Positions 1-64,000 of a DNA stretch of 64,000 nucleotides are shown here, one piece after another. The position numbers were made by a program, and so were the translations under genes. Every line of letters begins with the position of its first letter. Position 1 is the first letter of the stretch. The stretch is from Thermococcus sp. (lineage in GTDB: Archaea > Methanobacteriota_B > Thermococci > Thermococcales > Thermococcaceae), in the NCBI RefSeq assembly GCF_017656495.1, contig NZ_JACDNS010000010.1, forward strand, positions 1-64,000, read 5' to 3'. The notes under the pieces were generated by a model. It did no database searches and was not told where the DNA came from. It worked only from the letters and a program-made list of their open reading frames with translations.

Positions 1-183
1 TGCGTAGGAAAAACTCCAGAAGAAGTTGCTGAGTGCATTAGGAAACTTTTAAACTCCAATCTTAAAAAGCTGAGGGTTCGAGCTCTTAGATATGTTAAGA
101 GGTTCAGCAGAGAAAGCTCCTCCAAAAAGTTCCTTAATGTATTGAATTCGCTGAGGGGACAAAATGAAGGCGAAAATGTCTGA
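1..183 (+). CDS. C-terminal end of a probable GT4 glycosyltransferase (partial)
   Basis: Frame 1 is open from the window edge to TGA at 181-183. The 60 visible residues (TPEEVAECIRKLL, then RALRYVKRFSRESSSKKFL) look like the last helices of a GT4/GT-B glycosyltransferase, where a TPEEVA-type helix follows the nucleotide-sugar site. It overlaps the next start by 20 bp, so the two are probably translationally coupled in the same surface-glycan operon. The catalytic part is outside the window, so the family is inferred from the tail and from neighbours. Confidence 0.6.
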   Translation, partial: CVGKTPEEVAECIRKLLNSNLKKLRVRALRYVKRFSRESSSKKFLNVLNSLRGQNEGENV

Positions 184-1390
184 ATACTTGGATGCTTTGC
201 TGAAAAATACTGAACAGTACTTAGTAATTAAAGATGAAATCGCCTACATAAAAGATCCCGTTTTTGGGATAGTGAGAAATAGAGTTAGCGCTGAGTATCT
301 GAAATCTATAATTCGATTATACGGGGAGTCTGAAAGAGATATTATTAAAAAACTTGTGTGTTTCCTTCTTTCGAGGCAGAATTTAAACGGCTCTTGGAAT
401 GAAATTCATCCCAATTACAACCAAGAATCGGCTCTCGTAACATCTTTTGTTGGAGAAGCTCTGCTTCTAGCTTTGCCATGTTTAGAGGGTGAACTGAAAG
501 AAAGAACAGAAAATGCTCTGCGGAAGGCGAGAGATTATGTCCTATCAAGTGAGATTGAGCAGGGATATTTTCTTAAGTCTAAGCTCTACACAGCTGACTA
601 TCTTAATGTTGATGCAACTTGTGGGGCTTTCTTAGCTCAGTATTACAAAGTTTTTGGAGATAAAGAAGCATTAGAAGGTGCAAAAAGAGCTGCGAGAAGA
701 GTATGCACATTTCAAGAAAAAGATGGAGCATTTCCATATACTGTGAACACAGGAAGTGAGAAGTATCCACTAAATGTTCCGTGCATTCACTACCAAGGTG
801 TTACGCTTTATTATCTCTCAAAGGTTCAAGAGGTTATTCGGGAAGAGTGGCTTAAGGAGTGTATGCTCAAGGGAACGCAATGGCTCTTGAATGTTCAAAG
901 AAATGATGGAAGATTTGATTGGTCAAAGAGCGGCTTGATGTTTGCTTATTATCTTACTGGAGCTTATGCATTTGGAATTGCCTCTTTTGTGTACGCATCT
1001 CAATGGGATGAGAAATATTTAGAGAACGCAGCAAAGCTATTGCCAATTCTGAATGAGAACACTCCGAATATAGTCCTCAGATGGGAGAAAGGAAAGTGGA
1101 GAGATTTCCCAAGAGATGTAGTTGTTTCATTTAAGAGTGCTTGGCTCGGGAATTATCCTGTAAAACACAAGCTATTTAGACTTGGCTATGCTATTTATAG
1201 GCAGATTGCAAGAAGAAGGTTCTCTGAAGATGTTAAGGAAGATATGATCTTCAAATTTGTAACAAAGCTTTTTGGAATAAAGACCTCAACAATTGAGCCT
1301 TCTAAGAACTTCCCTGACATGTTCATGACGTCTGAAGTCTTGGATTGTTTAAGCTATGCATTAACATTTTTGAAAGGTGAGAAACAATGA
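164..1390 (+). CDS. alpha/alpha-toroid (prenyltransferase/terpene-cyclase-like fold) protein of the glycan cluster
   Basis: 408 aa, cytoplasmic (no signal peptide or TM segment). Repeated helical-hairpin units carry QNLNGSW, QEKDGAFPYT and QRNDGRFDW blocks, the QxxDGxF-type repeat of the alpha/alpha toroid seen in prenyltransferases, squalene cyclases and some polysaccharide lyases. The ATG at 164 has a GAGGGG ribosome binding site at 153-158; an ATG at 176 is possible. Its TGA overlaps the next ATG (1387-1390). Position among glycosyltransferases suggests a glycan-related role, but substrate and reaction are unknown. The secreted 551-aa protein at 18374-20029 uses the same kind of repeat. 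Confidence 0.7.
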   Translation: MKAKMSEYLDALLKNTEQYLVIKDEIAYIKDPVFGIVRNRVSAEYLKSIIRLYGESERDIIKKLVCFLLSRQNLNGSWNEIHPNYNQESALVTSFVGEALLLALPCLEGELKERTENALRKARDYVLSSEIEQGYFLKSKLYTADYLNVDATCGAFLAQYYKVFGDKEALEGAKRAARRVCTFQEKDGAFPYTVNTGSEKYPLNVPCIHYQGVTLYYLSKVQEVIREEWLKECMLKGTQWLLNVQRNDGRFDWSKSGLMFAYYLTGAYAFGIASFVYASQWDEKYLENAAKLLPILNENTPNIVLRWEKGKWRDFPRDVVVSFKSAWLGNYPVKHKLFRLGYAIYRQIARRRFSEDVKEDMIFKFVTKLFGIKTSTIEPSKNFPDMFMTSEVLDCLSYALTFLKGEKQ

Positions 1391-2595
1391 GGATTCTCTT
1401 CTTTGCATCTAACTTTCCAGACCCAGTGAACAAAACATGGGCACCTTGGAACAAGAGTGCAGTTGATAGTGTTTTGGACTTTGCAGAGCCAATTGTGATA
1501 GCACCGAGGCCTTTTGCACCTCCCTTTTCCAAGTTTTCAAAGATACCTAGATATAACGAAAACTTTGGCTATCCAGTTCATTATCCTAGATTTTTGTACT
1601 TGCTTCCAAAATCCTTGTTTTATTGTCTAACGGGTGAATCTTACAGGTATTTTGTTGGAAGATATGTTCTGAAGGGCATAGAACAAGAAAATATTCAAAA
1701 GCCAGATGTTCTTCATGCATTACATCCTTATCTTGATGGTTATGGTGGCGTCCCAATTGCAAAGAAACTTAAGGTTCCTCTTGTGATAACAGTTCACAGT
1801 CCTAGCAATCTGAAGATATGCTCTAAAAAAGTACTTTCAGCTCTCAAGAGTGCAGACAAGGTTGTTGCAATCGCTGAATTTCTTGCTGATAAACTCATTG
1901 AGATAGGAATTCCCGAGGAGAAAGTTAATTACATAAGCTTAGGTGTTAATCCAGAAGAATTTAAGCCCCTAAACAGAGACGCTTCAAAAATTGTAGTCCC
2001 AAAATACAGACTATCGGCTAATGATAAAATAGTCCTGTATGTGGGGCAGCTAATACCTAGAAAGAATCTTAAAACCTTCCTAAGGGCAATTCCCTTGGTT
2101 TTACGTGAACTCCCCGAAGACATTAAAAAGAATGTCAGGTTTATCATTGTTGGAGATGGACCAGAGAAGAAGTCTTTACAGGAATTAACATACGAATTAA
2201 AGATTAGTGGTTATGTAATTTTCACAGGTAGGGTCTCTTTTGAAGAACTAAAAGAGTGGTATGGTGTTGCTGATATATTTGTGCTCCCAAGCCTCTCTGA
2301 AGGGAAGCCAGTTGCGATATATGAGGCTATGAGTAGTGAATGTGCAGTTATTGCGTCCAATATAAATGGAATCCCAGAGCAAGTTTTTGACAATGTTAAT
2401 GGATTCCTTGTAAGTCCAAATGATGTGAAGGAATTAGCAAGAAAAATAATTTATCTCCTTGAAAATGAACAAGAATTGGAGAGTATGAAGAAAGAGAGCA
2501 GGAAGTTGTTGTTTAAACTTGGCTACACTTGGGAAGAATATGGAATAAGAATAAAGCAGATTTATGAGTCACTCCTAAATTCGCAAGGCATATAA
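1387..2595 (+). CDS. GT4-family glycosyltransferase
   Basis: 402 aa with a GT-B architecture. The N-terminal half has a Rossmann start (MRILFFASNFPDPVNKTWAP) and DVLHALHPY; the C-terminal donor-binding half has ILYVGQLIPRKNLKTFLRA (about 217-236) and the GT4 signature FVLPSLSEGKPVAIYEAMS with the conserved Glu pair. Related proteins transfer hexoses from nucleotide sugars to lipid-linked glycans at the inner membrane face. The ATGA overlap with the toroid gene and the 5-bp gap to the start region of the next gene indicate one operon. Sugar specificity cannot be read from the sequence. Confidence 0.85.
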   Translation: MRILFFASNFPDPVNKTWAPWNKSAVDSVLDFAEPIVIAPRPFAPPFSKFSKIPRYNENFGYPVHYPRFLYLLPKSLFYCLTGESYRYFVGRYVLKGIEQENIQKPDVLHALHPYLDGYGGVPIAKKLKVPLVITVHSPSNLKICSKKVLSALKSADKVVAIAEFLADKLIEIGIPEEKVNYISLGVNPEEFKPLNRDASKIVVPKYRLSANDKIVLYVGQLIPRKNLKTFLRAIPLVLRELPEDIKKNVRFIIVGDGPEKKSLQELTYELKISGYVIFTGRVSFEELKEWYGVADIFVLPSLSEGKPVAIYEAMSSECAVIASNINGIPEQVFDNVNGFLVSPNDVKELARKIIYLLENEQELESMKKESRKLLFKLGYTWEEYGIRIKQIYESLLNSQGI

Positions 2596-2630
2596 GTTTA
2601 TTGTTTGAGAGTAGTTCAGAAGGTGGGAAT

Positions 2631-4019
2631 ATGGCTAATGATGAAATAAAGAAAGTTTTACTGATAACTATTGACTGCTTTCGTGGAGATCATCTTCATT
2701 ACAACGGTTATGAGAGAGAAATAACCCCAACAATGGATAAGCTTGCCAAAGAAGGTTCTAACTTCTTCATGGCATTCTCAAATGGTCCACATACCCATTA
2801 CTCTTTCCCTTCAATTTTAACATCAACATATCCTCTGATGTTTGAAGGTCCAAAAATTGGAGCTGGAAGGATAACTTTAGCCGAAGTCATGAAGATGCTT
2901 GGATTCAAAACTGTTGGATTGAACTCCAATCCCTTCCTTTCGGAGTACTTTGGATATGGAAAAGGATTTGACGTGTTTAATGATTTTTTGTCTGGTGAAA
3001 GAGCAAAGAAGAAGAGTTCTCTTGCTGTAAAATTGAGAAAGAAAATCTCAAGAGGTAGCATAATTTATAGATTTCTCCAATTTATTGATAAGTATACGTC
3101 AATAAAAAACCGCAAAACTCCTTATATAACAGCGGATGAACTTAGAAGCAGGGTTATTGATTATTTGGAAAGATACAAAGATGAAAAAGTTTTTTTGTGG
3201 GCTCATTTCATGGATGCTCATTACCCATATCTTCCGGATAAAGAAATAATGGAGAAACTTGGTTTTAAAGATGTTAGCGACTTTAAGAAAGCAAGACTCT
3301 TCACTAAGATGCTCAATGCCCCAGAGAAAGTCACTCCAGAGGAAGCTCAGATTTTAATTAACCTGTATGATGCTCAGATTTACACAATAGACCAAGAAAT
3401 AGGGAAAATCCTTGAGTATCTTGATGAAAACGGACTGCTGGATGAAACACTAATTGTAATCACGGCAGATCATGGTGAAGAATTTGGAGAGCATGGAGAC
3501 TTTACACATAGAGTTGATAAGGACAAACCAACATTATACAATGTTCATATCCATGTGCCTCTGATTTTTTACTCTGGTAACTGGGAGTATGATGATGTGG
3601 ACAAAAACGTATCCTTAATTGACTTAGCACCGACCATTGTTGATCTCGTGGCTTCTCAAAAAGTGAAGAAGTTTATGGGCAAAAGTTTGATTCCATTGAT
3701 GAGTGGAGAGGAAAGTAAACACAGGTCATTTTACTCAGAGCACGAATATCAAGAAAGCGAGATTGTTGGGAACATAATGAAAGAAAGGAAGAAGGCAATT
3801 GCCTACATTGAGTACCCGTATAAGTTGATTTATTACGAAGGTGACAGCAGTTATCGGCTTTACAATTTTGAAGAAGACCCAGAGGAGAGAAGCAATTTGA
3901 TTAATGAACCAGATTATCAAAAAGTTGCTCTATATATGAAGGAGAAAATTAAAGGGCATTTGAGGGAAATAGAGTTGTCAAAGGTCAGGATTAAGATGAA
4001 ACGATTGAAATTAGTTTAA
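2631..4019 (+). CDS. alkaline-phosphatase/sulfatase-superfamily enzyme, possible glycan-modifying transferase
   Basis: 462 aa. Metal-binding motifs of the superfamily are present: ITIDCFRGDHL near the N-terminus, HFMDAHYPY in the middle and ITADHGEEFGEHGDF towards the C-terminus. The residues around the expected nucleophile read HTHYSFPSIL, without the C/S-x-P-x-R formylglycine motif of true sulfatases, so a phosphotransferase or hydrolase is as likely as a sulfatase. The start is set at ATG 2631 because AAGGTGGG (2620-2627) sits just upstream; the in-frame TTG at 2601 has no such site. No TM segment is seen. It may decorate surface polysaccharide with a sulfate or phosphate group. Confidence 0.75.
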   Translation: MANDEIKKVLLITIDCFRGDHLHYNGYEREITPTMDKLAKEGSNFFMAFSNGPHTHYSFPSILTSTYPLMFEGPKIGAGRITLAEVMKMLGFKTVGLNSNPFLSEYFGYGKGFDVFNDFLSGERAKKKSSLAVKLRKKISRGSIIYRFLQFIDKYTSIKNRKTPYITADELRSRVIDYLERYKDEKVFLWAHFMDAHYPYLPDKEIMEKLGFKDVSDFKKARLFTKMLNAPEKVTPEEAQILINLYDAQIYTIDQEIGKILEYLDENGLLDETLIVITADHGEEFGEHGDFTHRVDKDKPTLYNVHIHVPLIFYSGNWEYDDVDKNVSLIDLAPTIVDLVASQKVKKFMGKSLIPLMSGEESKHRSFYSEHEYQESEIVGNIMKERKKAIAYIEYPYKLIYYEGDSSYRLYNFEEDPEERSNLINEPDYQKVALYMKEKIKGHLREIELSKVRIKMKRLKLV

Positions 4020-4034
4020 CAGTGGGTGAATTAT

Positions 4035-5180
4035 GTGTCATTGAGAATAACTTTAATGCTCCCATATACTGAAAAGCCGTATGGTGGAGCTAGGGCTGTT
4101 GCGTACAATACAGTTGAAGGATTTAGGAAAATTGCAAAGCTGCTTGAAAAGAATGATGTTCATCTGACAATAGTTTCGACAGCGAGAGATGCTGTTATTT
4201 CAAAAAAAGATATACATCCAAATATTGAAATTCTGCACTATAAGTTTCCCTCTTTTGCAACATTTTCTGGGGCTTTTCACTCTTATAAGAAAAATAAGTA
4301 TTTTTTCTTATCTTCTGATTTAGTGCATGCTCATGATATCTACAATGCTTTTGCTTCATCTCAAACTGGAACTAAGACAATTATGACACTTCATGGACTT
4401 TATTGGAGGGATTTAAAGGTTGATAAGTTCAATGTCCAAAAACTCTTTTATTATGGCTGGAATACCATTCAGTTTATGCACGCATTTCATACATTAACAA
4501 AATTTGTTGCAATATCTCGTTATGTTCAGAGAGAGCTCAAGAGATTAGGAATTTATGATGAATTTAAGGTTGTCATTATTGAGAACCCAATTAGAGATAA
4601 TCTCTTTAATATAAAGCGTGCGGAGAGAGAGAATCTAATATTATATCCAGCAAAGATTTACCCATTGAAAAATCAGTTGACATTCATCAGGGCTATTGGA
4701 ATATTAAGGAACCAGACCAAAGAGGATTTTAAAGTAATCTTTGCTGGTAAGGTTGTTGATGCTCTTTATTATTCACAGCTCTTATCTGAAATAAAAAAAC
4801 TCAATCTCCAAAAGTACATCAAATTCGAGCTTTATCCGTATGAAAAAATGCCCAGCGTGTATGCCCAGTGTTCTATCACAGCATTAACATCTTATCATGA
4901 AAATGCTCCAATGACTATTTCAGAGTCATTTGCTGTTGGTGTCCCAGTGATTGCTTCTAATGTCGGCGGAATTCCTTACATGGTTAGCCATGGAAAGGAT
5001 GGATTCATAATTCAACCCAATAGTCCTGGAGATATTGCTGAAAGACTTTTAATCTTACTGGAAGATAGAAAGCTACGAAAGAGGATGGGAAAAGAAGCGA
5101 AGAAGAAGGCTCAAGAGAGATGGAGGGATAGGATTATAGCTAAAAATCTCTTAAACTTGTATTTACAATTAGGGGGATGA
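4035..5180 (+). CDS. GT4-family glycosyltransferase
   Basis: About 381 aa, GT-B fold. The N-terminal glycine-rich acceptor loop reads KPYGGARAVAYN; LVHAHDIYNAF follows in the N domain, and the donor-domain signature NAPMTISESFAVGVPVIAS lies near 295-315. The start is GTG 4035 (MSLRITLMLPY), 5 nt after GGTGA (4025-4029); GTG 4026 would overlap that site. It ends in TGA directly before the start of the GT2 relic at 5182. Third GT4-like gene in the cluster, likely adding another sugar of the same glycan. Confidence 0.82.
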   Translation: MSLRITLMLPYTEKPYGGARAVAYNTVEGFRKIAKLLEKNDVHLTIVSTARDAVISKKDIHPNIEILHYKFPSFATFSGAFHSYKKNKYFFLSSDLVHAHDIYNAFASSQTGTKTIMTLHGLYWRDLKVDKFNVQKLFYYGWNTIQFMHAFHTLTKFVAISRYVQRELKRLGIYDEFKVVIIENPIRDNLFNIKRAERENLILYPAKIYPLKNQLTFIRAIGILRNQTKEDFKVIFAGKVVDALYYSQLLSEIKKLNLQKYIKFELYPYEKMPSVYAQCSITALTSYHENAPMTISESFAVGVPVIASNVGGIPYMVSHGKDGFIIQPNSPGDIAERLLILLEDRKLRKRMGKEAKKKAQERWRDRIIAKNLLNLYLQLGG

Positions 5181-5181
5181 A

Positions 5182-5241
5182 ATGATGGAGAAAATTTCAG
5201 TTGTTCTTTGGACATATAACATGAGTGAATTTGGGGGGTAA
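5182..5241 (+). pseudogene. 19-codon relic of a GT2 glycosyltransferase
   Basis: A well-placed AGGGGGATGA site precedes ATG 5182, which opens MMEKISVVLWTYNMSEFGG and then hits TAA at 5239-5241. The first 13 residues match the canonical N-terminal strand of GT2 enzymes (hydrophobic run ending in T-Y-N). The sequence then runs straight into the GGGGGG ribosome binding site of the next gene. The rest of the coding sequence appears to have been lost by an internal deletion. It may still be translated as a leader peptide. Confidence 0.55.
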
Positions 5242-5245
5242 AAAC

Positions 5246-6328
5246 ATGGTAAGTGCGCTCCTGCTTAAAACATGGATGATAAATATTGGAAACGAGATTA
5301 TTGAAAATGGTGCAAAGGTGGCAATTAAGCAAGCAGTTCCCGATCTTAAATTGTTTGAAACAAGTGGCTATTCATATCATTTAGTTTATTCTAAGTTCAG
5401 ATATAGTCTTAGCTCAAGCTTATTAAATAAATTAGGATTTCAAAGAGAGGTCGATGAGAGATGGTATAGAAACTTGATTAGTTCTGTATATTTAATTCAT
5501 AATGAGAGTATAGATTTTGCAGTTTTTCCGGGATGCATACTTGACAAGTTTACCCTTCCTAGATATTATCCAATCTTATTAAAACTAATGAGTAAAGGAA
5601 TTCCAATTATACTATTAGGCGCTGGTGGACATGATTATACAAAAACTACAGTTGATTATGTTTCTAAAATTTTAAAGAAGCTTAAGCCCCTAGCACTGAT
5701 AACAAGGGATTCTGTTGCTTATGAATATTACTCACAGATTTCAGAAATTAAGTATGTATATAACGGAATTGATTGTGGATTCTTTATAAATGACTGGTAT
5801 CAGCCTCCCCAAGCAGATAAAAAATTTATCGTACTAGCTTTTGATAAAGCGTCCAAAGTCCCCTCCCATGTTTTAGACCGAATCAGATCAATTGATTCAG
5901 ATGTTACTGTGATATTTACTACACATAGGCCTTTTAATTACATTTACTATACTATCCCTGCCGATGTTTTTGCTAGATTACCAATTGCAATATCCAGATT
6001 TCTATTAGCTCGTAGAGAGTTGTTAAAATCGGATCGTAATTTATTAAACAAAGAGACTGTCTTCATATCTGATAATGTCAAAGATTATTTGTTCTTATAT
6101 AGCAATGCAGTTGAAGTTCATTCTGACAGAGTACATGCAGTAGTATCTTCCTTAGCTTATGGCACTAAAGCGTGGTTATATTATAATACTCCACGAGTAT
6201 TGTTATTTGAGAATGTTGGAGCTACTATAAACGAAAATTTAATTATTGTGAACAAAAAAGTGCTGACAAAAAAGAAAAAAGAACTAATAACTTTCTTGAG
6301 AGATATTATCGAGGACAATTTTAAATGA
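5246..6328 (+). CDS. polysaccharide pyruvyltransferase-like protein
   Basis: 360 aa. NIGNEIIENGA at the N-terminus, PIILLGAGGHDY (about 122-133), TRDSVAYEYY and a late EVHSDRVHAVVSSLAYG block (H-x-DR-x-HA) are characteristic of the PS_pyruv_trans (CsaB/WcaK-like) family, which adds ketal pyruvate to surface sugars. ATG 5246 follows GGGGGG at 5233-5238. It is the last rightward gene of the cluster and overlaps the flippase tail-to-tail by 45 bp (6284-6328), so both C-termini are encoded on opposite strands of the same DNA. Confidence 0.75.
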   Translation: MVSALLLKTWMINIGNEIIENGAKVAIKQAVPDLKLFETSGYSYHLVYSKFRYSLSSSLLNKLGFQREVDERWYRNLISSVYLIHNESIDFAVFPGCILDKFTLPRYYPILLKLMSKGIPIILLGAGGHDYTKTTVDYVSKILKKLKPLALITRDSVAYEYYSQISEIKYVYNGIDCGFFINDWYQPPQADKKFIVLAFDKASKVPSHVLDRIRSIDSDVTVIFTTHRPFNYIYYTIPADVFARLPIAISRFLLARRELLKSDRNLLNKETVFISDNVKDYLFLYSNAVEVHSDRVHAVVSSLAYGTKAWLYYNTPRVLLFENVGATINENLIIVNKKVLTKKKKELITFLRDIIEDNFK

Positions 6329-7531
6329 CAAGATAGTTGCTAATGCTTGACTCACTACTGTTGCTATAGCTGCCCCATAGTAACTGTAACTTTGGATGAG
6401 GAAATAGTTCAAGACAACATTAAGCAGAGCTGTAAATGCGGTTATCTTTGTAAAGCTTAGTTCTTTTCCAGTTGCATTTAAAAAACTTCCAAGAAGAGAA
6501 TTCAAAAACATAAAAGGGACTGCAACAGCAAGCACTCTCAAAACTCCAACACTCTTAGTGAATCCAGCACCAAAAACAATGGTTATTGCAAAATTAGCAA
6601 AGATGTAATACCCTATAACTCCCAGTAGTCCAATAGCTAAAAGTATCTGAAAGCTTTTTTTGAACAAAATGTTTAGTGTCTTCTTGTTTTCTTCCCATAA
6701 TCTTGCCATAGAGGGCATTGTTGTTGCAACAACTATGTTAGGAATAAAAAGTGCAACTTGTATCAGTGTGTATGCAGCACGATAAATTCCCACATCATAA
6801 TCTGGTCTAAACAAACCAAGCATAACAACATCAGTTCTATAGTAAATCATTGTAAAGAGGCTGATAAGCCAGAAAGGATACGAATGTTTTAGGAGATTAA
6901 CCCATACAACAGGCTTAAACTCGACTCTAATTTTTTCAAAAAACTTTGAACCCCAGTATATACGTAGAGAGTCTCTTAAGAGATATCCAGCCAGAATTGC
7001 TAATATGAACAGTGCTAATTCTCTTTTAACATATAATACTGCACTTCCCACAAAAAATGCCCAAACTCTTTCAATTACTTTTGCAATACCTTCGTATTTT
7101 GTAACTTCATGAGCGAACATAATTCTTGTAAAGAAATATGACACCTGTAAGAGGATATTCTCCAATGCGACAATGATAATTAAACTTTTAATAATGTTCG
7201 ATTTATTGAGTTGAAGAGCAAGAAAAATTATTATTCCAAAGTTGATTACAGCTAAAGTTATCTTAAACCCTAAGGCATATGGAAACAGTTCATTTTTTCT
7301 TTCTTTATTTCTTGCAATTTCCCTCATAACATAATAACTAACACCCAAATCAGAGAATATTGAGGTTAAGGCAACAAATGAGAAGATAAATGAATATTGG
7401 CCAAGCCCTTCAGGACCTAAAGTTCGGCTTAGGAGTATTATCACACCGTAAGCTAATAACCTTGATATTATTTCTGCACTAAATAACCAGCTAGCATTTT
7501 TGAGTAATCTAAGTTTTAGGTTATCACTCAT
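6284..7531 (-). CDS. Wzx-like polysaccharide flippase (MOP superfamily)
   Basis: About 415 aa with 12-14 hydrophobic segments. N-terminal LKNASWLFSAEIISRLLAYG and LLSRTLGPEGLGQYSFIFSF are typical of the polysaccharide-biosynthesis/flippase family, which moves lipid-linked glycans across the membrane. The start is ATG 7531 (MSDNLKLRLL); an upstream TTG at 7540 would add MVT. No clear ribosome binding site is seen, but CTTTTTAAG on the minus strand just upstream could be a TATA element for a nearly leaderless message. It faces the glycosyltransferase operon and completes a glycan assembly/export set. Confidence 0.85.
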   Translation of the reverse strand: MSDNLKLRLLKNASWLFSAEIISRLLAYGVIILLSRTLGPEGLGQYSFIFSFVALTSIFSDLGVSYYVMREIARNKERKNELFPYALGFKITLAVINFGIIIFLALQLNKSNIIKSLIIIVALENILLQVSYFFTRIMFAHEVTKYEGIAKVIERVWAFFVGSAVLYVKRELALFILAILAGYLLRDSLRIYWGSKFFEKIRVEFKPVVWVNLLKHSYPFWLISLFTMIYYRTDVVMLGLFRPDYDVGIYRAAYTLIQVALFIPNIVVATTMPSMARLWEENKKTLNILFKKSFQILLAIGLLGVIGYYIFANFAITIVFGAGFTKSVGVLRVLAVAVPFMFLNSLLGSFLNATGKELSFTKITAFTALLNVVLNYFLIQSYSYYGAAIATVVSQALATILSFKIVLDNISQESY

Positions 7532-7570
7532 TGTTACCAAAACTTAAAAAGTTTCCTAGAGTTAAAACTC

Positions 7571-7634
7571 TTGTGCAATGATGAGTGATGGGCGAACCGA
7601 GTTATGATGAAGGTTAGGTGATCGCTGAGCACAA
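7571..7634 (+). ncRNA. C/D box sRNA (2'-O-methylation guide)
   Basis: A perfect 6-bp terminal stem (TTGTGC 7571-7576 with GCACAA 7629-7634) closes box C ATGATGA (7578-7584), a 12-nt guide, a degenerate D' CCGA (7597-7600), a 3-nt spacer, C' ATGATGA (7604-7610), a 14-nt guide and box D CTGA (7625-7628). This is the archaeal C/D sRNA layout bound by L7Ae, Nop5 and fibrillarin. AAACTTAAAAAG (7550-7561) upstream may supply a TATA element. Targets of its two guides were not identified. Transcribed rightward, opposite to the flippase gene. Confidence 0.85.
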
Positions 7635-7663
7635 ACATTATAAGCTAAATCCCAGAGAGACCC

Positions 7664-7724
7664 TTGAAAGATGATGATTTCAGCCTTGCCTGAGATGTGA
7701 TGAGGGAGTGACGGACTGATTTCG
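7664..7724 (+). ncRNA. C/D box sRNA, D' guide matching 16S rRNA near position 902
   Basis: GAAA (7666-7669) pairs with TTTC (7720-7723) around box C ATGATGA (7671-7677), a 12-nt guide (7678-7689), D' CTGA (7690-7693), 3-nt spacer, C' GTGATGA (7697-7703), a second 12-nt guide (7704-7715) and box D CTGA (7716-7719). The first guide is the exact complement of GCAAGGCTGAAA, a segment of archaeal 16S rRNA as I remember it; by the N+5 rule it would methylate the G equivalent to E. coli G902. ATTATAAG at 7638-7645 is a plausible TATA box. The D-guide target is unknown. Confidence 0.9.
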
Positions 7725-7758
7725 TTAAATTTTTAAGCCTCTTTTCCTCCTTTTAATC

Positions 7759-8619
7759 ATGAGAGAGGTTTACAAACCAATATTTGTGAGTGTTATAGGC
7801 AACATTCTTCTGGCAATAATCAAAATTGCCGTTGGATTGGCTTATTCAAGTTTAGCCTTAATTTCTGATGGTATTCACTCTCTTTCTGATGTAATCACAA
7901 GTATTATTGGATTTGTGGGGATTAAGATAGCATCAAAGCCTCCTGACAAGTCTCATCCATTTGGACATTCACGTTTTGAGCCACTTTTTGCCTTTTTTAT
8001 TGGTTTGGCTTTGTTTTTAGTTGCTTATGAAATTGCAAGAGACTCTATAGGCAGATTATTAGCTGGAACTTCAATTGAAGTAAATTCCATAATGCTTGGT
8101 GTTGCAGTTATCTCGATACTTGTTAAAGAAGCAATGACTCAATATACCCTTTGGATTGGGAAGAAGCTTAACAATCAGATTCTTATAGCAGATGCATACC
8201 ACCACAGAAGCGATGTTTTAAGCACAATAGCTGTTCTTTTTGGTCTGCTAGCTGAGAAATTTGGATTTAAGTATGGCGATTCATTTGCAGGCTTCATTGT
8301 AGCGCTTTTTATAGGAAAAGTTGCCATTGAAATTATTCTTCAAAATGTAAACTACCTCACTGGAACTTCGCCGCCCTTTGAAGTTTGTGAAAAGATTAAG
8401 GAAACGGCTTTGAGTGTTAAGAATGTTGTGGGTGTTCATGATTTAAGAGCCCATTACGTGGGTCCCAAGCTTCACGTTGAGCTCCATATAGAAGTTCCAC
8501 CAAATTTGACGCTTAAAGAGGCCCATGATATTAGTGAAGAAGTGAAGAAGCGCATAGAAGAACTTGAAGAGGTTGAGAGGGCTTTTGTGCATGTAGATAT
8601 AAAAGGGATTACCAAATAA
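7759..8619 (+). CDS. cation diffusion facilitator (CDF) metal transporter
   Basis: 286 aa. About six TM helices are followed by a cytoplasmic ferredoxin-like C-terminal domain. The metal-site motifs ALISDGIHSLSD (TM2, D-x3-H-x3-D type) and ADAYHHRSDVLS (TM5, D-x3-H-x3-D) are present, with the family-typical KPPDKSHPFGHSRFEP loop between TM2 and TM3. CDF proteins export Zn, Mn, Fe or Ni in exchange for protons. No ribosome binding site is visible; AAATTTTTAAG at 7727-7737 lies about 25-30 nt upstream of ATG 7759, so the message is probably leaderless. Metal specificity is unknown. Confidence 0.88.
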   Translation: MREVYKPIFVSVIGNILLAIIKIAVGLAYSSLALISDGIHSLSDVITSIIGFVGIKIASKPPDKSHPFGHSRFEPLFAFFIGLALFLVAYEIARDSIGRLLAGTSIEVNSIMLGVAVISILVKEAMTQYTLWIGKKLNNQILIADAYHHRSDVLSTIAVLFGLLAEKFGFKYGDSFAGFIVALFIGKVAIEIILQNVNYLTGTSPPFEVCEKIKETALSVKNVVGVHDLRAHYVGPKLHVELHIEVPPNLTLKEAHDISEEVKKRIEELEEVERAFVHVDIKGITK

Positions 8620-9780
8620 TCAGAAATCTTTTAGGATTTCTCTTAAATCTTTTAAAAATCCTTCTAAGTGCTCTTTTTTAACATGAGGCATCATGACGAT
8701 CCTGATGTAGCCTCTGTGAGCACTGATTCCCCAACCTCTCCTTTTAAGCTCCTTTTCAACCTTTTCCAGCTCTTTAGTTCCAAAGGATACTATGTTAAGC
8801 ATAGGCTCCCTGATAAGATATGCCCCATCTAAAGTCTTTATCTGCTCCGCAAACCATCTTGAGAGCTCCATTGCTTCTTTGACAATCTTTTTGTATCCTT
8901 CAAAGCCCAAGTGCTTTAGGAGAGCCCATACTGCCAGAGCATTTGCTCCCGGTCTTGTTCCAGTTATTGTCGCTTGGAATATTTGTCCTCCCGCTAAGTA
9001 TGGAGCGGGAACACTTATTGCATCAATGAATTTCTTTTTTCTGAATATTATTCCTCCAGCAGGAATTGGTGCCATACCCATTTTGTGGGGGTCAATTGTT
9101 ACGCTCTGCACTCCTTTGAGCTTGAAGTCAAAATCCGGCAGATCATAACCCAAAGCTTTGGCAAAAGGTATTACAAAGCCTCCAAATGCAGCGTCAACGT
9201 GAAGAGGAAGTCCGTAATCTTGAGCTAAATCTGAAAGAGCTGGAATGTCATCTACAACTCCCAGACCAGTTGTCCCTGCTATGCCCACAATTCCTATTGT
9301 GTTATCTGTAATTTTACTCTCAACGTCCCTAACATTGACGGAGTAATCCTCATTCAGCTCAGCCCACACCAACTTGACTTTTAACATTTCACTTGCCTTA
9401 AGAAACGAGAAATGTGCGCTCTCTGGCAAAATCAGCTCTGGATTTTCAACATCAGCTATGTTACGAAATGCTCTAACGGCCAAAATATTTGCCTCTGTCC
9501 CTCCAGAGACTATATTTCCATAAGCTTTGTTTAAGTGCAATAAATCTCCGAGCATCTGTACAGTTTCTTCCTCAATTTTTCTGCTCCCAACGTGCAATCC
9601 GGGATCTCCGAGATTTCTATCCATATAAAGGCATATTATCTTTTGAGCAAGGGGATGAGGATAAGTGCACATTGATCCAAGGATTTTACCCGAATCAAAA
9701 GTTAAGTCCTCATTTAATCGCTTTTCAAGTTCGTCAAGCACTTCCTCTTCACTCATCCCTTTTTTTGGAAAAGCTGTCAT
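8620..9780 (-). CDS. mfnA: L-aspartate/L-tyrosine decarboxylase (MfnA family, PLP-dependent)
   Basis: 386 aa, group II PLP decarboxylase. GSMCTYPHPLAQ and NLGDPGLHVGSRKIEEE at the N-terminus are typical of archaeal MfnA; the PLP lysine lies in TIDPHKMGMAPIPAGG and the PLP-phosphate aspartate in LHVDAAFGG. In Thermococcales this enzyme decarboxylates aspartate to beta-alanine for coenzyme A synthesis. That role would complement the pantoate kinase at 60597, although they are not neighbours. ATG 9780 is chosen because AGGTGAG lies 4-5 nt upstream; the longer ORF from 9807 lacks such a site. Confidence 0.85.
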   Translation of the reverse strand: MTAFPKKGMSEEEVLDELEKRLNEDLTFDSGKILGSMCTYPHPLAQKIICLYMDRNLGDPGLHVGSRKIEEETVQMLGDLLHLNKAYGNIVSGGTEANILAVRAFRNIADVENPELILPESAHFSFLKASEMLKVKLVWAELNEDYSVNVRDVESKITDNTIGIVGIAGTTGLGVVDDIPALSDLAQDYGLPLHVDAAFGGFVIPFAKALGYDLPDFDFKLKGVQSVTIDPHKMGMAPIPAGGIIFRKKKFIDAISVPAPYLAGGQIFQATITGTRPGANALAVWALLKHLGFEGYKKIVKEAMELSRWFAEQIKTLDGAYLIREPMLNIVSFGTKELEKVEKELKRRGWGISAHRGYIRIVMMPHVKKEHLEGFLKDLREILKDF

Positions 9781-9814
9781 TACTCTCACCTGCATAGAGT
9801 TGTCCATTATGCGT

Positions 9815-10999
9815 TTAAGCTTTATCCTCCCTAATTTTTCCTAAATACAGTTTGAAGAACTGAGGTGTGGTTATTGCTGTGAGCATTGAAACAATAACTA
9901 TGCTTGCAAACAAGCTCTGGTCAATTAGTCCTTTTTCCAGTCCGAATTTTAGAATTGCAAACTCCAAACTACCTCTCCCACCCATACCAATTCCAACTAA
10001 GAATGCTTTTTTCCAATCAAATCCAAAGATTTTCATACCCAATGAACACCCAATAAGCTTTCCAAAAACTGCGGCTAAGTAGAGAAGTGCAATCATGATT
10101 AAGCTTATTTCGCTCATTGTTGGATTAAACATCAATCCCACATAGATAAAAAATAGGGGGATAAAGAATTCTGTCAGTACAACTTGTAGGTCTTCAATTA
10201 GTTCATTAAGCTTTATTCTGCTTATAACGAGAGGGTCTTTTCTTTCTCTCAGGCGACTTATTGTTAATCCAGCTAAATAAGCTCCAATTATCTGATGAAG
10301 ACCTACTTCTTCAGCTATGATTGCAAGGAGAAAAGTCAAGACAAGTGTGAAAGTAAAGAACACGTTTAAATTGCGCAGTATTCCGTAAAATCTCTTGGAG
10401 CGCTTAAATACAAACTCGGAAATTAACAATACAAGCACTATAAACGCAACTATTTTGGCTGTCAACATTGCAAGCGGAACAAAGCTGAGCTCTCCTCTTG
10501 CAAGCGCTGTGATAATACCGATTAGATAAACAGCTATGATGTCATCAGCAAAAGCAGCTCCCATGAGAATTGAAGATATTTCTCTCTTGACTCTCTCCCT
10601 AACAATCACACCACTCGTGACTTCAATTGCAGTATTTCCCAAAGTTACCCCCACAAATATAGCAGCTGCTAGTCCTTTCCCAAAAGCCATCACTGTTAGG
10701 AAGCCCAAGATAAATGAGAAAGCTACACCTAAAATTGCAACAACTGTGGCTTTTAATTTATTTGCGGCTACGGCGGAAAAGCTGCTTGTAAGCCCCATGT
10801 AGAGCATCATCATCAAAAGTCCAAACTCTGAAAGAACCTTGAGGGGCTCAGATGGAGAAATTATGTGGAGAACAAACGGTCCTAAGATTATTCCTGTTAA
10901 GATGTGGGCTATTATTGGATGAATTTCCTTCTTTTCAAAGAGCCATTCTAGGGTTTTTGCTGCAACAAGAAGTATTGAAAGGTCAAGAATGTACTGCAA
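9815..10999 (-). CDS. CPA2-family monovalent cation/proton antiporter
   Basis: 394 aa with about 12 hydrophobic segments and a KefB/NapA-type Na_H_Exchanger domain. HIILTGIILGPFVL-like glycine-rich helices lie near the N-terminus, and the paired-acid motif is seen in GAAFADDIIAVYLIG (residues about 147-161). It starts with TTG at 10999, preceded by AGGAGGGT. It directly follows the 84-aa membrane protein gene (1-bp gap), so the two are one transcript. Paralogues are the tandem genes at 24393 and 25537. It probably exchanges Na+ or K+ for protons. Confidence 0.85.
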   Translation of the reverse strand: MQYILDLSILLVAAKTLEWLFEKKEIHPIIAHILTGIILGPFVLHIISPSEPLKVLSEFGLLMMMLYMGLTSSFSAVAANKLKATVVAILGVAFSFILGFLTVMAFGKGLAAAIFVGVTLGNTAIEVTSGVIVRERVKREISSILMGAAFADDIIAVYLIGIITALARGELSFVPLAMLTAKIVAFIVLVLLISEFVFKRSKRFYGILRNLNVFFTFTLVLTFLLAIIAEEVGLHQIIGAYLAGLTISRLRERKDPLVISRIKLNELIEDLQVVLTEFFIPLFFIYVGLMFNPTMSEISLIMIALLYLAAVFGKLIGCSLGMKIFGFDWKKAFLVGIGMGGRGSLEFAILKFGLEKGLIDQSLFASIVIVSMLTAITTPQFFKLYLGKIREDKA

Positions 11000-11000
11000 T

Positions 11001-11255
11001 TTAGACCCTCCTGCTCATCAGAGCCATGAAAATCCAGAGAAGCATTAGGATTATTGCAAGAATCACTGCTAAAGTTGCACCTCTCTGAGTCCCAAAGACT
11101 ATTGGAATCGGGCCTATCATTATGACTCCCCCGCTTTCAACTTCAGCTTCTCCGCCTGTTGCTGCCATTAAGGTTCCTATAAACACTAGGAGAAACCCTA
11201 TGAAAATCATTGCTACTCCAGCTATTATTAGAAGCTCTCCTCTCATAGCCATCAT
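11001..11255 (-). CDS. small two-TM membrane protein (DUF131-like)
   Basis: 84 aa with two TM helices (LLIIAGVAMIFIGFLLVFIG and ATLAVILAIILMLLWIFMAL) flanking a short loop with GGVIMIGPIPIVFGT. That loop sequence is typical of the archaeal DUF131 / TIGR00304 family, whose function is unknown. The ATG at 11255 (MMAMRGELL) lies about 25 nt downstream of TTTAAAAAGTT on the minus strand, so the message is probably leaderless. It is co-transcribed with the antiporter 1 bp downstream. The upstream in-frame extension to 11390 crosses the promoter and is not used. Confidence 0.72.
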   Translation of the reverse strand: MMAMRGELLIIAGVAMIFIGFLLVFIGTLMAATGGEAEVESGGVIMIGPIPIVFGTQRGATLAVILAIILMLLWIFMALMSRRV

Positions 11256-11325
11256 GAAATTGTATTTTTGCAACTTTTTAAAGCTTAACCTAAAGATTAT
11301 TAAAGCAAAGCCTGAAAGCTCTATT

Positions 11326-12018
11326 ATGCTGGTAATGGTTGACCTTGATGACACTCTTTGCAACACTTGGGAAGCTGGAAAATATACCATAATCAGACTT
11401 CTTCCTCATCTGTTCAGGAAAAGAAAATTTAAAGCGATGTTTTACATTTTAACTGCTCGTTATAGAGAACTTGAGCAGTCAAGGGAACTTTTAGTATTAG
11501 ATTTGGATAAAATCCTTCAAAGAATTATGGAGAGGGTTTATAGCAAAGTTAAGAAAGAAGACTTGGAAGAAATGATCGAGCTCGTAGATAGAACATTCTT
11601 TTCAAATCTTAAGCTTTTTCCGGATGCTAAGCCTTTTTTGGAAGAGTTGAGAAGAATTGATGCAAAAATAGTTCTTGTGACTGATTCATCAACGTACTGG
11701 CAGAGAAAAAAGCTTGAATATCTTGGCATAAAAGACTATTTCGATGGGATAATAATCAGCGGGGAAACGGGACACAGCAAACTTGATCCCTACAACTTCT
11801 TACTTGCAAGGAGGATGTTCCCGAATGAAAATGAAGTTTATATGGTTGGGGATAGGGACGATACTGATATGAAAGGTGGCAAGGCTGTTGGAGCAACGAC
11901 AATACTCGTAAAGAGAGGATATTTCAAAGGTAAGAGGGCAAAATATGCAGATTACGTTGTCAGGAATTTAACTGAGGCATTAGAGGTGATTAAGCGTGAG
12001 CATGAAAAGCGAGCTTAA
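11326..12018 (+). CDS. HAD-superfamily hydrolase
   Basis: 230 aa. Motif I MVDLDDTLCNT (nucleophile DxD at the N-terminus), motif II VTDSSTYW, motif III SKLDPYN (Lys) and motif IV MVGDRDDTDMKGG are all present, with a helical cap between. These enzymes are Mg-dependent phosphatases of small phosphorylated metabolites. The ORF is open upstream to 11122, but that part is antisense to the DUF131 gene; ATG 11326 or ATG 11335 directly precedes the strand carrying motif I. Its 3' end overlaps the next gene by about 20 bp. Substrate unknown. Confidence 0.82.
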   Translation: MLVMVDLDDTLCNTWEAGKYTIIRLLPHLFRKRKFKAMFYILTARYRELEQSRELLVLDLDKILQRIMERVYSKVKKEDLEEMIELVDRTFFSNLKLFPDAKPFLEELRRIDAKIVLVTDSSTYWQRKKLEYLGIKDYFDGIIISGETGHSKLDPYNFLLARRMFPNENEVYMVGDRDDTDMKGGKAVGATTILVKRGYFKGKRAKYADYVVRNLTEALEVIKREHEKRA

Positions 12019-12616
12019 GAGGAAGGCACTCCATCTCACAGGTTTAACAGTTCCGCTTATGTATCTCATTTTTGGACGGCGTATTACTCTCATTTTTGTT
12101 GCTCTCACCCTTGTGACTTTCTTAGTTCTTGAACCTTTCAGGATAGTTGAACATCTTAGAGACGGAGTTAAAGAAAAGCTTGGCCTCTATGTTGACAGAG
12201 AAATTATCAAGAAGGTTGAGAAAGAAATAGAGGTAATAACTAGAGAACACGAAAAAAGAAGTATCGGAGCTCACATTTACTTTGCTCTTGCGGCACTTAT
12301 AATTGTTTACTTCTTCCCAGAAGATATTGCCATTGGTTCAATTGCTGTGGCGACTTTGGGAGATGCTATTGCAGCTATAATTGGAAAGCCTTTTGGAAAG
12401 CACCGCTTTAAGAATGGTAAAAGCATTGAAGGAAGCTTGGCTTACTTTGTAACGGCTTTACTGATTTTAATTCCTCTAATAGATATCCCTCATGCAATAG
12501 TTGGAGCGCTGGCTGGGACTTTAGCGGAATTTTATGAACTGCCGCCAGATGATAATTTTTCAAACCAATTAGCAGTTGCCATAACACTTTATGTCTTTAG
12601 AACCCTTGCTCTATGA
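11996..12616 (+). CDS. dolichol/phytol-kinase-like CTP-dependent membrane kinase
   Basis: 206 aa, five to six TM helices. KRKALHLTGLTVPL at the N-terminus and the pair TLGDAIAAIIGKPFGKHRF...NGKSIEGSLAYF are the signature of the SEC59/dolichol kinase and phytol kinase family, related to CTP:phosphatidate cytidylyltransferases. In archaea such an enzyme could phosphorylate dolichol (a glycan carrier) or geranylgeraniol. GTG 11996 sits 5 nt after GAGGTGATT; ATG 12002 is an equally possible start. It is translationally coupled to the HAD gene by overlap, which may hint at a shared lipid-phosphate pathway (inference). Confidence 0.72.
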   Translation: MSMKSELKRKALHLTGLTVPLMYLIFGRRITLIFVALTLVTFLVLEPFRIVEHLRDGVKEKLGLYVDREIIKKVEKEIEVITREHEKRSIGAHIYFALAALIIVYFFPEDIAIGSIAVATLGDAIAAIIGKPFGKHRFKNGKSIEGSLAYFVTALLILIPLIDIPHAIVGALAGTLAEFYELPPDDNFSNQLAVAITLYVFRTLAL

Positions 12617-12642
12617 AAAACAAGAAAAAAAGAAAAGGGAAA

Positions 12643-15243
12643 TCAACTAATCGTTACTTCAACAAAAGTGCTGATTGTATCTTCGTCTGTCCACTCTTGT
12701 CCTGGCTCAAGATCATGGACTGCTGGATCATCTGGCAAAGTCTCTACAGCTGAGTCACCAGCGTTTGCACCAGTTATCCATGCAACAATTGCTATCTTTT
12801 CTGGCTTTCCTCCAAGTGCATCCCATGGAATCGCGACTTCAAGTGTTTGCAGACCGTTTGTGCTTCCAGTCCATGCTGCAAATCCAATTTCTTGGAGATC
12901 GTAATACTGCCATCCATTTCCGTCCCAGAGCACAAGTTGCATTGTTTCAATTTTGTCAGTTCCCTTCTCCCCGAAGAACTCGCCGAACCACCAGAAGTAC
13001 AACTCTGCATCAACACCTCTTGTGAACTTAATCTTTCTACCCCATGAATCAACGTCTCCAGTGTATCCTCCGTCCTTATAATCTAGGGCAAATCCATATG
13101 CAATTCTCCATGAGGCTTTGTTTTCAGTTGTCAATGCTATGTAGAGGAAGTTGTCATCGTAATCAACGTATAGTGCCTTGAGATTTGCTCCCTGCTGTCC
13201 AAAGCCTGTTGTGTCTTCATAAACTAATGTTTCTGGACTCCAGTCATCTAAGTTGCCATCAATCTTTTTCGTAAGTTTAGCAGATAGGAGTTCATCTTGT
13301 ACTGCTTCAAAGAATTTCTCAACTTCTCTCTGAATCCTTAACAGTCTTGAATATGCTGCGAATATCTTCAGGCTTCCTCTGAGTTCTAGGTTTTGTATTC
13401 CTATCATATCCTTTCCTTCGTTGAACAATTTAATGCTTTCATTTAGTTCCATTTGGAATTTGGTAATGTTTCCTTGGTACTTAAGTGGAACTTTTGCCTT
13501 TGTCAGATTCTTGAGGAGCTCTTCAACTATTGGATACCTCTTTTCGTAGAGTTTTGGCCACATATATTTACCAAGGTTTATCATATCACTCTGGGTCTTT
13601 ACTGCCTTTCCAATTTCAAGTTCCAATGTGGCAATGTTATTTTCCTCATTGACCTCTTGAATAACATTCTCAGGGTCAACAACTGCTTTGAAGATGTGAG
13701 TTCCCCATGAACCAGGATATTCATAAGTGTATACCAAGCTAACTGAGCCTTCTGCAGAAACGTTTACAATCCACGAGCTGAGAAGTTCATCGTTGTCGTA
13801 GAGCTCAACTTTAACATTCTTTGCGTCAACTTTACCTAAATTCTGAACTTCGACTGTTATGTTCGCTGGTTGCCAGGGTTCTATGTCCAAAACACTTGAG
13901 CTTAGTTTTACAGTTAATTCTGGCTTTGGAATTGGAATTTTAATTACAGCAAAGTTTGAGAGATAATCTTGATCAGTCCAGTCACTTCCATCAACATCTG
14001 GGTCTAGTGGAACAGTATCGACGGCTGAATCTCCACCAAAGCTGCCTGCAACCCACGCTATTATGGCGAGTTCAGACGTTCTTCCCCCTATAGCACTCCA
14101 TGGAATTGCCATTTCAAGAATCTGCAATCCATTTCCACAGGTGGCAGCATAGGTAACAACACTTCCGACATCTTGATAGTCCCAGCCATCTCCGGTCCAT
14201 GTTATGAAGTTTCCACCACCAACCTTATCATTTCCACTGTCATACCAGAAGTAGATTTCATAGTCTACTCCTCTTGAGAATCCTATTTTTCTTCCCCAAG
14301 CATCGGTATCTCCAGTGTAGCCACCATCTTTGACATCAAGCCCAAATCCATAAACGATTCCCCAGCTTGCAGTGTTGTTCGTTGTTAACGCTATGTAGAG
14401 GTACTGGTCATCGTATGAAACATACAATTTGTCAAGGTCTGCACCATCTGGACCATCCAATGTGCTGACTCCAACAAGCTCGTAGTTTTCCCAATCACTT
14501 AGGTTTCCGTCAATGGTCTTTGGGGCTATCTGAATTTCTGCAAGATTTGTGAAGTAATCAGTATCTCCCCATTCATCTCCGTTGAACCAGTCAGCATACG
14601 GTGCATCCAGGCTCTCCATTGCTGGGTCCCATGGCACGGAGCTGACTGCTGAGGAATCTCCTCCACCTGCAATCCAAGCTATCAGTGCGAGCTTTTCTGG
14701 TTTTCCACCAAGTGCTGTCCATGGAATCTTAATCTCCAAAGTTTGAAGTCCAACAGAGGAATCACCGGTATATACAAATCCTGCCCCAACATCTGCTAGT
14801 GCTTTGTAGTCCCATCCTCCGCCAGTCCAAGTAATGAAGTTGTCTGCGGTGATGCCACTGCCACCACTATACCAGAAGTAGATTTCATAATCAATGGCGT
14901 ATCCGTTTCCAAAGCCAATACGTCTTCCCCAGGCATCCATATCCCCAGTGTATCCATTCCCGGTTCCTGGATCAATGTCAATTCCTATTCCATATGCCAA
15001 ATCCCAGCTCTGGGAGTTCCTTGTAGTTATCATTATGTAGAGATACTCTTCATCCCATGCGACATAGAGGCTATCCAGATTTGCTCCGGCAAGACCGTTG
15101 TCGTTAGCTGTAGCTATGTAGTCGAGTGTTCCCCAATCGGTTAAACTTCCATCAAGAACTTTGGTTCCATAAAGTCCACTTACTGCTGGTATCAAACTAA
15201 GTACGAGCAATACAACAATAGCCAAACTTAAACCTTTTTTCAT
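12643..15243 (-). CDS. secreted multidomain DOMON/CARDB carbohydrate-binding protein
   Basis: 866 aa. Signal peptide MKKGLSLAIVVLLVLSLIPA is cut near Gly-Leu-Tyr. Three copies of a DOMON-like beta-sandwich (about 30-235, 250-430, 665-865) share the pattern LTDWGTLD / LSDWENYE / LDDWSPET, then YLYIAL, YGFGLD and WDALGG-type motifs, as in the C-terminal modules of glucodextranases and Thermococcus amylopullulanases. Between repeats 2 and 3 lie a CARDB/APHP adhesion domain (about 435-550) and a helical segment. No glycoside hydrolase domain and no C-terminal anchor are seen. The gene is divergent from 4-alpha-glucanotransferase across a TGM site, so a starch/maltodextrin-binding role outside the cell is likely. 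Confidence 0.75.
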   Translation of the reverse strand: MKKGLSLAIVVLLVLSLIPAVSGLYGTKVLDGSLTDWGTLDYIATANDNGLAGANLDSLYVAWDEEYLYIMITTRNSQSWDLAYGIGIDIDPGTGNGYTGDMDAWGRRIGFGNGYAIDYEIYFWYSGGSGITADNFITWTGGGWDYKALADVGAGFVYTGDSSVGLQTLEIKIPWTALGGKPEKLALIAWIAGGGDSSAVSSVPWDPAMESLDAPYADWFNGDEWGDTDYFTNLAEIQIAPKTIDGNLSDWENYELVGVSTLDGPDGADLDKLYVSYDDQYLYIALTTNNTASWGIVYGFGLDVKDGGYTGDTDAWGRKIGFSRGVDYEIYFWYDSGNDKVGGGNFITWTGDGWDYQDVGSVVTYAATCGNGLQILEMAIPWSAIGGRTSELAIIAWVAGSFGGDSAVDTVPLDPDVDGSDWTDQDYLSNFAVIKIPIPKPELTVKLSSSVLDIEPWQPANITVEVQNLGKVDAKNVKVELYDNDELLSSWIVNVSAEGSVSLVYTYEYPGSWGTHIFKAVVDPENVIQEVNEENNIATLELEIGKAVKTQSDMINLGKYMWPKLYEKRYPIVEELLKNLTKAKVPLKYQGNITKFQMELNESIKLFNEGKDMIGIQNLELRGSLKIFAAYSRLLRIQREVEKFFEAVQDELLSAKLTKKIDGNLDDWSPETLVYEDTTGFGQQGANLKALYVDYDDNFLYIALTTENKASWRIAYGFALDYKDGGYTGDVDSWGRKIKFTRGVDAELYFWWFGEFFGEKGTDKIETMQLVLWDGNGWQYYDLQEIGFAAWTGSTNGLQTLEVAIPWDALGGKPEKIAIVAWITGANAGDSAVETLPDDPAVHDLEPGQEWTDEDTISTFVEVTIS

Positions 15244-15256
15244 TTTGAGTCACCCC

Positions 15257-15354
15257 GGGTGATAAGTGTTCACCCTTGTTGATATATGAGCATAAAATAT
15301 TTATATACCTTTTCGAATATCACTGTTAGTGATAATTATAATGGAGGTGCAGCG
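15257..15354. promoter_or_regulatory. divergent promoters with one TGM (TATCAC-N5-GTGATA) sugar operator
   Basis: TATCAC (15318-15323), five bases and GTGATA (15329-15334) form the Thermococcales glycolytic motif bound by the maltooligosaccharide-responsive regulator Tgr/TrmBL1. A T/A-rich TATA region (about 15295-15309) serves both strands. For the rightward glucanotransferase gene the TGM lies downstream of TATA near the start site (repressing geometry); for the leftward DOMON gene it lies upstream of TATA (activating geometry). GGGTGA (15257-15262) and TCACCC (15270-15275) form a further inverted repeat near the leftward start. GGAGGTG at 15343-15349 is the glucanotransferase ribosome binding site. 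Confidence 0.8.
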
Positions 15355-17331
15355 ATGATAAATTTCATCTTTGGCATTCATAATCATCAGCCCCTTGGGA
15401 ACTTTGGATGGGTTTTTGAGGATGCCTACAACAGATCATACAGACCATTTATGGAAATTCTTGAAGAGTTTCCTTCGATGAAAGTTGCTGTTCATTTTAG
15501 CGGTCCTCTTCTTGAATGGATAAATGAAAATCATCCGGAATATATTGAGCTTTTAAGAAGGCTTGTAAAAAGAGGACAGCTTGAAATAGTTGTTGCAGGT
15601 TTTTATGAACCAGTTTTAGCTGCTATTCCTAAGGAGGACAGAATTGAGCAGATAAAACTTCTCAAAGAATTTGCCAAAAAACTTGGCTACGATGCAAAAG
15701 GCGTATGGCTTACAGAAAGAGTCTGGCAGCCAGAGCTTGTTAAGACCCTTAGGGAGAGCGGAATTGAGTATGTTATTGTTGATGATTATCACTTCATGAG
15801 TGCTGGACTCAGCAAGGAAGAGCTTTATTGGCCATATTACACGGAGGATAGTGGTGAAGTTATAGCGGTATTCCCAATTGATGAAAAACTCCGTTATCTG
15901 ATTCCTTTCCGTCCTGTTGAAAAAACAATCGAGTATCTAGAAAGTCTAGCAGACAATGATCCTTCAAAAGTTGCTGTTTTTCATGATGATGGTGAAAAAT
16001 TTGGAGTATGGCCTGGAACTTACGAATGGGTTTATAAAAAAGGCTGGCTTAGGGAATTCTTCGATGCTATCACAAGCAATGAAAAGATAAACCTCATGCT
16101 GTATTCCGAGTACCTATCAAAGTTCACTCCGAAAGGGCTGGTTTATCTGCCGATAGCCTCTTACTTTGAAATGAGTGAATGGTCTCTGCCAGCAAAACAA
16201 GCAAAACTCTTTGTTGAGTTCGTTGAAAAGCTGAAGAAGAGAGGGGAATTTGAGAGGTATAGAGTATTTGTCAGAGGTGGAATTTGGAAGAATTTCTTCT
16301 ACAAATACCCAGAGAGTAACTTCATGCACAAAAGAATGCTCTACGTCAGTAAACTAGTTAGAAACATCCCAAAGGCAAGAAAATACGTATTCAAAGCTCA
16401 ATGTAACGATGCCTACTGGCATGGTGTCTTTGGTGGGGTTTACCTACCTCATCTGAGGAGAGCAGTTTGGGAAAATATAATAAGAGCACAGAGCTTCGTT
16501 TTCACCGGAAATAAGGTTTTTGATGTTGATTTTGATGGAAAAAATGAAATTATGCTTGAAAATGAAAGCTTCATAGCAACAATCAAGCCTCACTATGGTG
16601 GTTCAATCTTTGAGCTCAGCTCAAAGAGAAAAGCGGTTAATTACAATGATGTTTTAGCAAGGAGATGGGAACACTACCATGAAGTTCCGGAAGCAGCAAC
16701 TCCAGAGGAAGAGGGGAATGAAGAGGGTGTTGCAAGCATTCATGAGCTTGGCAAGAAAATCCCTGAGGAAATTAAACGTGAGCTGGCTTATGACTGGCAG
16801 CTTAGAGCTATTTTGCAAGACCATTTCATACCAACCACAGAGACCCTTGACACTTACCGCCTGGTCAAATATCACGAATTAGGGGATTTTGTTAACCAAC
16901 CGTATGAATTTGAGCTTTATGACAGCGGAGTAAAGCTTTGGCGCAATGGAGGAATTTATGTTGAGAAAAAAGTTCCAGCAAAAGTTGAGAAAAGAATTGA
17001 GCTCACAAATGATGGCTTCCTTGCAAAATACAAAGTTTCACTTGGTGAACCTTACAAAGCTCTCTTCGGAGTTGAAGTAAATTTGGCGGTTCATAGCGTC
17101 ATGGAGAGTCCAGAAGAGTTTGAAGCTGATAGAATACTTGTGAACGACACTTATGGCATTGGAAAAGTTGAGATAGGTCTAGACAGAAGAGTTAGAGTCT
17201 GGAAGTTCCCAATTAAGACGCTTTCACAGTCAGAGAGTGGCTGGGACTTCATTCAGCAAGGAGTAAGCTATACTCTATTATTCCCAATAGAGAAGGAGCT
17301 TGAGTTTGAAATTAAGTTTAAGGAGCTCTGA
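15355..17331 (+). CDS. GH57 4-alpha-glucanotransferase
   Basis: 658 aa, close along its whole length to the T. litoralis enzyme as I remember it. The GH57 (beta/alpha)7 barrel begins at INFIFGIHNHQPLGNFG; the nucleophile is Glu121 in WLTERVWQPE and the acid/base Asp212 in VFHDDGEKFG (E123/D214 in T. litoralis). A C-terminal beta-sandwich follows from about residue 390. It transfers maltooligosaccharide chains, making cycloamylose and longer dextrins during cytoplasmic maltodextrin use. ATG 15355 has a strong GGAGGTG site; the 23-residue upstream extension runs across the operator and is rejected. Expected to be induced by maltodextrins through the TGM. Confidence 0.95.
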   Translation: MINFIFGIHNHQPLGNFGWVFEDAYNRSYRPFMEILEEFPSMKVAVHFSGPLLEWINENHPEYIELLRRLVKRGQLEIVVAGFYEPVLAAIPKEDRIEQIKLLKEFAKKLGYDAKGVWLTERVWQPELVKTLRESGIEYVIVDDYHFMSAGLSKEELYWPYYTEDSGEVIAVFPIDEKLRYLIPFRPVEKTIEYLESLADNDPSKVAVFHDDGEKFGVWPGTYEWVYKKGWLREFFDAITSNEKINLMLYSEYLSKFTPKGLVYLPIASYFEMSEWSLPAKQAKLFVEFVEKLKKRGEFERYRVFVRGGIWKNFFYKYPESNFMHKRMLYVSKLVRNIPKARKYVFKAQCNDAYWHGVFGGVYLPHLRRAVWENIIRAQSFVFTGNKVFDVDFDGKNEIMLENESFIATIKPHYGGSIFELSSKRKAVNYNDVLARRWEHYHEVPEAATPEEEGNEEGVASIHELGKKIPEEIKRELAYDWQLRAILQDHFIPTTETLDTYRLVKYHELGDFVNQPYEFELYDSGVKLWRNGGIYVEKKVPAKVEKRIELTNDGFLAKYKVSLGEPYKALFGVEVNLAVHSVMESPEEFEADRILVNDTYGIGKVEIGLDRRVRVWKFPIKTLSQSESGWDFIQQGVSYTLLFPIEKELEFEIKFKEL

Positions 17332-17362
17332 TTTTCTTAAAACTTTATAAATTTTAAAACAA

Positions 17363-17428
17363 AACGGCCGATGATGGCTGTCTTTCGGGCCCTGACCTTA
17401 TGATGAGGGCCCTCCTATCTGAGGCTTT
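17363..17428 (+). ncRNA. C/D box sRNA overlapping the 3' end of ttuA in antisense
   Basis: Box C ATGATGG (17371-17377, last base off consensus), guide, D' CTGA (17392-17395), 3-nt spacer, C' ATGATGA (17400-17406), a 12-nt guide (17407-17418) and D CTGA (17419-17422). A short terminal stem GCC/GGC (17367-17369 with 17423-17425) closes it. TTTATAAA at 17345-17352 is a suitable TATA box. The RNA lies in the convergent gap after the glucanotransferase gene, and its C' box is the complement of the last Ser-Ser-stop codons of ttuA. Guide targets were not identified. Confidence 0.75.
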
Positions 17429-18327
17429 GTTTTAAAGTCTATCGGCTTTTCAAGACGCCAGACTTTGCAGAAGGAGCACTTCTCACCTAAAGCTGGCATC
17501 CCACATACTTTGCACTCCTTGAGTTCTACTTCTTCAATTTCCTGCTCAAAGAGGTATCTTTTCTTTAGATAGCCTTTCACGAAGTTTATTTTTGTCCCTG
17601 GTCTTTTTTCTTCCATTTGGTTCAGAACTTCTTTATAGTCCAAAGTGGTCGCTCCTCTCGCATGTGGGCATTCTTCAATCACGTAATCTATGCCAACTGC
17701 TAAGGCATATGCAACAACTTCCCTCTCTGTAACCTCATAAAGGGGCTTAACTTTCTTCACAAATTTGCCCTCCCCGGGCAATAAAGGGCCTTGCTTGGCC
17801 AAATACTGAGTATTCCAGTTCATCATGTTGCCGAAAATGAACGATGCTTCGTCATCTAAGTTGTGCCCTGTAACGATAACATCAAAGCCGTTATCATAAG
17901 CGAATTTGTTGAAGATGTACCTTTTGGTTATTCCACAGTAAGAACATGTGGGACGGGAAGTTTTAAGCTCACCAATTCCAGCTCCTAAGAGTTCTCTAAC
18001 TCTAACTATATGGAGAGGAGCGTTTATCATCTCACACTGCTTTTTGGCATATTCCTCACTTTTAGCCGAATATTCTCCAATCCCGAGATTGATATGGAGG
18101 CACTCAATATCATAGCCGAGTTTTTTGAGCACGTAAGAAACAACAGCGGAATCTTTGCCCCCGCTCACAACGACGAGAATTTTCTCATCTTTTCTTAAAA
18201 GTTTGTACTTCTCGATTGTTCTCTTAACTTTTCTCTCAAAATACTCCATAAAGTGTTCTCTGCAGAGGTACATTTTTGGGTAGTGGAGCTTAATATAGGC
18301 TTTTTTCTCACAGAATTTGCATCTCAT
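17398..18327 (-). CDS. ttuA: tRNA-5-methyluridine(54) 2-sulfurtransferase
   Basis: 309 aa. An N-terminal zinc site (Cys3, Cys6, Cys22, His25) and a C-terminal zinc site (CKVCG...CSFC) flank the PP-loop ATP pyrophosphatase SGGKDS (55-60). The three [4Fe-4S] ligands Cys128, Cys131 and Cys220 fall at the family positions. TtuA adenylates U54 (m5U54) of tRNA and inserts sulfur to give 2-thioribothymidine, which stabilises the T-loop at high temperature. The methyltransferase at 54960 would make the m5U54 substrate. Its last codons are shared with an antisense C/D sRNA. Confidence 0.92.
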   Translation of the reverse strand: MRCKFCEKKAYIKLHYPKMYLCREHFMEYFERKVKRTIEKYKLLRKDEKILVVVSGGKDSAVVSYVLKKLGYDIECLHINLGIGEYSAKSEEYAKKQCEMINAPLHIVRVRELLGAGIGELKTSRPTCSYCGITKRYIFNKFAYDNGFDVIVTGHNLDDEASFIFGNMMNWNTQYLAKQGPLLPGEGKFVKKVKPLYEVTEREVVAYALAVGIDYVIEECPHARGATTLDYKEVLNQMEEKRPGTKINFVKGYLKKRYLFEQEIEEVELKECKVCGMPALGEKCSFCKVWRLEKPIDFKTKPQIGGPSS

Positions 18328-18373
18328 ATTCTCACCTAAAAAGAAAGAGAAGAAGCAGTTTAAAAGCTTGTTG

Positions 18374-20029
18374 CTACCGTTTCTTGAGGAAAATTAGAAC
18401 TACAATCAGAATACCTATTCCTAGCCCGACATATTTGTACGACGGCCTTCTGATGTTTATGGGTGAAAATCCCTTGTTTTCCACAGCTTTTACAAAGATT
18501 AGCACTTTGGGCTTGTACAACACAACAACGCCATCGAGATCATCAAGGTTGACTTTGTCTATGCTGATTCCAATGAATTTGGAATCTTTTATCATTAGGA
18601 TTGCAGAATTATTTAGAACAAGCATATCTTCTTCTTTCTTGATTTCTGGGATGTTAAGATATAGGATTACCCTCAAAAATCTCCAGCCCTTTTCATATAT
18701 TTCGTTTTTCATTCCTATCTCCTGAAGAGCTTGAAGGACTAAGGCTGTGCTTCTAATACCGCTTGGGTTTCCTTTGGAATATCCAAACCCTCCGTTTGGG
18801 TTCTGGTATTCTGAAAGTATTTTGAGGGTTTTTTGAACTTCTTCTGTCATGTTGAAGAGATAAAATGTTTTCAAGGCTTGGGCATAATAGTATGTTGGAT
18901 ATCCAGTTCTCAAGTTATCTTTTAGATATTCGAGACTTTTGTTATAGTCAAAATCTACGTTGAGTTTTTTCATTGCCCAGATTACATAGGCAGTGTTGTA
19001 AAATTCTTTCCAGATTCCATCTTTTTGGGTTGAAAGCAGGAAATTGAGCTCTTTTGAATAATTCTCTCCTTTCTCTGCTTTTATCATCATGATTTCAGCA
19101 ACCATCCAAGGGAGAATTTTTGTTAAATTAACATCTAGGTCTAGTCTTTTGCCACACATCAAAAAGTACCTTGCAAAGATTACTTTTTCCATGTCATCTT
19201 TGGGTTTTATCATATCCATATAATGACATCCTACACTTTTCAATTCTTCAAACCCCTCAACCTTTGAGGCATCGAGGATTTCAGCTGTATTGAATCTCTT
19301 AACTCCCCAAAAACCGAAGTGCTGCCTCTCAAGTAATTTTTGATGATATTTTTCGCTTTTTGATGCATAAAGAGCTAGGGCTATTCCTAAAGTTGAGTTA
19401 AAGTCCTCTTTCACATCAACTTTTTCTCCGAGATATGAAAGGGCGAAATACTTGAATGCTTTATTTTCACCTTCAATTTGTACACTGCTTACAGCTACTT
19501 TTTCTCCTAGAGCAAGAAATTTTAACAACCTCTCAATGGCGTTTTGTGAGTTGGTGTTTTCGAGCCAAATTTCTCCGCGCGTGATAGATTCGCTAACATC
19601 AATTTCAGCAACCTTAGTTTTTGAGTACTCTTTTAATGCGAGGAGAGCTAAAGATGTATCAATAATATCTCCAAAAGAGCCATCATCTTTTTGAATGTAA
19701 ATCAACCAATATGCAGCAGAGTTTATGGTTTCAGAATATCTACCACTAGCTAAGCTCTCACACCTAAGAAGAGCCATTAAAGCTGGGGCAGTGTATTTTG
19801 CTTCAGGATGAGAATGAGAATTAGAACCCCATGCAGATTCTGGGGTTTTTATACCATTAAGCCACTCACATCCTTCAAGAACTCTTGGATAGTCTCCATA
19901 CTCATACAAACCAATCACTGCAAAAGAAGTTTCAAGGGTCGTTGGTTCCCAAACATTTGGAACTTCAGCTGCAAAGGTGAGATTCGTTGAGATTATTAAA
20001 AGAATGAAAATGAATGCTACTCTTTTCAT
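18374..20029 (-). CDS. secreted, C-terminally anchored alpha/alpha-toroid repeat protein
   Basis: 551 aa. Signal peptide MKRVAFIFILLIISTNLTFA; repeated QxxDGSFG-type hairpins (IQKDDGSFGD, STQKDGIWKEF, YQNPNGGFGYSKG) of the terpene-cyclase/prenyltransferase toroid through about residue 460; a short beta domain; then a C-terminal TM helix (LGIGILIVVLIFLKKR). So the toroid faces the cell exterior. No catalytic Asp box of prenyltransferases is evident, so it may bind or cleave glycans or peptides. It lies just downstream of the subtilase gene on the same strand (53-bp gap) and may be co-transcribed. Function unknown. Confidence 0.65.
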   Translation of the reverse strand: MKRVAFIFILLIISTNLTFAAEVPNVWEPTTLETSFAVIGLYEYGDYPRVLEGCEWLNGIKTPESAWGSNSHSHPEAKYTAPALMALLRCESLASGRYSETINSAAYWLIYIQKDDGSFGDIIDTSLALLALKEYSKTKVAEIDVSESITRGEIWLENTNSQNAIERLLKFLALGEKVAVSSVQIEGENKAFKYFALSYLGEKVDVKEDFNSTLGIALALYASKSEKYHQKLLERQHFGFWGVKRFNTAEILDASKVEGFEELKSVGCHYMDMIKPKDDMEKVIFARYFLMCGKRLDLDVNLTKILPWMVAEIMMIKAEKGENYSKELNFLLSTQKDGIWKEFYNTAYVIWAMKKLNVDFDYNKSLEYLKDNLRTGYPTYYYAQALKTFYLFNMTEEVQKTLKILSEYQNPNGGFGYSKGNPSGIRSTALVLQALQEIGMKNEIYEKGWRFLRVILYLNIPEIKKEEDMLVLNNSAILMIKDSKFIGISIDKVNLDDLDGVVVLYKPKVLIFVKAVENKGFSPINIRRPSYKYVGLGIGILIVVLIFLKKR

Positions 20030-20082
20030 TCTGCACCCTCCAAAGAAAAGATAGTGATAAAGAAGAATAAAAAGATTTGGAA

Positions 20083-22074
20083 TCAGCCGTAATAAACTCT
20101 GGTCAAGAGCTCGTAGTATGCCCAGCCCGCTGTGTTGTAGGCATAGACGAGGAATGTCCAGTCTCCTGGAGCTGGGTTGTTGTATTCAACGTGTTCTGTG
20201 CTTGTGTAGCTGGTTGACCTATCAACTATGTTTCCGTTGGGGTCGTAGAGGTAAAGATCAAGATCATGTGATGAGGAGGCTGAGAGGTCTCCTTCAATTA
20301 AAGTGGCACCGCTGTTTACTGTAACAGTAAAGGTGTCGTATCTGTCATAGATATCGTGCACATACCCTGTGAAGGTTTGCTCATCAACGGTTGGCTCGGT
20401 TGGTGTAGGTTCAGTTGGTGTTGTTCCGGAATCTGCTGAAGCTCCCTCAACTATGACCTCCAGATTGTAGTTTGCAGCTCCGCTATAGCTCTGTACTTTT
20501 ATTGTCCATGTTCCTGCCGCTGGGCTGGTGTATCCGACTTTTTCAAATCCATAATAGGCTGTGTATGAGTAGTCAACTTGATTTCCGTTGGGGTCGTAGA
20601 GGTAGAGGTCAATGTCGCTTGATGATGTGTCCCATGTTAGGTATGCAATTATTCTTTCAGCCCCGCTTCCGACGTCGACGGTGTGTGTTTGTGAACCTTT
20701 GTCAGCAACATATCCAGTGAAGGTAAGAATTGTCTCATAGTTACTGTCCCCATAGAGGTAAGCTTTGTAAGCGTTTACTCTACCAGCACCATAAGCTATG
20801 TCTGCAATCTCACTTGGGGCAACAATGTCTGCAGTCTCTACTAATGCTTTCTTAACTTGGTCTGGGGTCCAGCTTGGGTGGGCTTGCAATAGCAGAGCAG
20901 CAATTCCAGCAACGTGTGGCGTTGCCATTGAAGTACCTGAGGCTGAGGTGTAGTAGTCATCAATTGGAGTCCCCATGCTGGTTCCAGCGGCTCTTGCTGC
21001 TATTATGTTCACACCCGGAGCAACTACTTCTGGCTTTAATCTTCCATCTGCTGTTGGACCCCTTGATGAAAAGTCTGCAATGACGTCATTGTCATCAACG
21101 GCACCTACAGTTATGACCTTTGATGCTGCCGCTGGTGAGCCAATTGTGTATGTATCTGGCCCGCTGTTTCCAGCAGCAACACATACAACAAGTCCAGCAT
21201 CCCAAGCGTTGTTAACTGCTTGTGAAAGTGAGTCTGTGCCATCTGAGCTCTGTGATGAACCTAAACTGAGGTTGATAACCCTTATTCCATAGGTATCCTT
21301 GTTTTGAACGACCCAGTCAACACCAGCTATTATATCTGAGATTGAACCACTTCCATCAGCGGCTAAAACCTTAACACCAACAAGCTTTGCTCCTGGAGCA
21401 ACACCTTTGTATTTTCCGTTTGATGCAGCACCAGTTCCAGCTATTATGCTAGCAACGTGTGTTCCGTGTCCATTATCATCATATGGGGTTGTCTTTCCAT
21501 TAACGACATCATACCATCCAATAACTTTGCCCTGAAGGTCTGGATGGCTTGCGTCAATACCAGTATCAATAACAGCAACAGTTATACCGCTTCCATCATA
21601 GCCAAGTTGCCACATTGTTGTTGCAAGAACTTGAGTCGTTGAGTAATCAAGTGCAATTCTGACTTTAAAGTCATCTTCAATAAATGCGAGACCTTCAATC
21701 TTGGGAGCCAATCCGAGATATGCAAGAATCCTGTCAAGCTTGCTTGGAGTTGCGAGCTTTTTAACATCTTTAACTTTCATTTCAACAGCAAAAGCTGGAA
21801 TTATGCGGTACTCATATTTGATTTTACCGAACTTTTCGAGAACTTCTTTTGCCTTTGACATGTAAGAGTAATCTTTAAGCATAACGATTGTGCTGATTTG
21901 TGCGTCATCTGGAAGTGATTGGAGCTTTGCATAGAGGGTTGGTTTTGCTTTACCATAGAGCTTTGGAGTGTAACTGACTGTTACTTTCTTTGGGGCTATT
22001 GGTGTAGCTACAACAACTCCAAACATCAAACTTATCAACAACAGTGCCAAAACAATTTTACCTCTGTTCCTCAT
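20083..22074 (-). CDS. secreted subtilisin-like serine protease (Tk-SP/stetterolysin type)
   Basis: 663 aa. Signal peptide (1-23), propeptide/I9-like domain to about 135, then the S8 catalytic domain with Asp170 (AVIDTG), His203 (NGHGTH), oxyanion Asn303 and Ser382 ([11 protein letters not shown]). Two PPC-type beta-jelly-roll domains follow, with [12 protein letters not shown] and [12 protein letters not shown] calcium motifs, separated by a T/P/E-rich linker near 550-565. This is the layout of T. kodakarensis Tk-SP and T. stetteri stetterolysin, extremely stable extracellular proteases that mature by autoprocessing. The start has a GGTGGT site. Likely feeds peptide catabolism. Confidence 0.93.
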
Positions 22075-22276
22075 TGCGTACCACCGTCCATATTCAAGCT
22101 ATGGTGTATACTAGTGTTCAAGAGTGAAGGGTATCATCTGGCCTATATAAATCTTATTCCTTCTAACTTTGATTAGTTAGTTGGAATCTATGCAGAAAAT
22201 GAGTGTTTGTTCAAAAACTAAAGAATAAATTGAACAAAAATGAAAAAGTTCAGTTTGTGTCTTATTTATTTAAACT

Positions 22277-23734
22277 TTAGCTCTCTAGACTTTCAATTGT
22301 CTTTTTCCAGTTGCCTGGTTTCTTGAAATCTCTGGCAGTATATAATCCTTCCTTCTTTAGTATTCCTCTCGCTGCTAAAAGTCCTGTTGCAGCTGCATTC
22401 ACTATATCTCTCGAAAGGCCTGCACCATCACCAGCAGCGAATATGTTTTCTATGCTTGTCTCCAAGTCTTCATTCACTTCAGCTCTCATTGCATAGTATT
22501 TAATTTCAGGAGCGTAAAGCAGAGTATGGTCGCTTGCAACTCCTGGAATTACTTTATCCAGCTTTTCAAGACCCTCTATTATGTTTGTAACGACTCTGTG
22601 CGGTAAAGCCATAGCTATATCTCCGGGTGTAACGTGCTTCAGTGTTGGTTCAACGTTGCTCTTTCTTATCCTTGCCCATGTGCTTCTCCTTCCTCTCCTT
22701 AAGTCACCTAAACGCTGTAAAATTGGTTTTCCTCCCCCAATCGTCGTTGCCAGCTGTGCAATGCTCTTTCCATAAGCTGTTGTGTCCTCGACTGGCTCTG
22801 TAAGCTCTATTCTGCTTAAAAAGGCAAAGTTTGTGTTATTACTCTTTTTATCCCTCATGGAGTGTCCATTTACTCCAACATAGCCATCATAACGTTCTTC
22901 AACAACAAAACCGTAGGGATTTGTACAGAATGTTCTGACAAAATCGTCGTAGGTGTCTGTGTAAATGTGGAACTTCGGGTCATGGTTTATACTTGTTATG
23001 GGCTCCATCACTATAGCGGGAACTTCAACCCTAACTCCCACATCTATTGGACCGTGTCTGGCTTTTAGCCCAATTTTCTGGGCTACCTCGTGGAACCAGT
23101 CTGCTCCTCCCCTTCCAGGAGCAACAATTATGTATCTGGTTTTAATCGTGAAGACCCTATTTCCTTTTCTCGCTATAACTTCACCTTGCCTAAATTCTTC
23201 AACTTTTGTCCAAAGGATGAACGTCACCCCTCTGTTTTCAATGTATTCTTTGATTGATTTTATTACATCCTTTGTATGGTCTGAACCAATGTGTCTCTGA
23301 ATTATTGGAATGAACTTTACCCCTGCCTGGGCAGCCCTTCTTTCCCATTCTCGAATTTGCTCTTCATTTCCTCTGTAGAGCCTTCTTGGTGCTCCATGTT
23401 TTAGAAATATTTGGTCAACTTCCCAGACAAGCTGCCAAGAATAGTTCTCGTCATGAGTAAGTTCAGTTAAATCTCCTCCGATGTCTGGCCTTAGGTTTAT
23501 TGTTCCATCACTCAATCCACCAGCTCCACCAACGCCGCTCATTATGTGGCATGGTTTACATCCAACACAATAGCCAACCTCATACATTGGACAAACTCTT
23601 TGATCAATATCTCCCCCTTCGTCTATTACTGCTATCTTAAAACTGCTCTTCTCTGCAAGCTCATAAGCGGCAAAAAGGCCTGCCGGACCAGCTCCTATTA
23701 TGACAACGTCAAATTTTTCCTCAAAAGAAACCAT
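22277..23734 (-). CDS. FAD-dependent dehydrogenase of unknown substrate (COG2509-like)
   Basis: 485 aa. An N-terminal dinucleotide-binding motif DVVIIGAGPAGLFAAYELAE, a cysteine-rich stretch CPMYEVGYCVGCKPCHIMSG (about 48-67) followed by GVGGAGGLSDG, and a C-terminal FAD motif IFAAGDGAGLSRDIVNAAATG. This arrangement matches the uncharacterised NAD(FAD)-utilising dehydrogenases conserved in Thermococcales. ATG 23734 follows GGTAAGGG; the longer version from 23764 would start too close to the TATA box (TTTATAAA near 23770). The four cysteines could bind an Fe-S cluster (inference). Reaction unknown. Confidence 0.8.
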   Translation of the reverse strand: MVSFEEKFDVVIIGAGPAGLFAAYELAEKSSFKIAVIDEGGDIDQRVCPMYEVGYCVGCKPCHIMSGVGGAGGLSDGTINLRPDIGGDLTELTHDENYSWQLVWEVDQIFLKHGAPRRLYRGNEEQIREWERRAAQAGVKFIPIIQRHIGSDHTKDVIKSIKEYIENRGVTFILWTKVEEFRQGEVIARKGNRVFTIKTRYIIVAPGRGGADWFHEVAQKIGLKARHGPIDVGVRVEVPAIVMEPITSINHDPKFHIYTDTYDDFVRTFCTNPYGFVVEERYDGYVGVNGHSMRDKKSNNTNFAFLSRIELTEPVEDTTAYGKSIAQLATTIGGGKPILQRLGDLRRGRRSTWARIRKSNVEPTLKHVTPGDIAMALPHRVVTNIIEGLEKLDKVIPGVASDHTLLYAPEIKYYAMRAEVNEDLETSIENIFAAGDGAGLSRDIVNAAATGLLAARGILKKEGLYTARDFKKPGNWKKTIESLES

Positions 23735-23825
23735 ATATCCCTTACCAAGGTTTGCCATGTACATATTTATAAAATTTATGCCTCATTTAGAGAAATATTT
23801 AAACACGAGCTTTGTATAAAATAAT

Positions 23826-24377
23826 ATGGTGACATTGGTGGAGAGAGCTGAGAAGCTGAAGAAAAAGAAGATGTGTATTGTGGTTGGGAAAAGAAAACAC
23901 CTCCAGATGCAGAGAAAGCAAGAGTTGAGTCATAATATTCGCTATATATCAAAAGTTCCTGTAAGACTCGTCATGGATAGAGACTTCCTTAAAGTTCACC
24001 CCGAAGATTCTCTCATAACTTTAATTGAAAACCTTAGAGGAGAAGAAACTTCTGCAGTTGTCGTTGATGAAGATGATAGGCTTTTGGGATTCATTACAAT
24101 GAAGGACTTACTTCATTTCTTCAGCCCACCCCGGAGGTATTCAATTGTTGGGCTTGGACTTTTAAAGCGATATACTTTAAACAGGGCATCAAGGGTTGAG
24201 GACATAATGGTAACGAAACCTATAACAATTCACATCAATGATAATTTAGGTCATGCAATAAAATTGATGATTGAAACTGGAAAGCATCACCTCCCAGTTG
24301 TTGATGATGAAAAACACGTTCATGGAATCTTAGAGGTGAAAGACATTATAAGGCTCATTAGGATAGTATCACTTTAG
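23826..24377 (+). CDS. CBS-domain pair protein
   Basis: 183 aa. A basic N-terminal 40 residues precedes two CBS motifs: VHPEDSLITLIENL...AVVVDEDDRLLGFITMKDLL (about 55-100) and MVTKPITIHINDN...HLPVVDDEKHVHGILEVKDII (about 126-178). CBS pairs bind adenosine nucleotides and act as energy sensors. It lies 15 bp upstream of two antiporter genes on the same strand, so it may gate or regulate them (inference). No clear ribosome binding site is seen; AATATTTAAA at 23794-23803 would support a leaderless message. Confidence 0.8.
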   Translation: MVTLVERAEKLKKKKMCIVVGKRKHLQMQRKQELSHNIRYISKVPVRLVMDRDFLKVHPEDSLITLIENLRGEETSAVVVDEDDRLLGFITMKDLLHFFSPPRRYSIVGLGLLKRYTLNRASRVEDIMVTKPITIHINDNLGHAIKLMIETGKHHLPVVDDEKHVHGILEVKDIIRLIRIVSL

Positions 24378-24392
24378 CTGGGGAGGATAAAA

Positions 24393-25535
24393 TTGGACGT
24401 ATTCCTTGAACTTGCAGTGATACTGATATCTGCAAAAATCTTTGGATATTTAGCGACTAGAATAAGAATGCCTGCAGCATTAGGTCAGCTTGTTGGAGGG
24501 ATAATTATCGGACCCTCCATTCTACATTTTGTGAGCTATTCTGAAGATGTGCACTTGATAAGTGAGCTTGGTATTGTTTTGCTTCTCTTTCTGGCAGGTC
24601 TTGAAACAGATGTTGAGGAATTTAGGCGCGTTGGTGTTCCGGCTTTTCTTGTGGCTGTTGGTGGTGTTGCTGTGCCTTTTCTTCTGGGTTATATCTCTGC
24701 GCTGTTCTTTGGATATTCAAAAGTTCAGGCCCTCTTTCTTGGTGGAGTTTTAACTGCTACAAGTGTTGGACTAACTGCGAGCATTTTAATGGAAATGAAA
24801 AAGCTTAGAGGGAAGGAAGGTACCACGATTTTAGCTGCTGCTGTCGTTGATGATGTTCTTGGCATTATTGTTCTAACAATTTTAGTTGCGCTGAATACAA
24901 AGGGCCATGTTTATATTGAAGATTTGCTTATTCTTCTTGGAGAAGTAGCGTTTTTCTTTGCCATTAGCATTCTCTTTGGAACTCCAGCTATAAAAGAAGC
25001 CTTGAAGCTGTCATCAAAGATTGAGTTGCCGGAAACTGTCACTGCCTTTGCCCTTTCTATAACGCTGATATTTGCATACATAGCTGAAAAATTCCAAATA
25101 GCTGGTATTACTGGGGCTTATTTAGCGGGTTTAATAATAGCCCAAACAGATGAAGCTAGAAGAATAACGACGAAAATAATGACGATAGCATACTCCCTAT
25201 TTGTCCCCGTGTTTTTGGTCAGCATTGGCATAAAGAGTGACATCAGAATACTCCTTCATGCAGGAACTTTTGCTCTCATTTATTCATTTATTGGTATTTT
25301 TGGCAAAATTTTAGGATGTGGAGCTGGTGCGTTATTAGCTAAGTTCAAGCCCAAGGAAGCCCTCCGTGTTGGGGTTGGCATGATACCAAGGATGGAAGTT
25401 GCTTTGATTATGGCTAACGTTGCTTTAACTGAGGGGGTGTTTGATCAGGGAATCTTTTCAATCCCAGTAACTATGGTAATTGTAACAACAATAATAACAC
25501 CGCCTTTACTTAAATGGGCATTTGCGAGGGAGTAA
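24393..25535 (+). CDS. CPA2-family Na+/H+ antiporter
   Basis: 380 aa, about 12 TM helices. Na_H_Exchanger features are LGQLVGGIIIGPSILHF near the N-terminus, LLLFLAGLETDVEEF, and the paired aspartates in ILAAAVVDDVLGIIVL (about 148-163). It starts with TTG 24393 after GGGGAGGATAA. It is followed by a close paralogue whose ATG lies 1 bp after this stop, and preceded by a CBS protein: apparently a three-gene operon with two antiporter subunits or isoforms and a nucleotide sensor. Confidence 0.87.
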   Translation: MDVFLELAVILISAKIFGYLATRIRMPAALGQLVGGIIIGPSILHFVSYSEDVHLISELGIVLLLFLAGLETDVEEFRRVGVPAFLVAVGGVAVPFLLGYISALFFGYSKVQALFLGGVLTATSVGLTASILMEMKKLRGKEGTTILAAAVVDDVLGIIVLTILVALNTKGHVYIEDLLILLGEVAFFFAISILFGTPAIKEALKLSSKIELPETVTAFALSITLIFAYIAEKFQIAGITGAYLAGLIIAQTDEARRITTKIMTIAYSLFVPVFLVSIGIKSDIRILLHAGTFALIYSFIGIFGKILGCGAGALLAKFKPKEALRVGVGMIPRMEVALIMANVALTEGVFDQGIFSIPVTMVIVTTIITPPLLKWAFARE

Positions 25536-25536
25536 A

Positions 25537-26664
25537 ATGGAGACACTATTGATGATAGCATTAATGCTCGCTGCTGCAAAACTCCTTGGTTGGATATTCG
25601 AAAAAGTCGGTCAGCCCGTTGTTCTTGGCCAGATTCTTGGGGGTCTTATAATTGGGGTTTTTGCTGAGAGTAACGAGATAATTCGTGAATTTGCAAACCT
25701 TGGGGTTCTTCTCCTTCTGTTTTTAGCTGGTATTGAAAGCGATTTGAGTGAATTCAAAAGAGTTGGCAAGCCGAGTATGTTTGTAGCAGGAGTGGGAGTA
25801 GCTATTGCATTTCTATTTGGATTTCTCGTAGCTCTTCCATTTGTTGAATTTCATGAGGCTCTTCTATATGGTGCAATAATGACTCCTACCAGTGTCAGCA
25901 TAACCGTTAGGGTATTAATGGAGCTGAGAAGACTAAGAACAAAAGAAGGAACAACAATTTTGGCTGCTGCTGTCGTTGACGACGTTTTAGGAATACTGAT
26001 TTTGACTATTATCATGTCCTTACTGAGGGAAGGCAGTATTCACTATGATGCCATCATTGAGATTCTCATTGAAGTTGCTGGATTTCTTGCAGTTTTCTTA
26101 TATTTGGGGCCTGTGCTGGCAGAAAAAGTTTTTAAGAAGATTTCTCGCATAGATTTGCCAGAATCCACAACGACTTTTGCAATTGTTTTCTTGATATTAT
26201 TCGCGTATTTAGCTGAGCATTTGAACTTGGCCTCTATCCTTGGAGCATATATGGTCGGCCTCACTATTGGGCAAACAAATTATAGGAAACAAGTGGAAAA
26301 TCCAATTAATACCCTGGGGTACTCCTTGTTCATCCCTTTGTTCTTTGTGGAGGTTGGTATGAGAATTGAACTGAGCTATATACTTCACGCTGGATTATTT
26401 GCTGTAATTTATGCGATTGCAGCTATCCTTAGTAAAATTCTTGGATGTGGCATTGGTGCTTATTTAGGTGGCTTTGACCCGAAAGCTTCTTTAAGGATAG
26501 GAGTTGGGATGATTCCAAGATTAGGTGTTGAGCTGGCTATGTTGGCAATAGCAATGGCAAGCGGTGTAATTGGTGCCGAGGCATTAACAGTTGCAATATT
26601 TATGGTATTTGTAACGACTATAATAACTCCACCGTTGTTGAAGTGGGTTTACAGCAGAGAATGA
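25537..26664 (+). CDS. CPA2-family Na+/H+ antiporter (tandem paralogue)
   Basis: 375 aa, paralogue of the preceding gene over its length: GQPVVLGQILGGLIIG, LLLFLAGIESDLSEFKRVGKP, LAAAVVDDVLGILIL (paired Asp) and the shared end TTIITPPLLKW. The start is ATG 25537, 1 bp after the previous stop, with GAGGGAG at 25525-25531 inside the previous gene, so translation is coupled. It is the last host gene before the integrated element; its stop is 140 bp from attL. Confidence 0.87.
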   Translation: METLLMIALMLAAAKLLGWIFEKVGQPVVLGQILGGLIIGVFAESNEIIREFANLGVLLLLFLAGIESDLSEFKRVGKPSMFVAGVGVAIAFLFGFLVALPFVEFHEALLYGAIMTPTSVSITVRVLMELRRLRTKEGTTILAAAVVDDVLGILILTIIMSLLREGSIHYDAIIEILIEVAGFLAVFLYLGPVLAEKVFKKISRIDLPESTTTFAIVFLILFAYLAEHLNLASILGAYMVGLTIGQTNYRKQVENPINTLGYSLFIPLFFVEVGMRIELSYILHAGLFAVIYAIAAILSKILGCGIGAYLGGFDPKASLRIGVGMIPRLGVELAMLAIAMASGVIGAEALTVAIFMVFVTTIITPPLLKWVYSRE

Positions 26665-26801
26665 GGCAAACTTGGGGATTGAGTGACAATCGGTTAAATT
26701 TAGAGTGAACGATTAAAGAACTGCTAATTAAGTAGAGATCCACTCTCAGGAAAAGCACTAGAAAAGGATAAATGAACTTTGATCAAACTTTTTAGAAAAG
26801 T

Positions 26802-27662
26802 TTGTGGTGCGGTGGCCGGGATTTGAACCCGGGTCACCGGCTTGGGAGAGCGTTAAATCTCAATGAACTGTGGAATCTTCATCAAAGGCAGTTCTCAGAA
26901 TGGCTCTCTGGTCAAGTGAGCAACTCTACAGCGAAAGACTACTTAAGCGTGCTCAATCGCTTCTTTGGTCGCTATAAGATTAGCTCATTTGAGGACCTCA
27001 GAAAGGCATTAAACGCTGAGAACTATAAGAGGAATCTTGCGAAAGCGCTCAGGAATTTCGTTAAGTATCTGTATCTGCATGACGTAATCAGCTTTGAGCT
27101 TTATGAGAAGTTTAAGGCAATCATCAAGATAAAGAAGGCAGGAGCTTCAAGGACGTTCATAACTGATGAGGAGCTGAGGGAGGCATACGGCTACTTCAAG
27201 AAGCATGGCAGAAGAGAGGAGCTGATCCTCTTCAAGCTCTTGCTCTTCAGCGGGCTAAGGCTAACTCATGCGATTAAGGTTCTCAATGAGTTTGATAGGA
27301 AAAAGCTGACGGTTCTCGGAAACATAGCAAAGTATGAGCTTTTCACTCACGAGGGGACGAAGCTTGCTTATTATGCATACATGCCTAAAGAGCTTGCTGA
27401 GGAGCTCTTCAAGTCAGATTACAGCTATGACATGGCTAAGAAGTATTTGAGGTATGGCAGAGTTACAGCAAAGAGCATTCGCAAGTGGTTCGCAACGTTC
27501 CTAATCAAGCAGAATGTTCCTCCTTCAGTCATTAACTACATTCAAGGCAGAGTCCCGCAGAAGGTCCTTGATGCCTATTATGCTGAACTGGAAAATCTTG
27601 CCGATGAAGCTTATTCTCGTGTTGTTGATGAGTTAAAGAAGGTGCTGGAGGGGTCTGAATGA
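26802..27662 (+). CDS. int: int(C): C-terminal catalytic part of the split SSV-type integrase
   Basis: Tyrosine recombinase catalytic domain with Arg in LLLFSGLRLTHA (about 153 in this frame), K-x-x-R in AKSIRKWFA (about 224-227, in place of the usual H-x-x-R) and the tyrosine nucleophile in LDAYYAELE (about 259-260). A SAM-like N domain lies near 25-95. The first 16 residues (CGGRDLNPGHRLGR) are only the antisense translation of the tRNA. An in-frame TTG at 26802 could start a truncated protein, but without the int(N) RHH-like domain it is probably inactive until excision. Its stop overlaps the next start by 4 bp. Confidence 0.9.
   Translation: MWCGGRDLNPGHRLGRALNLNELWNLHQRQFSEWLSGQVSNSTAKDYLSVLNRFFGRYKISSFEDLRKALNAENYKRNLAKALRNFVKYLYLHDVISFELYEKFKAIIKIKKAGASRTFITDEELREAYGYFKKHGRREELILFKLLLFSGLRLTHAIKVLNEFDRKKLTVLGNIAKYELFTHEGTKLAYYAYMPKELAEELFKSDYSYDMAKKYLRYGRVTAKSIRKWFATFLIKQNVPPSVINYIQGRVPQKVLDAYYAELENLADEAYSRVVDELKKVLEGSE
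26805..26848. repeat. attL, 44-bp copy carrying the 3' part of tRNA-Gly
   Basis: Identical to 54353-54396. From 26809 it holds the 40 nt of the tRNA (minus strand) running from the anticodon loop to the 3' end; the 5' half is absent, so this is a displaced tRNA fragment and not a functional gene. Identity ends where the sequence reads AGCG here and GCCG at attR. The preceding base also differs (G here, A at attR). Confidence 0.93.
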
Positions 27663-27970
27663 TTGAGCAAATACAGGAAGCCCTTGTTATTTTGGTATTT
27701 AGCCTGATAATCTTGTACTTTACCATAATCATGTATGACATCTTCTTCCGACCTTGGCGCCTCGTTGAGGACCAACTCAAGGAAATTGACATGCATATTG
27801 AAACGCTCAAAAAGGGTGGCTGGAGGGCGAAGCTTCACAGCTGGCTTTCGATGCCAGCTTGGCGTGGAGATGTTGAGAAGCATTTGAATTACTTGCTCGG
27901 CCTTCGCGAGCTGAAGCGGGCCGAGCTTGAGCTTTTTGAAAAAATGAAAGGAGGGAGAGCTAATGAATGA
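27659..27970 (+). CDS. small membrane protein with cytoplasmic coiled coil
   Basis: 103 aa. One TM helix (EALVILVFSLIILYFTIIMY, about 7-26) is followed by an amphipathic, charged region (LVEDQLKEIDMHIETLKKG and ELKRAELELFEKMKGG) likely to form coiled coils. ATG 27659 overlaps the integrase stop by 4 bp (ATGA), so it is transcribed with int in the circular form as well. The 3' end overlaps the next gene. I do not recognise a family. Confidence 0.6.
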   Translation: MIEQIQEALVILVFSLIILYFTIIMYDIFFRPWRLVEDQLKEIDMHIETLKKGGWRAKLHSWLSMPAWRGDVEKHLNYLLGLRELKRAELELFEKMKGGRANE

Positions 27971-28169
27971 GGAAGGGTTGGAGTGGGCAGCTGCTACTGT
28001 GGTTGCATCAGCCCTTCTTGTGATTATAAGTACAGTATTAAACTTTGAAAATCTGAAAAGCATTTCAACAGCGTTTCTAAGAGTGTCAATAGTCGCAATG
28101 ACATTTTTGATGATGCTGAGCATTGTGGAGAAATTATTAAAGAAAATGAGGGATGTGCGATGGAGTTAG
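27963..28169 (+). CDS. two-TM membrane protein
   Basis: 68 aa. Two hydrophobic helices (WAAATVVASALLVIISTVL and AFLRVSIVAMTFLMMLSIVE) end in a basic tail (KLLKKMRDVRWS). GGAGGGAG lies 5-10 nt upstream of ATG 27963, inside the previous gene; its own end overlaps the next start at 28160. The small size, paired TM helices and basic tail recall holin-like or assembly accessory proteins, but there is no sequence match I can name. Confidence 0.55.
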   Translation: MNEEGLEWAAATVVASALLVIISTVLNFENLKSISTAFLRVSIVAMTFLMMLSIVEKLLKKMRDVRWS

Positions 28170-28303
28170 TACTTAAAATAGTTTTAGCATTCTTCCTCTT
28201 TACTTTAGCACTCGTGATGGGCTCTCTGTTTTATTTTGAGCTCTCTTGGTGGTTGGAAAGAAAAAGATGGGCTCGCAAATATGAAAAAACTTTAAGGAGG
28301 TGA
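28160..28303 (+). CDS. 47-aa single-TM protein
   Basis: ATG 28160 to TGA 28303. One long TM helix (IVLAFFLFTLALVMGSLFYF) is followed by a basic, aromatic tail (WWLERKRWARKYEKTLRR). It overlaps the previous gene by 10 bp, and its last codons (AGG AGG TGA) form the ribosome binding site of the next gene, so the spacing is that of a real operon member. Function unknown. Confidence 0.55.
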   Translation: MELVLKIVLAFFLFTLALVMGSLFYFELSWWLERKRWARKYEKTLRR

Positions 28304-28308
28304 TGAGG

Positions 28309-28515
28309 TTGGCTTCAAGAATCGGGAAAAGCGGCATTGCTTTTACGAGAGGTTTTTACATTGATGATGAGATTGAGCTTATGGTATTAGCACTTGCAAA
28401 GGCAAAGAAGTCAAATGCATCACAAGTTGTTAGAGAAAGCATTGTTGAGATGTTCAAGAAGGAGTTTGGAACAATCAACGTCAGGAAAATAGCAAAGGAG
28501 CTTGGACTCCTTTAA
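28309..28515 (+). CDS. ribbon-helix-helix DNA-binding protein
   Basis: 68 aa from TTG 28309, which lies 6 nt after AAGGAGGTG; a GTG at 28300 is too close to that site. The segment IAFTRGFYIDDEIELMVLALAKAKKSNASQVV..VVRESIVEMFKKEF has the beta strand plus two helices of an RHH fold (MetJ/Arc type). It is followed directly by four 11-bp tandem repeats containing TCTTGCAAGA-like palindromes, a natural operator for an RHH protein. It probably controls the large surface-protein operon starting at 28687. Confidence 0.65.
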   Translation: MASRIGKSGIAFTRGFYIDDEIELMVLALAKAKKSNASQVVRESIVEMFKKEFGTINVRKIAKELGLL

Positions 28516-28532
28516 TTTTTCAACATTTCTGA

Positions 28533-28576
28533 AAGATTCTTGTAAGACTCTTGCAAGATTCTCGTAAGATTCTTTC
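28533..28576. repeat. four tandem 11-bp repeats (AAGATTCTTGT type), probable operator
   Basis: Units AAGATTCTTGT (28533-28543), AAGACTCTTGC (28544-28554), AAGATTCTCGT (28555-28565) and AAGATTCTTTC (28566-28576). Junctions form palindromic TCTTGCAAGA-like boxes spaced exactly 11 bp, about one helical turn, so a bound protein would line up on one DNA face. It lies between the RHH gene and the pilin-like gene. A TATA-like GTTTAAAA (about 28654-28661) and GGAGGTGAAA precede 28687. TCTCGTAAG at 28560-28568 recurs in the operator at 49335-49374. Confidence 0.75.
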
Positions 28577-28686
28577 GAGTATTGACTTAAATGAGTTCTT
28601 CTCTTCTTCATTAGAGGTAGGATAATCTTTCCTTTTTGCTAAAATCAGCTTTCGTTTAAAATCAGCGTAAAATTTTGGAGGTGAAA

Positions 28687-28863
28687 ATGTTGGCGAAAAG
28701 GAGGGCTCAAGGCGCTTTGGAGTATCTCTTCATGGTTGCAGCAGCTCTGATAGTAATCCTGATTGTCGTCAAGATGCTGAGGGGCAAGACTGCCGAGGCT
28801 AAGGAAGTTATTGTGCAAAACAACGCAACTAAGGAGCTTCAAGAGCTTGCAAACGAAGCATGA
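28687..28863 (+). CDS. class III signal-peptide, pilin-like protein
   Basis: 58 aa. The N-terminus reads AKRRAQGALEYLFMVAAAL: a basic head, the A/Q cleavage region, the G-A-L-E-Y motif with Glu+5 and a 20-residue hydrophobic helix, as in archaeal class III signal-peptide (type IV pilin-like) precursors processed by EppA/FlaK-type peptidases. The mature remainder is short and charged. ATG 28687 follows GGAGGTGAAA. First gene of the long rightward operon. It may form a pilus or pseudopilus core, or serve as a scaffold subunit. Confidence 0.78.
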   Translation: MLAKRRAQGALEYLFMVAAALIVILIVVKMLRGKTAEAKEVIVQNNATKELQELANEA

Positions 28864-28873
28864 GGTGAAGAAA

Positions 28874-29002
28874 ATGAGCAGAAAACGGCTTGCTCGCATT
28901 AATAGGAAGCTTGAGCGCATCAGAAAAGAGCTTAATCGCCTAATGCACGAGGAAGCTCGGCTTTTGAGGATTAAAAAGCAACTGGAGGCGAAGGCCGCAT
29001 GA
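28874..29002 (+). CDS. 42-aa basic coiled-coil protein
   Basis: ATG 28874 follows GAGGTGAAGAAA. The whole protein (MSRKRLARINRKLERIRKEL... to LRIKKQLEAKAA) is one highly charged amphipathic helix with Leu/Ile at heptad positions. The next ATG (28999) overlaps its stop. It could be a DNA-binding or bridging peptide of the apparatus encoded around it; no known family. Confidence 0.55.
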   Translation: MSRKRLARINRKLERIRKELNRLMHEEARLLRIKKQLEAKAA

Positions 29003-29358
29003 AGAGCAAGAGCCTTGTTCAACTAATCCTCTTCATACTGATAGTAACATTCTTCAGTTATGTGGCTTGGGATTCTTTGACAAAAGAAGCAGCGTTCTTT
29101 GGGGCTATTGGTGGGATTACTCTTCACTGGCTCCTAACTAACAAGGGGAACAAAAACGTGATTTACATTAAACCCTTCACTGCGGGCTGGAGAGTGCTAA
29201 TTTACGACATGCTTCTTGTAGCTTGGCTTATAGCACTGTATCAACAAGCGGGAACATTCAGCGCTTTTCTGAGCTCATTGATGGCTTTGAATGAAAAGAC
29301 TGCTCTTTTGGTCGCAATTTTGGCTGGCATAATTACTGACTATGCTGCGGGAGGGTGA
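28999..29358 (+). CDS. four-TM membrane protein
   Basis: 119 aa with hydrophobic segments LVQLILFILIVTFFSYVAW, AAFFGAIGGITLHWLL, LIYDMLLVAWLIALYQ and TALLVAILAGIITDYAAGG. It overlaps the previous stop by 4 bp and stops 3 bp before the next ATG. Short loops, no catalytic motif. It probably forms part of a membrane platform with the neighbouring multi-TM proteins. Family not recognised. Confidence 0.6.
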   Translation: MKSKSLVQLILFILIVTFFSYVAWDSLTKEAAFFGAIGGITLHWLLTNKGNKNVIYIKPFTAGWRVLIYDMLLVAWLIALYQQAGTFSAFLSSLMALNEKTALLVAILAGIITDYAAGG

Positions 29359-29361
29359 GGG

Positions 29362-31281
29362 ATGAGAAGGGCGTTAAGCTTTGTTTTGGGTTTGTTGATG
29401 CTTTTGAGCATTTTAACATTGGGAACCGGCACGGTTAGTGCAGTAACAGTCGAAAGCGTTGATTTTACGACGCTTATAAGCGGTTCAGAGTTCAGCAGTT
29501 CAGTAACGGGTGGAACTTGGTATGACAGCACTAACTTTGAGTTAATATCCTCTTTAGACGCTACAATAAATATTTACCATGATGATATAGTTAATGCGGG
29601 TGTTTTAGAGGCAACACTTGGTGGATCTACTACGTATGTGAGGTTTCTATTTAAAGAGCAATTGCCGTTACCAGAAAACGCAACGGTAAAAATTACATAC
29701 AGCACTACAACAGTTGGGCAGGCTTATGCTATTGGTTTCTTAGTGGTTACAGACACAGGAGCTTATCAGGTTAATTATTATACGTATGTGGGCAGTGCAA
29801 CCGTTGAGAATGCTATACTCCTGCCAGCTCCTTATGATTATCCAGCTTATAGTGTTGCTGATGGTTTAACAGTTGGTTCTGGAATTACTGCAGAGTTTAA
29901 TCCAATACAAGTTCTGAGGGACAATGGGGTTCAAATTGACTACAGTGATGTGAGGTATATTCAAGTTTACTTTGGACTTCGTGGATATAGTACAACAATG
30001 AAGTTTTGGCTTTATAATCTGACTATAGAAGCGCCGGGGGCAACTGTAACATTTAACCTAAAAGACGCTTTAACAGGACAGAGCCTCACAGACGTAACAG
30101 TAAAAGAAGGAGATACGGTTTTGAGCACTATTGACGACGGGCAAAGCTTAGAACTCACGAAAGGCACACATACTTTAACTTTTGAAAAAACAGGCTATTG
30201 GAGCACTTCAATCACAATTGACGTTCAAAGCGATATGAGCCTTAGCGTTGAAATGTATCCAGATTCGGCAGCATTTCAGTTTTTAAACTTCCCAAGCGAC
30301 ATTCAAGTTTATGAAAACTCTATTTACGAGCTAACATTCACATTAAGCCCAATTTCAACTCAAGCAACTTACAACACCTACCTGAGCTTAAGTGGGCTTT
30401 CTGATGTCTTAGAAGTAAGAAAAGATGGACAGCTTGTTTCTCCAGAATCAGGAAAGTACTATTTGGGTGATATAAGCGGAGATACTCAAATCACAATCAA
30501 ATTTAAGGCTGGAAGCGTTGGAACACACTCACTCACAATCACTCTAACTTCAAATGACGCCATCATGAGCCAGACTTACACCACGAGCAAGCAAGTTGTT
30601 TATGAAGTCCAGCCATTGCCATTTTTCATTCAAATGCCTTCTGAGTGGACAGTCGGAACGAATGAAGTGAGAATAAGCGAGAGTTCAGGACAAAGTCTTG
30701 TGATAACTGCAGTCCTCAAGGATAGTCAAGGAAATGAAGTCTGGAGCGATTCTCACGCATTCAGTCCTTATGAGGCTTACACATTCCAGGTCAATGTTCC
30801 TGCAGAGGGAAGCTACACTTTAGAGTTCCAATTCCTTTCAACTGTTGCAGTCTTCGATGTCCAGGTGAATCCTGCAATCACACTCTTAACTGACACAATT
30901 ACAGCGAAAGAGGGAGACATTGGGACAGTTCAAGTCAGGATAAAGAACCCAAGCTCCACAATGACAAAGTATTACACGATAGTTCTGGAAGGTCCAATCA
31001 TTGAGGGCAACGTTTCAAAGTCTGTCAGCGTTGCTCCTCTTTCAGAGAAAACCGTTGATTTGGCCTTTCAAGTGCCCAATGACCTCACCTATGATGCTTA
31101 TGATTTGACCTTGAAGGTCCTTGAGGGCGATTCTGTACAGTTCCAAGATACAGTTCACCTTGTGATTGACAGCGGAGGATTCTCACTTCCCGCAATTGGT
31201 GGCGAGAGCAGTTCTTGGCTCTGGATAATCGGAGGGCTTCTGGTTCTTGGCGTGGGAATTTGGGCGTTGAGGAGGAGGTAG
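29362..31281 (+). CDS. large secreted surface protein with C-terminal membrane anchor
   Basis: 639 aa. A signal peptide (ALSFVLGLLMLLSILTLGTG) is cut before VSAVTVES. All-beta regions follow, including a PEGA/carboxypeptidase-regulatory-like module around 230-300 (FNLKDALTGQSLTDVTVKEG and LTKGTHTLTFEKTGYWSTS), and NEW1/CARDB-like repeats in the second half. A C-terminal TM helix and basic tail (SWLWIIGGLLVLGVGIWALRRR) anchor it in the membrane with the bulk outside. Similar large anchored proteins are a hallmark of the pT26-2 family as I recall it. Possible adhesin or particle coat protein. Confidence 0.7.
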   Translation: MRRALSFVLGLLMLLSILTLGTGTVSAVTVESVDFTTLISGSEFSSSVTGGTWYDSTNFELISSLDATINIYHDDIVNAGVLEATLGGSTTYVRFLFKEQLPLPENATVKITYSTTTVGQAYAIGFLVVTDTGAYQVNYYTYVGSATVENAILLPAPYDYPAYSVADGLTVGSGITAEFNPIQVLRDNGVQIDYSDVRYIQVYFGLRGYSTTMKFWLYNLTIEAPGATVTFNLKDALTGQSLTDVTVKEGDTVLSTIDDGQSLELTKGTHTLTFEKTGYWSTSITIDVQSDMSLSVEMYPDSAAFQFLNFPSDIQVYENSIYELTFTLSPISTQATYNTYLSLSGLSDVLEVRKDGQLVSPESGKYYLGDISGDTQITIKFKAGSVGTHSLTITLTSNDAIMSQTYTTSKQVVYEVQPLPFFIQMPSEWTVGTNEVRISESSGQSLVITAVLKDSQGNEVWSDSHAFSPYEAYTFQVNVPAEGSYTLEFQFLSTVAVFDVQVNPAITLLTDTITAKEGDIGTVQVRIKNPSSTMTKYYTIVLEGPIIEGNVSKSVSVAPLSEKTVDLAFQVPNDLTYDAYDLTLKVLEGDSVQFQDTVHLVIDSGGFSLPAIGGESSSWLWIIGGLLVLGVGIWALRRR

Positions 31282-31287
31282 TGAAAG

Positions 31288-31434
31288 ATGGATGCATGGG
31301 TTATTATTGACAATTTGATACGATTTGCAATCTCTCCCGGCAGTTATCTTCTAAGCATGCTCATAGGCTGGAAAGCAGCAGTTGAAGGACTCATAGGGCT
31401 GTCGGTAGTGACCATAATTATCGCAAGGAGGTGA
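31288..31434 (+). CDS. 48-aa membrane protein
   Basis: ATG 31288 to TGA 31434. MDAWVIIDNLIRFAISPGSY, then a hydrophobic stretch ending LIGLSVVTIIIARR. GTGAAAG is the only upstream ribosome-site candidate. Its last codons AGG AGG TGA make the strong ribosome binding site of the next gene, a recurrent design in this operon. One or two TM helices; function unknown. Confidence 0.5.
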   Translation: MDAWVIIDNLIRFAISPGSYLLSMLIGWKAAVEGLIGLSVVTIIIARR

Positions 31435-31438
31435 TTTT

Positions 31439-33526
31439 ATGAAAAATAAGATTTTTACTCTCTTTATTGTTTTTTCACTATTCCTGACAGTCATTCCAGC
31501 AAATACATTAGTGGCTGCAGAAGGTGACGATGGAGGAAGCATTTGGGATGTCGTTGATTACATTATCAAAGCAGCAACTTCGGGAGTAAATGTGGTTTAT
31601 GACTTGTTCACTGGTGGTCTCGAGAAAGTATGGGATAATACTTTTGGAAAACTCTTTGGGGACAATGAACCACAACCAGTTCCAGGAGCTGAGGAACAAG
31701 CAACAGAAGGAGATGTCTTAGGAGATGAAGATACTCTTGAAAACAAGAATATTGTTGAAGATGCAAATCAGCAGGCTTATCAAAAGATTGCAGAGCTCAA
31801 TGCAAAGCTAAGGAGTGATTTAGTAAAGTATGACACAAAAGAGGAAGGAGCAACAGGTGATTTATGGGCTGAAATCTATGCTCCATCAAAAGTTTATGGA
31901 TTTTCAGCCTTTCCGGTTCAAGTAAAGATCTACACAAGGAATAGTAGCATTCCATTCTCATATGTCCATATTCGCTCTGTTAATATCTACATAATCGGAG
32001 AGAGTAGCAGTAACCCTCTATGGACAAGGACATGGGACTATGGCGAAGCAGGTAGTGAAGGCTTAAACGGAGAATCTGTTGTATACAGCACAATCCTCAA
32101 GGTTCCCGATCCCTATGTTTATCAAGTTGAGCAAATGATCAGTACAGGCTCAATTTCCAAAGATTTAATTCAAGAACTCTTTAATGCCACAACAGAGTCT
32201 TGGGAAATTTATGTTGATATAGATGCATATAGAGAAATCTGGCAGAGCGACCCAAGCTATACTGACCAAACGAGCTGTGAAAACGCTGGAGGAAAGTGGG
32301 ACAGCAATACAAACACTTGTTATGTTTTCGTTAGAAATGCAGACATAAATTACAGAGTTTACACAACGTCAGCATGGAGGCACGTCACAAGAGCGAATGA
32401 TGTGGCAATTTTAGATGAAGGAATGTATGCATCTCTCCCGATTAAGTTCATTAAGACTGCAGAAGCCTCAAAGTGGGCTCTGTATCAAGAGGAATTTGCT
32501 GGTGCATTGTCAAACTTTATCATAATAACTTATGCAAATCCAGTTCATGTTGTAGGTTCAACAGCGGATTATAAGTTTTACATCGCTCCAAATCCCGGAT
32601 ACTTTGATCCAATAAACGTTACATTTACGGATGAGTTTAGATTTGCAGCAATAAGAGTTTACAAAGATGAGCATTGGGAGCTTGCAGATTCAATCTTCGG
32701 AACATTAGGCACTCTAAGTGGAGATAGCCTCGGTGTCGAGAAGCTCCTCACGGCAAGATACACTGAGGATCCTGATGCACTCACATACAAAGTCTTTGGA
32801 ATGGCACTATTCACAATAACAAGAGATGATGGAATTCCAATCAAGGTTTGGCTTGTAACAAAGCCAGACGTTTCAATTCTTCCAAACATTCGTGTGGTCC
32901 TAGATGACACTCAATTAGAACCATTGGTACAGTTTACTGAGGATGGTAAGTTCACGGAGGAGGAGATTCAGCAAATAAAGGCAACAATCAGCACTTTGAT
33001 TTCTGGATTAAATGAAAAAATCACACACGCTCAAGAGATAAAGACAAAGGCACAAAGCCTCGGGAATGATAAGGCTGAATTCTACGCTGATAAGGCAATT
33101 GATGCCTATAAAGGTGCAATTGATGCTCTTGAAAAAGCGGAATTGTCTGATGATACTCATTGGTTCCTCAACTGGCTAAATGTCGCAAAGAAATATGAGC
33201 AAGCAGGTGACTTCTACACAAGTGCTGCTGAAAAAGCCCTCTATAATGAATATGACCAAGCTGAGCTTGATGCAAAAGCTGCTGAGGATTTAATTAACCT
33301 TGCAAATCAGTATAAGCCAAGCATTTGGGCCTCATTGAGTAGCTTAGGACTTGAATGGTGGCAGGCTCTTCTGTTAATTATAGTAGCAGTAGCTCTCATT
33401 GGAGCTGGATACCTTATGTTTGGTAGGATAGGAGCAATAGTTGCAGGAGTCATCGTGGTTATTCTGTTTGGTTTTGTCTTCCTTGGAGAGTTTGCAGACA
33501 TTGTTGACAAGCTAAAGTTTTGGTGA
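31439..33526 (+). CDS. large secreted protein with two C-terminal TM helices
   Basis: 695 aa. Signal peptide (FTLFIVFSLFLTVIPANTLV). A mixed alpha/beta extracellular region carries one Cys pair (QTSCENAGGKWDSNTNTCYV, about 278-297), probably a disulfide. A helical region near 500-620 (EEIQQIKATISTLISGLNEK, tetratricopeptide-like KYEQAGDFYTSAAEKAL) comes before two TM helices (WWQALLLIIVAVALIGAGYL and IGAIVAGVIVVILFGFVFLG) and a short cytoplasmic tail. It sits between small membrane proteins in the operon. Probably a structural surface component; not recognised further. Confidence 0.65.
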   Translation: MKNKIFTLFIVFSLFLTVIPANTLVAAEGDDGGSIWDVVDYIIKAATSGVNVVYDLFTGGLEKVWDNTFGKLFGDNEPQPVPGAEEQATEGDVLGDEDTLENKNIVEDANQQAYQKIAELNAKLRSDLVKYDTKEEGATGDLWAEIYAPSKVYGFSAFPVQVKIYTRNSSIPFSYVHIRSVNIYIIGESSSNPLWTRTWDYGEAGSEGLNGESVVYSTILKVPDPYVYQVEQMISTGSISKDLIQELFNATTESWEIYVDIDAYREIWQSDPSYTDQTSCENAGGKWDSNTNTCYVFVRNADINYRVYTTSAWRHVTRANDVAILDEGMYASLPIKFIKTAEASKWALYQEEFAGALSNFIIITYANPVHVVGSTADYKFYIAPNPGYFDPINVTFTDEFRFAAIRVYKDEHWELADSIFGTLGTLSGDSLGVEKLLTARYTEDPDALTYKVFGMALFTITRDDGIPIKVWLVTKPDVSILPNIRVVLDDTQLEPLVQFTEDGKFTEEEIQQIKATISTLISGLNEKITHAQEIKTKAQSLGNDKAEFYADKAIDAYKGAIDALEKAELSDDTHWFLNWLNVAKKYEQAGDFYTSAAEKALYNEYDQAELDAKAAEDLINLANQYKPSIWASLSSLGLEWWQALLLIIVAVALIGAGYLMFGRIGAIVAGVIVVILFGFVFLGEFADIVDKLKFW

Positions 33527-33537
33527 GGTGATGAAAT

Positions 33538-34059
33538 TTGACTGATAAAAAAGAGAAAGGTCTTGGAGAAAAGGCAAGCGGTTGGTTCCTTGAAAAACTC
33601 GGCTTTAGACTAATCATTACAGGCATTATGGCACTCATCGCATGGTACGCTCAAAAGAACAGCGTCACGATAGCACAGTTTAACGCTGCCTACGCTTCAA
33701 TTCCTCTTTCAGCACTCATTCTTGGAATGGTTTTTGACTATGGATTAGATACTGGCAAGCTTTACAACAAAATGCTTGGCAGAGGCAAAAATCCAATCCA
33801 AAAGCTCACCTTTGCGATAGGAGCAGTTTTCATATTCTTCCTGGCATTCACTTGGGCCTTAGCAGGAACAATCACGCTGAATTTCGCAACAATAACACCA
33901 GCAACATTGATAGTATCAGCCTTTGTTGCCCTTGTAGTGCTTCTTCCACGTACTGGCACAAGCGAATGGCTCCTATGGCTGTGGATAGCGGAGACAATAG
34001 TGACTGGAGGAGCTCACTTGACGATACTGCTCATTGGAGTGCTTTTAGGGGGTGTTTAA
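33538..34059 (+). CDS. multi-TM membrane protein, paralogue of the next gene
   Basis: 173 aa from TTG 33538 after GAGGTGATGAAA. About four TM helices (LIITGIMALIAWYAQ, PLSALILGMVFDYG, TFAIGAVFIFFLAFTWALAG, TLIVSAFVALVVLLP) and a C-terminal hydrophobic end. The sequence EWLLWLWIAETIVTGGAHL aligns with ELILFLWLAATVATGGAYL in the next protein, and TIAQFNAAYASIPL with TVNQYVEAIASTPV, showing tandem duplication. Likely a membrane platform or pore component. Confidence 0.65.
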   Translation: MTDKKEKGLGEKASGWFLEKLGFRLIITGIMALIAWYAQKNSVTIAQFNAAYASIPLSALILGMVFDYGLDTGKLYNKMLGRGKNPIQKLTFAIGAVFIFFLAFTWALAGTITLNFATITPATLIVSAFVALVVLLPRTGTSEWLLWLWIAETIVTGGAHLTILLIGVLLGGV

Positions 34060-34060
34060 C

Positions 34061-34576
34061 ATGCAGGTACCAAAGAAGTTAAACAACGTTAATTACCTGA
34101 TAAAGCTCGTCCTCGTTGCATTCATTGGAGGCATTGTACTAAAATGGGCCACTGGTCAAAACATAACTGTCAACCAATACGTTGAGGCAATAGCCTCAAC
34201 ACCAGTTTATGTGATTATAGCAATAGAAATTCTAGACAAACTATCAGACAAAGTAGATTACGAATTCTTGGGCTTTGCTTACGGCTCAAAGTTTGGAATT
34301 AACAAAATAATCATGAGTTTGATTATTGCAGGAATTGGCTTTGTTGCAGTCCTCTATTTCATGGCTGGCACGATAGCATTCACAGTCGAAGCTTACAATA
34401 CTGGAGTACTGTTAGCAGCAGCAACTTATGCACTATACATAGTAGCTCCAGAAACTGGCGATGACGAGCTAATCTTGTTCCTCTGGTTGGCTGCAACAGT
34501 TGCAACTGGAGGAGCTTACCTGTCTAAAGCACTTAGCCTACCCCTTGCTCACCTGATACTACTCATGTTAGGGTGA
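34061..34576 (+). CDS. multi-TM membrane protein, tandem paralogue
   Basis: 171 aa. ATG 34061 lies 1 bp after the previous stop, with GGGGGTG inside the previous gene. Four or five TM helices; conserved blocks shared with the preceding protein (ITVNQYVEAIASTPVYVIIA; FVAVLYFMAGTIAF; PETGDDELILFLWLAATVATGGAYL in two parts). The pair may form a hetero-oligomer. No known family. Confidence 0.65.
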   Translation: MQVPKKLNNVNYLIKLVLVAFIGGIVLKWATGQNITVNQYVEAIASTPVYVIIAIEILDKLSDKVDYEFLGFAYGSKFGINKIIMSLIIAGIGFVAVLYFMAGTIAFTVEAYNTGVLLAAATYALYIVAPETGDDELILFLWLAATVATGGAYLSKALSLPLAHLILLMLG

Positions 34577-34582
34577 TCAGCA

Positions 34583-34924
34583 ATGCTTGGCAGGGTTGCA
34601 GCAGCTCTCGTTGTTTACATTTTATGCATCTTCGAATGGCAAGATACAGTAACTTCAGTAGGTCAGCTTTTAGGCTTGAGCGGATTTTGGGCCTTATTCA
34701 TTCCGAGTGCTTTGATTGGACTTTCGGTTTACAGAATAGCCGATTTGGACAATTGGGGAGTTTGGGATGCTGCAGCATTTCTCACAATTGGCAGTATAGC
34801 AATGCTTGCCATGACCAGCGATCCATCAGCTACCATCTACGAACTCGTGAAAGGAGTTGTTAGCTTTAGCGTTGCGGCTATTTTGGGAGCTCTAGCACTA
34901 AGAGGTGGTAAAAATGGACGTTAA
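34583..34924 (+). CDS. four-TM membrane protein
   Basis: 113 aa with hydrophobic segments VAAALVVYILCIF, LLGLSGFWALFIPSALIG, AAAFLTIGSIAMLAM and VVSFSVAAILGALAL, ending RGGKNGR. AGGGTGATCAGCA precedes ATG 34583. Its last 11 bp overlap the next gene, whose GGTGGT site lies inside it. Membrane component of the operon; no catalytic signature. Confidence 0.6.
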   Translation: MLGRVAAALVVYILCIFEWQDTVTSVGQLLGLSGFWALFIPSALIGLSVYRIADLDNWGVWDAAAFLTIGSIAMLAMTSDPSATIYELVKGVVSFSVAAILGALALRGGKNGR

Positions 34925-35156
34925 TGGGGCAATTGACGCTTTTAAAGGTGTTGCAACAGCTCATCCATATCTCGCCCTTGCAATCTTGCTCTTCATCATT
35001 GGAGCATTAATCAGAGGAAAAGCAAGCTTAGTGTTTTACATCCTCGGTGGTTTGGCGCTTCTGGAAGAGTTTTCATTGTTTGATGTGTTTGTTAGCTTCC
35101 TTAAAGACGTTCCAAGCTTGATTGATAAGCTCTTAAGCGTATTTGGAGGTGGATGA
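34914..35156 (+). CDS. small two-TM membrane protein
   Basis: 80 aa. ATG 34914 (MDVNGAIDAFKG) is preceded by GGTGGT. TM helices PYLALAILLFIIGALI and ASLVFYILGGLALLEEF, then an amphipathic C-terminal helix (VFVSFLKDVPSLIDKLLSVF) ending in triple Gly. Stop to next ATG is 3 bp. Family not recognised. Confidence 0.58.
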   Translation: MDVNGAIDAFKGVATAHPYLALAILLFIIGALIRGKASLVFYILGGLALLEEFSLFDVFVSFLKDVPSLIDKLLSVFGGG

Positions 35157-35159
35157 AGA

Positions 35160-35969
35160 ATGAGAAAGAAGGAAAGACAACTCGTGACGATTGGCCTGAT
35201 AGTTTTGTTTGGATTTATAGCATATTGGGCATATGCAGGAGGAGACATTGGCTTCATTGACCTAAACAACAACCTCAACAGCAATGAAACAACAGAGACC
35301 TACAATCTCGGAATTTCAAACCTTGTTACAACAGTCCTCGATGTTGGAGATGTCAAAATAACCTGTGAGATAGCAAACGCTGACAAATTCAACATCACAA
35401 GCGTCAAGCTCTACTACGCCTTAAACGTTGCTGATCCTGCTAACGCTACTTACACAGCAGTTTCCTTGACAGCCAATAATGGCACTTATGAGACCACAAT
35501 TGACACAAAGTTTGGAGATGTCCTCTACTACTACATTGAAATTCAATACGTTGAAAACGGCGCTACAAAGGTCTTTAGATATCCAGAGAGCGGTTATGAA
35601 AGCGTGACTGTTAGTGATGCTGTTGCTCCAACTGTAAGCAACGTTACTGTCAGCTATGACGCCAGCACCGGTAACGCTACATTCACCATTAATGCAGCAG
35701 ATAACGATGCAATTGACCACATCGTCTTATTCTACGCCATAACAGCAGATGGAAACGCTACAAGCTTTAGCAACGTTACCCTCACCACAAGCCCATACCA
35801 AGTTACTTTGACAATTGACGGAAACGTCACCGATACCACATACTACTACGTTGACTTCTACGTTGAAACCTATGACCTGAGTGGTAATTCAGTAAGATTG
35901 CCAGCGGAAGGAACATTCGAGTTCTATGCTAACACCACGCAGAGCTTAGTATTTCCACAGAGCGGTTGA
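35160..35969 (+). CDS. N-terminally anchored extracellular beta-sandwich protein
   Basis: 269 aa. An N-terminal basic head and TM helix (LVTIGLIVLFGFIAYWAYAGG) act as signal anchor. Two tandem Ig/fibronectin-like beta domains follow (SVKLYYALNVADPANATYTA and HIVLFYAITADGNATSFSN share the same strand pattern, with matching TTIDTKFGDVLYYYIEIQY and LTIDGNVTDTTYYYVDFYV strands). Many N-x-S/T sequons suggest glycosylation. The stop lies directly before a hairpin that covers the next start. Confidence 0.65.
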   Translation: MRKKERQLVTIGLIVLFGFIAYWAYAGGDIGFIDLNNNLNSNETTETYNLGISNLVTTVLDVGDVKITCEIANADKFNITSVKLYYALNVADPANATYTAVSLTANNGTYETTIDTKFGDVLYYYIEIQYVENGATKVFRYPESGYESVTVSDAVAPTVSNVTVSYDASTGNATFTINAADNDAIDHIVLFYAITADGNATSFSNVTLTTSPYQVTLTIDGNVTDTTYYYVDFYVETYDLSGNSVRLPAEGTFEFYANTTQSLVFPQSG

Positions 35970-35994
35970 GGAGGGCTGAGTTTTGAAGCCCTCC
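35970..35994 (+). promoter_or_regulatory. hairpin enclosing ribosome binding site and TTG start
   Basis: GGAGGGCT (35970-35977) is perfectly complementary to AGCCCTCC (35987-35994), giving an 8-bp GC-rich stem with a 9-nt loop that holds the TTG start codon (35983-35985). The left arm is the ribosome binding site of the next gene. It begins 1 nt after the previous stop codon, so a terminating ribosome could open it: a likely translational-coupling switch. No U-run follows, which argues against a terminator. Confidence 0.6.
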
Positions 35995-36462
35995 CACTCT
36001 AACCCTTCTTTTGGACGAGTGATAGCGAAGATTTTCGCCATAGTTAGCTTAATTTTTTTGCTTTACTTCGCTCATTCGACATTCGCCGAGAACGAGCTTC
36101 AAAAACGCTTATACGAGCTTGGCTATCCCACTGAAGGCTTCATCGTTGTGAACAATACAATGAAGTTTGCTGATGGGCACATTGTACGCTTTGAAGGAAA
36201 TTACGTTGAGACTTACCCAATAACGGCTCAAGAGGCTCTAAACCGACTAAACAATTACCTTGCAGAATACAATCTCAAGCTCAAGAAGTACAACATGAGA
36301 ATTGAGCCTGAAATCAAAAGCATGAGCGAGAAAGAAGAAAATGGCAAGCTGTATTGGGTTTTTGAGCTCTACATCAAGAAAGGCTCCTCGAAATTCTTTG
36401 CAGGTTTGGCTTATGTGGAGCGTAAGGAGGGCCTGATCAAAATCAAAGGGCTTTTGGATTAA
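35983..36462 (+). CDS. secreted/anchored protein of unknown function
   Basis: 159 aa from TTG 35983 (MKPSHSNPSFGRVIAKIF). The hydrophobic segment IFAIVSLIFLLYFAHSTFA is a signal peptide or anchor; the rest is an alpha/beta domain (ELQKRLYELGYPTEGFIVVN; AQEALNRLNNYLAEYNLKL; final two-strand hairpin FAGLAYVERKEGLIKIKGL), reminiscent of PepSY-like folds. Translation start is inside the loop of a hairpin. Function not recognised. Confidence 0.58.
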   Translation: MKPSHSNPSFGRVIAKIFAIVSLIFLLYFAHSTFAENELQKRLYELGYPTEGFIVVNNTMKFADGHIVRFEGNYVETYPITAQEALNRLNNYLAEYNLKLKKYNMRIEPEIKSMSEKEENGKLYWVFELYIKKGSSKFFAGLAYVERKEGLIKIKGLLD

Positions 36463-36472
36463 GGTGAGGAGA

Positions 36473-36916
36473 ATGAGGGGAGTTTTAAGCATATTATTGC
36501 TTATTGGCTTAGTAATAGCTTCAGCAGGTTGCATAAGGCAAGAGGGTGGAGCAATCATCCTAAACTTTGGAAATGAAACCTACACTTTCACTCTTCCTGA
36601 GAACCAAACCAACACAACTACGACCACAGCACCAGGTCAAGAGGAGCCGCAGGAATATGTGTATGAAAAGACCGTTGAAGTTGGGCAAAAACTAACCATT
36701 TTAGAGCTTAATTTTGAAATTGCACCAGATTATGACGCCACAGAGGGTAAATTCTTCTTTGTAACTACAAACGGAGTCTATTGGGAGCCGATGAACATCA
36801 CAGTTGACAATGTGAGTATTCTTGGCGAAGGATATTGGGTTGGAACAACCACGTATGTTGCCAAGATTACGATAGCCTCACTAACACCACTCACCATCGA
36901 GGTGACTACAAAATGA
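36473..36916 (+). CDS. archaeal lipoprotein
   Basis: 147 aa. Signal sequence MRGVLSILLLIGLVIASAGC has a clear lipobox (ASAGC), so Cys20 is likely lipid-modified after cleavage. A Thr-rich linker (TNTTTTTAPGQEEP) leads to a beta domain with WVGTTTYVAKITIASLTPL. ATG 36473 follows AAGGTGAGGAG; the GTG at 36464 lies inside that site. The beta domain parallels the domain of the next protein (both contain VGQKL / VGDKL strands), suggesting related folds. Surface component of the element's apparatus. Confidence 0.65.
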   Translation: MRGVLSILLLIGLVIASAGCIRQEGGAIILNFGNETYTFTLPENQTNTTTTTAPGQEEPQEYVYEKTVEVGQKLTILELNFEIAPDYDATEGKFFFVTTNGVYWEPMNITVDNVSILGEGYWVGTTTYVAKITIASLTPLTIEVTTK

Positions 36917-37728
36917 AGCGCTTTTTCCTAATATTCATTATAATATTAACAGGAACATTAAGCCTCGTATCAGCAACATACTCCTGGACTGGAAAGCTGA
37001 ATGTTGGAGATAAGCTCTACGTTAATGAATTAATAATTCAAATTGATAAAAATAAAGCTGATAACAGAACAGCAGCAATAGTCTATCAAGGAAACCAGCT
37101 GTTGGGTTTAGTCTATGCTGGAGATTCTGACATCTTTGAAGGGCTCGAAATCAGCGTCACAAGATTCAACGATTATGTGCTTCTAAGCATCTTGAGTGAG
37201 GAACCATTCACAATAAGCTTCAATGCAACCGAAGACTACCCCGCAGAGATTAACAGACTCAAAGAGGAGAATGGAAAGCTGGAGCAAGAGAATGAACAAC
37301 TGAAAAAGCAAGTTGAGCAACTGACCAATGAGAACAAGCAGCTAAAGAGGAGAATCTCTGACCTTGAAAAGCAGCTTTCCCAAGCAAAAGCCCAAGACGT
37401 TTCTAAGCTCCAAGTGCAGATAAACAACCTCACAAAAGAGAACAGAGAGCTGAAAGCCCAAATAGCAAATCAAACAAACCTCATTAATCAGCTTAAAGCT
37501 AAAGCAAAATTTTTAGAGGATCAGAATAATGAGTACAAAAGTTTAATCACAAAACTTCTCGAAGAGCAGGCGAAGAAAAGCGAACAAGAGTACATCGAGA
37601 AAGCAAAGAAAGAGCGCTTAATTGGTTCTATCATCATAAAGAGCCTTATTCTTGGTGGAATTGTTGTTGGGATAGTTGGCTATGGGCTTTACAGGAAAAA
37701 GAGAAGTTGGGAGCATGCCGGCCTATAA
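36913..37728 (+). CDS. secreted coiled-coil protein with C-terminal TM anchor
   Basis: 271 aa. Signal peptide MKRFFLIFIIILTGTLSLVS; a beta domain (SWTGKLNVGDKLYVNELIIQ to EPFTISF); then about 110 residues of unbroken heptad-rich coiled coil (RLKEENGKLEQENEQLKKQV, followed by further E/Q/N/L repeats); then a TM helix (IIIKSLILGGIVVGIVGYGLY) and basic tail. This is a stalk-like architecture projecting from the membrane. ATG 36913 overlaps the lipoprotein stop (ATGA). Last gene before a 134-bp gap. Confidence 0.7.
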   Translation: MKRFFLIFIIILTGTLSLVSATYSWTGKLNVGDKLYVNELIIQIDKNKADNRTAAIVYQGNQLLGLVYAGDSDIFEGLEISVTRFNDYVLLSILSEEPFTISFNATEDYPAEINRLKEENGKLEQENEQLKKQVEQLTNENKQLKRRISDLEKQLSQAKAQDVSKLQVQINNLTKENRELKAQIANQTNLINQLKAKAKFLEDQNNEYKSLITKLLEEQAKKSEQEYIEKAKKERLIGSIIIKSLILGGIVVGIVGYGLYRKKRSWEHAGL

Positions 37729-37862
37729 TTCACCCAAATCGTAAAAGGAAGTTAAGAGGTGATAAAGGAAAATAAAGGAAGCTGAGTTCATCTTTTACGG
37801 AGTAGTATAGTTTTTTGTTTAAAATAAAGAAAATCGAGAACGAAAGAGGAGGATCGGGTTAA
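37729..37862 (+). promoter_or_regulatory. intergenic control region upstream of the ATPase gene
   Basis: 134 bp without an ORF. CGTAAAAG (37740-37747) and CTTTTACG (37792-37799) form an 8-bp inverted repeat around a purine-rich stretch with three AAAGGAA copies. TTTTTTGTTTAAAATAAA at about 37811-37828 combines a T-run that could end the upstream message with a TATA-like GTTTAAAAT. GAGGAGGATC (37846-37855) is the ribosome site for ATG 37863. The ATPase operon may therefore have its own promoter. Confidence 0.45.
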
Positions 37863-39287
37863 ATGGCAGTATCAATAAAAGTAGCACCACAGGAAGAAAT
37901 TGAGGTTCCTTACTTTAATCCACGTAGCGGACCATATCTTGGCAGACTCATGAATACAAACAAGAAAGAGAAGCTTTATATTCCTCTGAAGGTTGGAGAA
38001 GCAAACCACATCTTCATGCTCGGCAGAACGGGCTACGGTAAAACCTCAACAATGAAAGCACTCGCTGAGGCAATATGGATTTACTATCATGAAGTGCTTC
38101 ACAAAGAAGTCATGATAATCATTTTCGAAAGAAAATATGATTACTCAAAATATCAGAGACTAAAGCAGTTTTGGCAGAGAAGAGTTCAAGAAATGGGAAT
38201 TGCGGAGGCAAGAAAAAGACATCCCTTCCTTGCCCAATATTTCGAGATACAAGAAAAGCATCCACAGCTCAAGCACATGCTTGGCTTTCCTGGAGACTTT
38301 GCAATGGGCCTCCCAAACTACATCCTCATGGACACCTACATCTCAAAGAAGCCATATCCTGTTGATATATTCACATGGCATGGGTTGAAGCCAAGAAGTT
38401 ATCCAACGAGAAGGATAGTATTCAGACCAACGAGGAACATCTACGCAATAAAGCTTGACAATGGGCCAGATACAGAGGTTGTCGAGGGGAAAATTCATCT
38501 AAAAGATATCAGTTTTGAAATGCTTGCAAAGAAATTTGACATTCCCCAAGGAACAGCTTATGGAAGAATACTCAGAAAATACTGGAAAGTTTACAAGATC
38601 CACGATCCAGATGAAATCCTGCGGTTAGTCCAAGCCCAAGAACCAATTAGAGAAAGCACTCTTGAAAGCCTCAGATCAATCCTTGACGAAATAAAAGCGG
38701 ATCCGTTGTACCTTAAAGGCAAACTAACGAAAACAGGACAAGAGCACAAACCCTTCACTGAGTACCTTACAACAGATAAAATCAATGTCATTGATTTTTC
38801 TGATAATTCCGATTTAGACCTAGAAGAGCAGAGGCTGATAGTTTACCTGCTGTGGAAAAAGCTCAAAGTAATAGCAGGAAAGAAGAGGGTGGATATCTGG
38901 ATATTCTTTGATGAGATACAGGATTTAACTGGAACAGCAGGCGAAGCTTCAAGACACAATCTCGCTTGGCTGGCAATGGAAGAACTCTACAGAAAAGGAA
39001 GAAGTCTAAGCGTCAATGTGGTTGCTGGAACCCAATACCTCTACAAGCTCCCAATGTCGCTGATAATGGGTGCAACTCACATAGCAGTAATCGGAGCCCT
39101 TGCAAGCCCAAAAGACCTGGACATTCTAAGAGTCGCCATAATGGATGGTGACAAACTAAACATTCCAATTGAGCATGACAGCTTTGAAGAGTTTGTAAAA
39201 CGCAAAAAGAAGAAAGGAAGAGGCTGGTTTTCTTTTGATAGAGAATTTACGGTTAAAATGTATTTTCGGCCAAATCAAAGCTTTTGA
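37863..39287 (+). CDS. HerA/VirB4-like P-loop ATPase
   Basis: 474 aa. Walker A GRTGYGKT (54-61) follows the family-typical strand HIFMLGRTGYGKTSTMKALA; Walker B is DIWIFFDEIQDL (about residue 350); an arginine-finger/sensor region follows with RKGRSLSVNVVAGTQYLYKL, as in HerA/FtsK and conjugative TraD/VirB4 ATPases that pump DNA through a hexameric ring. No TM segment is visible. A HerA-like ATPase is a core gene of the pT26-2 family as I recall it. It would power DNA packaging or transfer through the membrane apparatus encoded upstream. Confidence 0.82.
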   Translation: MAVSIKVAPQEEIEVPYFNPRSGPYLGRLMNTNKKEKLYIPLKVGEANHIFMLGRTGYGKTSTMKALAEAIWIYYHEVLHKEVMIIIFERKYDYSKYQRLKQFWQRRVQEMGIAEARKRHPFLAQYFEIQEKHPQLKHMLGFPGDFAMGLPNYILMDTYISKKPYPVDIFTWHGLKPRSYPTRRIVFRPTRNIYAIKLDNGPDTEVVEGKIHLKDISFEMLAKKFDIPQGTAYGRILRKYWKVYKIHDPDEILRLVQAQEPIRESTLESLRSILDEIKADPLYLKGKLTKTGQEHKPFTEYLTTDKINVIDFSDNSDLDLEEQRLIVYLLWKKLKVIAGKKRVDIWIFFDEIQDLTGTAGEASRHNLAWLAMEELYRKGRSLSVNVVAGTQYLYKLPMSLIMGATHIAVIGALASPKDLDILRVAIMDGDKLNIPIEHDSFEEFVKRKKKKGRGWFSFDREFTVKMYFRPNQSF

Positions 39288-39298
39288 GGTGGTGAAAG

Positions 39299-40054
39299 AT
39301 GGGAATATTTGACAGATTTAGGAAAAAGAAGACAAAGAGAGAAGTTGGCGGAATTGTAATGAGTGATGAAGAAGCCGCAAGCTACTTTATGAGCCTCAAA
39401 GAATTTGACCTCGAAGAGGAAATTGAGAAAAGAGTTGAAGAAAGAATCAAACAACAGAGAATTTTAGCCCAAAGAATGAGTCAAATCAAGCCCACCTATC
39501 AAAAGCTCCTAATAGCTGTAACTCCAGACGAAGGTAGCGTTATTCTTGGCTATCCTGAAAGCTACATGATAAACTATGACGAGTACTGGATCTATTACCA
39601 AGAAAGACCACCAAGCTGGCTTGATTCAATTTGGTGGAGCTTGGCAAGATTCTTTGGCAAGCAGCCACCACATAAAGTTCTCAAAGCTCACAAGAAGATA
39701 GTGCAGTTCAACAATGAAACAATCACAGTTTACTGTCAATCTGTTACAGAGTATAGGGGAACAGGAATACAAGAAGCTATTCCAATGGTAGTTCATCCGG
39801 CCATCACAGCAGGTTGGGAAGCTTACGAGGCAGTGAAAGCTGAAAGAGATAAATACAAAGAAAAGTACTTTGAGCTGCTAAGACTGAGCAAGAAAGAAGT
39901 GGAGTTAGCGTTGCAAATTAATCCAAGAGTCAAGGTGTATTGGAAAGAGAAAGAACAGCAAGGTAAAAAGACTGAGGAGAGATTTGGGGGAACAGAAATG
40001 GAGTTTGAAGAGAATCCAATCAAACGTGAGCTGAAAAGCATTATAGGAGAGTGA
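39299..40054 (+). CDS. conserved soluble protein of the ATPase operon
   Basis: 251 aa, no signal or TM. N-terminal FDRFRKKKTKREVGG is basic; a helical charged stretch (EFDLEEEIEKRVEERIKQQR) comes next, then a central alpha/beta part with PDEGSVILGYPESYMINYDE and RPPSWLDSIWWSLARFFG, and a C-terminal coiled coil (EAYEAVKAERDKYKEKYFEL). ATG 39299 follows GGTGGTGAAAG, 11 bp after the ATPase stop. It probably acts with the ATPase as an adaptor. Family not recognised. Confidence 0.6.
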   Translation: MGIFDRFRKKKTKREVGGIVMSDEEAASYFMSLKEFDLEEEIEKRVEERIKQQRILAQRMSQIKPTYQKLLIAVTPDEGSVILGYPESYMINYDEYWIYYQERPPSWLDSIWWSLARFFGKQPPHKVLKAHKKIVQFNNETITVYCQSVTEYRGTGIQEAIPMVVHPAITAGWEAYEAVKAERDKYKEKYFELLRLSKKEVELALQINPRVKVYWKEKEQQGKKTEERFGGTEMEFEENPIKRELKSIIGE

Positions 40055-40067
40055 GAAGGTGGAACTC

Positions 40068-40355
40068 ATGGACCAGAACAGCAGCAATCCAGAGGAGCTC
40101 TTAAAGCAGATCGCAAGCCAAGAGTTCAGAGAAGTTGCAGAACCAGTTGAGGAAGTTGGAGAGAGCAAGAAAGAGAAGAAAAAGAGCTCATGGGGATTGA
40201 AGAAAAAGAAAGAACTAAATCAAGAGATTTTGAAAGAGATTCAAAAGAAATTGAGTGAAGCATGGGAGCTCATGGGGACCGAGTATGGACGCAAACTCAT
40301 CGAAGACGTTGCAGTTGAGATAAAGAAACTCTGCATCATCAACGATTTGCCATGA
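40068..40355 (+). CDS. small charged helical protein, last gene of the apparatus operon
   Basis: 95 aa. Acidic N-terminus, a Lys-rich linker (ESKKEKKKSSWGLKKKKEL) and a C-terminal helical region ending VAVEIKKLCIINDLP. ATG 40068 is chosen over GTG 40059 because AAGGTGG sits 5 nt upstream. A mutated copy of its C-terminal end lies at 46054-46107. A T-rich run follows. Function unknown. Confidence 0.58.
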   Translation: MDQNSSNPEELLKQIASQEFREVAEPVEEVGESKKEKKKSSWGLKKKKELNQEILKEIQKKLSEAWELMGTEYGRKLIEDVAVEIKKLCIINDLP

Positions 40356-40363
40356 TAACAATT

Positions 40364-40385
40364 CTCCCTTTTCTTTTTGTTTTTA
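40364..40385 (+). terminator. T-rich transcription stop after the apparatus operon
   Basis: Shortly after the stop at 40355 the non-template strand carries three T-runs (CCCTTTTCTTTTTGTTTTTA). Archaeal RNA polymerase in Thermococcales stops at such oligo-T tracts without needing a hairpin. The next gene has its own promoter 20 bp further on. Confidence 0.5.
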
Positions 40386-40396
40386 TAATAACCAGA

Positions 40397-40439
40397 AAAT
40401 TTAAATACAATTGTATTACAATTGTATTTGGTGAGATTA
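40397..40439 (+). promoter_or_regulatory. toxin-antitoxin promoter with two TACAATTGTA palindromes
   Basis: AAATTTAAAT (40397-40406) is a TATA element. Two perfect 10-bp palindromes TACAATTGTA lie at 40406-40415 and 40417-40426, spaced 11 bp so they face the same side of the helix. They overlap the expected transcription start, the classical site for autorepression by an RHH antitoxin. GGTGAG at 40429-40434 is the ribosome site for ATG 40440. Confidence 0.72.
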
Positions 40440-40763
40440 ATGGCTCAAGTTGTAGAGTCTCCAGTCTCAGTGAGACTTCCAAAATACATAATCAGGAAGA
40501 TAGATGAACTCGTAAAGGAAGGTGAATTCAAAAGCCGCTCTGACTTCATCAAATACGCCGTAACACTAACACTTGGACAGATAATGATGGAGAAAGCGAG
40601 AGAAAAGGCGAAAACAATCACACCAGAAGAAGCTAAGGCGAGATCAAGGCAAGCCCTTCAGAAACTTCTAACTGAGGAGATCGAAGACGAATGGTCAGAG
40701 CTCAAGAATATTCTCGAAGATGTTGACAGGAAGTGGAAGGGGCTCAAAGGTGCAAAGAAATGA
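40440..40763 (+). CDS. RHH (CopG-like) antitoxin
   Basis: 107 aa. The N-terminal ESPVSVRLPKYIIRKIDELVKEGEFKSRSDF... stretch is a textbook ribbon-helix-helix: VSVRLP strand, two helices and the SRSDFIKYAV turn. The C-terminal half is charged and helical and would wrap the toxin. ATG 40440 has GGTGAG upstream; two palindromic operators lie in the promoter. Its stop overlaps the toxin start (ATGA), so the pair is co-translated. Type II system that could stabilise the element in the host. Confidence 0.85.
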   Translation: MAQVVESPVSVRLPKYIIRKIDELVKEGEFKSRSDFIKYAVTLTLGQIMMEKAREKAKTITPEEAKARSRQALQKLLTEEIEDEWSELKNILEDVDRKWKGLKGAKK

Positions 40764-41200
40764 AGCTCGTCATGGACACCAACGTTGTCCTAGCTGCCAT
40801 GATAAAACCAAAAGGCTTAGCTGCTCTGCTCATAGAGCTCCTTGACAAAGAGCACTTTATCAATTATACCAGTCCAGAGGCCTTGGAGGAGCTCCAAGTT
40901 AAGATGGCGATCTTAGAGGAGGAAAGAAAGCTGAGCGAAAATTGGCTACAAGTGCTTGCAAATTTCCTTTATGGAACAGAAATCGTTAAGCCAAAAGAGC
41001 ACTTCAACCTCTGCCGTGATGAGGACGACAATAAATGGCTTGACATTGCCTATGAGGCAAAGGTCCAAGTAATTCTAACATGGGACGATGATCTACTGGA
41101 TCTAAGAAATGACAAGAAAGTCTTGCAACTTAAGAACCATCAAATTAAAATCCTTAGACCAATAGAATTCCTGAAAGAAGAATTAAGAAAGAGATGTTAA
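40760..41200 (+). CDS. PIN-domain toxin ribonuclease
   Basis: 146 aa. PIN acidic residues: Asp in KLVMDTNVVLAAM, Glu in TSPEALEELQ, and Asp residues in DDNKWLDIAYEA and VILTWDDDLLDL. This matches the putative TA toxin PIN family (COG1569 type). It would cleave RNA with Mg2+ when not bound by the RHH partner. ATG 40760 overlaps the antitoxin stop by 4 bp. Convergent with the next gene. Confidence 0.85.
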   Translation: MKLVMDTNVVLAAMIKPKGLAALLIELLDKEHFINYTSPEALEELQVKMAILEEERKLSENWLQVLANFLYGTEIVKPKEHFNLCRDEDDNKWLDIAYEAKVQVILTWDDDLLDLRNDKKVLQLKNHQIKILRPIEFLKEELRKRC

Positions 41201-41228
41201 ACATTCTCTCAACAATTTCAGAGAGTTA

Positions 41229-41960
41229 TTAAAGGGTTTGGTAAATTCTTTCTAATGGTACTAATATTGTTGGAGTTCTTACTTGAAGCACTACTGGCTT
41301 GAATTCTTTGGATAATCCTTTTATTATCGCAATGTTTTCAACAAACTCATTTTCCTTTAAAATACCCTGAGTCATGATGACATAATCACTGATGCTAACC
41401 ATCCAAGAGTGAAGCTCTTTGGGGATGCTATCCCTGTTAACAATGAGAACATCCCAAAACTGGAATCCTTTTTTTACCAACTCTTCTCCAGCCCGTAAAC
41501 GAGCCATAAATAACTTTTTGGTAACATCTTCTCCAAATCTTTCATAAAATGTGTCCAATGTTCCAAATACATGAATTACCTTTCTCTTATCTAAGCCATA
41601 TTCCATAACTATCTTCTTTTTGACCTCCACATATTTTGGAATAAATGTACTTTCATCAACTTCTCCCACCTCATAGACAAAACTATAGGGAAGATCTTCT
41701 TTAAATACATGAATAACTGCTAAGTTACCCTTTTCTCCTTCTTGGATAACATCTAAACCCGCAGCTTCCATCCTTTCACAGAACTTTCTAAAAGGAACTG
41801 CAATATTTGTTAAAAGAGCGAATCCTCCCAAGTCTATTTCCTCTTTTGCTAACCTAGCACCAATTTTCCAACCAAGCGAATACTGGTTGTATGACAACAG
41901 CAAAATTCCTGCAGAGATAATCTTTCCCAAATACTCCTTTACACTCCTTATTCTGACCAT
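41229..41960 (-). CDS. DUF257-like protein with degenerate RecA/KaiC-like fold
   Basis: 243 aa, soluble. ISAGILLLSYNQYSLGWKIGARLAKEE occupies the place of the Walker A loop and helix of KaiC-like proteins but lacks GKT. Later strands FALLTNIAVP, NLAVIHVF, KRKVIHVFG, WDVLIVNRDSIP and DYVIMTQGIL keep the RecA-like alternating pattern. This resembles the Thermococcales-specific DUF257 family as I remember it. Function unknown. TTTGTTACAATTTTC-rich AT sequence precedes the start. It is a single-gene unit in the accessory region. Confidence 0.5.
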   Translation of the reverse strand: MVRIRSVKEYLGKIISAGILLLSYNQYSLGWKIGARLAKEEIDLGGFALLTNIAVPFRKFCERMEAAGLDVIQEGEKGNLAVIHVFKEDLPYSFVYEVGEVDESTFIPKYVEVKKKIVMEYGLDKRKVIHVFGTLDTFYERFGEDVTKKLFMARLRAGEELVKKGFQFWDVLIVNRDSIPKELHSWMVSISDYVIMTQGILKENEFVENIAIIKGLSKEFKPVVLQVRTPTILVPLERIYQTL

Positions 41961-42329
41961 ATTGACACCTCATAACCCCTTAGGAGTTTTCAAATATAAA
42001 TTTTGTTACAATTTTCTTTTTAACAATTTCAAGAAAATACTAATCAAGAGATGAAGTCCAAGAAGCTGCAAAACTGCTAAAGACACTCCTAAAGCGGAGC
42101 AAAGACTTGTTTCTAGGAGTGCTGAGGGAGGAGTGATGTATCTTGGACAAATTGTCCGACATATTCCTTTTTCTATTCCTTCCTTTTACGACAGAATTCT
42201 CTGTGAATATTTGTCGGCTCGGCAAACTAAACATGGGCAAGGTATATTTACCCTGACTTCTCAATCCATAGTACTGATATTTTCACTAAGATACACCATA
42301 ATGCCCAATAAAGTGACAGGGGTGTTCAG
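41961..42329. other. 369-bp gap with a possible gene remnant
   Basis: Mostly promoter-like AT-rich DNA at the left. From 42044 to 42136 the plus strand reads, without start codon, SRDEVQEAAKLLKTLLKRSK and then DLFLGVLREE before TGA: a well-formed amphipathic helix that looks like the C-terminal end of a lost coding sequence. A following short ORF from 42136 (MYLGQIVRHIPF...) shows no convincing protein character. I see no RNA gene here. Confidence 0.4.
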
Positions 42330-42962
42330 GTGAGAGTTGAAAAAGTGATGAAAAGACGAACTGCATACAAAAAACAAAATATCAAAAGAAGCATTATAAA
42401 ATTCAGTAAGTTGTTATTGGTTTTCATGATTTATGATCTTGGAACACTCATATATTCTATTCTCGTTACAATATGGATATGGATGATTGTGGAAATTTCT
42501 TTTGCATATATTGCAGCTGTTTGGATTCCAAAACTTTATTCACTAACTAATGAACAAGAAGCACTAATATTTGGAATGCTCCATGGGGTTCTCCTATTTT
42601 TCACAATACTCGCTTATTATTTTGTAATGCACAAGCTTGAGGAACTAGAAACTATTCTCTCAAAGTCGAGATTAGTTTACACACTCCACTCTCCACAATG
42701 GGAACATGTGTATATTGCAGTTCTCTCAACAGCTATATCCTTTTACTTTCTCTCGATTATAATTCTAATAGCATATGCCATGAATCCAGAGAAATTCAAA
42801 GAAAGCGTGCTCATAGATCAAGCTTTATTATCGCTTTTAATCATAATTTACATCCCCATAGTGCTTATTCTCTGGAAATACACGAAAATCACTGCGTATC
42901 TTAGACGGGCAGAAAGACAAGAAAAGATATTACTTTCTGAAGATTTACAACAAAATAACTAA
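42330..42962 (+). CDS. four-TM membrane protein
   Basis: 210 aa. Four hydrophobic segments: LLLVFMIYDLGTLIYSIL..., AALIFGMLHGVLLFFTILAYYF-like region, VYIAVLSTAISFYFLSIIIL and LLSLLIIIYIPIVLIL, with basic N- and C-terminal tails. The start is uncertain: GTG 42330 overlaps AGGTGAG (42328-42334), while ATG 42348 (MKRRTAYKK) sits 13 nt after it. Convergent with the next gene, with a 4-bp overlap. Function unknown; accessory region. Confidence 0.5.
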   Translation: MRVEKVMKRRTAYKKQNIKRSIIKFSKLLLVFMIYDLGTLIYSILVTIWIWMIVEISFAYIAAVWIPKLYSLTNEQEALIFGMLHGVLLFFTILAYYFVMHKLEELETILSKSRLVYTLHSPQWEHVYIAVLSTAISFYFLSIIILIAYAMNPEKFKESVLIDQALLSLLIIIYIPIVLILWKYTKITAYLRRAERQEKILLSEDLQQNN

Positions 42963-43207
42963 TGTCTAAGTAACAATTCAATTATCTTAGCAATCATTAA
43001 GAGTAATGCTCCCACAAGACCACCAATCAAAAATACTAAACTCATGAGAATTATAGTTCTATAAGGCTCACCAACAGAAATTCTACCTGTAATAACCAAA
43101 TACACCAATAACAACGGGAACAAGAGGAAGATTAACTTAACAATCGCCCAAGAGGTTCTAATCAATGTCTCCCAAACAGAATGCTTACCCTTTACAACTT
43201 CAGCCAT
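42959..43207 (-). CDS. small two-TM protein
   Basis: 82 aa from ATG 43207 (MAEVVKGKHSVWETL). TM helices IVKLIFLLFPLLLVYLVI and LMSLVFLIGGLVGALLLMIA lie around a short polar loop. The upstream GAGTGAGTGG may serve as ribosome site; an in-frame GTG at 43216 is an alternative. A lone accessory gene, opposite in direction to its neighbours. Confidence 0.5.
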   Translation of the reverse strand: MAEVVKGKHSVWETLIRTSWAIVKLIFLLFPLLLVYLVITGRISVGEPYRTIILMSLVFLIGGLVGALLLMIAKIIELLLRH

Positions 43208-43303
43208 CCCACTCACTCAATATCAAATTCTCAACTTATTTTATATTAATCTTGCGATAAAGTTTTATTCACAAGAATAAATTTCAACTCCAGTGGTGGA
43301 GCT

Positions 43304-43531
43304 ATGAAGCTCTACAAAGTCCACGTGTATCTCGAAGGAGACGTGGACACTCTCGAAGACTCTGAGGCTTATACAACATTCCTAGTCCTGGCAAGAGACG
43401 AAGGAAGAGCCGAGCTGTTGGCCAGAGAATACATCAAAAAAGAAGAGTTGCTGAAAGGCGATGTGGAGATATTAGACGTTGAAGAAGTACCAACAGACGA
43501 AGAAAAAGTGATAGGGGTTATTCTTGACTAG
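43304..43531 (+). CDS. small acidic protein
   Basis: 75 aa (MKLYKVHVYLEGDVDTLEDS). Strand-helix pattern with AYTTFLVLARDEGRAELLAREYI resembles small alpha/beta domains that handle sequence-specific binding in viruses and plasmids, but no family is recognised. GTGGTGGAGCT precedes the ATG; AAGTTTTATTC (about 43261-43271) could be its TATA box. Strongly acidic, no Cys. Confidence 0.5.
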   Translation: MKLYKVHVYLEGDVDTLEDSEAYTTFLVLARDEGRAELLAREYIKKEELLKGDVEILDVEEVPTDEEKVIGVILD

Positions 43532-43567
43532 GGGGCTATATTGCTAATGGAGCTAAAATAAGTTTTC

Positions 43568-44125
43568 TTAGAAAATCTTTGATGGAAATTTAAGTATTTT
43601 ATTTATAAGAAAATCTTTTGGGGACATATTCTCATTAAAAAACTCCTCCCAATCATGCCTATCTAAAACAATAACAGCTAAATTATGTGTAACTTGTACA
43701 TTCATTGTCATTGTTTTTCCCTTTTTTGATAGGTGAGATGTTGTAGCGACGATGACTAGTCTTGTCAAAGATTTATACATAGAAGCTTGTATAGCAGAAT
43801 CTGCAATAACATGCCAATTGATAGGATTTTCATCGTCATAGTTTTTTGCTTGGATGGTTATAATCGGTCCAAGTTTCATAAGGAACGGGTCATCACTCTT
43901 ATTTGCTATTACAATATCAATATCAGTTTCAGATGTTCTTACAGGTCTAGGCAAAACTTCAAATCCCTCAATACTTCCAAAGAATTTTCTTAAAAAATCC
44001 TCAAACAGCATACCTTTTTCTCTATTGTCTTTAGCGGAGAGTGCTTTTTGATATAATTCTCTCAACTCTTTTTTGGAGTATTTCCTCTTTTCTTTTTTGG
44101 AATCTCCGAAAAAAGTGTTTACCAT
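43568..44125 (-). CDS. Mrr-like restriction endonuclease-fold protein
   Basis: 185 aa from ATG 44125 (an upstream ATG 44170 is possible). Core: KGMLFEDFLRKFFGSIEGFE, then ETDIDIVIANKS, then IITIQAKNYDD: the E...D-x(n)-Q-x-K pattern of the Mrr_cat (PD-(D/E)XK) family, which cleaves modified or foreign DNA. Last gene of a leftward three-gene operon. Its start lies about 95 bp inside the end of the upstream zinc-ribbon gene, an unusually long overlap. Candidate effector of a defence module. Confidence 0.7.
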   Translation of the reverse strand: MVNTFFGDSKKEKRKYSKKELRELYQKALSAKDNREKGMLFEDFLRKFFGSIEGFEVLPRPVRTSETDIDIVIANKSDDPFLMKLGPIITIQAKNYDDENPINWHVIADSAIQASMYKSLTRLVIVATTSHLSKKGKTMTMNVQVTHNLAVIVLDRHDWEEFFNENMSPKDFLINKILKFPSKIF

Positions 44126-44492
44126 GTTCTGTCGGATATAAAAGAACAGTAAATAGTTTATCTCTTTCATCTAGATCTTTAATGATATCCATAAACTCCT
44201 CTTTACTTATTTCATGACCCATTGGACAAATTAGAATATTGGGGACTTCATCAATGTGTTTGTACTCTCCAAGATACGCTCCACATTTGGGACATTTAAG
44301 TGCATACCTAATTTCAAGAATTCCATTCTCATTCCAGCTTTTGAGAATATTGTCCACTTCATCTAAGGGAATTCTGTAAACTCTAGCCCAATATACAAGA
44401 TTTGCATAAATACTAGGAAATCCAAGATCAACAAGTACATTAGCTAATAAATTCGTCAATCCACTTTTGTTTTCTTTTGGGGATATCCTCAT
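44031..44492 (-). CDS. winged-helix/zinc-ribbon protein of the Mrr operon
   Basis: 153 aa from ATG 44492 (MRISPKENKSG). The first part (LANVLVDLGFPSIYANLVYWARVYRIPLDEV in two helices) looks like a small helix-turn-helix unit. It is followed by a zinc ribbon with CPKCGAYLGEYKH and ILICPMGHEIS (two Cys pairs or C-x2-C ... C-x3-H). The C-terminal is basic (RRFQKRKEEILQKRVERIIS). It overlaps both neighbours (52 bp with the 345-aa gene, about 95 bp with the nuclease). Probably binds nucleic acid and targets the nuclease. Confidence 0.5.
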   Translation of the reverse strand: MRISPKENKSGLTNLLANVLVDLGFPSIYANLVYWARVYRIPLDEVDNILKSWNENGILEIRYALKCPKCGAYLGEYKHIDEVPNILICPMGHEISKEEFMDIIKDLDERDKLFTVLLYPTEHGKHFFRRFQKRKEEILQKRVERIISKSTLR

Positions 44493-45477
44493 AGGGTCCT
44501 CCCTTCCATACATTATAGAGTATTTTCAGCATTTCATTTATTGCTTTTTCGCTATATGCTCTGAAGGGATACAATTTGCTCTCTCTAAAGTTTATACCAA
44601 AAGATGCAATATCGTCGAATATGGTCTTATCAGGAAGTGTTAGCTCAAGGTGTGCTCGAGTTATTTCTCCCGACTTATAAGCCCGATCAATAGCTTTCAT
44701 TACAGTATCATACCTTCTAAGGTCTTTAGCTTGTGTTCGTTTGCTACCGTATCTTCCAGAAAAAGCCATCTTTCCGGGAACTGGTTCCTCTTCCTCCTCT
44801 AGTAACTCTCCTGGAAACTCCAAAGTAATATAATCGACGCTAGATGCAAAGTCTAACAAAGACTTGATAAATCCAATGTTGTTCATGTAAACACGCTTTG
44901 GGGTATCATTCAAAGAAAGTAAGTGAAGAGCTTTGAAAAGAACTTTTTTAACCAAAGTAGCATTTATTCTACTCCCTCTAACATCTACCAAAGGGTTGTT
45001 AGCTCTAAATATTACAAATACCCTAATAGGTCTAGAATATTTCATTAGTTTTCCTGTCTCTTCATTAATAATCTCTTCTACCTTGGGTGACTTAAAAACA
45101 AAGCGAAGAACAAGTTCTTTATAGGAGTTATTCAAGTAAACTAGCTGTAGTGTAGGTTCTTTTGGATATTTTTTTAGTCTTCTAATATTATTTGCTCTTG
45201 ATAATATTTCTTCTGGAAGTTCAGAAAACTCATTAAACGGAGCAGATTTCAATTCAAACATGTATATCGGCACTTTGGGAGTATTCGTAAGAAAATTATC
45301 AGTAATCCATCGTGCTTGAGCTGGCGTGAGAAAAGTCAACACATAATCAGGATCATCTAAAAGTTCATATATGGGATTAACGCCGATGCTTTCAAGATAT
45401 AACTTTAGGGTTTTCTTTGGAATGTTTCGAATGGCTCTTTTTGCAAGAGCATTAGGAACATTAACACTCTCCGTCAT
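44440..45477 (-). CDS. unknown 345-aa protein, first gene of the Mrr operon
   Basis: Soluble, no TM or signal. N-terminal helices (NALAKRAIRNIPKKTLKLYL) and an alpha/beta body (PIYMFELKSAPFNEF; KELVLRFVFKSPKVEEIINE; RPIRVFVIFRANNPLVDVRG), an acidic run (LLEEEEEPVPG) and basic KRTQAKDLRRYD. ATG 45477 follows GTGGTGG. I recognise no family. Position at the head of an operon with a zinc-ribbon protein and an Mrr-like nuclease suggests a sensing or regulatory subunit of a defence system. Confidence 0.5.
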   Translation of the reverse strand: MTESVNVPNALAKRAIRNIPKKTLKLYLESIGVNPIYELLDDPDYVLTFLTPAQARWITDNFLTNTPKVPIYMFELKSAPFNEFSELPEEILSRANNIRRLKKYPKEPTLQLVYLNNSYKELVLRFVFKSPKVEEIINEETGKLMKYSRPIRVFVIFRANNPLVDVRGSRINATLVKKVLFKALHLLSLNDTPKRVYMNNIGFIKSLLDFASSVDYITLEFPGELLEEEEEPVPGKMAFSGRYGSKRTQAKDLRRYDTVMKAIDRAYKSGEITRAHLELTLPDKTIFDDIASFGINFRESKLYPFRAYSEKAINEMLKILYNVWKGGPYEDIPKRKQKWIDEFIS

Positions 45478-45498
45478 CTAAACCACCACAAACGTTAG

Positions 45499-45518
45499 TT
45501 ACGTTACGTAATTATTAC
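45499..45518 (-). promoter_or_regulatory. promoter palindrome shared with the 48406 operon (copy 1)
   Basis: TTACGTTACGTAATTATTAC contains the near-palindrome TTACGT-T-ACGTAA and the palindrome GTAAT-A-ATTAC (minus-strand reading). ACGTAATTATTACT (45506-45519) recurs exactly at 48455-48468 upstream of the other leftward accessory operon. It lies 22-42 nt upstream of ATG 45477, overlapping the expected TATA region of this weak-looking promoter. Confidence 0.6.
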
Positions 45519-45749
45519 TTCCAACTATAAGAAAGTTTCGCTCTTACCTCTATATAAAGGGTTTACATTAATTCACACCACAAAAACGAAACCTTAAATG
45601 TAATAACGGCGAAAGGTTTTCGCTATCAAAGACAAAGAGTTGTTTCCGGGATTGATAAAGGGAAAGAGTAGGGAAATGACTACAAAAATGCCCAACTTTT
45701 TGACAATATTTTTATATAACAAGCACGCCTACCAAAGGTGGGATGCTCT

Positions 45750-46052
45750 ATGGACGATCTCAATCTGTTACTCGAATTGAGCACTTTGGAAAACGTTGCT
45801 GAGGCATGGAAAATAGTGGGAGAGTGGCAGTTTGTTATTGAAACCAATAACGGACCAAGAAAAGTGAGAATAAAGGTGCTTATGGACGAAAATGGAAGAT
45901 ACATGGCATATCCGGACATATACATAGATGGCTATATCCCAATACATTTATATGACTCTGTAGAGGAAGCTGTTAAAGTAACTTTAGCCTTAGTGATTGG
46001 TAACTTAATGAAAAAGAGCAATCCTGTCATAAAACCATATGAAGATTACTAG
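45750..46052 (+). CDS. small acidic protein, HicB/antitoxin-like fold possible
   Basis: 100 aa from ATG 45750, with AAGGTGGGA upstream and TTTTTATATAAC (45708-45719) as TATA box. The middle reads KVRIKVLMDENGRYMAYPDI, then IPIHLYDSVEEAVKVTLALV: a beta-sheet ending in DENGRYMAYPD and a helix, a pattern seen in HicB-like partial RNase H folds. No toxin gene is adjacent, so function is open. It ends directly before the pseudogene fragment at 46054. Confidence 0.5.
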   Translation: MDDLNLLLELSTLENVAEAWKIVGEWQFVIETNNGPRKVRIKVLMDENGRYMAYPDIYIDGYIPIHLYDSVEEAVKVTLALVIGNLMKKSNPVIKPYEDY

Positions 46053-46053
46053 T

Positions 46054-46107
46054 GAAAACATAGCAAAAGAAATGGGAAAACTCTGAATCATCAACGACCT
46101 ACCCTAG
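46054..46107 (+). pseudogene. broken duplicate of the 3' end of the 40068 gene
   Basis: Reads E-N-I-A-K-E-M-G-K-L-stop-I-I-N-D-L-P-stop, against E-D-V-A-V-E-I-K-K-L-C-I-I-N-D-L-P-stop at the end of the 95-aa protein: 10 of 16 positions agree, and the Cys codon TGC has become TGA. At DNA level 46078-46097 equals 40326-40345 with one mismatch. It overlaps the 3' end of the leftward membrane-protein gene, whose last residues are thus encoded antisense to the relic. Confidence 0.7.
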
Positions 46108-47236
46108 TCTCTTCGAGAATTCTGAGGATTTCTTCCTCCAATTTTTTATGCCCCATTTCTTTAATCTCCATAAGAATTGATGACACTTCTTCAAACAGTT
46201 CTTGTGATTTCTCCATAATTAATTGACGTAGGAGAAGTTTCTCGGAATCTGGAACCTGTGCATCTTTGAATTGGTAGAATAACTTGTTATACGTAGCTAT
46301 TTCTTTATCAAGTGGAATGCCATGTTCTAACAAAAACTTCCTGATAAATTCCGAGATTTTCCAAACCCTCTCACGTTCTGTGGAGGATAAGTCTTCAGAG
46401 GGGTTTTCTTTACGATATTGTTGGACTAGATAGTAGTATGGGTCTGATAGTATTTCTATATGTGATGGGTCTTCTTTGTTTTCATGTAGTTGATCTTTTA
46501 TGTGTTCTAAATATGCTCTCAAAGAGTTCTTGTACTCTTCAATGTCGATTCTTTCTTTTTCCATTTCAAGAATGTTTTTATCTATTGATTCTGCTTGCTC
46601 CTTAGAAACACCCGTGGAACCACCTGACACTATCTCTATATCTGTATCAGATTCTCTAGAATATGGACTTGAATCATCATTTTTGTCGCTCTTACCAGCT
46701 ATTCCTACCACAATAAGCAACCAGATACCAATGACAATAAACAGGTATTCTATTGAAAGTATATAAAAGTAGACAGTGAAAACCTTGATAATTTTTCCAA
46801 CTAAATGTATGCACTCCTCGTTCCCTTTAACTAAAACACTACTTAAAATTCTCGAAAACAGATATGAAACTATGCTATACATTGAAAGGTACACAAATGG
46901 CATATACAACTTGGGATACCAATCCTTAGATACCAATGCTTCTAATCTCTTTGAAAGATTATTGAGATGCCCATGATTTTTCTCTTCTCTAAATTTCTTG
47001 TTTCCAATTTGCTGTAGACCAAATAATATAGCTAGCGATGTTAAGGATACCATGATAAAATTGATGGAATCTTGGGCGATAATTTGATAGAGTCCTGCTT
47101 TGATACTAATAGAAAAGACCATTTTTGATAGAATCCCCACTAAGATGAATAATATACATGTAAAGACTGGTGGACCCCAAAACACTGGATCTGATAATAA
47201 ATCACGGAATATACTTGAGAACCTTTTATCTCCCAT
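46091..47236 (-). CDS. four-TM protein with long cytoplasmic coiled-coil domain
   Basis: 381 aa. TM segments near 19-39, 48-72, 107-130 and 145-180 (VFTCILFILVGILSKMVFSI, SIEYLFIVIGIWLLIVVGIA). Then comes a charged region with EQAESIDKNILEMEKERIDI and helices to the C-terminus. GGGGGAG precedes ATG 47236. It lies 51 bp downstream of the 372-aa gene in the same direction. A membrane protein paired with a soluble sensor-like protein is a frequent layout of abortive-infection modules (inference); no family recognised. Confidence 0.5.
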   Translation of the reverse strand: MGDKRFSSIFRDLLSDPVFWGPPVFTCILFILVGILSKMVFSISIKAGLYQIIAQDSINFIMVSLTSLAILFGLQQIGNKKFREEKNHGHLNNLSKRLEALVSKDWYPKLYMPFVYLSMYSIVSYLFSRILSSVLVKGNEECIHLVGKIIKVFTVYFYILSIEYLFIVIGIWLLIVVGIAGKSDKNDDSSPYSRESDTDIEIVSGGSTGVSKEQAESIDKNILEMEKERIDIEEYKNSLRAYLEHIKDQLHENKEDPSHIEILSDPYYYLVQQYRKENPSEDLSSTERERVWKISEFIRKFLLEHGIPLDKEIATYNKLFYQFKDAQVPDSEKLLLRQLIMEKSQELFEEVSSILMEIKEMGHKKLEEEILRILEETRVGR

Positions 47237-47287
47237 AAACTCCCCCGAGTGTTGTTGTATGGAAAATAGTATAAAAACATTTATGGT

Positions 47288-48406
47288 TCAGAGTCTCTTC
47301 TGTTTTTTGTTTTGGTTCTCAATGAACTCTTTGTATACCTCTTCCATTTTTTCAAACATACTGTCACTTTTAATAGTTCTGTGAGATTCATCAAGCTGTA
47401 TAACTTTAACCTCTTCTTCAATAAATTCTTCTAGTAGATTATATTCATGCCCATCAGGCAATTCTACTTTGAATTTTTTGATTGGATTGTTGCTCTTCTG
47501 TTTGCGGCGGCTTGATATTCCAAGCTCCCTGTACAATCTTTTTATGAAACCAAGCTTATATCTATGTTTTGGAGTTGATGAAAGAGTTATATATACCCTA
47601 CCCATAAGGTAGTTATCGTAGTTCCCACCCAAAATCCAGCTCAATAGACCCCCGATAGTGCTTCTTTGCTTCTCCGGAAGAGAGTTAAGGTACTTCATGT
47701 TGAAGCCAAGCTCTAACGCTGTAACCTCTTCGTTATCTCCCATCTCTAACAATTTAGCTATCTTTTCTTCATTAGGTATCGGCTCGAGAATTACTCTATC
47801 AACGTCAGGACAACACTTGACTTGAATGCATTTTTCTTCTAAGTATCTCCTGAAAAGTCCAGTTCCTGCTCCATTAGGATTAACCTCAAAAATAAGGGTC
47901 TTATCCTTAAAGATCATAAAATGAGTCACATCACTGACCCCGAGATCCTTTTCATCTATATCTATTGGCTTTTGCCGCCCATCCCCTGTCACGATTATTG
48001 GTAACGCATCTGCTTTGATTAACATGAGCTTTCCCTTAATTGGGTAATCCTTTATCACATCCCCATTGTCAAATTCCATATACAGAAATCTCCTTGGGGC
48101 CTCAACAGTAACTTGTTCACCATTTCGTTTTACCGTTTTTGTAGCAGTATATTCTGCCATTGCCAGATATCGTGTATTCCAAATATATCGGTTCACCATA
48201 GAAATGTCTTCTTCAGTAATAACAACATTGGGGGGTAATGAAACAACTTTTGGCAATGATGCTATACAATTGAATACTTTCAGAATTTCATCTGAAGACA
48301 GATCTTCATATCGCTTAGCTTTTTTAGTTGGATCCCCTTTGTACTTATTTCTTTGTAAATGGATAATATAGAATCTTACTTTTCGTGTAACTTCCGGGCG
48401 TACCAT
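47288..48406 (-). CDS. unknown 372-aa protein, partner of the membrane protein
   Basis: Start ATG 48406 (MVRPEVTRKVRFYIIHLQRN) is preceded by GGTGGT; ATG 48430 is an alternative with no such site. The N-terminal strand KVRFYIIHLQ, the motif FLYMEFDNGDVIKDYPIKG and KTLIFEVNPNGAGTGLFRRY form an alpha/beta body; the C-terminus is basic then acidic. The general look (a phage-abortive-infection-like protein reading small domains) is suggestive only. First gene of a two-gene leftward operon with the special shared promoter sequence. Confidence 0.5.
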   Translation of the reverse strand: MVRPEVTRKVRFYIIHLQRNKYKGDPTKKAKRYEDLSSDEILKVFNCIASLPKVVSLPPNVVITEEDISMVNRYIWNTRYLAMAEYTATKTVKRNGEQVTVEAPRRFLYMEFDNGDVIKDYPIKGKLMLIKADALPIIVTGDGRQKPIDIDEKDLGVSDVTHFMIFKDKTLIFEVNPNGAGTGLFRRYLEEKCIQVKCCPDVDRVILEPIPNEEKIAKLLEMGDNEEVTALELGFNMKYLNSLPEKQRSTIGGLLSWILGGNYDNYLMGRVYITLSSTPKHRYKLGFIKRLYRELGISSRRKQKSNNPIKKFKVELPDGHEYNLLEEFIEEEVKVIQLDESHRTIKSDSMFEKMEEVYKEFIENQNKKQKRL

Positions 48407-48448
48407 TGCAAACCACCACTCAAAATGCATTGTTTTTCCTTAAATAAT

Positions 48449-48467
48449 TTACGTACGTAATTATTAC
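48449..48467 (-). promoter_or_regulatory. promoter palindrome shared with the 45477 operon (copy 2)
   Basis: TTACGTACGTAATTATTAC: TTACGTACGTAA is a perfect 12-bp palindrome and GTAAT-A-ATTAC (minus strand) overlaps it. It differs from the copy at 45499-45518 by a single inserted T. Downstream (minus) lies TTATTTAAGG, a possible TATA box for ATG 48406. A shared regulator for the two accessory operons is likely. Confidence 0.6.
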
Positions 48468-48580
48468 TCTCATTTTTCGTGTTCTAATTTTACTCTTCAA
48501 ACTCGGTTTCTCCAGTAGAATGACCTTCGCCATAACAATGCCGCAATTTTAACGGTAAACCTTATGAGCATAAACCTCAA

Positions 48581-48645
48581 AATGTATTACAATGTATGAC
48601 ACGGAGAATACGTGACGAATCTCACGAGAATACAGAGGTGAACAA
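48581..48645 (+). promoter_or_regulatory. control region of the AbrB-like gene with tandem 10-bp repeat
   Basis: AATGTATTAC (48581-48590) and AATGTATGAC (48591-48600) are adjacent direct repeats spaced one helical turn. CTCACGAGAATAC (48621-48633) resembles the TACGAGAA half-site of the operator at 49335-49374. AGAGGTGAACAA is the ribosome site for ATG 48646. This would suit autoregulation by the AbrB-type protein. Confidence 0.5.
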
Positions 48646-49095
48646 ATGAGCGTTGAAAAGCAGACAATTGTGGAACCATTGGCGAAATTTCATGCAAGGT
48701 TAGATAAGGAAGGTAGAGTTGCTATACCAAAAGCCATTCGTGATGCTCTAAAATTATCTAAAAATGACTATGTTGAGGTAGTTGTCAGGAAAATTGAAAT
48801 TGATACTGAGAGACGGCAAATCAAGGTTTTACGCCAAGCTTATTTAATCACAAGGATTGGATCCAAAGGATTGATTTTCCTCCCTTCTGACTTGAAAAAA
48901 CAATTTGATCTGCATGAAAAAGATATTGTTGAAATAGTTCTCTATGGTTTTCACAAGTTCGATGAATTGGTTAGTGACAAAGGGAAACAGTTGTTAAACA
49001 AAATGCAAAGTGCTGGAAAGTGGGCTGAGTTAAGACCTGGACAATCGCCTCCAAAAATAGAATCAATGGAATATTTCTCTTATGTTTTTGTTTGA
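48646..49095 (+). CDS. AbrB/SpoVT-type transcription regulator with two swapped-hairpin domains
   Basis: 149 aa. Two copies of the swapped-hairpin fold: HARLDKEGRVAIPKAIRDAL (about 15-34) and ITRIGSKGLIFLPSDLKKQF (about 69-88), each followed by a ...NDYVEVVV / EKDIVEIVL strand. Fused double AbrB domains would give a pseudo-dimer binding palindromic AT-rich DNA. C-terminal tail AELRPGQSPPKIESMEYFSYVF. It stands alone between the accessory cargo and the right operon and is a good candidate for the element's regulator. Stop is followed by a 10-bp inverted repeat. Confidence 0.8.
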   Translation: MSVEKQTIVEPLAKFHARLDKEGRVAIPKAIRDALKLSKNDYVEVVVRKIEIDTERRQIKVLRQAYLITRIGSKGLIFLPSDLKKQFDLHEKDIVEIVLYGFHKFDELVSDKGKQLLNKMQSAGKWAELRPGQSPPKIESMEYFSYVFV

Positions 49096-49383
49096 GTTTA
49101 ATAATTAATACTAATTATTAATTACTGAGATAGAAGCAAGATATAGATAGATATAGATTAATACAGCAAGCAAAAAGCTGATTTTCAAACAACTGAATTA
49201 ATATGCAGGCAAAATATTTTGATTTACTACTTAGCTTTGTAATTACGCATAATTTTTCTATCCAAAAAACCTGATTTGTGCATTACTACTCACTTTTGCA
49301 TCCATAAACCTTTTATATTCTTAATGCTTACTATCTTACGAGAAATATTCTCGTATGAGAAATAATCTCGTAAGGTGATGAAG
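49096..49383 (+). promoter_or_regulatory. AT-rich intergenic region: inverted repeat, direct repeats and double operator; possible origin
   Basis: 288 bp with no ORF. TTAATAATTA (49098-49107) and TAATTATTAA (49112-49121) form a perfect 10-bp inverted repeat. AGATATAGAT is repeated head to tail (49139-49158). TTTTATATTC (49312-49321) is a TATA box. Over the expected start site lie CTTACGAGA (49335-49343), TTCTCGTATGAGA (49348-49360) and TCTCGTAAG (49366-49374), which make two nested inverted repeats in a 40-bp near-palindrome. AAGGTGATGA then serves ATG 49384. It is the most AT-rich non-coding stretch of the element, so a replication origin is conceivable. Confidence 0.6.
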
Positions 49384-49557
49384 ATGGGGAAACCTGGAAG
49401 ACCTCGCAAGTATGATGGTCCCGTAAGGAGGTTCGAAGCATGGATACCATATGAGGTTTACATGGAAATGCTTGAAGAAAAGAACAAGCTCGGCATTTCT
49501 TGGCCTGATTTAATTCTCGACATGTGGGAGGCTTATAAGGCGAAACAATCCACTTGA
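49384..49557 (+). CDS. 57-aa GRP-motif/RHH-like DNA-binding protein
   Basis: MGKPGRPRKYDGPVRRFEAW begins with an AT-hook-like PGRPRKY motif, followed by a strand (RRFEAWIP) and two helices (YEVYMEMLEEKNKLG; WPDLILDMWEAYKA) of RHH type. ATG 49384 is 6 nt after AAGGTGATG. Directly preceded by a double palindromic operator that it may bind itself. The next protein carries the same N-terminal module (GRPKKWDKPLRQWRADIP), so the two are paralogous at that end. Confidence 0.68.
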   Translation: MGKPGRPRKYDGPVRRFEAWIPYEVYMEMLEEKNKLGISWPDLILDMWEAYKAKQST

Positions 49558-49566
49558 GGGATTTCT

Positions 49567-50490
49567 ATGAAAATTCCAGTAAGAGGACCAGGGAGACCAA
49601 AGAAGTGGGATAAACCCTTGAGACAATGGCGTGCTGATATTCCTGAAGATGATTATGATTTTATTGAGGATACTCGTACAAGGTTAGGGCTTTCTCGTGC
49701 AGAATTCCTTCACATGATTCTCCATCAAGCAAACGTTAATCTTCTCGAGCTACAAGCCAAGATCAAGCACCTTGAAGAAGCCCTTAATCAACTTGAAAAA
49801 GAAAAGCAGGCTCTCCTTGAGGAGCGTGAAAAGCTCCTTGACAGAATTGAAAAACTGCAGCTTCAAATCCAAGCTCTCAAACTCGGTTCTAAGACTGTTG
49901 TTCGTGATGCTATCAAGCTCAAGGCAATTGCAGAGAAAATTGAAGAAGGCAAAAGCTGGAAGGAAGTTTGTGCTCTTGCAGGCTTTAGAGATGAGGACAA
50001 GATCCGTGATTATCTTAAGTTGGCATTCAATATTAGGAAGAATGATAGAGACGAATGGCCCGAAGTTTTCAAGCCTAAGGATATTGTTGAGGAGTTCCAA
50101 GGGTGGGTTCTTGTAAAGCCGTCAGAAAAAGCGGACATTATCAGCTATGTCTTTGTCAGAAAAGGCCGTGAGAAGGCGTTCTTAAAAGAACAGAAGCTAA
50201 AGGCTGAACCTGAAAAAGCCCTCGAAGTCAGCGATGCAGCTGCAGAAATCACAAAGGTCCTCAAGGATTGGCTTGAGGGTTATGAGCTTGCTTTGATGGA
50301 TAAACATGGCAAAGAGAGAGCCGAAAGAATGGCGAAAGATTTCCAGAGGTTTGCTCTCAAAAGGCTCATTGACAAATATGGCTTCACGGCTGTTTTTGAT
50401 GTTGTTTATTCTGACCCGCACTTCAAGCGGGTGATTTTGCCCTTACTCGAACCCTATGCACCTAAAGAAGTTTTGGAGGTGAAAACATGA
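49567..50490 (+). CDS. 307-aa GRP-motif/RHH plus coiled-coil protein, candidate replication or partition factor
   Basis: N-terminal PGRPKKWDKPLRQWRADIPE (AT-hook-like plus RHH strand) and helices to about 58; a 45-residue heptad coiled coil (LQAKIKHLEEALNQLEKEKQ onward); a helix-turn-helix-like segment GKSWKEVCALAGFRDEDKIR (about 133-152); then an alpha/beta C-terminal domain (EEFQGWVLVKPSEKADIISY; final PLLEPYAPKEVLEV). It is the largest gene of the right operon and follows the AT-rich region. A DNA-binding protein surely; an initiator role is only inferred from position. Confidence 0.6.
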   Translation: MKIPVRGPGRPKKWDKPLRQWRADIPEDDYDFIEDTRTRLGLSRAEFLHMILHQANVNLLELQAKIKHLEEALNQLEKEKQALLEEREKLLDRIEKLQLQIQALKLGSKTVVRDAIKLKAIAEKIEEGKSWKEVCALAGFRDEDKIRDYLKLAFNIRKNDRDEWPEVFKPKDIVEEFQGWVLVKPSEKADIISYVFVRKGREKAFLKEQKLKAEPEKALEVSDAAAEITKVLKDWLEGYELALMDKHGKERAERMAKDFQRFALKRLIDKYGFTAVFDVVYSDPHFKRVILPLLEPYAPKEVLEVKT

Positions 50491-50819
50491 AGGAAGTTGG
50501 GAAAATGTATGTTTTGGAAAATGTGTTGCATATGCAGGTTAGTGGAAGCAAGAAGGACGGAATTTTGACAGACAAGGACGAGCTTGAAGCAAGAGTGATT
50601 GATGCGATTGAGAGGGCAAAACAAGCAGATGGCAAATTTGACGAAATGATTTGGGAAAAAGGAACATTTTGGAAAGTTTACAGGGTTACAAAAAATGAAA
50701 ATGGTAGAATTTCAGTTGCAGCGTATGTTCCAATAGTTGAATATGAGCCCAAGCTTCCGGAGGAGGTTCCAAAGAGAAAGTTAAACAGGCTTCTAAAAGC
50801 TGCTGGACTTTCTTCCTAG
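50487..50819 (+). CDS. 110-aa protein of unknown function
   Basis: ATG 50487 (MKEVGKMYVLENVLHMQVSG), with GGAGGTGAAAAC upstream and a 4-bp overlap with the previous stop. Small alpha/beta pattern: DELEARVIDAIERAKQADGK helix, then two strands (FWKVYRVTKNENGRISVAAY). Rather basic tail (PKRKLNRLLKAAGLSS). No family recognised; co-translated with the 307-aa protein. Confidence 0.55.
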   Translation: MKEVGKMYVLENVLHMQVSGSKKDGILTDKDELEARVIDAIERAKQADGKFDEMIWEKGTFWKVYRVTKNENGRISVAAYVPIVEYEPKLPEEVPKRKLNRLLKAAGLSS

Positions 50820-50845
50820 TTTTAATTTTTGTGAGAGGTGAAAGC

Positions 50846-51319
50846 ATGAAAACCGAGGATTTTATTGTCGGCTTTTTAGATTCGCTCGGCTCTTTGGAAG
50901 GTTGGGTTGTTAGGGATGTTGATAAGTCTGTCCACTACACTGGAGCTAAAGAAAAAGTCAAAATCGTGCTGGAAGCAGAAGATGGCCTTGTCGCTGAGGT
51001 GGTCTTCAGCTTTGAGGAATTCGGCACAGCCTCACCTCAGGTAGAAATCACAAGCTCAGATGGACCAATGACTTTTGGACCCGTGCCGGTAACAAAAGTA
51101 AAAACTCTCATTGCTGTGCACTCAAACTTCTCTGGCCTTACGGTTTCCATGAGCGATGAGAGGACTGTCGTGAAGAAGGGCTCGCTCAGGCCCGTTGCTG
51201 ATTCTGCTCTGGAGAACTTTTCCAAGCTTGCCAAAGCCGTGAGGAGGATTCATGCTCTTGTCTTAAATGATGCGGATTTGGCTGAACTGTTTGGAAAGGA
51301 GGTGAAAGCCGATGCCTGA
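50846..51319 (+). CDS. 157-aa protein of unknown function
   Basis: ATG 50846 after AGAGGTGAAAGC. N-terminal helix TEDFIVGFLDSLGSLEGWVV, then an antiparallel sheet (KVKIVLEAEDGLVAEVVFSF; VEITSSDGPMTFGPVPVTKV; LIAVHSNFSGLTVSMSDERT) and a C-terminal helical hairpin. No Cys, no TM. The fold suggests a single beta-rich domain that may bind a partner or nucleic acid. Overlaps the next gene by 8 bp. Confidence 0.55.
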   Translation: MKTEDFIVGFLDSLGSLEGWVVRDVDKSVHYTGAKEKVKIVLEAEDGLVAEVVFSFEEFGTASPQVEITSSDGPMTFGPVPVTKVKTLIAVHSNFSGLTVSMSDERTVVKKGSLRPVADSALENFSKLAKAVRRIHALVLNDADLAELFGKEVKADA

Positions 51320-51692
51320 GAAGAGTGTTTTGGTGGAAATTTTGGAAAAAGGCGGCGTTCTCCTTGCCGCCGGAAAGATTGGAGATATTATGGGACAAAG
51401 TGCCTTCAACTGCTGTGTCTGCCCATACAGGGACGAGTGCGAAGCCTTTAGTGAAGCCACATCAGACTGGAACAGCGACTTTTCAGAATGGTGCTATGTT
51501 GAGGGTTGTCCACACGCTGATGAGGCGGTTGTCGTCATTGCAGGTCACCTTGGGAGTTTCATAGTAGCAACAGTTTCTGACAAACTCTTGGACACAATTC
51601 AGGAAGAATGGAAGAAGATAAAGGCTAAGCGTGAGGAGGCTGAAAAGGCCTCCTCAAACTCTTCTTCCTCTTCTTCGGAGGTGAAAGCATGA
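51312..51692 (+). CDS. cysteine-cluster protein with poly-Ser tail (possible Fe-S or Zn protein)
   Basis: 126 aa. Cys pattern NCCVCPYRDECEAFSE (C-C-x-C-x5-C, about 34-45) and WCYVEGCPH (C-x4-C-P-H, about 59-67) could bind an Fe-S cluster or zinc. Helical C-terminal part with EEWKKIKAKREEAEKASS, then a run of serines. ATG 51312 follows GGAGGTGAAAGCC. Located among small DNA-metabolism-like genes. Note it lacks any nuclease motif I can see. Confidence 0.55.
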   Translation: MPEKSVLVEILEKGGVLLAAGKIGDIMGQSAFNCCVCPYRDECEAFSEATSDWNSDFSEWCYVEGCPHADEAVVVIAGHLGSFIVATVSDKLLDTIQEEWKKIKAKREEAEKASSNSSSSSSEVKA

Positions 51693-52087
51693 GCTCCGAA
51701 GCCGAAAAGGCGTTTTGGGAGTTTGTCGCCCAAGAGCGGGCGCAAGTCCGTTTGGAGAAGTTGCAAGTTAGAGGCAGTCTGTACGTTGTGTTGGACAACT
51801 ACAGCAAGATAGAAGTCGATAGGGATGCTGTAAGAAAATTCTTTGAGGACAAAACAAGGGTTAAAGAACTCTTGAAATTGCACAAGGAGGAATTGAGGAA
51901 AGAGCTTGAAGGGATCAGGGATTTTGTTAGGGAAGTACTGACAGAAGAGGCAAAATACAACTACAATTGGGATGACTATCCAGATTGGCTGAAAAGGAAG
52001 TCTATGGAAGCGGAGGAGCTCGATTCTCGTATTGCTGAGATAATTAGCGAATTGAAAAAGATTGACAAACTTTTGGAGGTGTTCTGA
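51689..52087 (+). CDS. 132-aa charged helical protein
   Basis: ATGA overlap with the previous gene, GGAGGTGAAAGC upstream. Mostly alpha-helical and highly charged (KAFWEFVAQERAQVRLEKLQ; LLKLHKEELRKELEGIRDFV; ELDSRIAEIISELKKIDKLL), with a short beta segment (GSLYVVLDNYSKIEVD). Coiled coil at the C-terminus. No family recognised. Confidence 0.52.
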   Translation: MSSEAEKAFWEFVAQERAQVRLEKLQVRGSLYVVLDNYSKIEVDRDAVRKFFEDKTRVKELLKLHKEELRKELEGIRDFVREVLTEEAKYNYNWDDYPDWLKRKSMEAEELDSRIAEIISELKKIDKLLEVF

Positions 52088-52291
52088 ATGCAAGTTAGGG
52101 GAGTTGAAGTTCTGGCTGTTTTAGAAGCCCTTGAGAGGGCGCCAGCCCTCGTTAGCGACCTTGTTCAGGAGCTCAGAATGCCGGCCAGTGATGTGAAAGC
52201 CATCTTAGAAGCCTTGAGGAAGAAGGGCGTCGTGGATAGGGCTGAGAGTGGGTTCTACTACATAAGGAGGGCTGACAATGGACAGGATTGA
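52088..52291 (+). CDS. 67-aa winged-helix DNA-binding protein
   Basis: VEVLAVLEALERAPALVSDL, then VQELRMPASDVKAILEALRKKG and a wing VVDRAESGFYYIRRA: a complete winged helix-turn-helix of MarR/ArsR-like size. ATG 52088 directly follows the previous stop, with TTTTGGAGGTG upstream. It overlaps the next gene by 14 bp. Probably a small repressor or DNA-architectural protein of the element. Confidence 0.65.
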   Translation: MQVRGVEVLAVLEALERAPALVSDLVQELRMPASDVKAILEALRKKGVVDRAESGFYYIRRADNGQD

Positions 52292-52424
52292 GTTCGGGGC
52301 AAGGCTTAGGGAAGTAAGAATTAAGGCAAGGCACAGCAAGGAAGAGGCGATTAAAATGCTGACTGACTTGCTTAGAGACCTCTATGACGAGCTCGAAGAG
52401 CTGAAGAGGGGTGTAAGTGCATGA
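52278..52424 (+). CDS. 48-aa helical protein
   Basis: ATG 52278 (MDRIEFGARLREVRIKARHS) to TGA 52424, with GGAGGGC 7 nt upstream. One basic helix followed by an acidic amphipathic helix (AIKMLTDLLRDLYDELEELK). It overlaps both the previous gene (14 bp) and the next (4 bp), as expected for a real operon member. Function unknown. Confidence 0.5.
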   Translation: MDRIEFGARLREVRIKARHSKEEAIKMLTDLLRDLYDELEELKRGVSA

Positions 52425-52576
52425 CATATCGAATTTGGATTGCGGATCGTAACAATCCGGCTAATGTCTTTCATGAAGACTACGAGAGTCACGAGGAAGC
52501 AGAAGAGAAGGCGAATAGGTATGCGGCAAGCAATAGTTTCTATGTCATTGAAATTGAGGAGGTAAGAGAAGAATGA
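52421..52576 (+). CDS. 51-aa protein
   Basis: ATG 52421 (MTYRIWIADRNNPANVFHED) to TGA 52576, ATGA overlap upstream, and overlapping the next ATG at 52573. Strand-helix-strand pattern (YRIWIAD; EEAEEKANRYAAS; FYVIEIEEV), a compact single domain. No match known to me. Confidence 0.5.
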   Translation: MTYRIWIADRNNPANVFHEDYESHEEAEEKANRYAASNSFYVIEIEEVREE

Positions 52577-52926
52577 GCGAAGTCAAGACCCTCACAATTC
52601 AGGAAGAGGAAGACATCATTGCGAGGGCAATGGCTGAATGGGAGTCAAAGCATGTTCAGGTTCTCATTGATGATGACAGTATTCCTGAAAATGTTCACTA
52701 CCTTCCTCTCGAAAGCCTCATTGAGTTCCTTGAGCAGCAGGAAATTCCGACAAAGGTCATCATCGCTGGAGAGAACTACCTCATCAGGCTCAGGAAATAC
52801 GTTGATTATGAAGAGTTCAAGGAGTTCATTTACTCCCTCTCAGATTTTCTAAGAAGAGGGCACTGGATTAAGGCCGTCTGGAGCAAGGAGAAGAGGGCAA
52901 TTATTGTGAAGAGGTGGAGGAGGTAA
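52573..52926 (+). CDS. 117-aa protein of unknown function
   Basis: GAGGTAAGAGAAG is the ribosome site; ATG 52573 overlaps the previous stop. Helix TIQEEEDIIARAMAEWESKH, then strand-rich VQVLIDDDSIP and KVIIAGENYLIRLRKYVDY, ending in a basic segment (WSKEKRAIIVKRWRR) that could touch nucleic acid. Followed 2 bp later by the nuclease-like gene. Confidence 0.52.
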   Translation: MSEVKTLTIQEEEDIIARAMAEWESKHVQVLIDDDSIPENVHYLPLESLIEFLEQQEIPTKVIIAGENYLIRLRKYVDYEEFKEFIYSLSDFLRRGHWIKAVWSKEKRAIIVKRWRR

Positions 52927-52928
52927 GG

Positions 52929-53459
52929 ATGGCGAGCAGGACTGAGCTTGTTTATAATTCTTCAATTTCGCTTGATTTTGTTGAGACTTTCACGTACAGG
53001 CATTCGAGGGATGTGTTCAATAGGCTCAGGTTGAGCAGGATTCTTGAGGAAGCCCGGAGGATGGCTTCCCGTAGGATTCCAGTGTATGTTAGTGATGTGG
53101 ATTCACTAATGATGCAGTATTTTGACAATGGAAGGAGAAGGCGTTTCATTGCCTTTGAGCTGAAGAACATGCGCCCTGACGTTGCACTCATTGGCAGGCA
53201 TGTGAAGGTGAATGGAAAGCAGTATGAGCTGCATTATTACTTCAGCCGCATGGCCGGCATTGACTTCTACTACCTTGTTAGGGTTGGCAAGGAGTACTTC
53301 TTGTGGAACATTGCACGGGCTCCTGTGAAGTTTGAGTGGTTGGGGAGCAGAGAGAGGGGAACTTATGACTATTACGCTCTTGTTCCTAAGGATTATGTTG
53401 CTCAGATTCCCGAGGACGAGCTCCCACGCTACCTGAGGGATTTAATCTTTGAGGGATGA
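52929..53459 (+). CDS. candidate PD-(D/E)XK nuclease-fold protein
   Basis: 176 aa from ATG 52929, with GAGGTGGAGGAGGT upstream. The central motif is PVYVSDVDSLMMQYFDNG (Asp56/Asp58) followed 19-21 residues later by FIAFELKNMRP (Glu77-x-Lys79), the D...E-x-K spacing of the PD-(D/E)XK superfamily. Upstream helices and downstream strands (YELHYYFSRMAGIDFYYLVR) fit. No family name recognised; could process replication or recombination intermediates of the element. Last gene of the tight right-hand operon. Confidence 0.55.
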   Translation: MASRTELVYNSSISLDFVETFTYRHSRDVFNRLRLSRILEEARRMASRRIPVYVSDVDSLMMQYFDNGRRRRFIAFELKNMRPDVALIGRHVKVNGKQYELHYYFSRMAGIDFYYLVRVGKEYFLWNIARAPVKFEWLGSRERGTYDYYALVPKDYVAQIPEDELPRYLRDLIFEG

Positions 53460-53471
53460 TGAAGATGAATC

Positions 53472-53548
53472 TTAACTTTCGTATGAAAGTTAACGCAAAA
53501 ACAAGCCCTTTCGATAACTTTCTTTTTGGTTCCAGAGAGAAAGTTAAC
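53472..53548. repeat. two inverted repeats of TTAACTTTC/GAAAGTTAA before the second recombinase
   Basis: TTAACTTTC (53472-53480), GTAT, GAAAGTTAAC (53485-53494) is a tight 9-bp inverted repeat. ATAACTTTC (53514-53522) and GAAAGTTAAC (53539-53548) form a second one with a 16-nt spacer. Four half-sites lie within 77 bp of non-coding DNA just upstream of a stand-alone tyrosine recombinase. They could be its recombination or regulatory binding sites. Confidence 0.7.
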
Positions 53549-53563
53549 ATTTAGGTGATTTCC

Positions 53564-54082
53564 ATGGTTAAGCCATTCGCTTGGGATAAAGGTTTGGACT
53601 ACATGAAGACTTACAAACTTATCCTGGACCACTACCGGAACACAAACAGAGACACATCCAAAGCTTATGACATCATACTCTTGACTCAGCTTAGAAATGG
53701 ATCCAGGTTGACTGAAGCAATAAACTTCCTCAACACAATCATTGAGACAAAGCCATTCAAGAGGCAGGCTTACATCAAGGTAGAGAAGCGTAAGGATGGC
53801 TACGAGAGGCTTATGATTCTTCCGGAGGAAATCAGCAAGCAGGAGCTGATGAGGGTATCTTATGTCATCAAGGAAGCCAACAAGTGGAAGGTCTCAAACT
53901 ACTGCAGAAGGACCTATGGATTCAATACTCATGCCTTGAGATATGCCTTGATATCATATCTTTCTCAAAAAGGCGTTGCTCCTCAGTTGATTGCCAAAAT
54001 CACTGGACATAAGACGCTTGATTACATCCTATACTACACACAACAGCAGAAAGCTGAGGAGCTACTCAAGGACCTGAGGTGA
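53564..54082 (+). CDS. second, stand-alone tyrosine recombinase (catalytic domain only)
   Basis: 172 aa from ATG 53564 after AGGTGATTTCC. Catalytic residues in order: Arg in LRNGSRLTEA, Lys in IKVEKRKDGYE, H-x-x-R in FNTHALRYALISYL, His/Gly in ITGHKTLDYI and Tyr in LYYTQQQ. It lacks the N-terminal core-binding domain of XerA-type enzymes. Distinct in sequence from the split integrase of the same element. May resolve multimers, invert DNA or assist excision. Upstream inverted repeats are likely its sites. Confidence 0.8.
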   Translation: MVKPFAWDKGLDYMKTYKLILDHYRNTNRDTSKAYDIILLTQLRNGSRLTEAINFLNTIIETKPFKRQAYIKVEKRKDGYERLMILPEEISKQELMRVSYVIKEANKWKVSNYCRRTYGFNTHALRYALISYLSQKGVAPQLIAKITGHKTLDYILYYTQQQKAEELLKDLR

Positions 54083-54136
54083 TCCTCCAATGCTCATATA
54101 TAGTATTATGGACAATACAGGATTTGGTGCAAAAGT

Positions 54137-54409
54137 ATGGAGGAATCCTCCACAAACTCCATTAAAAATAGGGGCTCTCATTCAAGAGGAAAGCGCCAGA
54201 AAAGTCGAAAGAAAGACGTTCACATCACGCTTGATAGTGAGGTGGTCGGTGTCATGGAGAGGATGAACATTAACAAGTCGGAATTCTTCAACAGCGTTGC
54301 GAGATGGGTGTTTTTGGGTGAAGAAATTCCAGAAATTATTATAAGATTAGAATGGTGCGGTGGCCGGGATTTGAACCCGGGTCACCGGCTTGGGAGGCCG
54401 GTGTCCTAG
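54137..54409 (+). CDS. int: int(N): N-terminal part of the split integrase
   Basis: 90 aa. A basic head (RGSHSRGKRQKSRKKD) and an RHH-like domain (DVHITLDSEVVGVMERMNIN, then KSEFFNSVARWVFLG) form the N-terminus of the SSV-type integrase. It runs into attR, where WCGGRDLNPGHRLGR is the antisense translation of the tRNA, and stops within the tRNA 5' half. Joining it to int(C) at the 44-bp repeat keeps the frame and gives 357 aa. TATATAGTATTATGG upstream holds a plausible promoter. Confidence 0.88.
   Translation: MEESSTNSIKNRGSHSRGKRQKSRKKDVHITLDSEVVGVMERMNINKSEFFNSVARWVFLGEEIPEIIIRLEWCGGRDLNPGHRLGRPVS
54353..54396. repeat. attR, 44-bp copy inside the intact tRNA-Gly gene
   Basis: Identical to 26805-26848. 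It extends from 4 bp beyond the tRNA 3' end through the T arm, variable region and anticodon stem to the anticodon loop. The element therefore carries the tRNA 3' half as attP within int, and integration at the right restores a complete tRNA gene. Confidence 0.93.
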
Positions 54410-54430
54410 ACCAGGCTAGACTACCACCGC
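54357..54430 (-). tRNA. tRNA-Gly (CCC anticodon)
   Basis: 74 nt on the minus strand. The acceptor stem GCGGTGG pairs with CCACCGC at the 3' end; the D arm, anticodon stem CCGGC/GCCGG with loop CTCCCAA (anticodon CCC at positions 34-36) and T loop GGTTCAAATCC are all regular. No intron, CCA not encoded. Serves as the integration target; only its 3' 40 nt are repeated at attL. Confidence 0.96.
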
Positions 54431-54465
54431 TCAACAATAAATAAAGAAGGGGGTATTTAAAAGCT

Positions 54466-54891
54466 TTACTTTAGCTTCTCCAAAATAATCGCAGGGCAGA
54501 CTTTTATAACGCCCTCAATTTTACCTATTTTGTTTGAAATTATGTCTGCTAAGTCCTCGCCATCCTTTGCCCATATTTCTGCCATTATCATGTGGTCTCC
54601 GCTGGTTAAGTAGAGCTCTTTGATGAAGTCAAACTCTTTGAGCTTGTGTGCAACTTCGAATATCTTCTCGGGCTTAGTATCCACCCCGGTTATGCTTACT
54701 AGGTGATAGCCAAGCTTAGCAGGATCAACTTTGAGTGTGTAACCTTTAATGATTCCAGCTTCCTCTAAAGCCTTGACTCTTTTCCTCACAGCAGTCTCAC
54801 TAATCCCAAGAACTTTAGCAATTTCAGTGAATGGTGTTCTTGCATCTTTAGTGAGCATTTCTATTATAATCCTATCTCTTTCGTCTATCAA
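54466..54891 (-). CDS. Lrp/AsnC-family transcription regulator
   Basis: 141 aa. N-terminal helix-turn-helix ([40 protein letters not shown]) and a C-terminal RAM effector domain ([38 protein letters not shown]). Such proteins form octamers that respond to amino acids. TTG 54891 is the start (GAGGTGA 8 nt upstream). Transcribed away from the TrmU54-like gene region, alone. Confidence 0.9.
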
Positions 54892-54959
54892 TTCTTTTCA
54901 CCTCACGATTAATTTGGCAAATCTAATATATTAACTTTTTGAACTTTTTGGTTCCAAGA

Positions 54960-56213
54960 TCAAACATTTAATTTTAATTTTGTTACTACCTCTATGTGAG
55001 GGGTATGAGGAAACATATCAAGCCCAATTGTTTCCTCGATTTTATAAATCCTTTTAAGCTCTTCTAGGTTCTTGGAGAGTGTTTTTGGATTGCATGAAAC
55101 GTAGACAATTGTTTCTGGCTTATCTTTAAGTATTTTTTGTGTGAGCTTTGGATGAAGTCCAGCTCTCGGAGGATCAACTATGAGGGTATCATATTCCTTA
55201 AGATTCTCAACATCTTTATCTTCTCCTACATAAAACCTGGCATCAACGTTGTTAATCTCCGCATTCTTTTTCGCCATTTCCACTGCAAAGGGGTTAATTT
55301 CAATTCCCTCAACCTTAAAGCCTCTCTTTGCTAGATAGATTCCAAATGTTCCAACGCCAGAATACAAATCAAGAACTTTTTCACCCTCTGCAAACTCAGC
55401 TACCTTTTTTACAAGGGTTACAGCCTGATAGGAATTGGTTTGAAAAAAGCTGTTTGGATGAATGAGATATACAACATCATCGAGCTTCTCCCTTATGAAC
55501 TCACTGCCCCAGAACTTTTTTGGCTCTCCGTAAGAAACGTCACTTTTCGATGAATTGATGCTCCAATATATTGAATCTGCAAAATCAAAGTACTCCAGCA
55601 CTTCTTCGGGAAGAAATCCATCATTTGTAACGAGGTTTACCATGAATTCCCCTGTGAATTTGCCTTCTCTCATGACAATGTACCTCATGAATCCCTTGCT
55701 CTTCTCCAAGTCCCATGGTTCAAGATTAAAATCCTCCATGAACTCTCTCAATGCCTTTAATGCTCTTTCACTTTTATCGCCAAATACTTCACATCTCTCG
55801 ATTTCAACAACATTCCACCAAGTGCCCCTTCTTCTAAACCCTATTCCTCTTGTAGAAATGACAACATCAATCCTGTTTCTGTGTCCATAAATCTTTGGAG
55901 AAGGTAGTACTTCAATGTGAAATCCGAGAATTTTTTCTAGTTTTTCTCCCTTAAACTTTATCTGCTCCTCATATGGCAAATGTTGCAATACACAACCTCC
56001 ACATTTTCCAAAGTACTTACATTTTGGTTCAACTCTTAGAGGAGAGAATTCGATTATATCGTAATCATGAGCAACAAGTTTCTTCTTTTCTCTATGCCAC
56101 TTCTTAATCTCGACTATATCACCAACAGCCGTAAATGGGACGTAAATTTTCTTTTTACCAACTTTTGCAACTCCAAATCCTTCTTCGCCCAGCTTTTTGA
56201 TTTCTGTTCTCAT
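54960..56213 (-). CDS. tRNA/rRNA (uracil-C5)-methyltransferase, TrmU54/RumA type
   Basis: 417 aa. N-terminal TRAM domain (IKKLGEEGFGVAKVGKKKIY...VGDIVEIKK), Fe-S cysteines CKYFGKCGGC plus a fourth Cys in ERCEVFG, a SAM site LDLYSGVGTFGIYLA, IVDPPRAGLHPKL and the catalytic Cys in VYVSCNPKTL. In Pyrococcus such an enzyme makes m5U54 in tRNA, the substrate for TtuA encoded at 17398. A paralogous 23S rRNA enzyme cannot be excluded. ATG 56213; TATA TTTATAAAACC on the minus strand just upstream. Confidence 0.88.
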   Translation of the reverse strand: MRTEIKKLGEEGFGVAKVGKKKIYVPFTAVGDIVEIKKWHREKKKLVAHDYDIIEFSPLRVEPKCKYFGKCGGCVLQHLPYEEQIKFKGEKLEKILGFHIEVLPSPKIYGHRNRIDVVISTRGIGFRRRGTWWNVVEIERCEVFGDKSERALKALREFMEDFNLEPWDLEKSKGFMRYIVMREGKFTGEFMVNLVTNDGFLPEEVLEYFDFADSIYWSINSSKSDVSYGEPKKFWGSEFIREKLDDVVYLIHPNSFFQTNSYQAVTLVKKVAEFAEGEKVLDLYSGVGTFGIYLAKRGFKVEGIEINPFAVEMAKKNAEINNVDARFYVGEDKDVENLKEYDTLIVDPPRAGLHPKLTQKILKDKPETIVYVSCNPKTLSKNLEELKRIYKIEETIGLDMFPHTPHIEVVTKLKLNV

Positions 56214-56324
56214 AAATGTGGCTCAGTTAAGTGGTTTTATAAATTTTTGTTTTTGAAGAATTGGCAAATTTTGTCCAGCAACCTTTATTAGGATGATATG
56301 CAGAGAATAATATGGTGTTTCTGT

Positions 56325-56540
56325 ATGCGTAGAAGGGATTACATATACAAGCTTTTAGTTGTGAAGAAGAAAGCTGTAACTCTACAAAAATTAAGTGAAG
56401 AATTGGAAACACCTATGCCCAAACTTCTTCAAACCCTTAAAAGCTTAGAATCTGATGGCTTGGTTGAGGTTTTCTATGGACAAGAAAAGGCTGCAATCAT
56501 GGTTAGAGCTAAAACCCTTGACGATTACATTGAAACTTAA
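56325..56540 (+). CDS. small winged-helix protein
   Basis: 71 aa from ATG 56325 (MRRRDYIYKLLVVKKKAVTL), or 80 aa from ATG 56298. Winged-helix pattern: VTLQKLSEELETPMPKLLQT, then LKSLESDGLVEVFYGQEKAA and a final strand. ACCTTTATTAG at about 56280-56290 is the likely TATA box, which favours the shorter form. Sits upstream of the ATPase pair. Function unknown. Confidence 0.65.
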   Translation: MRRRDYIYKLLVVKKKAVTLQKLSEELETPMPKLLQTLKSLESDGLVEVFYGQEKAAIMVRAKTLDDYIET

Positions 56541-56671
56541 TTAGCCTCAATTTTGCTTTTTAAAATTATTTTTGAGGTTTGCATTAATTTTTCAAACCAC
56601 ACTTTTATATAAAAATGGTAATATATTATTGAATTGAAACGAGTAAGTTGTCGTATGGAAGTGAGAAGCAA

Positions 56672-57472
56672 ATGGTTGTAGTTGTTGTTACTGGGAGAGG
56701 AGGAGCAGGAAAAACTACTCTTACCTCAAATCTCAGTGTTTATTTTGCCAAAAATAAATACAGAACTTTGGCTGTTGATGGGGATTTATATCTCCCAAAG
56801 CTGAGTCTTCATTTTGGAATTGATTTTCCGAGATATAACCTTCATAGTTTACTTAGAGATCCTGCCCTTAAGATTGAAAATGCAGTTTACAGACACAAAA
56901 AAACGGGAGTCTATCTAATTCCGGGTAGCACAAAACTTCAAGACATTATAAATGTTCCAGCATCTCGTTTGAAGAGAGTTATAAACGAGGTCATGGACGA
57001 ATTCAGTGTTACCATTGTAGATTCTCCAACTGGAATCCCCTTTGACACGCTCCATATCTTTGAGCTTGCGGATTATCAAATTATTGTCATTGAAGTGGAA
57101 CGTTCACCGATTTATTCTCTTGAAACTATGGTAAAAAATGAAGTTGTCAAGCTTAAGACTTTAGGTGAGGCATTTGGATTAAATGTTGCCGTTGTATTAA
57201 ATAAAGTGAGAGAGTCCTCAAAAGACATTGATAATGTAATTGAATTCCTTGAAGAAGAAGTAGGCGTTCCAGTTATAGGAGTTATACCTTTTGATAACCG
57301 TGTTCCCCATTCAGTGAACATAGGTATGCCAATACTGAAATATAAACCAAGAGCTTCTGTATCAAAGAGACTAAAAGAGTGTGGCGAAATTTTGGAAGAA
57401 TGGATGTTTGGTAAGGCAAAAATTGAGAAAATCGTTGACGAGATAATAACTGAGAAACTGTTGAATTTTTAG
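56672..57472 (+). CDS. MinD/ParA-like ATPase
   Basis: 266 aa from ATG 56672, with GAAGTGAGAAG upstream. Deviant Walker A reads TGRGGAGKTTLTSN, so the signature lysine of MinD/ParA (KGGxGKT) is Arg; switch II lies in VTIVDSPTGIPFDT and a Walker-type ADP-adenine motif near VVLNKVRES. No C-terminal amphipathic membrane helix is obvious. TTTTATATAAAAATG near 56601-56615 is a strong TATA. Tandem with the next gene. Confidence 0.8.
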   Translation: MVVVVVTGRGGAGKTTLTSNLSVYFAKNKYRTLAVDGDLYLPKLSLHFGIDFPRYNLHSLLRDPALKIENAVYRHKKTGVYLIPGSTKLQDIINVPASRLKRVINEVMDEFSVTIVDSPTGIPFDTLHIFELADYQIIVIEVERSPIYSLETMVKNEVVKLKTLGEAFGLNVAVVLNKVRESSKDIDNVIEFLEEEVGVPVIGVIPFDNRVPHSVNIGMPILKYKPRASVSKRLKECGEILEEWMFGKAKIEKIVDEIITEKLLNF

Positions 57473-57509
57473 CTCTTTATATAAACCAAGAGGTTAAGGT
57501 TGTGATAAG

Positions 57510-58256
57510 ATGATAACTGTCATAACCGGGGCTGGTGGGGTTGGTAAAACTACAGTTGTTGCAAATTTGGCAGTATATTTTGCGTTAAGGGGATATAATA
57601 CACTGGCATTTGATGGAAACGTTAAACTTCCTAATCTAAATTACCACTTTGGAATTGAAGCACCGCAGTACTCTATTCACTCCCTAGCCGCGAATCCTAC
57701 TCTATCTATAGAAGGGGCAGTTTACCAGCATAGAAGCAGTGGAGCACATATTTTAGCAGGAGACCCATCTTTGGGGCACATTACTAATATTTCTCCAAGT
57801 TTCTTGAGGAGTGTACTCAGAAAGGTTCGAAATAAATATCCAGTGATATTCATTGACTGTTCTAGTGGTATTCCCTTAGATGATCTAAAGATATTTGAGA
57901 TGGCATCCTACCAAATTGTGGTTTTGGAGATTGAACGAGCCCCAATAAAATCTCTTCCAATGTTCTTGGAAAGCGAAGTCCAAACTTTTGAAGCTTTGGG
58001 GTTGAGATTCAATATTGACACATTTGTTGTCCTTAATAAAGTCCGAAATTTAATGAAGACAACTGGAAGTGTAGTAGAGTACATCGAAGACAATTTTGGA
58101 ATTCCTGTTATTGGAATTATTCCTTATGATGGGGCTATTGTTGAATCTATCCAATTTGGAGAGCCTGTTCTAACATACCTACCGAGGAGTAAAGCTGCAA
58201 ATGCATTTAAGTCAATTGGAGAATTACTGGAGGGAGTGTTTGAGGAGCATATTTAG
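57510..58256 (+). CDS. MinD/ParA-like ATPase (tandem paralogue)
   Basis: 248 aa, about 40-50 percent alike to the preceding protein by eye. Walker A reads [14 protein letters not shown], with Ala in place of the signature lysine; ...[16 protein letters not shown] is switch [12 protein letters not shown] the base-recognition motif. The shared GIP and APIKSL / SPIYSL blocks show duplication. Separated from the first by 37 bp including AAGGTTGTGATAAG. The final 4 bp overlap pyrE tail to tail. Cellular role unknown; possibly protein positioning. Confidence 0.8.
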
Positions 58257-58801
58257 GTTTTTGATTTTTCTTTGTATTCAAACAGCTCACTGACTCTCAC
58301 AAGAGGAATCAGTGTGTAGCCCTCTTTTTCAATGTTTTCTTTGGCTCCTTCCTCCCTGTCAACCACAACCATAATTCCCATGACTTTTGCTCCTTCTTTT
58401 TCAAGAATTTTTGCAGCTCTTAAAACACTTCCACCCGTTGTTGTTACATCCTCAACTAGAAGTACTTTATCTCCAGCTTTCACATCTCCTTCAATTTGTT
58501 TTCCAGTTCCATGCTCTTTCTTCTTCTTTCTCACGATTAAAAGTGGTTTTTCAGTCTCTAAAGCTAAAGCTGTTGCAATTGGAACAGCTCCAAGCTCAGG
58601 ACCAGCAACTTTGTCAAATTCAATTTTTTTCTTTTCAGCTTCACTTTTCATGAGTTTTGCAATCAGTTTTAGGGCTTTGGGATTGGTTATGAGTTTCTTA
58701 ATATCAATGTAATAGTTGCTCTCTTTTCCAGAGGTTAAAATAAAATGCCCAAACTTTATACAATTTTCTTTAAATATCATGCTGATTAGCTCATCCTTCA
58801 T
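58253..58801 (-). CDS. pyrE: orotate phosphoribosyltransferase
   Basis: 182 aa. The PRPP-binding motif [18 protein letters not shown] (about 118-135), [17 protein letters not shown] near the N-terminus (substrate loop) and [16 protein letters not shown] (flexible catalytic loop with Lys/His) identify PyrE, which makes OMP from orotate and PRPP in pyrimidine synthesis. ATG 58801 ([10 protein letters not shown]) follows GGTGATG; earlier in-frame starts at 58813 lie upstream of it. Confidence 0.93.
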
Positions 58802-58869
58802 TTTCATCACCAAAATGTTAAACTGGAAAAAACTTTTGAAAAGAAGTAAACAAAAAAGCGTTTAAAAAC

Positions 58870-60555
58870 CTAACGCTTTCCAGCTTTCATTCTCTCTTGC
58901 AACTCATACAGCTGTGCAATCCTTTCTAAAGTGTCAGCATCTTCTGGACTTTTATCATCTCTTAAAGCCACGTATCTTGGGAATCTCAATGCAAAGCCGC
59001 TCTCGTACTTTGGACTCTTTTGAATCTCTTGGTATGTAACTTCAATTACTACCTTGGGCTCTATTTCTACGAATTTTCCTTTCTCTTTCTTTATGAGAGG
59101 CTTAAGCATTTTTGTGAACTCAATTAAGTCTTCATCTGTAAATCCACTGCCCACTTTTCCAACTGGGACGAAAGTCCCAGTGCCAGGGTCGTAAGCACCA
59201 AGCAGGAAAGAGCTTAGGACATGTGCCCTCCTTCCTTCTCCCCATTCTGCTCCAATGATTACCAAATCAAGGTTCTCCATTGTTGGCTTGATCTTGAGCC
59301 ACTTTTTACCTCTGTTACCTGGCTCGTAAACAGCATCTAAACGCTTAGCCATCAAGCCTTCATGCCCCATGTCGAGGGCTTTATGATAAAATTCTTCAGC
59401 TTCTTCTGGGCTTTTGGTTATCAAGTTCTCTGCAACTTTAATCCACTGATTAGCTTCAACTATGCTCTCTAATTTTTTGCGACGCTCGATAAAAGGAGTA
59501 TCAATTAAGTTTTCCCCATCAACGTAGAGGACATCAAATAAATTAAGCTCTAAGGGTATTTTCTCAATCATCTCTTGGATGTTGTACTTTCTCCTAAATC
59601 TTCTCAAAACATATTGGAACGGCCTTGGCCTTCCCCCTTCTCCAACTGCTACAAGTTCTCCTTCAACTATAGCTTTTTCTGGTTTTATACTCTTTCTTAT
59701 CCTCTCAACGACCTCTGGAATGGACTTTGTAACGTTCTCTAGTCTTCTGGAATAGATAATTACTTTATCCCCGTCTTTATGGACTTGAACTCTCGCACCG
59801 TCGTATTTAATTTCAAACTCTGCTTCGCCTCCCATCTCGATTAAGGCCTCTCTGACATTAGTAGCCATTTGAGCGAGCATTGGCTTTATGGGCTTTCCGA
59901 TCTGGATTGTGACCTTTGACAGTCCTTCATTTCCTTCAAGCTTGGCTATTTTTGTAACAAATCCAAAATCGCTTGTTAACATATAGGCTCTCTCAACAAG
60001 CTCAACCTTAACTTTGAATGCTTCGGCTATTGCATCTCTCAAGAGTCCTTCTGCAACTCCTGTTCTCATTGTTCCGAGAATTGTTCTTGCCAAATACTTC
60101 CCCTCAATCGGTTCAGCATCCATGAAAAGGTTTGCAAGATATTTAAGCTTCCTGTCTTGGCTTCCTTCCCCAGTGGTTTCCGCAACTTTTACAAGAGTTT
60201 TGTAAACCCTCTTTATTGTCAAAGGCTGGCCAAAAAAGCTCTTCTGTCTCCTTTTTTGAAGGGCTAATGCGACACTCTCACCCAAATCGCCAGTGTCCTT
60301 TACCGAGTTCTCTATCCATTCTGCATTAATACCGGTTGCCATTGCAACTGCTCTAATAAGGAGCTTTTCACCAACTCCTAATTCCCTTTCGTCCCAATCT
60401 GGAAAGACCTTTCCCAGAATGAGGTAGGGTACAATTTCCAAAAGCTCCTCATCCTCAACTTTCTTGAGAAAATCAGCGACAAATCTTGTTTTTAAAGTCT
60501 TAAGTGTTGTTTTTTCCAGCCTTCTATATAACTCGGCTAACTCTTTGTACAGCAT
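58870..60555 (-). CDS. lig: ATP-dependent DNA ligase
   Basis: 561 aa, the usual length for Thermococcales ligase. N-terminal DNA-binding domain (1-215), adenylation domain with the AMP-accepting Lys250 in [14 protein letters not shown], then motifs III-V ([33 protein letters not shown] in part) and an OB domain with [17 protein letters not shown]. Seals nicks in replication and repair at high temperature. ATG 60555; GGTGGTGAGTT upstream. Confidence 0.96.
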
Positions 60556-60596
60556 AACTCACCACCATAAAAAATAGGAAGTTAATGGATAAAAGC

Positions 60597-61502
60597 TTAC
60601 CCTATCCATCTCCCGACCTTTGGTCTTTCATTGTAAATTCCGCAGATGTGGTAGTTGTCTATAGAGAGATCTCTAAGTTTTTCTTGAACTTTGGGCAATT
60701 CTTCTTTCCTTAGAAGGGCAAAAAGGCTTTTTCCAAGCATAATCATAGAAGAGGGTAGTTTTATTAGTTTGTCAATCTCCATTGCAATCTCCAGCAGTTC
60801 TCCTTGCAAAAGTCCTGTATTTTCGGCAAAGTCTCTTGCGAGATGCATGAGGTTTTCGGGAGTTGGATTTTTAAGGAGCTTTTCTAAGGCTTTTTGCCCT
60901 TCTTTTTCTATCGCCTTTATAATGTCGCTGTCAAGGACTTCCTTTGTGGATAATCTTCCTAGAGGTATTGCAAGAACTTTGTATTCCTCGGAAAATATAT
61001 TATCGACAACACCAATTCCAGGAGCTCCAGCTTTTATCCTAATCTCAATTCCTCCGTGAATCTGTGCAATAACGTCTCCCAGGCCGCCTTTGTTAAGGAC
61101 TTCATGCTTGTGGGCTATTTGTGCTGCTTGAAGGAATGTTTTATTCTTAAAATAGTATCCTAAAGCTAAAGCTGTTCCCAAAGCTCCACCGGCACTGTTG
61201 CCGAAGCCATATCCATTTGGGAAGTCAAAGTACTGCCAGATTTCTACTTCGCCCTTAAATTCTTGGGGAATGACTTCTTCAGCGACGGAGTAACTGATGA
61301 CTGCTTCCTCTCTCTTTACGGGCTCTCCATTAAATGCTATGTGAATATGCCTCTCTAATCCACCTTCAATGCTTACAAAAACATTGGTACCTTTTGTCAA
61401 GTTAATTCCAGCTCCAAGAGAGCCAGTCAGAAGAGGATTTTCATTAAATTTAGGCACAAAGAATGCTGTTATATGCGCTGGAATGAAAGCTCTGATTAGC
61501 AT
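60597..61502 (-). CDS. pantoate kinase (archaeal GHMP kinase)
   Basis: 301 aa. MLIRAFIPAHITAFFVPKF, the GHMP glycine-rich motif GYGFGNSAGGALGTALALGY and LNKGGLGDVIAQIHGGIEIR match the archaeal PoK family, which phosphorylates pantoate on the archaeal route to coenzyme A. Typical PoK length. ATG 61502 follows GGAGGTGA; the longer frame to 61577 has no ribosome site. Works in the same pathway as the decarboxylase at 8620. Confidence 0.9.
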   Translation of the reverse strand: MLIRAFIPAHITAFFVPKFNENPLLTGSLGAGINLTKGTNVFVSIEGGLERHIHIAFNGEPVKREEAVISYSVAEEVIPQEFKGEVEIWQYFDFPNGYGFGNSAGGALGTALALGYYFKNKTFLQAAQIAHKHEVLNKGGLGDVIAQIHGGIEIRIKAGAPGIGVVDNIFSEEYKVLAIPLGRLSTKEVLDSDIIKAIEKEGQKALEKLLKNPTPENLMHLARDFAENTGLLQGELLEIAMEIDKLIKLPSSMIMLGKSLFALLRKEELPKVQEKLRDLSIDNYHICGIYNERPKVGRWIG

Positions 61503-61573
61503 TACTTCACCTCCAGAAAGAATTAGAGAATTCCCTTTAAAACTTGATGGAAATACAAAAAGAAAAGAGAGGA

Positions 61574-63166
61574 TCACTCCTCAACAACATAAATTGGGAC
61601 TTTTCCGTGTGGAATGCCGTACTTCTTGCCGTACCATTCGCTGAGGAACCAGTGTGCTGCTACGAGCAATATAAGGCCTACTGGAAGGAGGATTATCCAG
61701 GTTCTTATTCCTATGGCAAAGAGAAGGTACAATATAATTCCAACGCCTGCTGCTGTTACTGCATAGGGAATCTGCGTTGTAACGTGGTCAATGTGGTCGC
61801 TTCCGGAGAACATTGAACTCATGATTGTTGTATCACTTATCGGTGAACAGTGGTCACCGAAGATACCTCCGGCGAAGACTGCACCAATTGAAGCCCAAAG
61901 TACTGGTCCCGCTTGTCCACTTATGTGGTAAGCTAGTGGAATAGCTATTGGCATCATAATTGAGAAGGTTCCCCATGATGTTCCAGTTGTGAATGAGATG
62001 AACATTGCAATGAGGAATATAACTAGTGGTACTATTCCTGGTGAGAGCACTCCAGAGGCAATCCCAACTACGTAATCGGCTGTTCCTACTGCATCAGTTG
62101 CACTCTTAATGCTCCAGGCTAAGAGCAATATGGTGTTTGCAATGATCATCTGCTTCATACCTTGAACTATTGCTGTTTCCGCCTCTTCTACTGTCATTAT
62201 TTTCATTCCAACAACGAGGAAGAACGCTACAACGACCATTGCAAATGAACCCCAAAGCAACGCTAAAGCTGGGTCAGAGTTTGAGAGTACACCCATTAGT
62301 CCGTCTGAAGCGAAAGTCTCCCCGCCTCCGCCGGTAACCCACATTCCATAGAGTGTGACAAAGACGAGTGTTATTATTGGCCATATGAATGTGTGAACAT
62401 TTCCGCCTTCTTTTGGCATTCCAAGGTCAATTTCAGTTGTCATCAAGGGCTTTGCACCATCACGGAGAACCTTTCCGGTTGTTCTTGCTCTGTATTCGGC
62501 GTGAAGCATTGCCCCGTAGTGCCTGTGGGTGTAAGCAACGAGGAACACTAAGATTATTGCGAATATTGAGTAGAATCTGTATGGAACACTTGAAAGCCAA
62601 GCGGCGTAAGGTCCTAAAGATATTCCAAGGTCTTTGAATGAGTCCCCAATTAGACCAACTTCATAACCAATCCATGTTGAAACAAGCGCTAGACCTGCTA
62701 CTGGGGCAGCAGTAGAATCATCAATATAAGCTAACATTTCTCTTGAAACTCTTGTTTTATCAGTTATTGGCCTCATGGTATTACCAACAATAATTGTGTT
62801 TGTGTAGTCATCAAAGAACACCAGAACTCCCAAGAGCCAGCCCATAAGTGATGCAGCCTTGCTTGTTCTTACTGTTTTAGTTAGAGCTCTTGCTATTGCA
62901 TTTGCTCCTCCAGATTTGTATATTAATCCCACACCTGCACCAATCAGGAAGTCAAAGAGGAGTATTTTTGCATTCCAGTCATCAATGGCATTTCCGACTA
63001 TCCAGTCCAATGTCTGGGTAGTTCCTGTTATTGGGTTCCATCCCGAAACCATTACTCCACCAATCCAAACACCTGCAAATAGGGCTAACAATACTCTTTT
63101 TGTCCAAATAGCTAATATAATAGCCACAAGTGGGGGTAGCAGGGACAAAACTCCAAAGTCTGCCAT
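61574..63166 (-). CDS. NhaC-family Na+/H+ antiporter
   Basis: 530 aa with about 12 TM helices. ADFGVLSLLPPLVAIILAIW start, paired LLFDFLIGAGVGLIYKSGG and FFDDYTNTIIVGNTMRPITD, and late GTSWGTFSIMMPIAIPLAYH / GDHCSPISDTTIMSSMFSG are hallmarks of the NhaC/YfkN-like sodium-proton antiporters. ATG 63166 with GGAGGTG 7 nt upstream. Upstream promoter ACTTTATATACTT (minus strand, about 63209-63222). Confidence 0.9.
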   Translation of the reverse strand: MADFGVLSLLPPLVAIILAIWTKRVLLALFAGVWIGGVMVSGWNPITGTTQTLDWIVGNAIDDWNAKILLFDFLIGAGVGLIYKSGGANAIARALTKTVRTSKAASLMGWLLGVLVFFDDYTNTIIVGNTMRPITDKTRVSREMLAYIDDSTAAPVAGLALVSTWIGYEVGLIGDSFKDLGISLGPYAAWLSSVPYRFYSIFAIILVFLVAYTHRHYGAMLHAEYRARTTGKVLRDGAKPLMTTEIDLGMPKEGGNVHTFIWPIITLVFVTLYGMWVTGGGGETFASDGLMGVLSNSDPALALLWGSFAMVVVAFFLVVGMKIMTVEEAETAIVQGMKQMIIANTILLLAWSIKSATDAVGTADYVVGIASGVLSPGIVPLVIFLIAMFISFTTGTSWGTFSIMMPIAIPLAYHISGQAGPVLWASIGAVFAGGIFGDHCSPISDTTIMSSMFSGSDHIDHVTTQIPYAVTAAGVGIILYLLFAIGIRTWIILLPVGLILLVAAHWFLSEWYGKKYGIPHGKVPIYVVEE

Positions 63167-63485
63167 CAATTAACACCTCCACCTTTAAATTTGTAGACAT
63201 TCGTTATTCGGTAAGTATATAAAGTTTTTGGAAATATTTTTGCCATTCTGATTATAATCGAAATTTCACTGAAATTAATAGGATGTTTTCGAAGATTCTT
63301 TTCTGAACTTTCTTGGACGTTTATGAATGCCTATGTAGTATAATGCAGTATCAGTAACATTAGCGGTCTTCTTTTATAAAAATCTTTCTCTAAAAGGCTA
63401 TATGGAATTAGACAAATAACGAAAAAAGTTTAAAGCAAGTGTTTAACAAAGAAAAGTATTCGAAGATATTTGACAAAAGCAAACC
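63167..63485. other. 319-bp intergenic region
   Basis: AT-rich. It holds the leftward promoter of the NhaC gene (TATA on the minus strand near 63211-63222). TTCGAAGAT occurs twice (around 63288 and 63459), and TTTATAAAAATC lies near 63375. No ORF, no C/D box pair and no tRNA seen. Nothing else I can interpret. Confidence 0.4.
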
Positions 63486-64000
63486 CTAAACATTATCCAG
63501 AATTTCCCTTAGCTTTTTGAAGTCCTTCCTAAGTTCCTCTTTGAGCTGGGGCTTATATAAAGCAACTGCCGGATGATACATTGGCATTATTATAATTTTT
63601 CCAAAAAGAGTCCTTGCTTCAAAGGTTTTCCCATGTATTTTGCTTATCGGTTCTACCTCAAATCCAAATTTTTTGAGAATGTAGCTCATGGAATGTCTTC
63701 CAAGGGGTACGATGACTTTTGGACGTATTATGTCAATCTGTCTATCCAAATAAGGTGAACAGGCTTTTATTTCCTCTTCAGTTGGGTCTCTGTTGTTGGG
63801 GGGACGGCATTTTACGATATTTGTTATGTAGACATCTCCTCTCTTTAGACCAATTTCACCTAAAAGTTCATCCAAAACTTTTCCAGCTCTTCCTACAAAT
63901 GGTAGCCCTTTTTGGTCTTCCCAATACCCAGGGGCCTCGCCCACGAACATTATCTCTGCATCATAACTTCCGCTACCGGGGACAGCATTTGTTCTTAGCA
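63486..64000 (-). CDS. family 4 (Fe-S) uracil-DNA glycosylase, partial at the window edge
   Basis: Frame is open to the window edge: LRTNAVPGSGSYDAEIMFVG precedes EAPGYWEDQKGLPFVGRAG. Motif 1 (GEAPG) and motif 2 (MPMYHPAVAL) of family 4 UDG are present, together with two of the four cluster cysteines (ITNIVKCRPPNNRDP and IKACSPYL). The first two Cys lie beyond 64000. Removes uracil from DNA, important for cytosine deamination at high temperature. The true start is outside the window; the internal ATG 63950 is not the start. Confidence 0.93.
   Translation of the reverse strand, partial: LRTNAVPGSGSYDAEIMFVGEAPGYWEDQKGLPFVGRAGKVLDELLGEIGLKRGDVYITNIVKCRPPNNRDPTEEEIKACSPYLDRQIDIIRPKVIVPLGRHSMSYILKKFGFEVEPISKIHGKTFEARTLFGKIIIMPMYHPAVALYKPQLKEELRKDFKKLREILDNV

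Follow-up and report, generated by a model that had tools for sequence, protein, structure and literature searches.

The window, that is, the entire 64,000-nt stretch of Thermococcus sp. DNA analysed, contained an integrated element of 27.5 kb (positions 26805–54396) that targeted a tRNA-Gly gene and carried a split integrase of the SSV type, the two parts of which gave an integrase of 357 aa when joined in frame. A tight rightward operon at 28687–40355 encoded its membrane, surface and ATPase proteins (Table 1). Gene calls confirmed this layout, including the minimal spacing described in the original prediction (−53 to +13 nt, with two longer gaps of 157 nt ahead of the 31439 gene and 134 nt ahead of the ATPase gene); the predicted genes and coordinates were right, but their number was 16 rather than about 17, and two start codons were revised (from 28811 to 28874 and from 36835 to 36913). 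The two large proteins at 29362 and 31439 each had an N-terminal hydrophobic signal and a C-terminal TM segment, and a TM scan bore out several multi-TM proteins. The class III signal peptide of the 28687 product, the lipoprotein at 36464, the coiled-coil protein at 36913–37728 with its C-terminal TM segment and the DNA-pump-type ATPase at 37863 were likewise recovered.

Table 1. Features of the integrated element and its core operon (positions in the window)
Position	Strand	Feature	Evidence or remark
26802–27662	+	int(C), C-terminal part of split SSV-type integrase	46% to t26-1; PF16795 1e-46
26805–26848	.	left attachment site, 44 bp	exact direct repeat with 54353–54396
28300–28515	+	t26-2-like small protein	41.5% identity, 2e-13
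28687–28863	+	class III signal-peptide pilin, accessory not core	PF04021 1.3e-7
28874–29002	+	small coiled-coil protein, t26-3 position	position; similar short ORFs in L043, L052
28999–29358	+	t26-4 homologue, multi-TM	52% identity; TM scan
29362–31281	+	t26-5 homologue (core), anchored stalk with hypervariable N-terminal head (~residues 30–205)	63% to t26-5 from residue 184 on
31439–33526	+	t26-6 homologue (core), two Ig-like domains, helical domain, C-terminal TM pair	Pfam T26-6p domains; PDB 2WB7
33538–34059	+	t26-7 homologue copy 1 (core)	32% to t26-7
34052–34576	+	t26-7 homologue copy 2, tandem duplicate	37% to t26-7
34583–34924	+	t26-8 homologue, small multi-TM protein	72% identity
34905–35156	+	t26-9 homologue, two-TM hairpin with basic turn	69% identity; alignment
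35160–35969	+	t26-10 homologue, N-terminal anchor and beta-rich ectodomain	42% identity
35983–36462	+	t26-11 homologue (core), N-terminal TM and alpha+beta domain	56% identity
36464–36916	+	lipoprotein, beta domain in common with t26-13	hhalign 97% probability to t26-13
36913–37728	+	t26-13 homologue (core), beta domain, coiled coil, C-terminal TM	38% identity
37729–37862	+	intergenic region 5' of motor cassette	inverted repeat CGTAAAAG (37740–37747) / CTTTTACG (37792–37799)
37863–39287	+	t26-14 homologue (core), HerA-class ATPase	PF01935 1e-9; AF2 model matches HerA structures
39299–40054	+	t26-15 homologue (core), putative motor adaptor, coiled coil and beta domain	39% to t26-15
40059–40355	+	t26-16-like third cassette member	distance correlation 0.94 with ATPase
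54137–54396	+	int(N), N-terminal part of split integrase, running through att site	
54353–54396	.	right attachment site	3' part of tRNA-Gly(ccc) 54353–54430 (−)

The identity of the whole module followed from the 31439 product, in which three T26-6p-named Pfam domains were detected (2e-56, 1e-47 and 3e-42) together with a match to PDB 2WB7 (8e-135); apart from this protein, the earlier remark that few of the products have a recognised family was nearly right. All seven of the genes listed as the core of the pT26-2 family in PMC6972569 (t26-5, -6, -7, -11, -13, -14 and -15) were present in order with 32–63% identity, and synteny was retained from t26-4 to t26-15 with the sole absence of t26-12, an opposite-strand ORF in pT26-2. 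The type I integrase was split at attP and the att site lay within the 3' end of the tRNA gene, as in Thermococcales members of the family. The element thus belongs to the pT26-2 family (pT26-2, pGE2, TKV2/TKV3, TGV1, PHV1 and pMEFER01), with which it shares the seven core genes and their order, the split SSV-type integrase in a tRNA 3' end, the 27.5-kb size and a Thermococcales host, and the operon is its core module. An apparatus of a kind not previously described, as had been supposed, it is not; the pT26-2 core module has been on record since 2009–2010. The element differed from its relatives by the added class III pilin and, from pT26-2, by a motor cassette of a different lineage, the ATPase being 37% identical to t26-14p. 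Its tandem t26-7 genes and lipoprotein are each common in the family, with two t26-7 copies at about half of the loci and the lipoprotein in 15 related loci. For t26-11, a VirB8-like nature found no support; the protein gave only a weak PepSY hint (0.02 in 2 of 18 members).

The pilin had been made part of the original argument for a pilus, and it does carry a genuine class III signal peptide immediately 5' of the core operon. Elsewhere in the family, however, it was found only in the elements of genomes G078 and G091, which rules it out as a core part. The restriction of this pilin to three Thermococcales elements, counting the present one, undoes the pilus argument, as does the presence of seven class III pilin genes above the cut-off (the 28687 gene among them) in the host genome alone. 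Class III pilin matches occurred in all 94 Thermococcales genomes, and no PilB-type assembly ATPase or platform family was recognised by Pfam among the module genes. A pilus machine centred on this pilin is thus largely refuted as a general explanation, and we regard it as very improbable.

We then compared the copies of the module among 28 elements. The heads of t26-5 fell into 12 mostly unrelated clusters carried on a stalk with a median identity of 72%; these surface heads have been swapped between copies like exchangeable parts, which we counted in favour of a recognition role for t26-5. The DNA motor has been swapped between copies in the same way. Its genes, t26-14, t26-15 and t26-16, were inherited as a single cassette whose phylogeny is uncoupled from that of the adjoining membrane genes: their pairwise distance correlations were 0.94–0.97 (0.95 for the ATPase and t26-15), those of t26-14 with every other core gene tested were 0.21 or less, and the trees were incongruent (AU p ~1e-92). 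Core genes have also moved between genera, the t26-14/15 proteins being 90–96% identical to those of an element in another genus where the proteins of the hosts were 64–69% identical. The core genes were under purifying selection (dN/dS 0.02–0.2), which we took to mean that their function is kept, and pT26-2-type elements were distributed patchily (26 of 94 Thermococcales genomes).

The border of the motor cassette was marked by a gap of 120–167 nt in all of the 28 elements (134 nt here). The inverted repeat within it was unique in the 2.05-Mb genome and differed between motor lineages, and the leader had a mean column identity of 80% across five elements. Folding of individual leader sequences compared with shuffles gave p values of 0.005–0.1 in the better cases and many were not significant. 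The inverted repeat is a candidate DNA or RNA site at the edge of the motor unit, and we left its role as RNA or DNA undecided because the RNAalifold covariation term was only −0.1 to −2.2. As far as we have found, the swappable t26-5 heads, the one-cassette inheritance of t26-14/15/16, the long gap with its lineage-specific inverted repeat and the combination of purifying selection with inter-genus movement of the core genes are new here.

The ATPase had been called HerA/VirB4-like, the second half of which was not specific. Its HerA central domain PF01935 was above the cut-off, with Walker A (GRTGYGKT) and Walker B (DEIQ) motifs in the alignment, and the 44 best fold matches of its AF2 model were HerA-family assemblies, followed by the TrwB coupling protein; HerA-NurA of T. 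kodakarensis was matched at 4e-8. VirB4 was not among the 50 fold matches listed and the CedB model scored 14.7 bits against a cut-off of 700, and VirB4/CedB membership was rejected on this profile and fold evidence. By its predicted fold, the ATPase is HerA-class and not specifically VirB4. The AF2 models of the ATPase and t26-15, built on 7–8 sequences, were of medium confidence (pLDDT 68.5) and weak (pTM 0.46), respectively, and residues 1–48 of the ATPase were below pLDDT 50, giving no confident N-terminal HAS-barrel fold. While the central domain and predicted fold are shared with the hexameric translocase HerA, identity to it was 10–14% and the ATPase neighbours are t26-15/16 instead of NurA, which Pfam did not recognise in the scanned genes of the module. 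For t26-15, RimM and reaction-centre H chains made up several of the top Foldseek matches (best E 0.035), but profile searches did not confirm a PRC-barrel adaptor, which remains a hint only.

The module is best read as an apparatus for self-transfer, equipped with a HerA-type dsDNA pump and with recognition heads that vary; the region, as the core module of an integrative plasmid of the pT26-2 family, probably moves the DNA of the element itself between cells. The genes t26-4 to t26-13 would assemble a membrane and surface complex, with t26-7/8/9/11 forming the membrane part and t26-6, t26-10, t26-13 and the lipoprotein the outer scaffold. The t26-5 protein would be a long stalk with an anchor, its exchangeable head binding glycans of the partner cell or S-layer. 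The t26-14 ring would pump double-stranded plasmid DNA through or into this complex, tethered to the membrane by t26-15, with its basic N-terminus and coiled coil, and t26-16. DNA could pass directly to a cell in contact or else enter a membrane vesicle or particle that bears module proteins, and by analogy with haloarchaeal plasmid-vesicle elements (PMC10818511) we lean slightly towards the latter route. A role in DNA or protein transfer was proposed for the family by Badel et al. 2019 and the same hypothesis is given in PMC6972569; the membrane-spanning apparatus with a DNA-pump ATPase of the original prediction is the most reasonable reading once its pilus is removed. No experimental transfer of a pT26-2-family plasmid was found in the literature consulted. 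In the T. gammatolerans proteome, only three proteins of its element were detected (PMC2718504), and by our reading of the locus numbers they lie downstream of the ATPase, outside the membrane module.

A virus-like or plasmid-vesicle system, in which the core proteins coat budding membrane particles (spikes formed by t26-5/6, membrane proteins by t26-4/7/8/9) and DNA is packaged into them by t26-14, is a serious possibility, though we put it somewhat below even. The anchored spikes, small multi-TM proteins and single NTPase resemble haloarchaeal pR1SE-like plasmids, interchangeable heads are typical of receptor-binding proteins, and the ATPase matched phrog_7035 (3e-26) and a terminase model (1e-7). 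However, the other core proteins searched gave no PHROG match of note, no capsid was matched by sequence and the ATPase fold was nearer to cellular HerA than to packaging ATPases. A viral origin of the module was rejected, with two IMG/VR scans and a tblastn search of the ATPase against 50,697 phage records finding no relative.

We consider contact-dependent, conjugation-like export akin to the archaeal T4SS-derived systems (Ced/Ted, pT33-3) possible but rather doubtful. TrwB ranked directly after HerA in fold, the t26-9 hairpin with its basic turn has, by our reading, the general shape of VirB2/CedA1 pilins, and conjugation has been proven for another Thermococcus plasmid, as PMC12857230 cites from Catchpole 2023. 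On the other hand, the t26-9 and t26-7 profiles matched no T4SS chain in PDB even at E 10, and the CedB score and the fold matches listed point away from this group. The two PDB profile matches of t26-9 were designed coiled coils, leaving its assignment as VirB2/CedA1 without sequence support. No relatives of relaxase, VirB4, VirB6 or VirB2 were detected, the relaxase families being sought in a subset of the ORFs of the element; conjugation is known in euryarchaea even where no relaxase is recognised (PMC12857230). Domestication of the module, as a surface or secretion system that serves the host and has lost DNA movement, appears improbable. According to PMC6972569, core genes persist in integrated elements that have lost their replication genes and deletion of TKV2 or TKV3 slows T. 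kodakarensis growth, in agreement with domestication, but the att repeats are intact here, the integrase rejoins in frame, and both the recent movement between genera and the patchy distribution argue against it. A bolder form of the preferred self-transfer reading, which we hold to be unlikely as a whole, is a DNA-transfer machine of interchangeable parts, related to T4SS only in the motor superfamily, in which a HerA-type dsDNA pump cassette with a cognate inverted-repeat DNA site just 5' of it (for loading or resembling a transfer origin) is combined with a membrane scaffold and with swappable heads that set the partner range.

Among known systems, Ced/Ted and VirB4/VirB2 share with the module a motor of the HerA/VirB4 superfamily, small membrane proteins and the general idea of DNA passage, but no CedA/VirB6 or CedA1/VirB2 relative was detectable by sequence. 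The haloarchaeal pR1SE-like elements (apHPVs) resemble the module in architecture, combining membrane proteins and a single HerA/VirB4/TrwB-like ATPase with anchored proteins of beta-rich and lectin-like type (PMC10818511), the ATPases being likened by description; direct sequence conservation with the pT26-2 family is absent (PMC6972569) and Pfam recognised no subtilase (ORF7) in the core module. The spindle-shaped Thermococcales viruses PAV1 and TPV1 likewise have hydrophobic hairpin proteins and variable lectins at the surface (PMC12934983), but no sequence match was found, nor any sequence support for t26-9 as a spindle-virus capsid hairpin, in collections that did not contain PAV1.

Members of the pT26-2 family are found widely among Thermococcales and Methanococcales, and how the family spreads was posed as a question in 2019. 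Our comparison yields testable parts, namely a motor that can be exchanged as a unit, the candidate site (DNA or RNA) that borders it and the t26-5 recognition heads, which may set the partner range. If dsDNA is indeed transferred by a HerA motor, this would constitute an archaeal gene-transfer route separate from the known T4SS-derived ones.

The genes between 28687 and 40355 are tightly packed and form a real operon, as the original prediction had it. A protein-by-protein comparison recovered the pT26-2 counterparts t26-1, -2, -4, -5, -6, -7 (twice), -8, -9, -10, -11, -13, -14 and -15 in order, and all seven core genes that define the pT26-2 family (Badel et al. 2019, PMC6972569) are present. 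Three Pfam domains, those of T26-6p, are found in the 31439 gene, whose product also matches the solved structure 2WB7; tblastn with the window ATPase recovered pT26-2, pGE2 and pMEFER01. The element is thus a new member of the pT26-2 family, and the suggestion that the machine is of a kind not described was not upheld, because the general idea for the module is already in Badel et al. 2019.

Integrated in a 2.05-Mb Thermococcales genome, the element measures 27,548 bp from att to att. Joined in frame, the two integrase parts, int(N) at 54137 and int(C) at 26802, give a protein of 357 aa (352 aa in pT26-2); this matches the 'split integrase' (type I) mode that has been reported for the family's Thermococcales members (PMC6972569). 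Directly before int(N), at 53555-54082, lies a further tyrosine-recombinase C-terminal domain, a short one (PF00589, 4.6e-5). Right after the motor cassette (40422-41200) comes a probable toxin-antitoxin pair, in which a gene for a ribbon-helix-helix protein precedes one for a PIN-domain protein. The variable part of the element includes a Mrr-like restriction endonuclease domain (PF13156; 43568-44170, minus strand). Three large proteins of 345, 381 and 380 aa (44440-48430, minus strand) matched no family above its Pfam cut-off, and no replication protein was recognised among them.

The 28687 product is a genuine class III pilin (PF04021), as predicted, but not part of the core module. Among the family loci compared, a homologue at the same place was found only in the G078 genome, and a third copy, 95% identical, lies in an element fragment of genome G091. 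This fragment (L060, G091:C127) comes from a second element, in which the pilin and the t26-2 plus t26-4 region are nearly identical but the integrase differs. Matches to the pilin occurred in 94 of 94 Thermococcales genomes, and seven class III signal matches above cut-off, 28687 included, were found in the window's own genome. Given so few elements with a homologue and class III matches throughout Thermococcales, the pilin is an accessory gene.

For the ATPase, predicted to be HerA/VirB4-like, the HerA part was borne out by the predicted fold. The core of the t26-14 homologue was modelled with good confidence (AF2, seven input sequences), and its best 44 Foldseek PDB matches were all HerA-family, T. 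kodakarensis HerA-NurA first, followed by the TrwB coupling protein. The VirB4 part fell away: VirB4 did not appear in the list of 50 matches, and for the CedB model the score was 14.7 bits, where the cut-off is 700. Only three viral proteins, one named HerA-like, matched the model below E 0.001. The ATPase (37863-39287) matched PHROG 7035 (phrog_7035), a viral protein family that has no name and spans 969 positions, at 3e-26, and tblastn gave no match in phage records. In alignment A1, one whole ATPase lineage (L047-L054) has lost the last Walker A glycine (GPSGFQKT, GFWKT or GFRKT versus the usual GK[TS]), with Walker B intact.

The motor genes are inherited as a cassette of their own. When Thermococcales elements are compared pairwise, the distances for t26-14, -15 and -16 correlate with one another at 0.94-0.97, versus 0.21 or less for t26-14 with the other core genes tested. 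The simplest inference from this joint inheritance, apart from other core genes, is that t26-15 and t26-16 are partners of the motor. The t26-14+15 tree disagrees with the t26-10+11+13 tree: the window-type motor clade was rejected by the membrane data (AU p 9e-93), and the grouping of the two elements of genome G024 (L032, L038) by the motor data (AU p 3e-98). To judge by size, position and number, these two elements are probably TKV2 and TKV3 of T. kodakarensis. Their DNA is 96% identical over 8.8 kb, up to a point inside t26-13 about 110 nt before its end, while their ATPases are only 40% identical; the pair is a visible motor swap. Published core-gene trees have been described as congruent; the incongruence found here concerns exchange inside Thermococcales. 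The t26-13 homologue (36913-37728) and the lipoprotein at 36464-36916 have one beta domain in common (hhalign 97%).

The exchange point adjoins a long intergenic gap, 134 nt in the window and 120-167 nt in 28 of 28 elements compared. In most motor lineages this gap contains an inverted repeat with widely separated arms, and the sequence of the repeat varies from one lineage to another.

Repeats of the window element
Feature	Position	Sequence or length	Remark
Inverted repeat	37740-37799	CGTAAAAG/CTTTTACG	44-nt spacing; before ATPase gene
Left att repeat	26805-26848	44 bp	perfect match to right copy
Right att repeat	54353-54396	44 bp	3' part of tRNA-Gly(ccc)

The window's inverted pair is unique in its genome, and other lineages carry ACTGCACA/TGTGCAGT, TTGTGCGA/TCGCACAA and TCACGCAACA/TGTTGCGTGA at the same place; significance per single sequence is modest. 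Mean column identity of the gap is nevertheless 80% among five elements, whereas synonymous sites of the adjoining genes differ by ~50-70% from two of these. The gap and its repeat could be an operator or promoter, a leader RNA, or a site at which DNA is loaded or transferred. In pMEFER01 (L058, 1331-1510), two direct copies of AAGTGTTACA stand in place of the inverted repeat.

Exchange also marks t26-5, whose stalk is conserved (median identity 72%), while the heads of ~170 residues in 25 sequences form 12 blast clusters; unrelated heads can sit on stalks 85-89% identical. Judged from sequence, variable heads on a conserved stalk have the pattern of recognition modules. One head type is common to Thermococcales (L052, L055) and pMEFER01 of Methanocaldococcus (L058:6724-8583, minus strand; 33% over 145 aa), although exchange of family cores between Methanococcales and Thermococcales is said never to occur.

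Core-gene dN/dS against the two nearest relatives was 0.02-0.2, rough ratios because synonymous sites are near saturation in several core genes. With the motor of G012, a genome of another genus, the window motor shares 90-96% identity; host proteins of the two genomes are only 64-69% identical. As far as we found, in literature excluding Soler 2010 (the founding paper), Catchpole 2023 and Keller 2009, the modular exchange of motor and head and the boundary repeat have no earlier description. The most likely role of the module is self-transfer that uses a HerA-type motor and may proceed either through a vesicle or particle or by contact.

Follow-up and report, generated by a model that had tools for sequence, protein, structure and literature searches.

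A catalytic-domain-only tyrosine recombinase and its predicted composite site of four half-sites in archaeal plasmids and bicaudaviruses

The locus at 53472–54082 of a 64,000-nucleotide stretch from Thermococcus sp. (contig NZ_JACDNS010000010.1, positions 1 to 64,000; hereafter the window) would form a compact site-specific recombination unit, made up of a tyrosine recombinase with a catalytic domain only and a composite site to which this enzyme would bind. Judging from the sequences of the locus and its relatives, we consider with moderate confidence that the site is a resolvase site of the res/irs kind, that it also serves for module exchange at its first pair of half-sites (site 1), and that autoregulation is probable. 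The recombinase gene (53564..54082, forward strand, 172 aa) is preceded by the predicted recombination or binding site (53472..53547, forward strand, 76 bp), whose geometry of a 6-bp core, a 42-bp distance and a 17–19-bp spacer is common to distant plasmids and viruses.

In the window, site 1 is formed by half-site A (TTAACTTT, 53472..53479, forward strand) as left arm, an asymmetric 6-bp core CGTATG (53480..53485, forward strand), which appears in the inverted form CATACG in pGE2 and other elements, and half-site B as right arm (53486..53493, reverse strand, AAAGTTAA on the forward strand). The left arm of site 2, half-site C (ATAACTTT, 53514..53521, forward strand), starts 42 bp after A and is separated by an 18-bp spacer from the right arm, half-site D (53540..53547, reverse strand, again AAAGTTAA on the forward strand). 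The inverted repeats with 4- and 16-nt spacers that the sequence-only reading had placed left of the gene are present as described, 53472–53493 reading TTAACTTTC-GTAT-GAAAGTTAA and 53515–53547 reading TAACTTTC-N16-GAAAGTTAA. The 8-mer TAACTTTC occurs ten times in the 64 kb (4.3 expected; 2 of 100 shuffles reached 10), and four of the ten occurrences fall within 75 bp. By eye, a short open frame of 29 codons plus stop (53465..53554, forward strand) extends over the composite site in the recombinase frame; a stop separates the two in the window, and the corresponding frame over site 1 in G084 (L011/L051) is fused in frame to the recombinase, giving 202–204 aa.

The geometry was searched for irrespective of sequence by scoring any four 8-mers A, B, C and D for mutual agreement, with the core left unscored. 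Both strands of the window yielded one match of at least 36 (45 of 48, at 53472), and 20 block-shuffled windows, scanned on one strand each, yielded none. Regions upstream of more distant Thermococcales recombinases (a second subtype, 53–55% identity) displayed other letters at equal spacing. The observed score was not reached in 60 shuffles per locus for 14 loci, comprising the window and its close relatives (window 45, pGE2 45, G030 45, G053 39, G084 39), the second subtype (G049 40, G002 37, G046 37, G017 43) and viral loci (ATV 45, L091 38, L092 42, L100/SMV1 38, L102 42). The G031 site is degenerate (score 30, matched by 7 of 60 shuffles), and in pMEFER01 no composite site rose above chance, the score of 33 coming from other distances and being reached in 5 of 60 shuffles. 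When core, distance and spacer were all left free, all 11 loci tried had their best A-to-C distance at 42 bp. Core lengths of 4–8 were best, tied or near-best, because the arms can shift symmetrically; the window scored highest at a core of 4 (48 versus 45 at 6).

For the viruses, 650 bp upstream of the recombinase was tested in L055 and 14 of the 18 IMG/VR loci. Ten of these 15 stretches held no significant site within 650 bp; scans of the whole locus or genome recovered it in eight of the ten, with L089 and L096 staying negative. The site lies farther upstream in L093, L094, L095, L097, L099 and ATSV (whole-locus scan), 1–3 kb from the recombinase gene in several viruses. No composite site was detected in six of the 18 IMG/VR loci (L089, L096, L098, L101, L103 and L104), each with at most 1.1 kb upstream. 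Unlike in the window, the site is not adjacent to the recombinase in STSV1 and STSV2 but about 30 kb from the gene; that of STSV1 (28792–28867, score 37) is intergenic, with the integrase gene at 59318–59809, that of STSV2 scores 40, and both cores read CGGCCC. The scan of ATV covered 45,000 bases and the last 4.5 kb, and that of STSV2 covered 30 kb and a further 8.5 kb surrounding the integrase. Across 794,040 bases of overlapping loci, both strands, there were 20 distinct matches of at least 37, of which 19 fell in recombinase-bearing loci and the remaining one was a chance coding match. Each sequence scanned, including pGE2, carried one composite copy.

The R-HxxR-H-Y catalytic set previously read from the 172-aa open reading frame is borne out by alignment, in which all 15 homologues share R48, H123, R126, H149 and Y158; position 77 is K in 13 of 15 and position 75 in 10 of 15. 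The window recombinase scored 23.7 bits with PF00589, under the gathering cut-off of 27.1, which the homologues from pMEFER01 (37.1) and ATV (28.2) exceed; with PF16795 (SSV-type Int) it scored 18.5 against 27 bits. An AF2 model built from an alignment of 16 sequences (pLDDT 84.4, pTM 0.83) has the catalytic domains of XerH, HP1 Int and SSV1 Int, and Cre, among its best PDB matches, with only 5 of 275 matches reaching E 0.001 and with high rmsd values. The modelled fold is that of a tyrosine recombinase catalytic domain.

Of 94 Thermococcales genomes, 11 gave recombinase matches, which in two consisted of fragments only. The close relatives (pGE2, G030, G053 and G084) share 81–94% identity with the window protein, pGE2 93.6%; the second subtype (G049, G031, G002 and G017, with G046 as a fifth member outside the alignment) shares 53–55%. 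The pMEFER01 homologue, at about 45–46% identity, is the sole annotated tyrosine recombinase of that plasmid. Homologues from bicaudaviruses (STSV1/2, SMV1, ATV and ATSV) are 35–39% identical over at least 95% of the window protein (STSV1/2 and SMV1: 35.9% over 95–96%), 34–38% in the alignment of homologues, and mostly annotated as integrases; compared with the window recombinase, the ATV, SMV1 and ATSV proteins have about 70 extra N-terminal residues. The window protein alone retrieved no relative from the viral contigs, and the alignment used as query did. By an identity of at least 30% over 60% of the protein, taken pairwise here as against the clustering of Badel et al., this is the already published family of STSV/SMV integrases (Badel et al. 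2021, PMC8371274), for which the parts of that paper dealing with the family report no Pfam domain and describe no site. These integrases have the same catalytic residues and composite site as the window.

The half-sites follow the recombinase lineage with their spacing kept. All five loci of the window's subtype have TTAACTTT, 4 of 5 second-subtype loci have TTAACTTA/TGAACTTA, 10 of 18 IMG/VR loci have TTCGCTTT-like half-sites, with a TCCGCTTT-like form in ATSV, and STSV1 and STSV2 have TTATCTTT; individual half-sites deviate from the consensus, C most often. Such joint change at fixed spacing points to a single protein binding all four, presumably the recombinase, and agrees with the earlier proposal that a catalytic-domain-only recombinase here adjoins what are very probably its own sites.

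Site 1 also occurs without the recombinase. A search of the 94 Thermococcales genomes with the arms fixed to at most two mismatches found 18 loci in 16 genomes, whereas the reversed control pattern found none; since the pattern fixed the arms, arm conservation at these loci is partly ascertainment. The exact site-1 pattern had no match in the viral contigs. The 18 genome loci and pGE2 make 19 loci, of which 17 were compared; G050 was dropped because it does not differ from G044 across the 2,170 bases aligned, and G074 because it is a CRISPR spacer. This spacer (L049, G074:C16, 732–753) matches site 1 at 18 of 20 specified letters and also resembles the leader after site 1 in recombinase-type elements. 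The 17 loci have a common layout of variable left genes, site 1, a module and the end carrying IntN, the N-terminal part of the split integrase, which tblastn located no farther than 1.6 kb to the right of site 1 in 11 of 17 and which, where the stretch was not too short, was placed by eye from the ORF lists in the rest. The module is the recombinase in five, a gene of about 117 aa in nine and another module in three, so that 12 of 17 have site 1 without recombinase or site 2. Among loci with the 117-aa gene found by protein search, 10 have site 1 with at most two mismatches, eight have nothing site-1-like within 300 bp (best 7–10 mismatches), and 12 of 30 were left unscored as the start pattern missed the gene. 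By eye, further dyads (GATAMTAAC...GTTATTATC-like plus a second one) are visible in the leader of the 117-aa gene in L036, L038, L040, L041, L044, L045, L046 and L050; they overlap a small ORF and may represent another composite binding site. A second element may be present in the window's genome, where a gene distantly related to the 117-aa one lies on a different contig (G000:C23:3650-3883).

The core itself occurs in both orientations. CATACG was present in nine of the 17 element loci and its reverse complement CGTATG in eight, with no other combination, although the search pattern left two variable core positions free. Second-subtype and viral cores read CGGCTC, CGGCCA, CGACCC, CGGCCC, CGGCCT and CGCCCC, and inverted cores were observed in G017 (pattern match with 2 mismatches, on the strand opposite to the gene) and ATSV (GGGGCG). 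Parallel exchange keeps the core orientation relative to the right flank, so inversion would need antiparallel exchange, with two mismatches, or strand switching; the inverted cores may thus have arisen by antiparallel exchange or by strand switching in the palindrome during replication.

The DNA flanking site 1 is mosaic. G022 and G084 share the left gene (87%, −325 to +22) and G025 and G028 the left DNA (72%, −402 to +23) with different right modules, while G022/G044 and G028/G061 share the right module with different adjacent left DNA. Among 41 Thermococcales alignments touching site 1, 29 start and seven end there (five of the seven spanning only 30–54 columns) and five begin 16–21 bp to the left; none combines an extension beyond 25 bp on the left with one beyond 40 bp on the right. 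Of the 28 viral alignments listed, three cross site 1 and 25 have their start no more than 15 bp from its left edge, at −1 or 0 in 21 cases; no ATV alignment touched the site. Site 1 thus appears to be a place where plasmids swap gene blocks, with the qualification that the breakpoints also match gene boundaries, so gene-wise shuffling could mimic exchange. An integron-like array, considered because G084 and G022 have a common gene left of site 1, was rejected: there is one site-1 copy per contig, and no second copy follows the upstream "MASR" gene in 10 loci.

These features are most readily compared with the sites of Tn3-family resolvases, such as irs of Tn4430 (TnpI) and rst of Tn4651 (TnpS/TnpT), as presented in PMC7157771. 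Like the window site, irs and rst have four sub-sites near the recombinase gene; their crossover is at one inverted pair, as proposed here for site 1. The second pair of the window type is inverted at 17–19 bp spacing, whereas the repeats of irs are direct; in rst both pairs are inverted, but TnpT takes part. The mini-recombinase also differs from the Tn3-family systems in having no N-terminal domain. Tn3 resolvase sites sit in a transposon with a transposase; the element here resembles pT26-2, with its Int split at a tRNA, and no transposase was noted in it. The composite site would work like a known class, the resolvase with accessory sites, and is not filed as a Tn3-family member. Site 1 resembles dif of the Thermococcales XerA system in having inverted arms, a 6-bp spacer and a tyrosine recombinase, but dif as reported in PMC2958812 lies on the chromosome and consists of one 28-bp site with no counterpart of site 2. 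XerA has two domains, whereas the window recombinase has 172 aa and was not reported by the XerA model NF040815 (NCBIfam) at E 0.01. With a view to possible action of the host XerA on site 1, a putative P. abyssi dif sequence was compared with the window's genome, where it had no match at up to 3 mismatches.

On the resolvase reading, site 1 (A, 6-bp core, B), with its dif-type geometry, would be the crossover site, strand exchange probably taking place in the core. The half-sites of site 2 (C, 18 bp, D) are spaced unsuitably for strand exchange, and site 2 would act as an accessory site of the kind known from res, irs and rst. The enzyme would recombine two copies of the site in a multimer or cointegrate of the circular element, returning monomers. 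We favour this role because there is one site per sequence, the accessory half-sites have the sequence of the core half-sites, and the enzyme coexists with a dedicated integrase. The recombinase bound to its site would in addition repress its own promoter; in viral sites a TATA-like stretch lies by eye between B and C and D abuts an ATG, which makes autoregulation likely too, as in resolvase systems, res and irs having promoters within the site in the account of PMC7157771. Such control of the recombinase gene cannot be the role of the STSV1 site, and in STSV1/2, with about 30 kb between site and gene, the site must be more than an autoregulatory operator. A pure resolvase does not explain why site 1 is kept without recombinase or site 2 in 12 of 17 loci. 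The missing site in pMEFER01 and the degenerate one in G031 also count against this reading. Recombination between different elements at site 1, exchanging the flanking DNA, would be a by-product; Tn3-family transposons likewise exchange modules, with homology breaking at res site I (PMC7157771, in its treatment of module exchange).

The main rival is that the enzyme is an integrase, the composite site serving as attP for insertion of the circle at a simple attB and lone site 1 being attB-like or a leftover. The 12 of 17 elements with site 1 but no site 2 would suit this, as would the left edge of viral homology, which mostly coincides with that of half-site A, and the integrase annotation of most viral homologues. 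ATV is described as integrating, "probably facilitated by" the homologous integrase, in the passage on its lysogeny in PMC12662068, and pMEFER01, whose only annotated tyrosine recombinase is the homologue, is listed with a type II integrase. Yet pMEFER01 is a free plasmid for which the listing in PMC6972569 gives no target tRNA, and no contig among the 94 genomes, many of them fragmented, held two copies of site 1. Moreover, a tRNA integrase with a 44-bp att of its own is already present in the window's element, and the G002 element has two other tyrosine recombinases, besides the mini-recombinase and a PrimPol replication protein (PF09250; L114 5368-14462). A separate integrase co-occurs with the mini-recombinase in two plasmid types, window/pGE2 and G002, the only second-subtype element examined. 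Lambda-type arm sites differ in sequence from core half-sites, whereas here the accessory half-sites have the core half-site sequence. We regard an integrase as unlikely, if still worth weighing.

The dedicated integrase is that of a pT26-2-type element, whose closest relative found is pGE2 and which extends from the att copy at 26805 to tRNA-Gly at 54353-54430. As proposed from the sequence, it is a split SSV-type integrase: IntC (26802..27662, forward strand) matches PF16795 at E 1.2e-46, and IntN (54137..54409, forward strand), without a Pfam match, is assigned by its position and by matching the ends of other elements. The 44-bp att direct repeat lies at 54353-54396 inside tRNA-Gly (no strand assigned) and at 26805-26848. 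Besides IntC/IntN, the element has genes that match those of pGE2 and pMEFER01 in unchanged order. For Thermococcales members of the pT26-2 family a tRNA-directed integrase is described in PMC6972569, where the text on pGE2 held no mention that we found of a second, small recombinase. The mini-recombinase gene is uninterrupted in the integrated element, unlike the SSV-type (type I) integrase with attP in its gene. The further suggestion that the small enzyme supplies the activity lost when int is split is not supported, as the 44-bp tRNA-Gly repeat contains none of the window's TAACTTTC matches and pGE2 (Pyrococcus abyssi) carries a separate, full-length Int gene together with the mini-recombinase. 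Plasmid pGE2 (family described in PMC6972569) has the same composite site and a 93.6% identical recombinase, but its core is inverted and the DNA directly left of site 1 differs. The MASR gene (52914..53459, forward strand) is immediately upstream of site 1 in the window and G007, whereas 0.4–1.7 kb of cargo separates them in the eight other loci found by motif search, and about 1.1 kb in pGE2. Elsewhere in the window (40422-41200), adjacent small genes give the impression of a VapB/VapC-type toxin-antitoxin pair.

Alternatively, the recombinase or another regulator might bind the four half-sites for transcription control without recombination. The TATA-like stretches between B and C and the D half-sites abutting an ATG in viral sites, seen by eye, accord with an operator, and site 2 of the window lies just upstream of the recombinase start. 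A simple repressor site, which the sequence-only reading had set against its own proposal, nevertheless does not fit STSV1/2 given the distance of some 30 kb to the gene; site 1 stands upstream of other modules in 12 of 17 elements, a dif-like asymmetric core is kept in both orientations, and the catalytic residues are invariant in 15 of 15. An operator alone is thus improbable.

Far less credible is coding conservation, in which the 22-bp repeat would encode the first residues of a small protein ([VLIF]NF-RM/HT-x-V-[NK]), making the palindrome incidental. All 17 compared loci allow site 1 to be read through in a single open frame, and an ATG frequently overlaps the preceding stop. A codon-by-codon look at these loci spoke against it: with the arms partly fixed by the search, the second V is GTT and F is TTT in 17 of 17, the N codon is AAC in 15, AAT in one and CGC in one; RM and HT switch jointly with no intermediate, and other lineages retain the geometry with different letters.

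A DNA invertase or excisionase that flips part of the element, suggested by inverted half-sites next to a small tyrosine recombinase, as with FimB/FimE, can practically be discounted, and with it the inversion proposed earlier, since the window has a single composite site and its genome one site-1 locus at up to 2 mismatches, pGE2 also having one.

A broader proposal, which we put forward tentatively, is that the fixed 6/42/18 platform of four half-sites provides topologically selective recombination in archaeal plasmids and bicaudaviruses of different phyla, that site 1 has spread without the enzyme as a docking point for swaps of cargo and terminal modules in trans, and that occasional antiparallel exchange inverts the core. 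In the literature surveyed we found no earlier description of a composite site for an STSV/SMV-type recombinase, and no report dealing with the attachment site of ATV or with archaeal resolvases that consist of the catalytic domain alone. For the so-called integrase that large spindle-shaped archaeal viruses share with several plasmids, there is now a predicted 76-bp substrate at about 20 loci. The shared geometry suggests a common system for recombining such genomes and keeping them single-copy. If this is true, the enzyme would be a resolvase stripped to its catalytic domain, which could offer a small heat-stable recombinase with its site, would help explain the monomeric state of these circular genomes and would identify a common gene-exchange point between archaeal plasmids.
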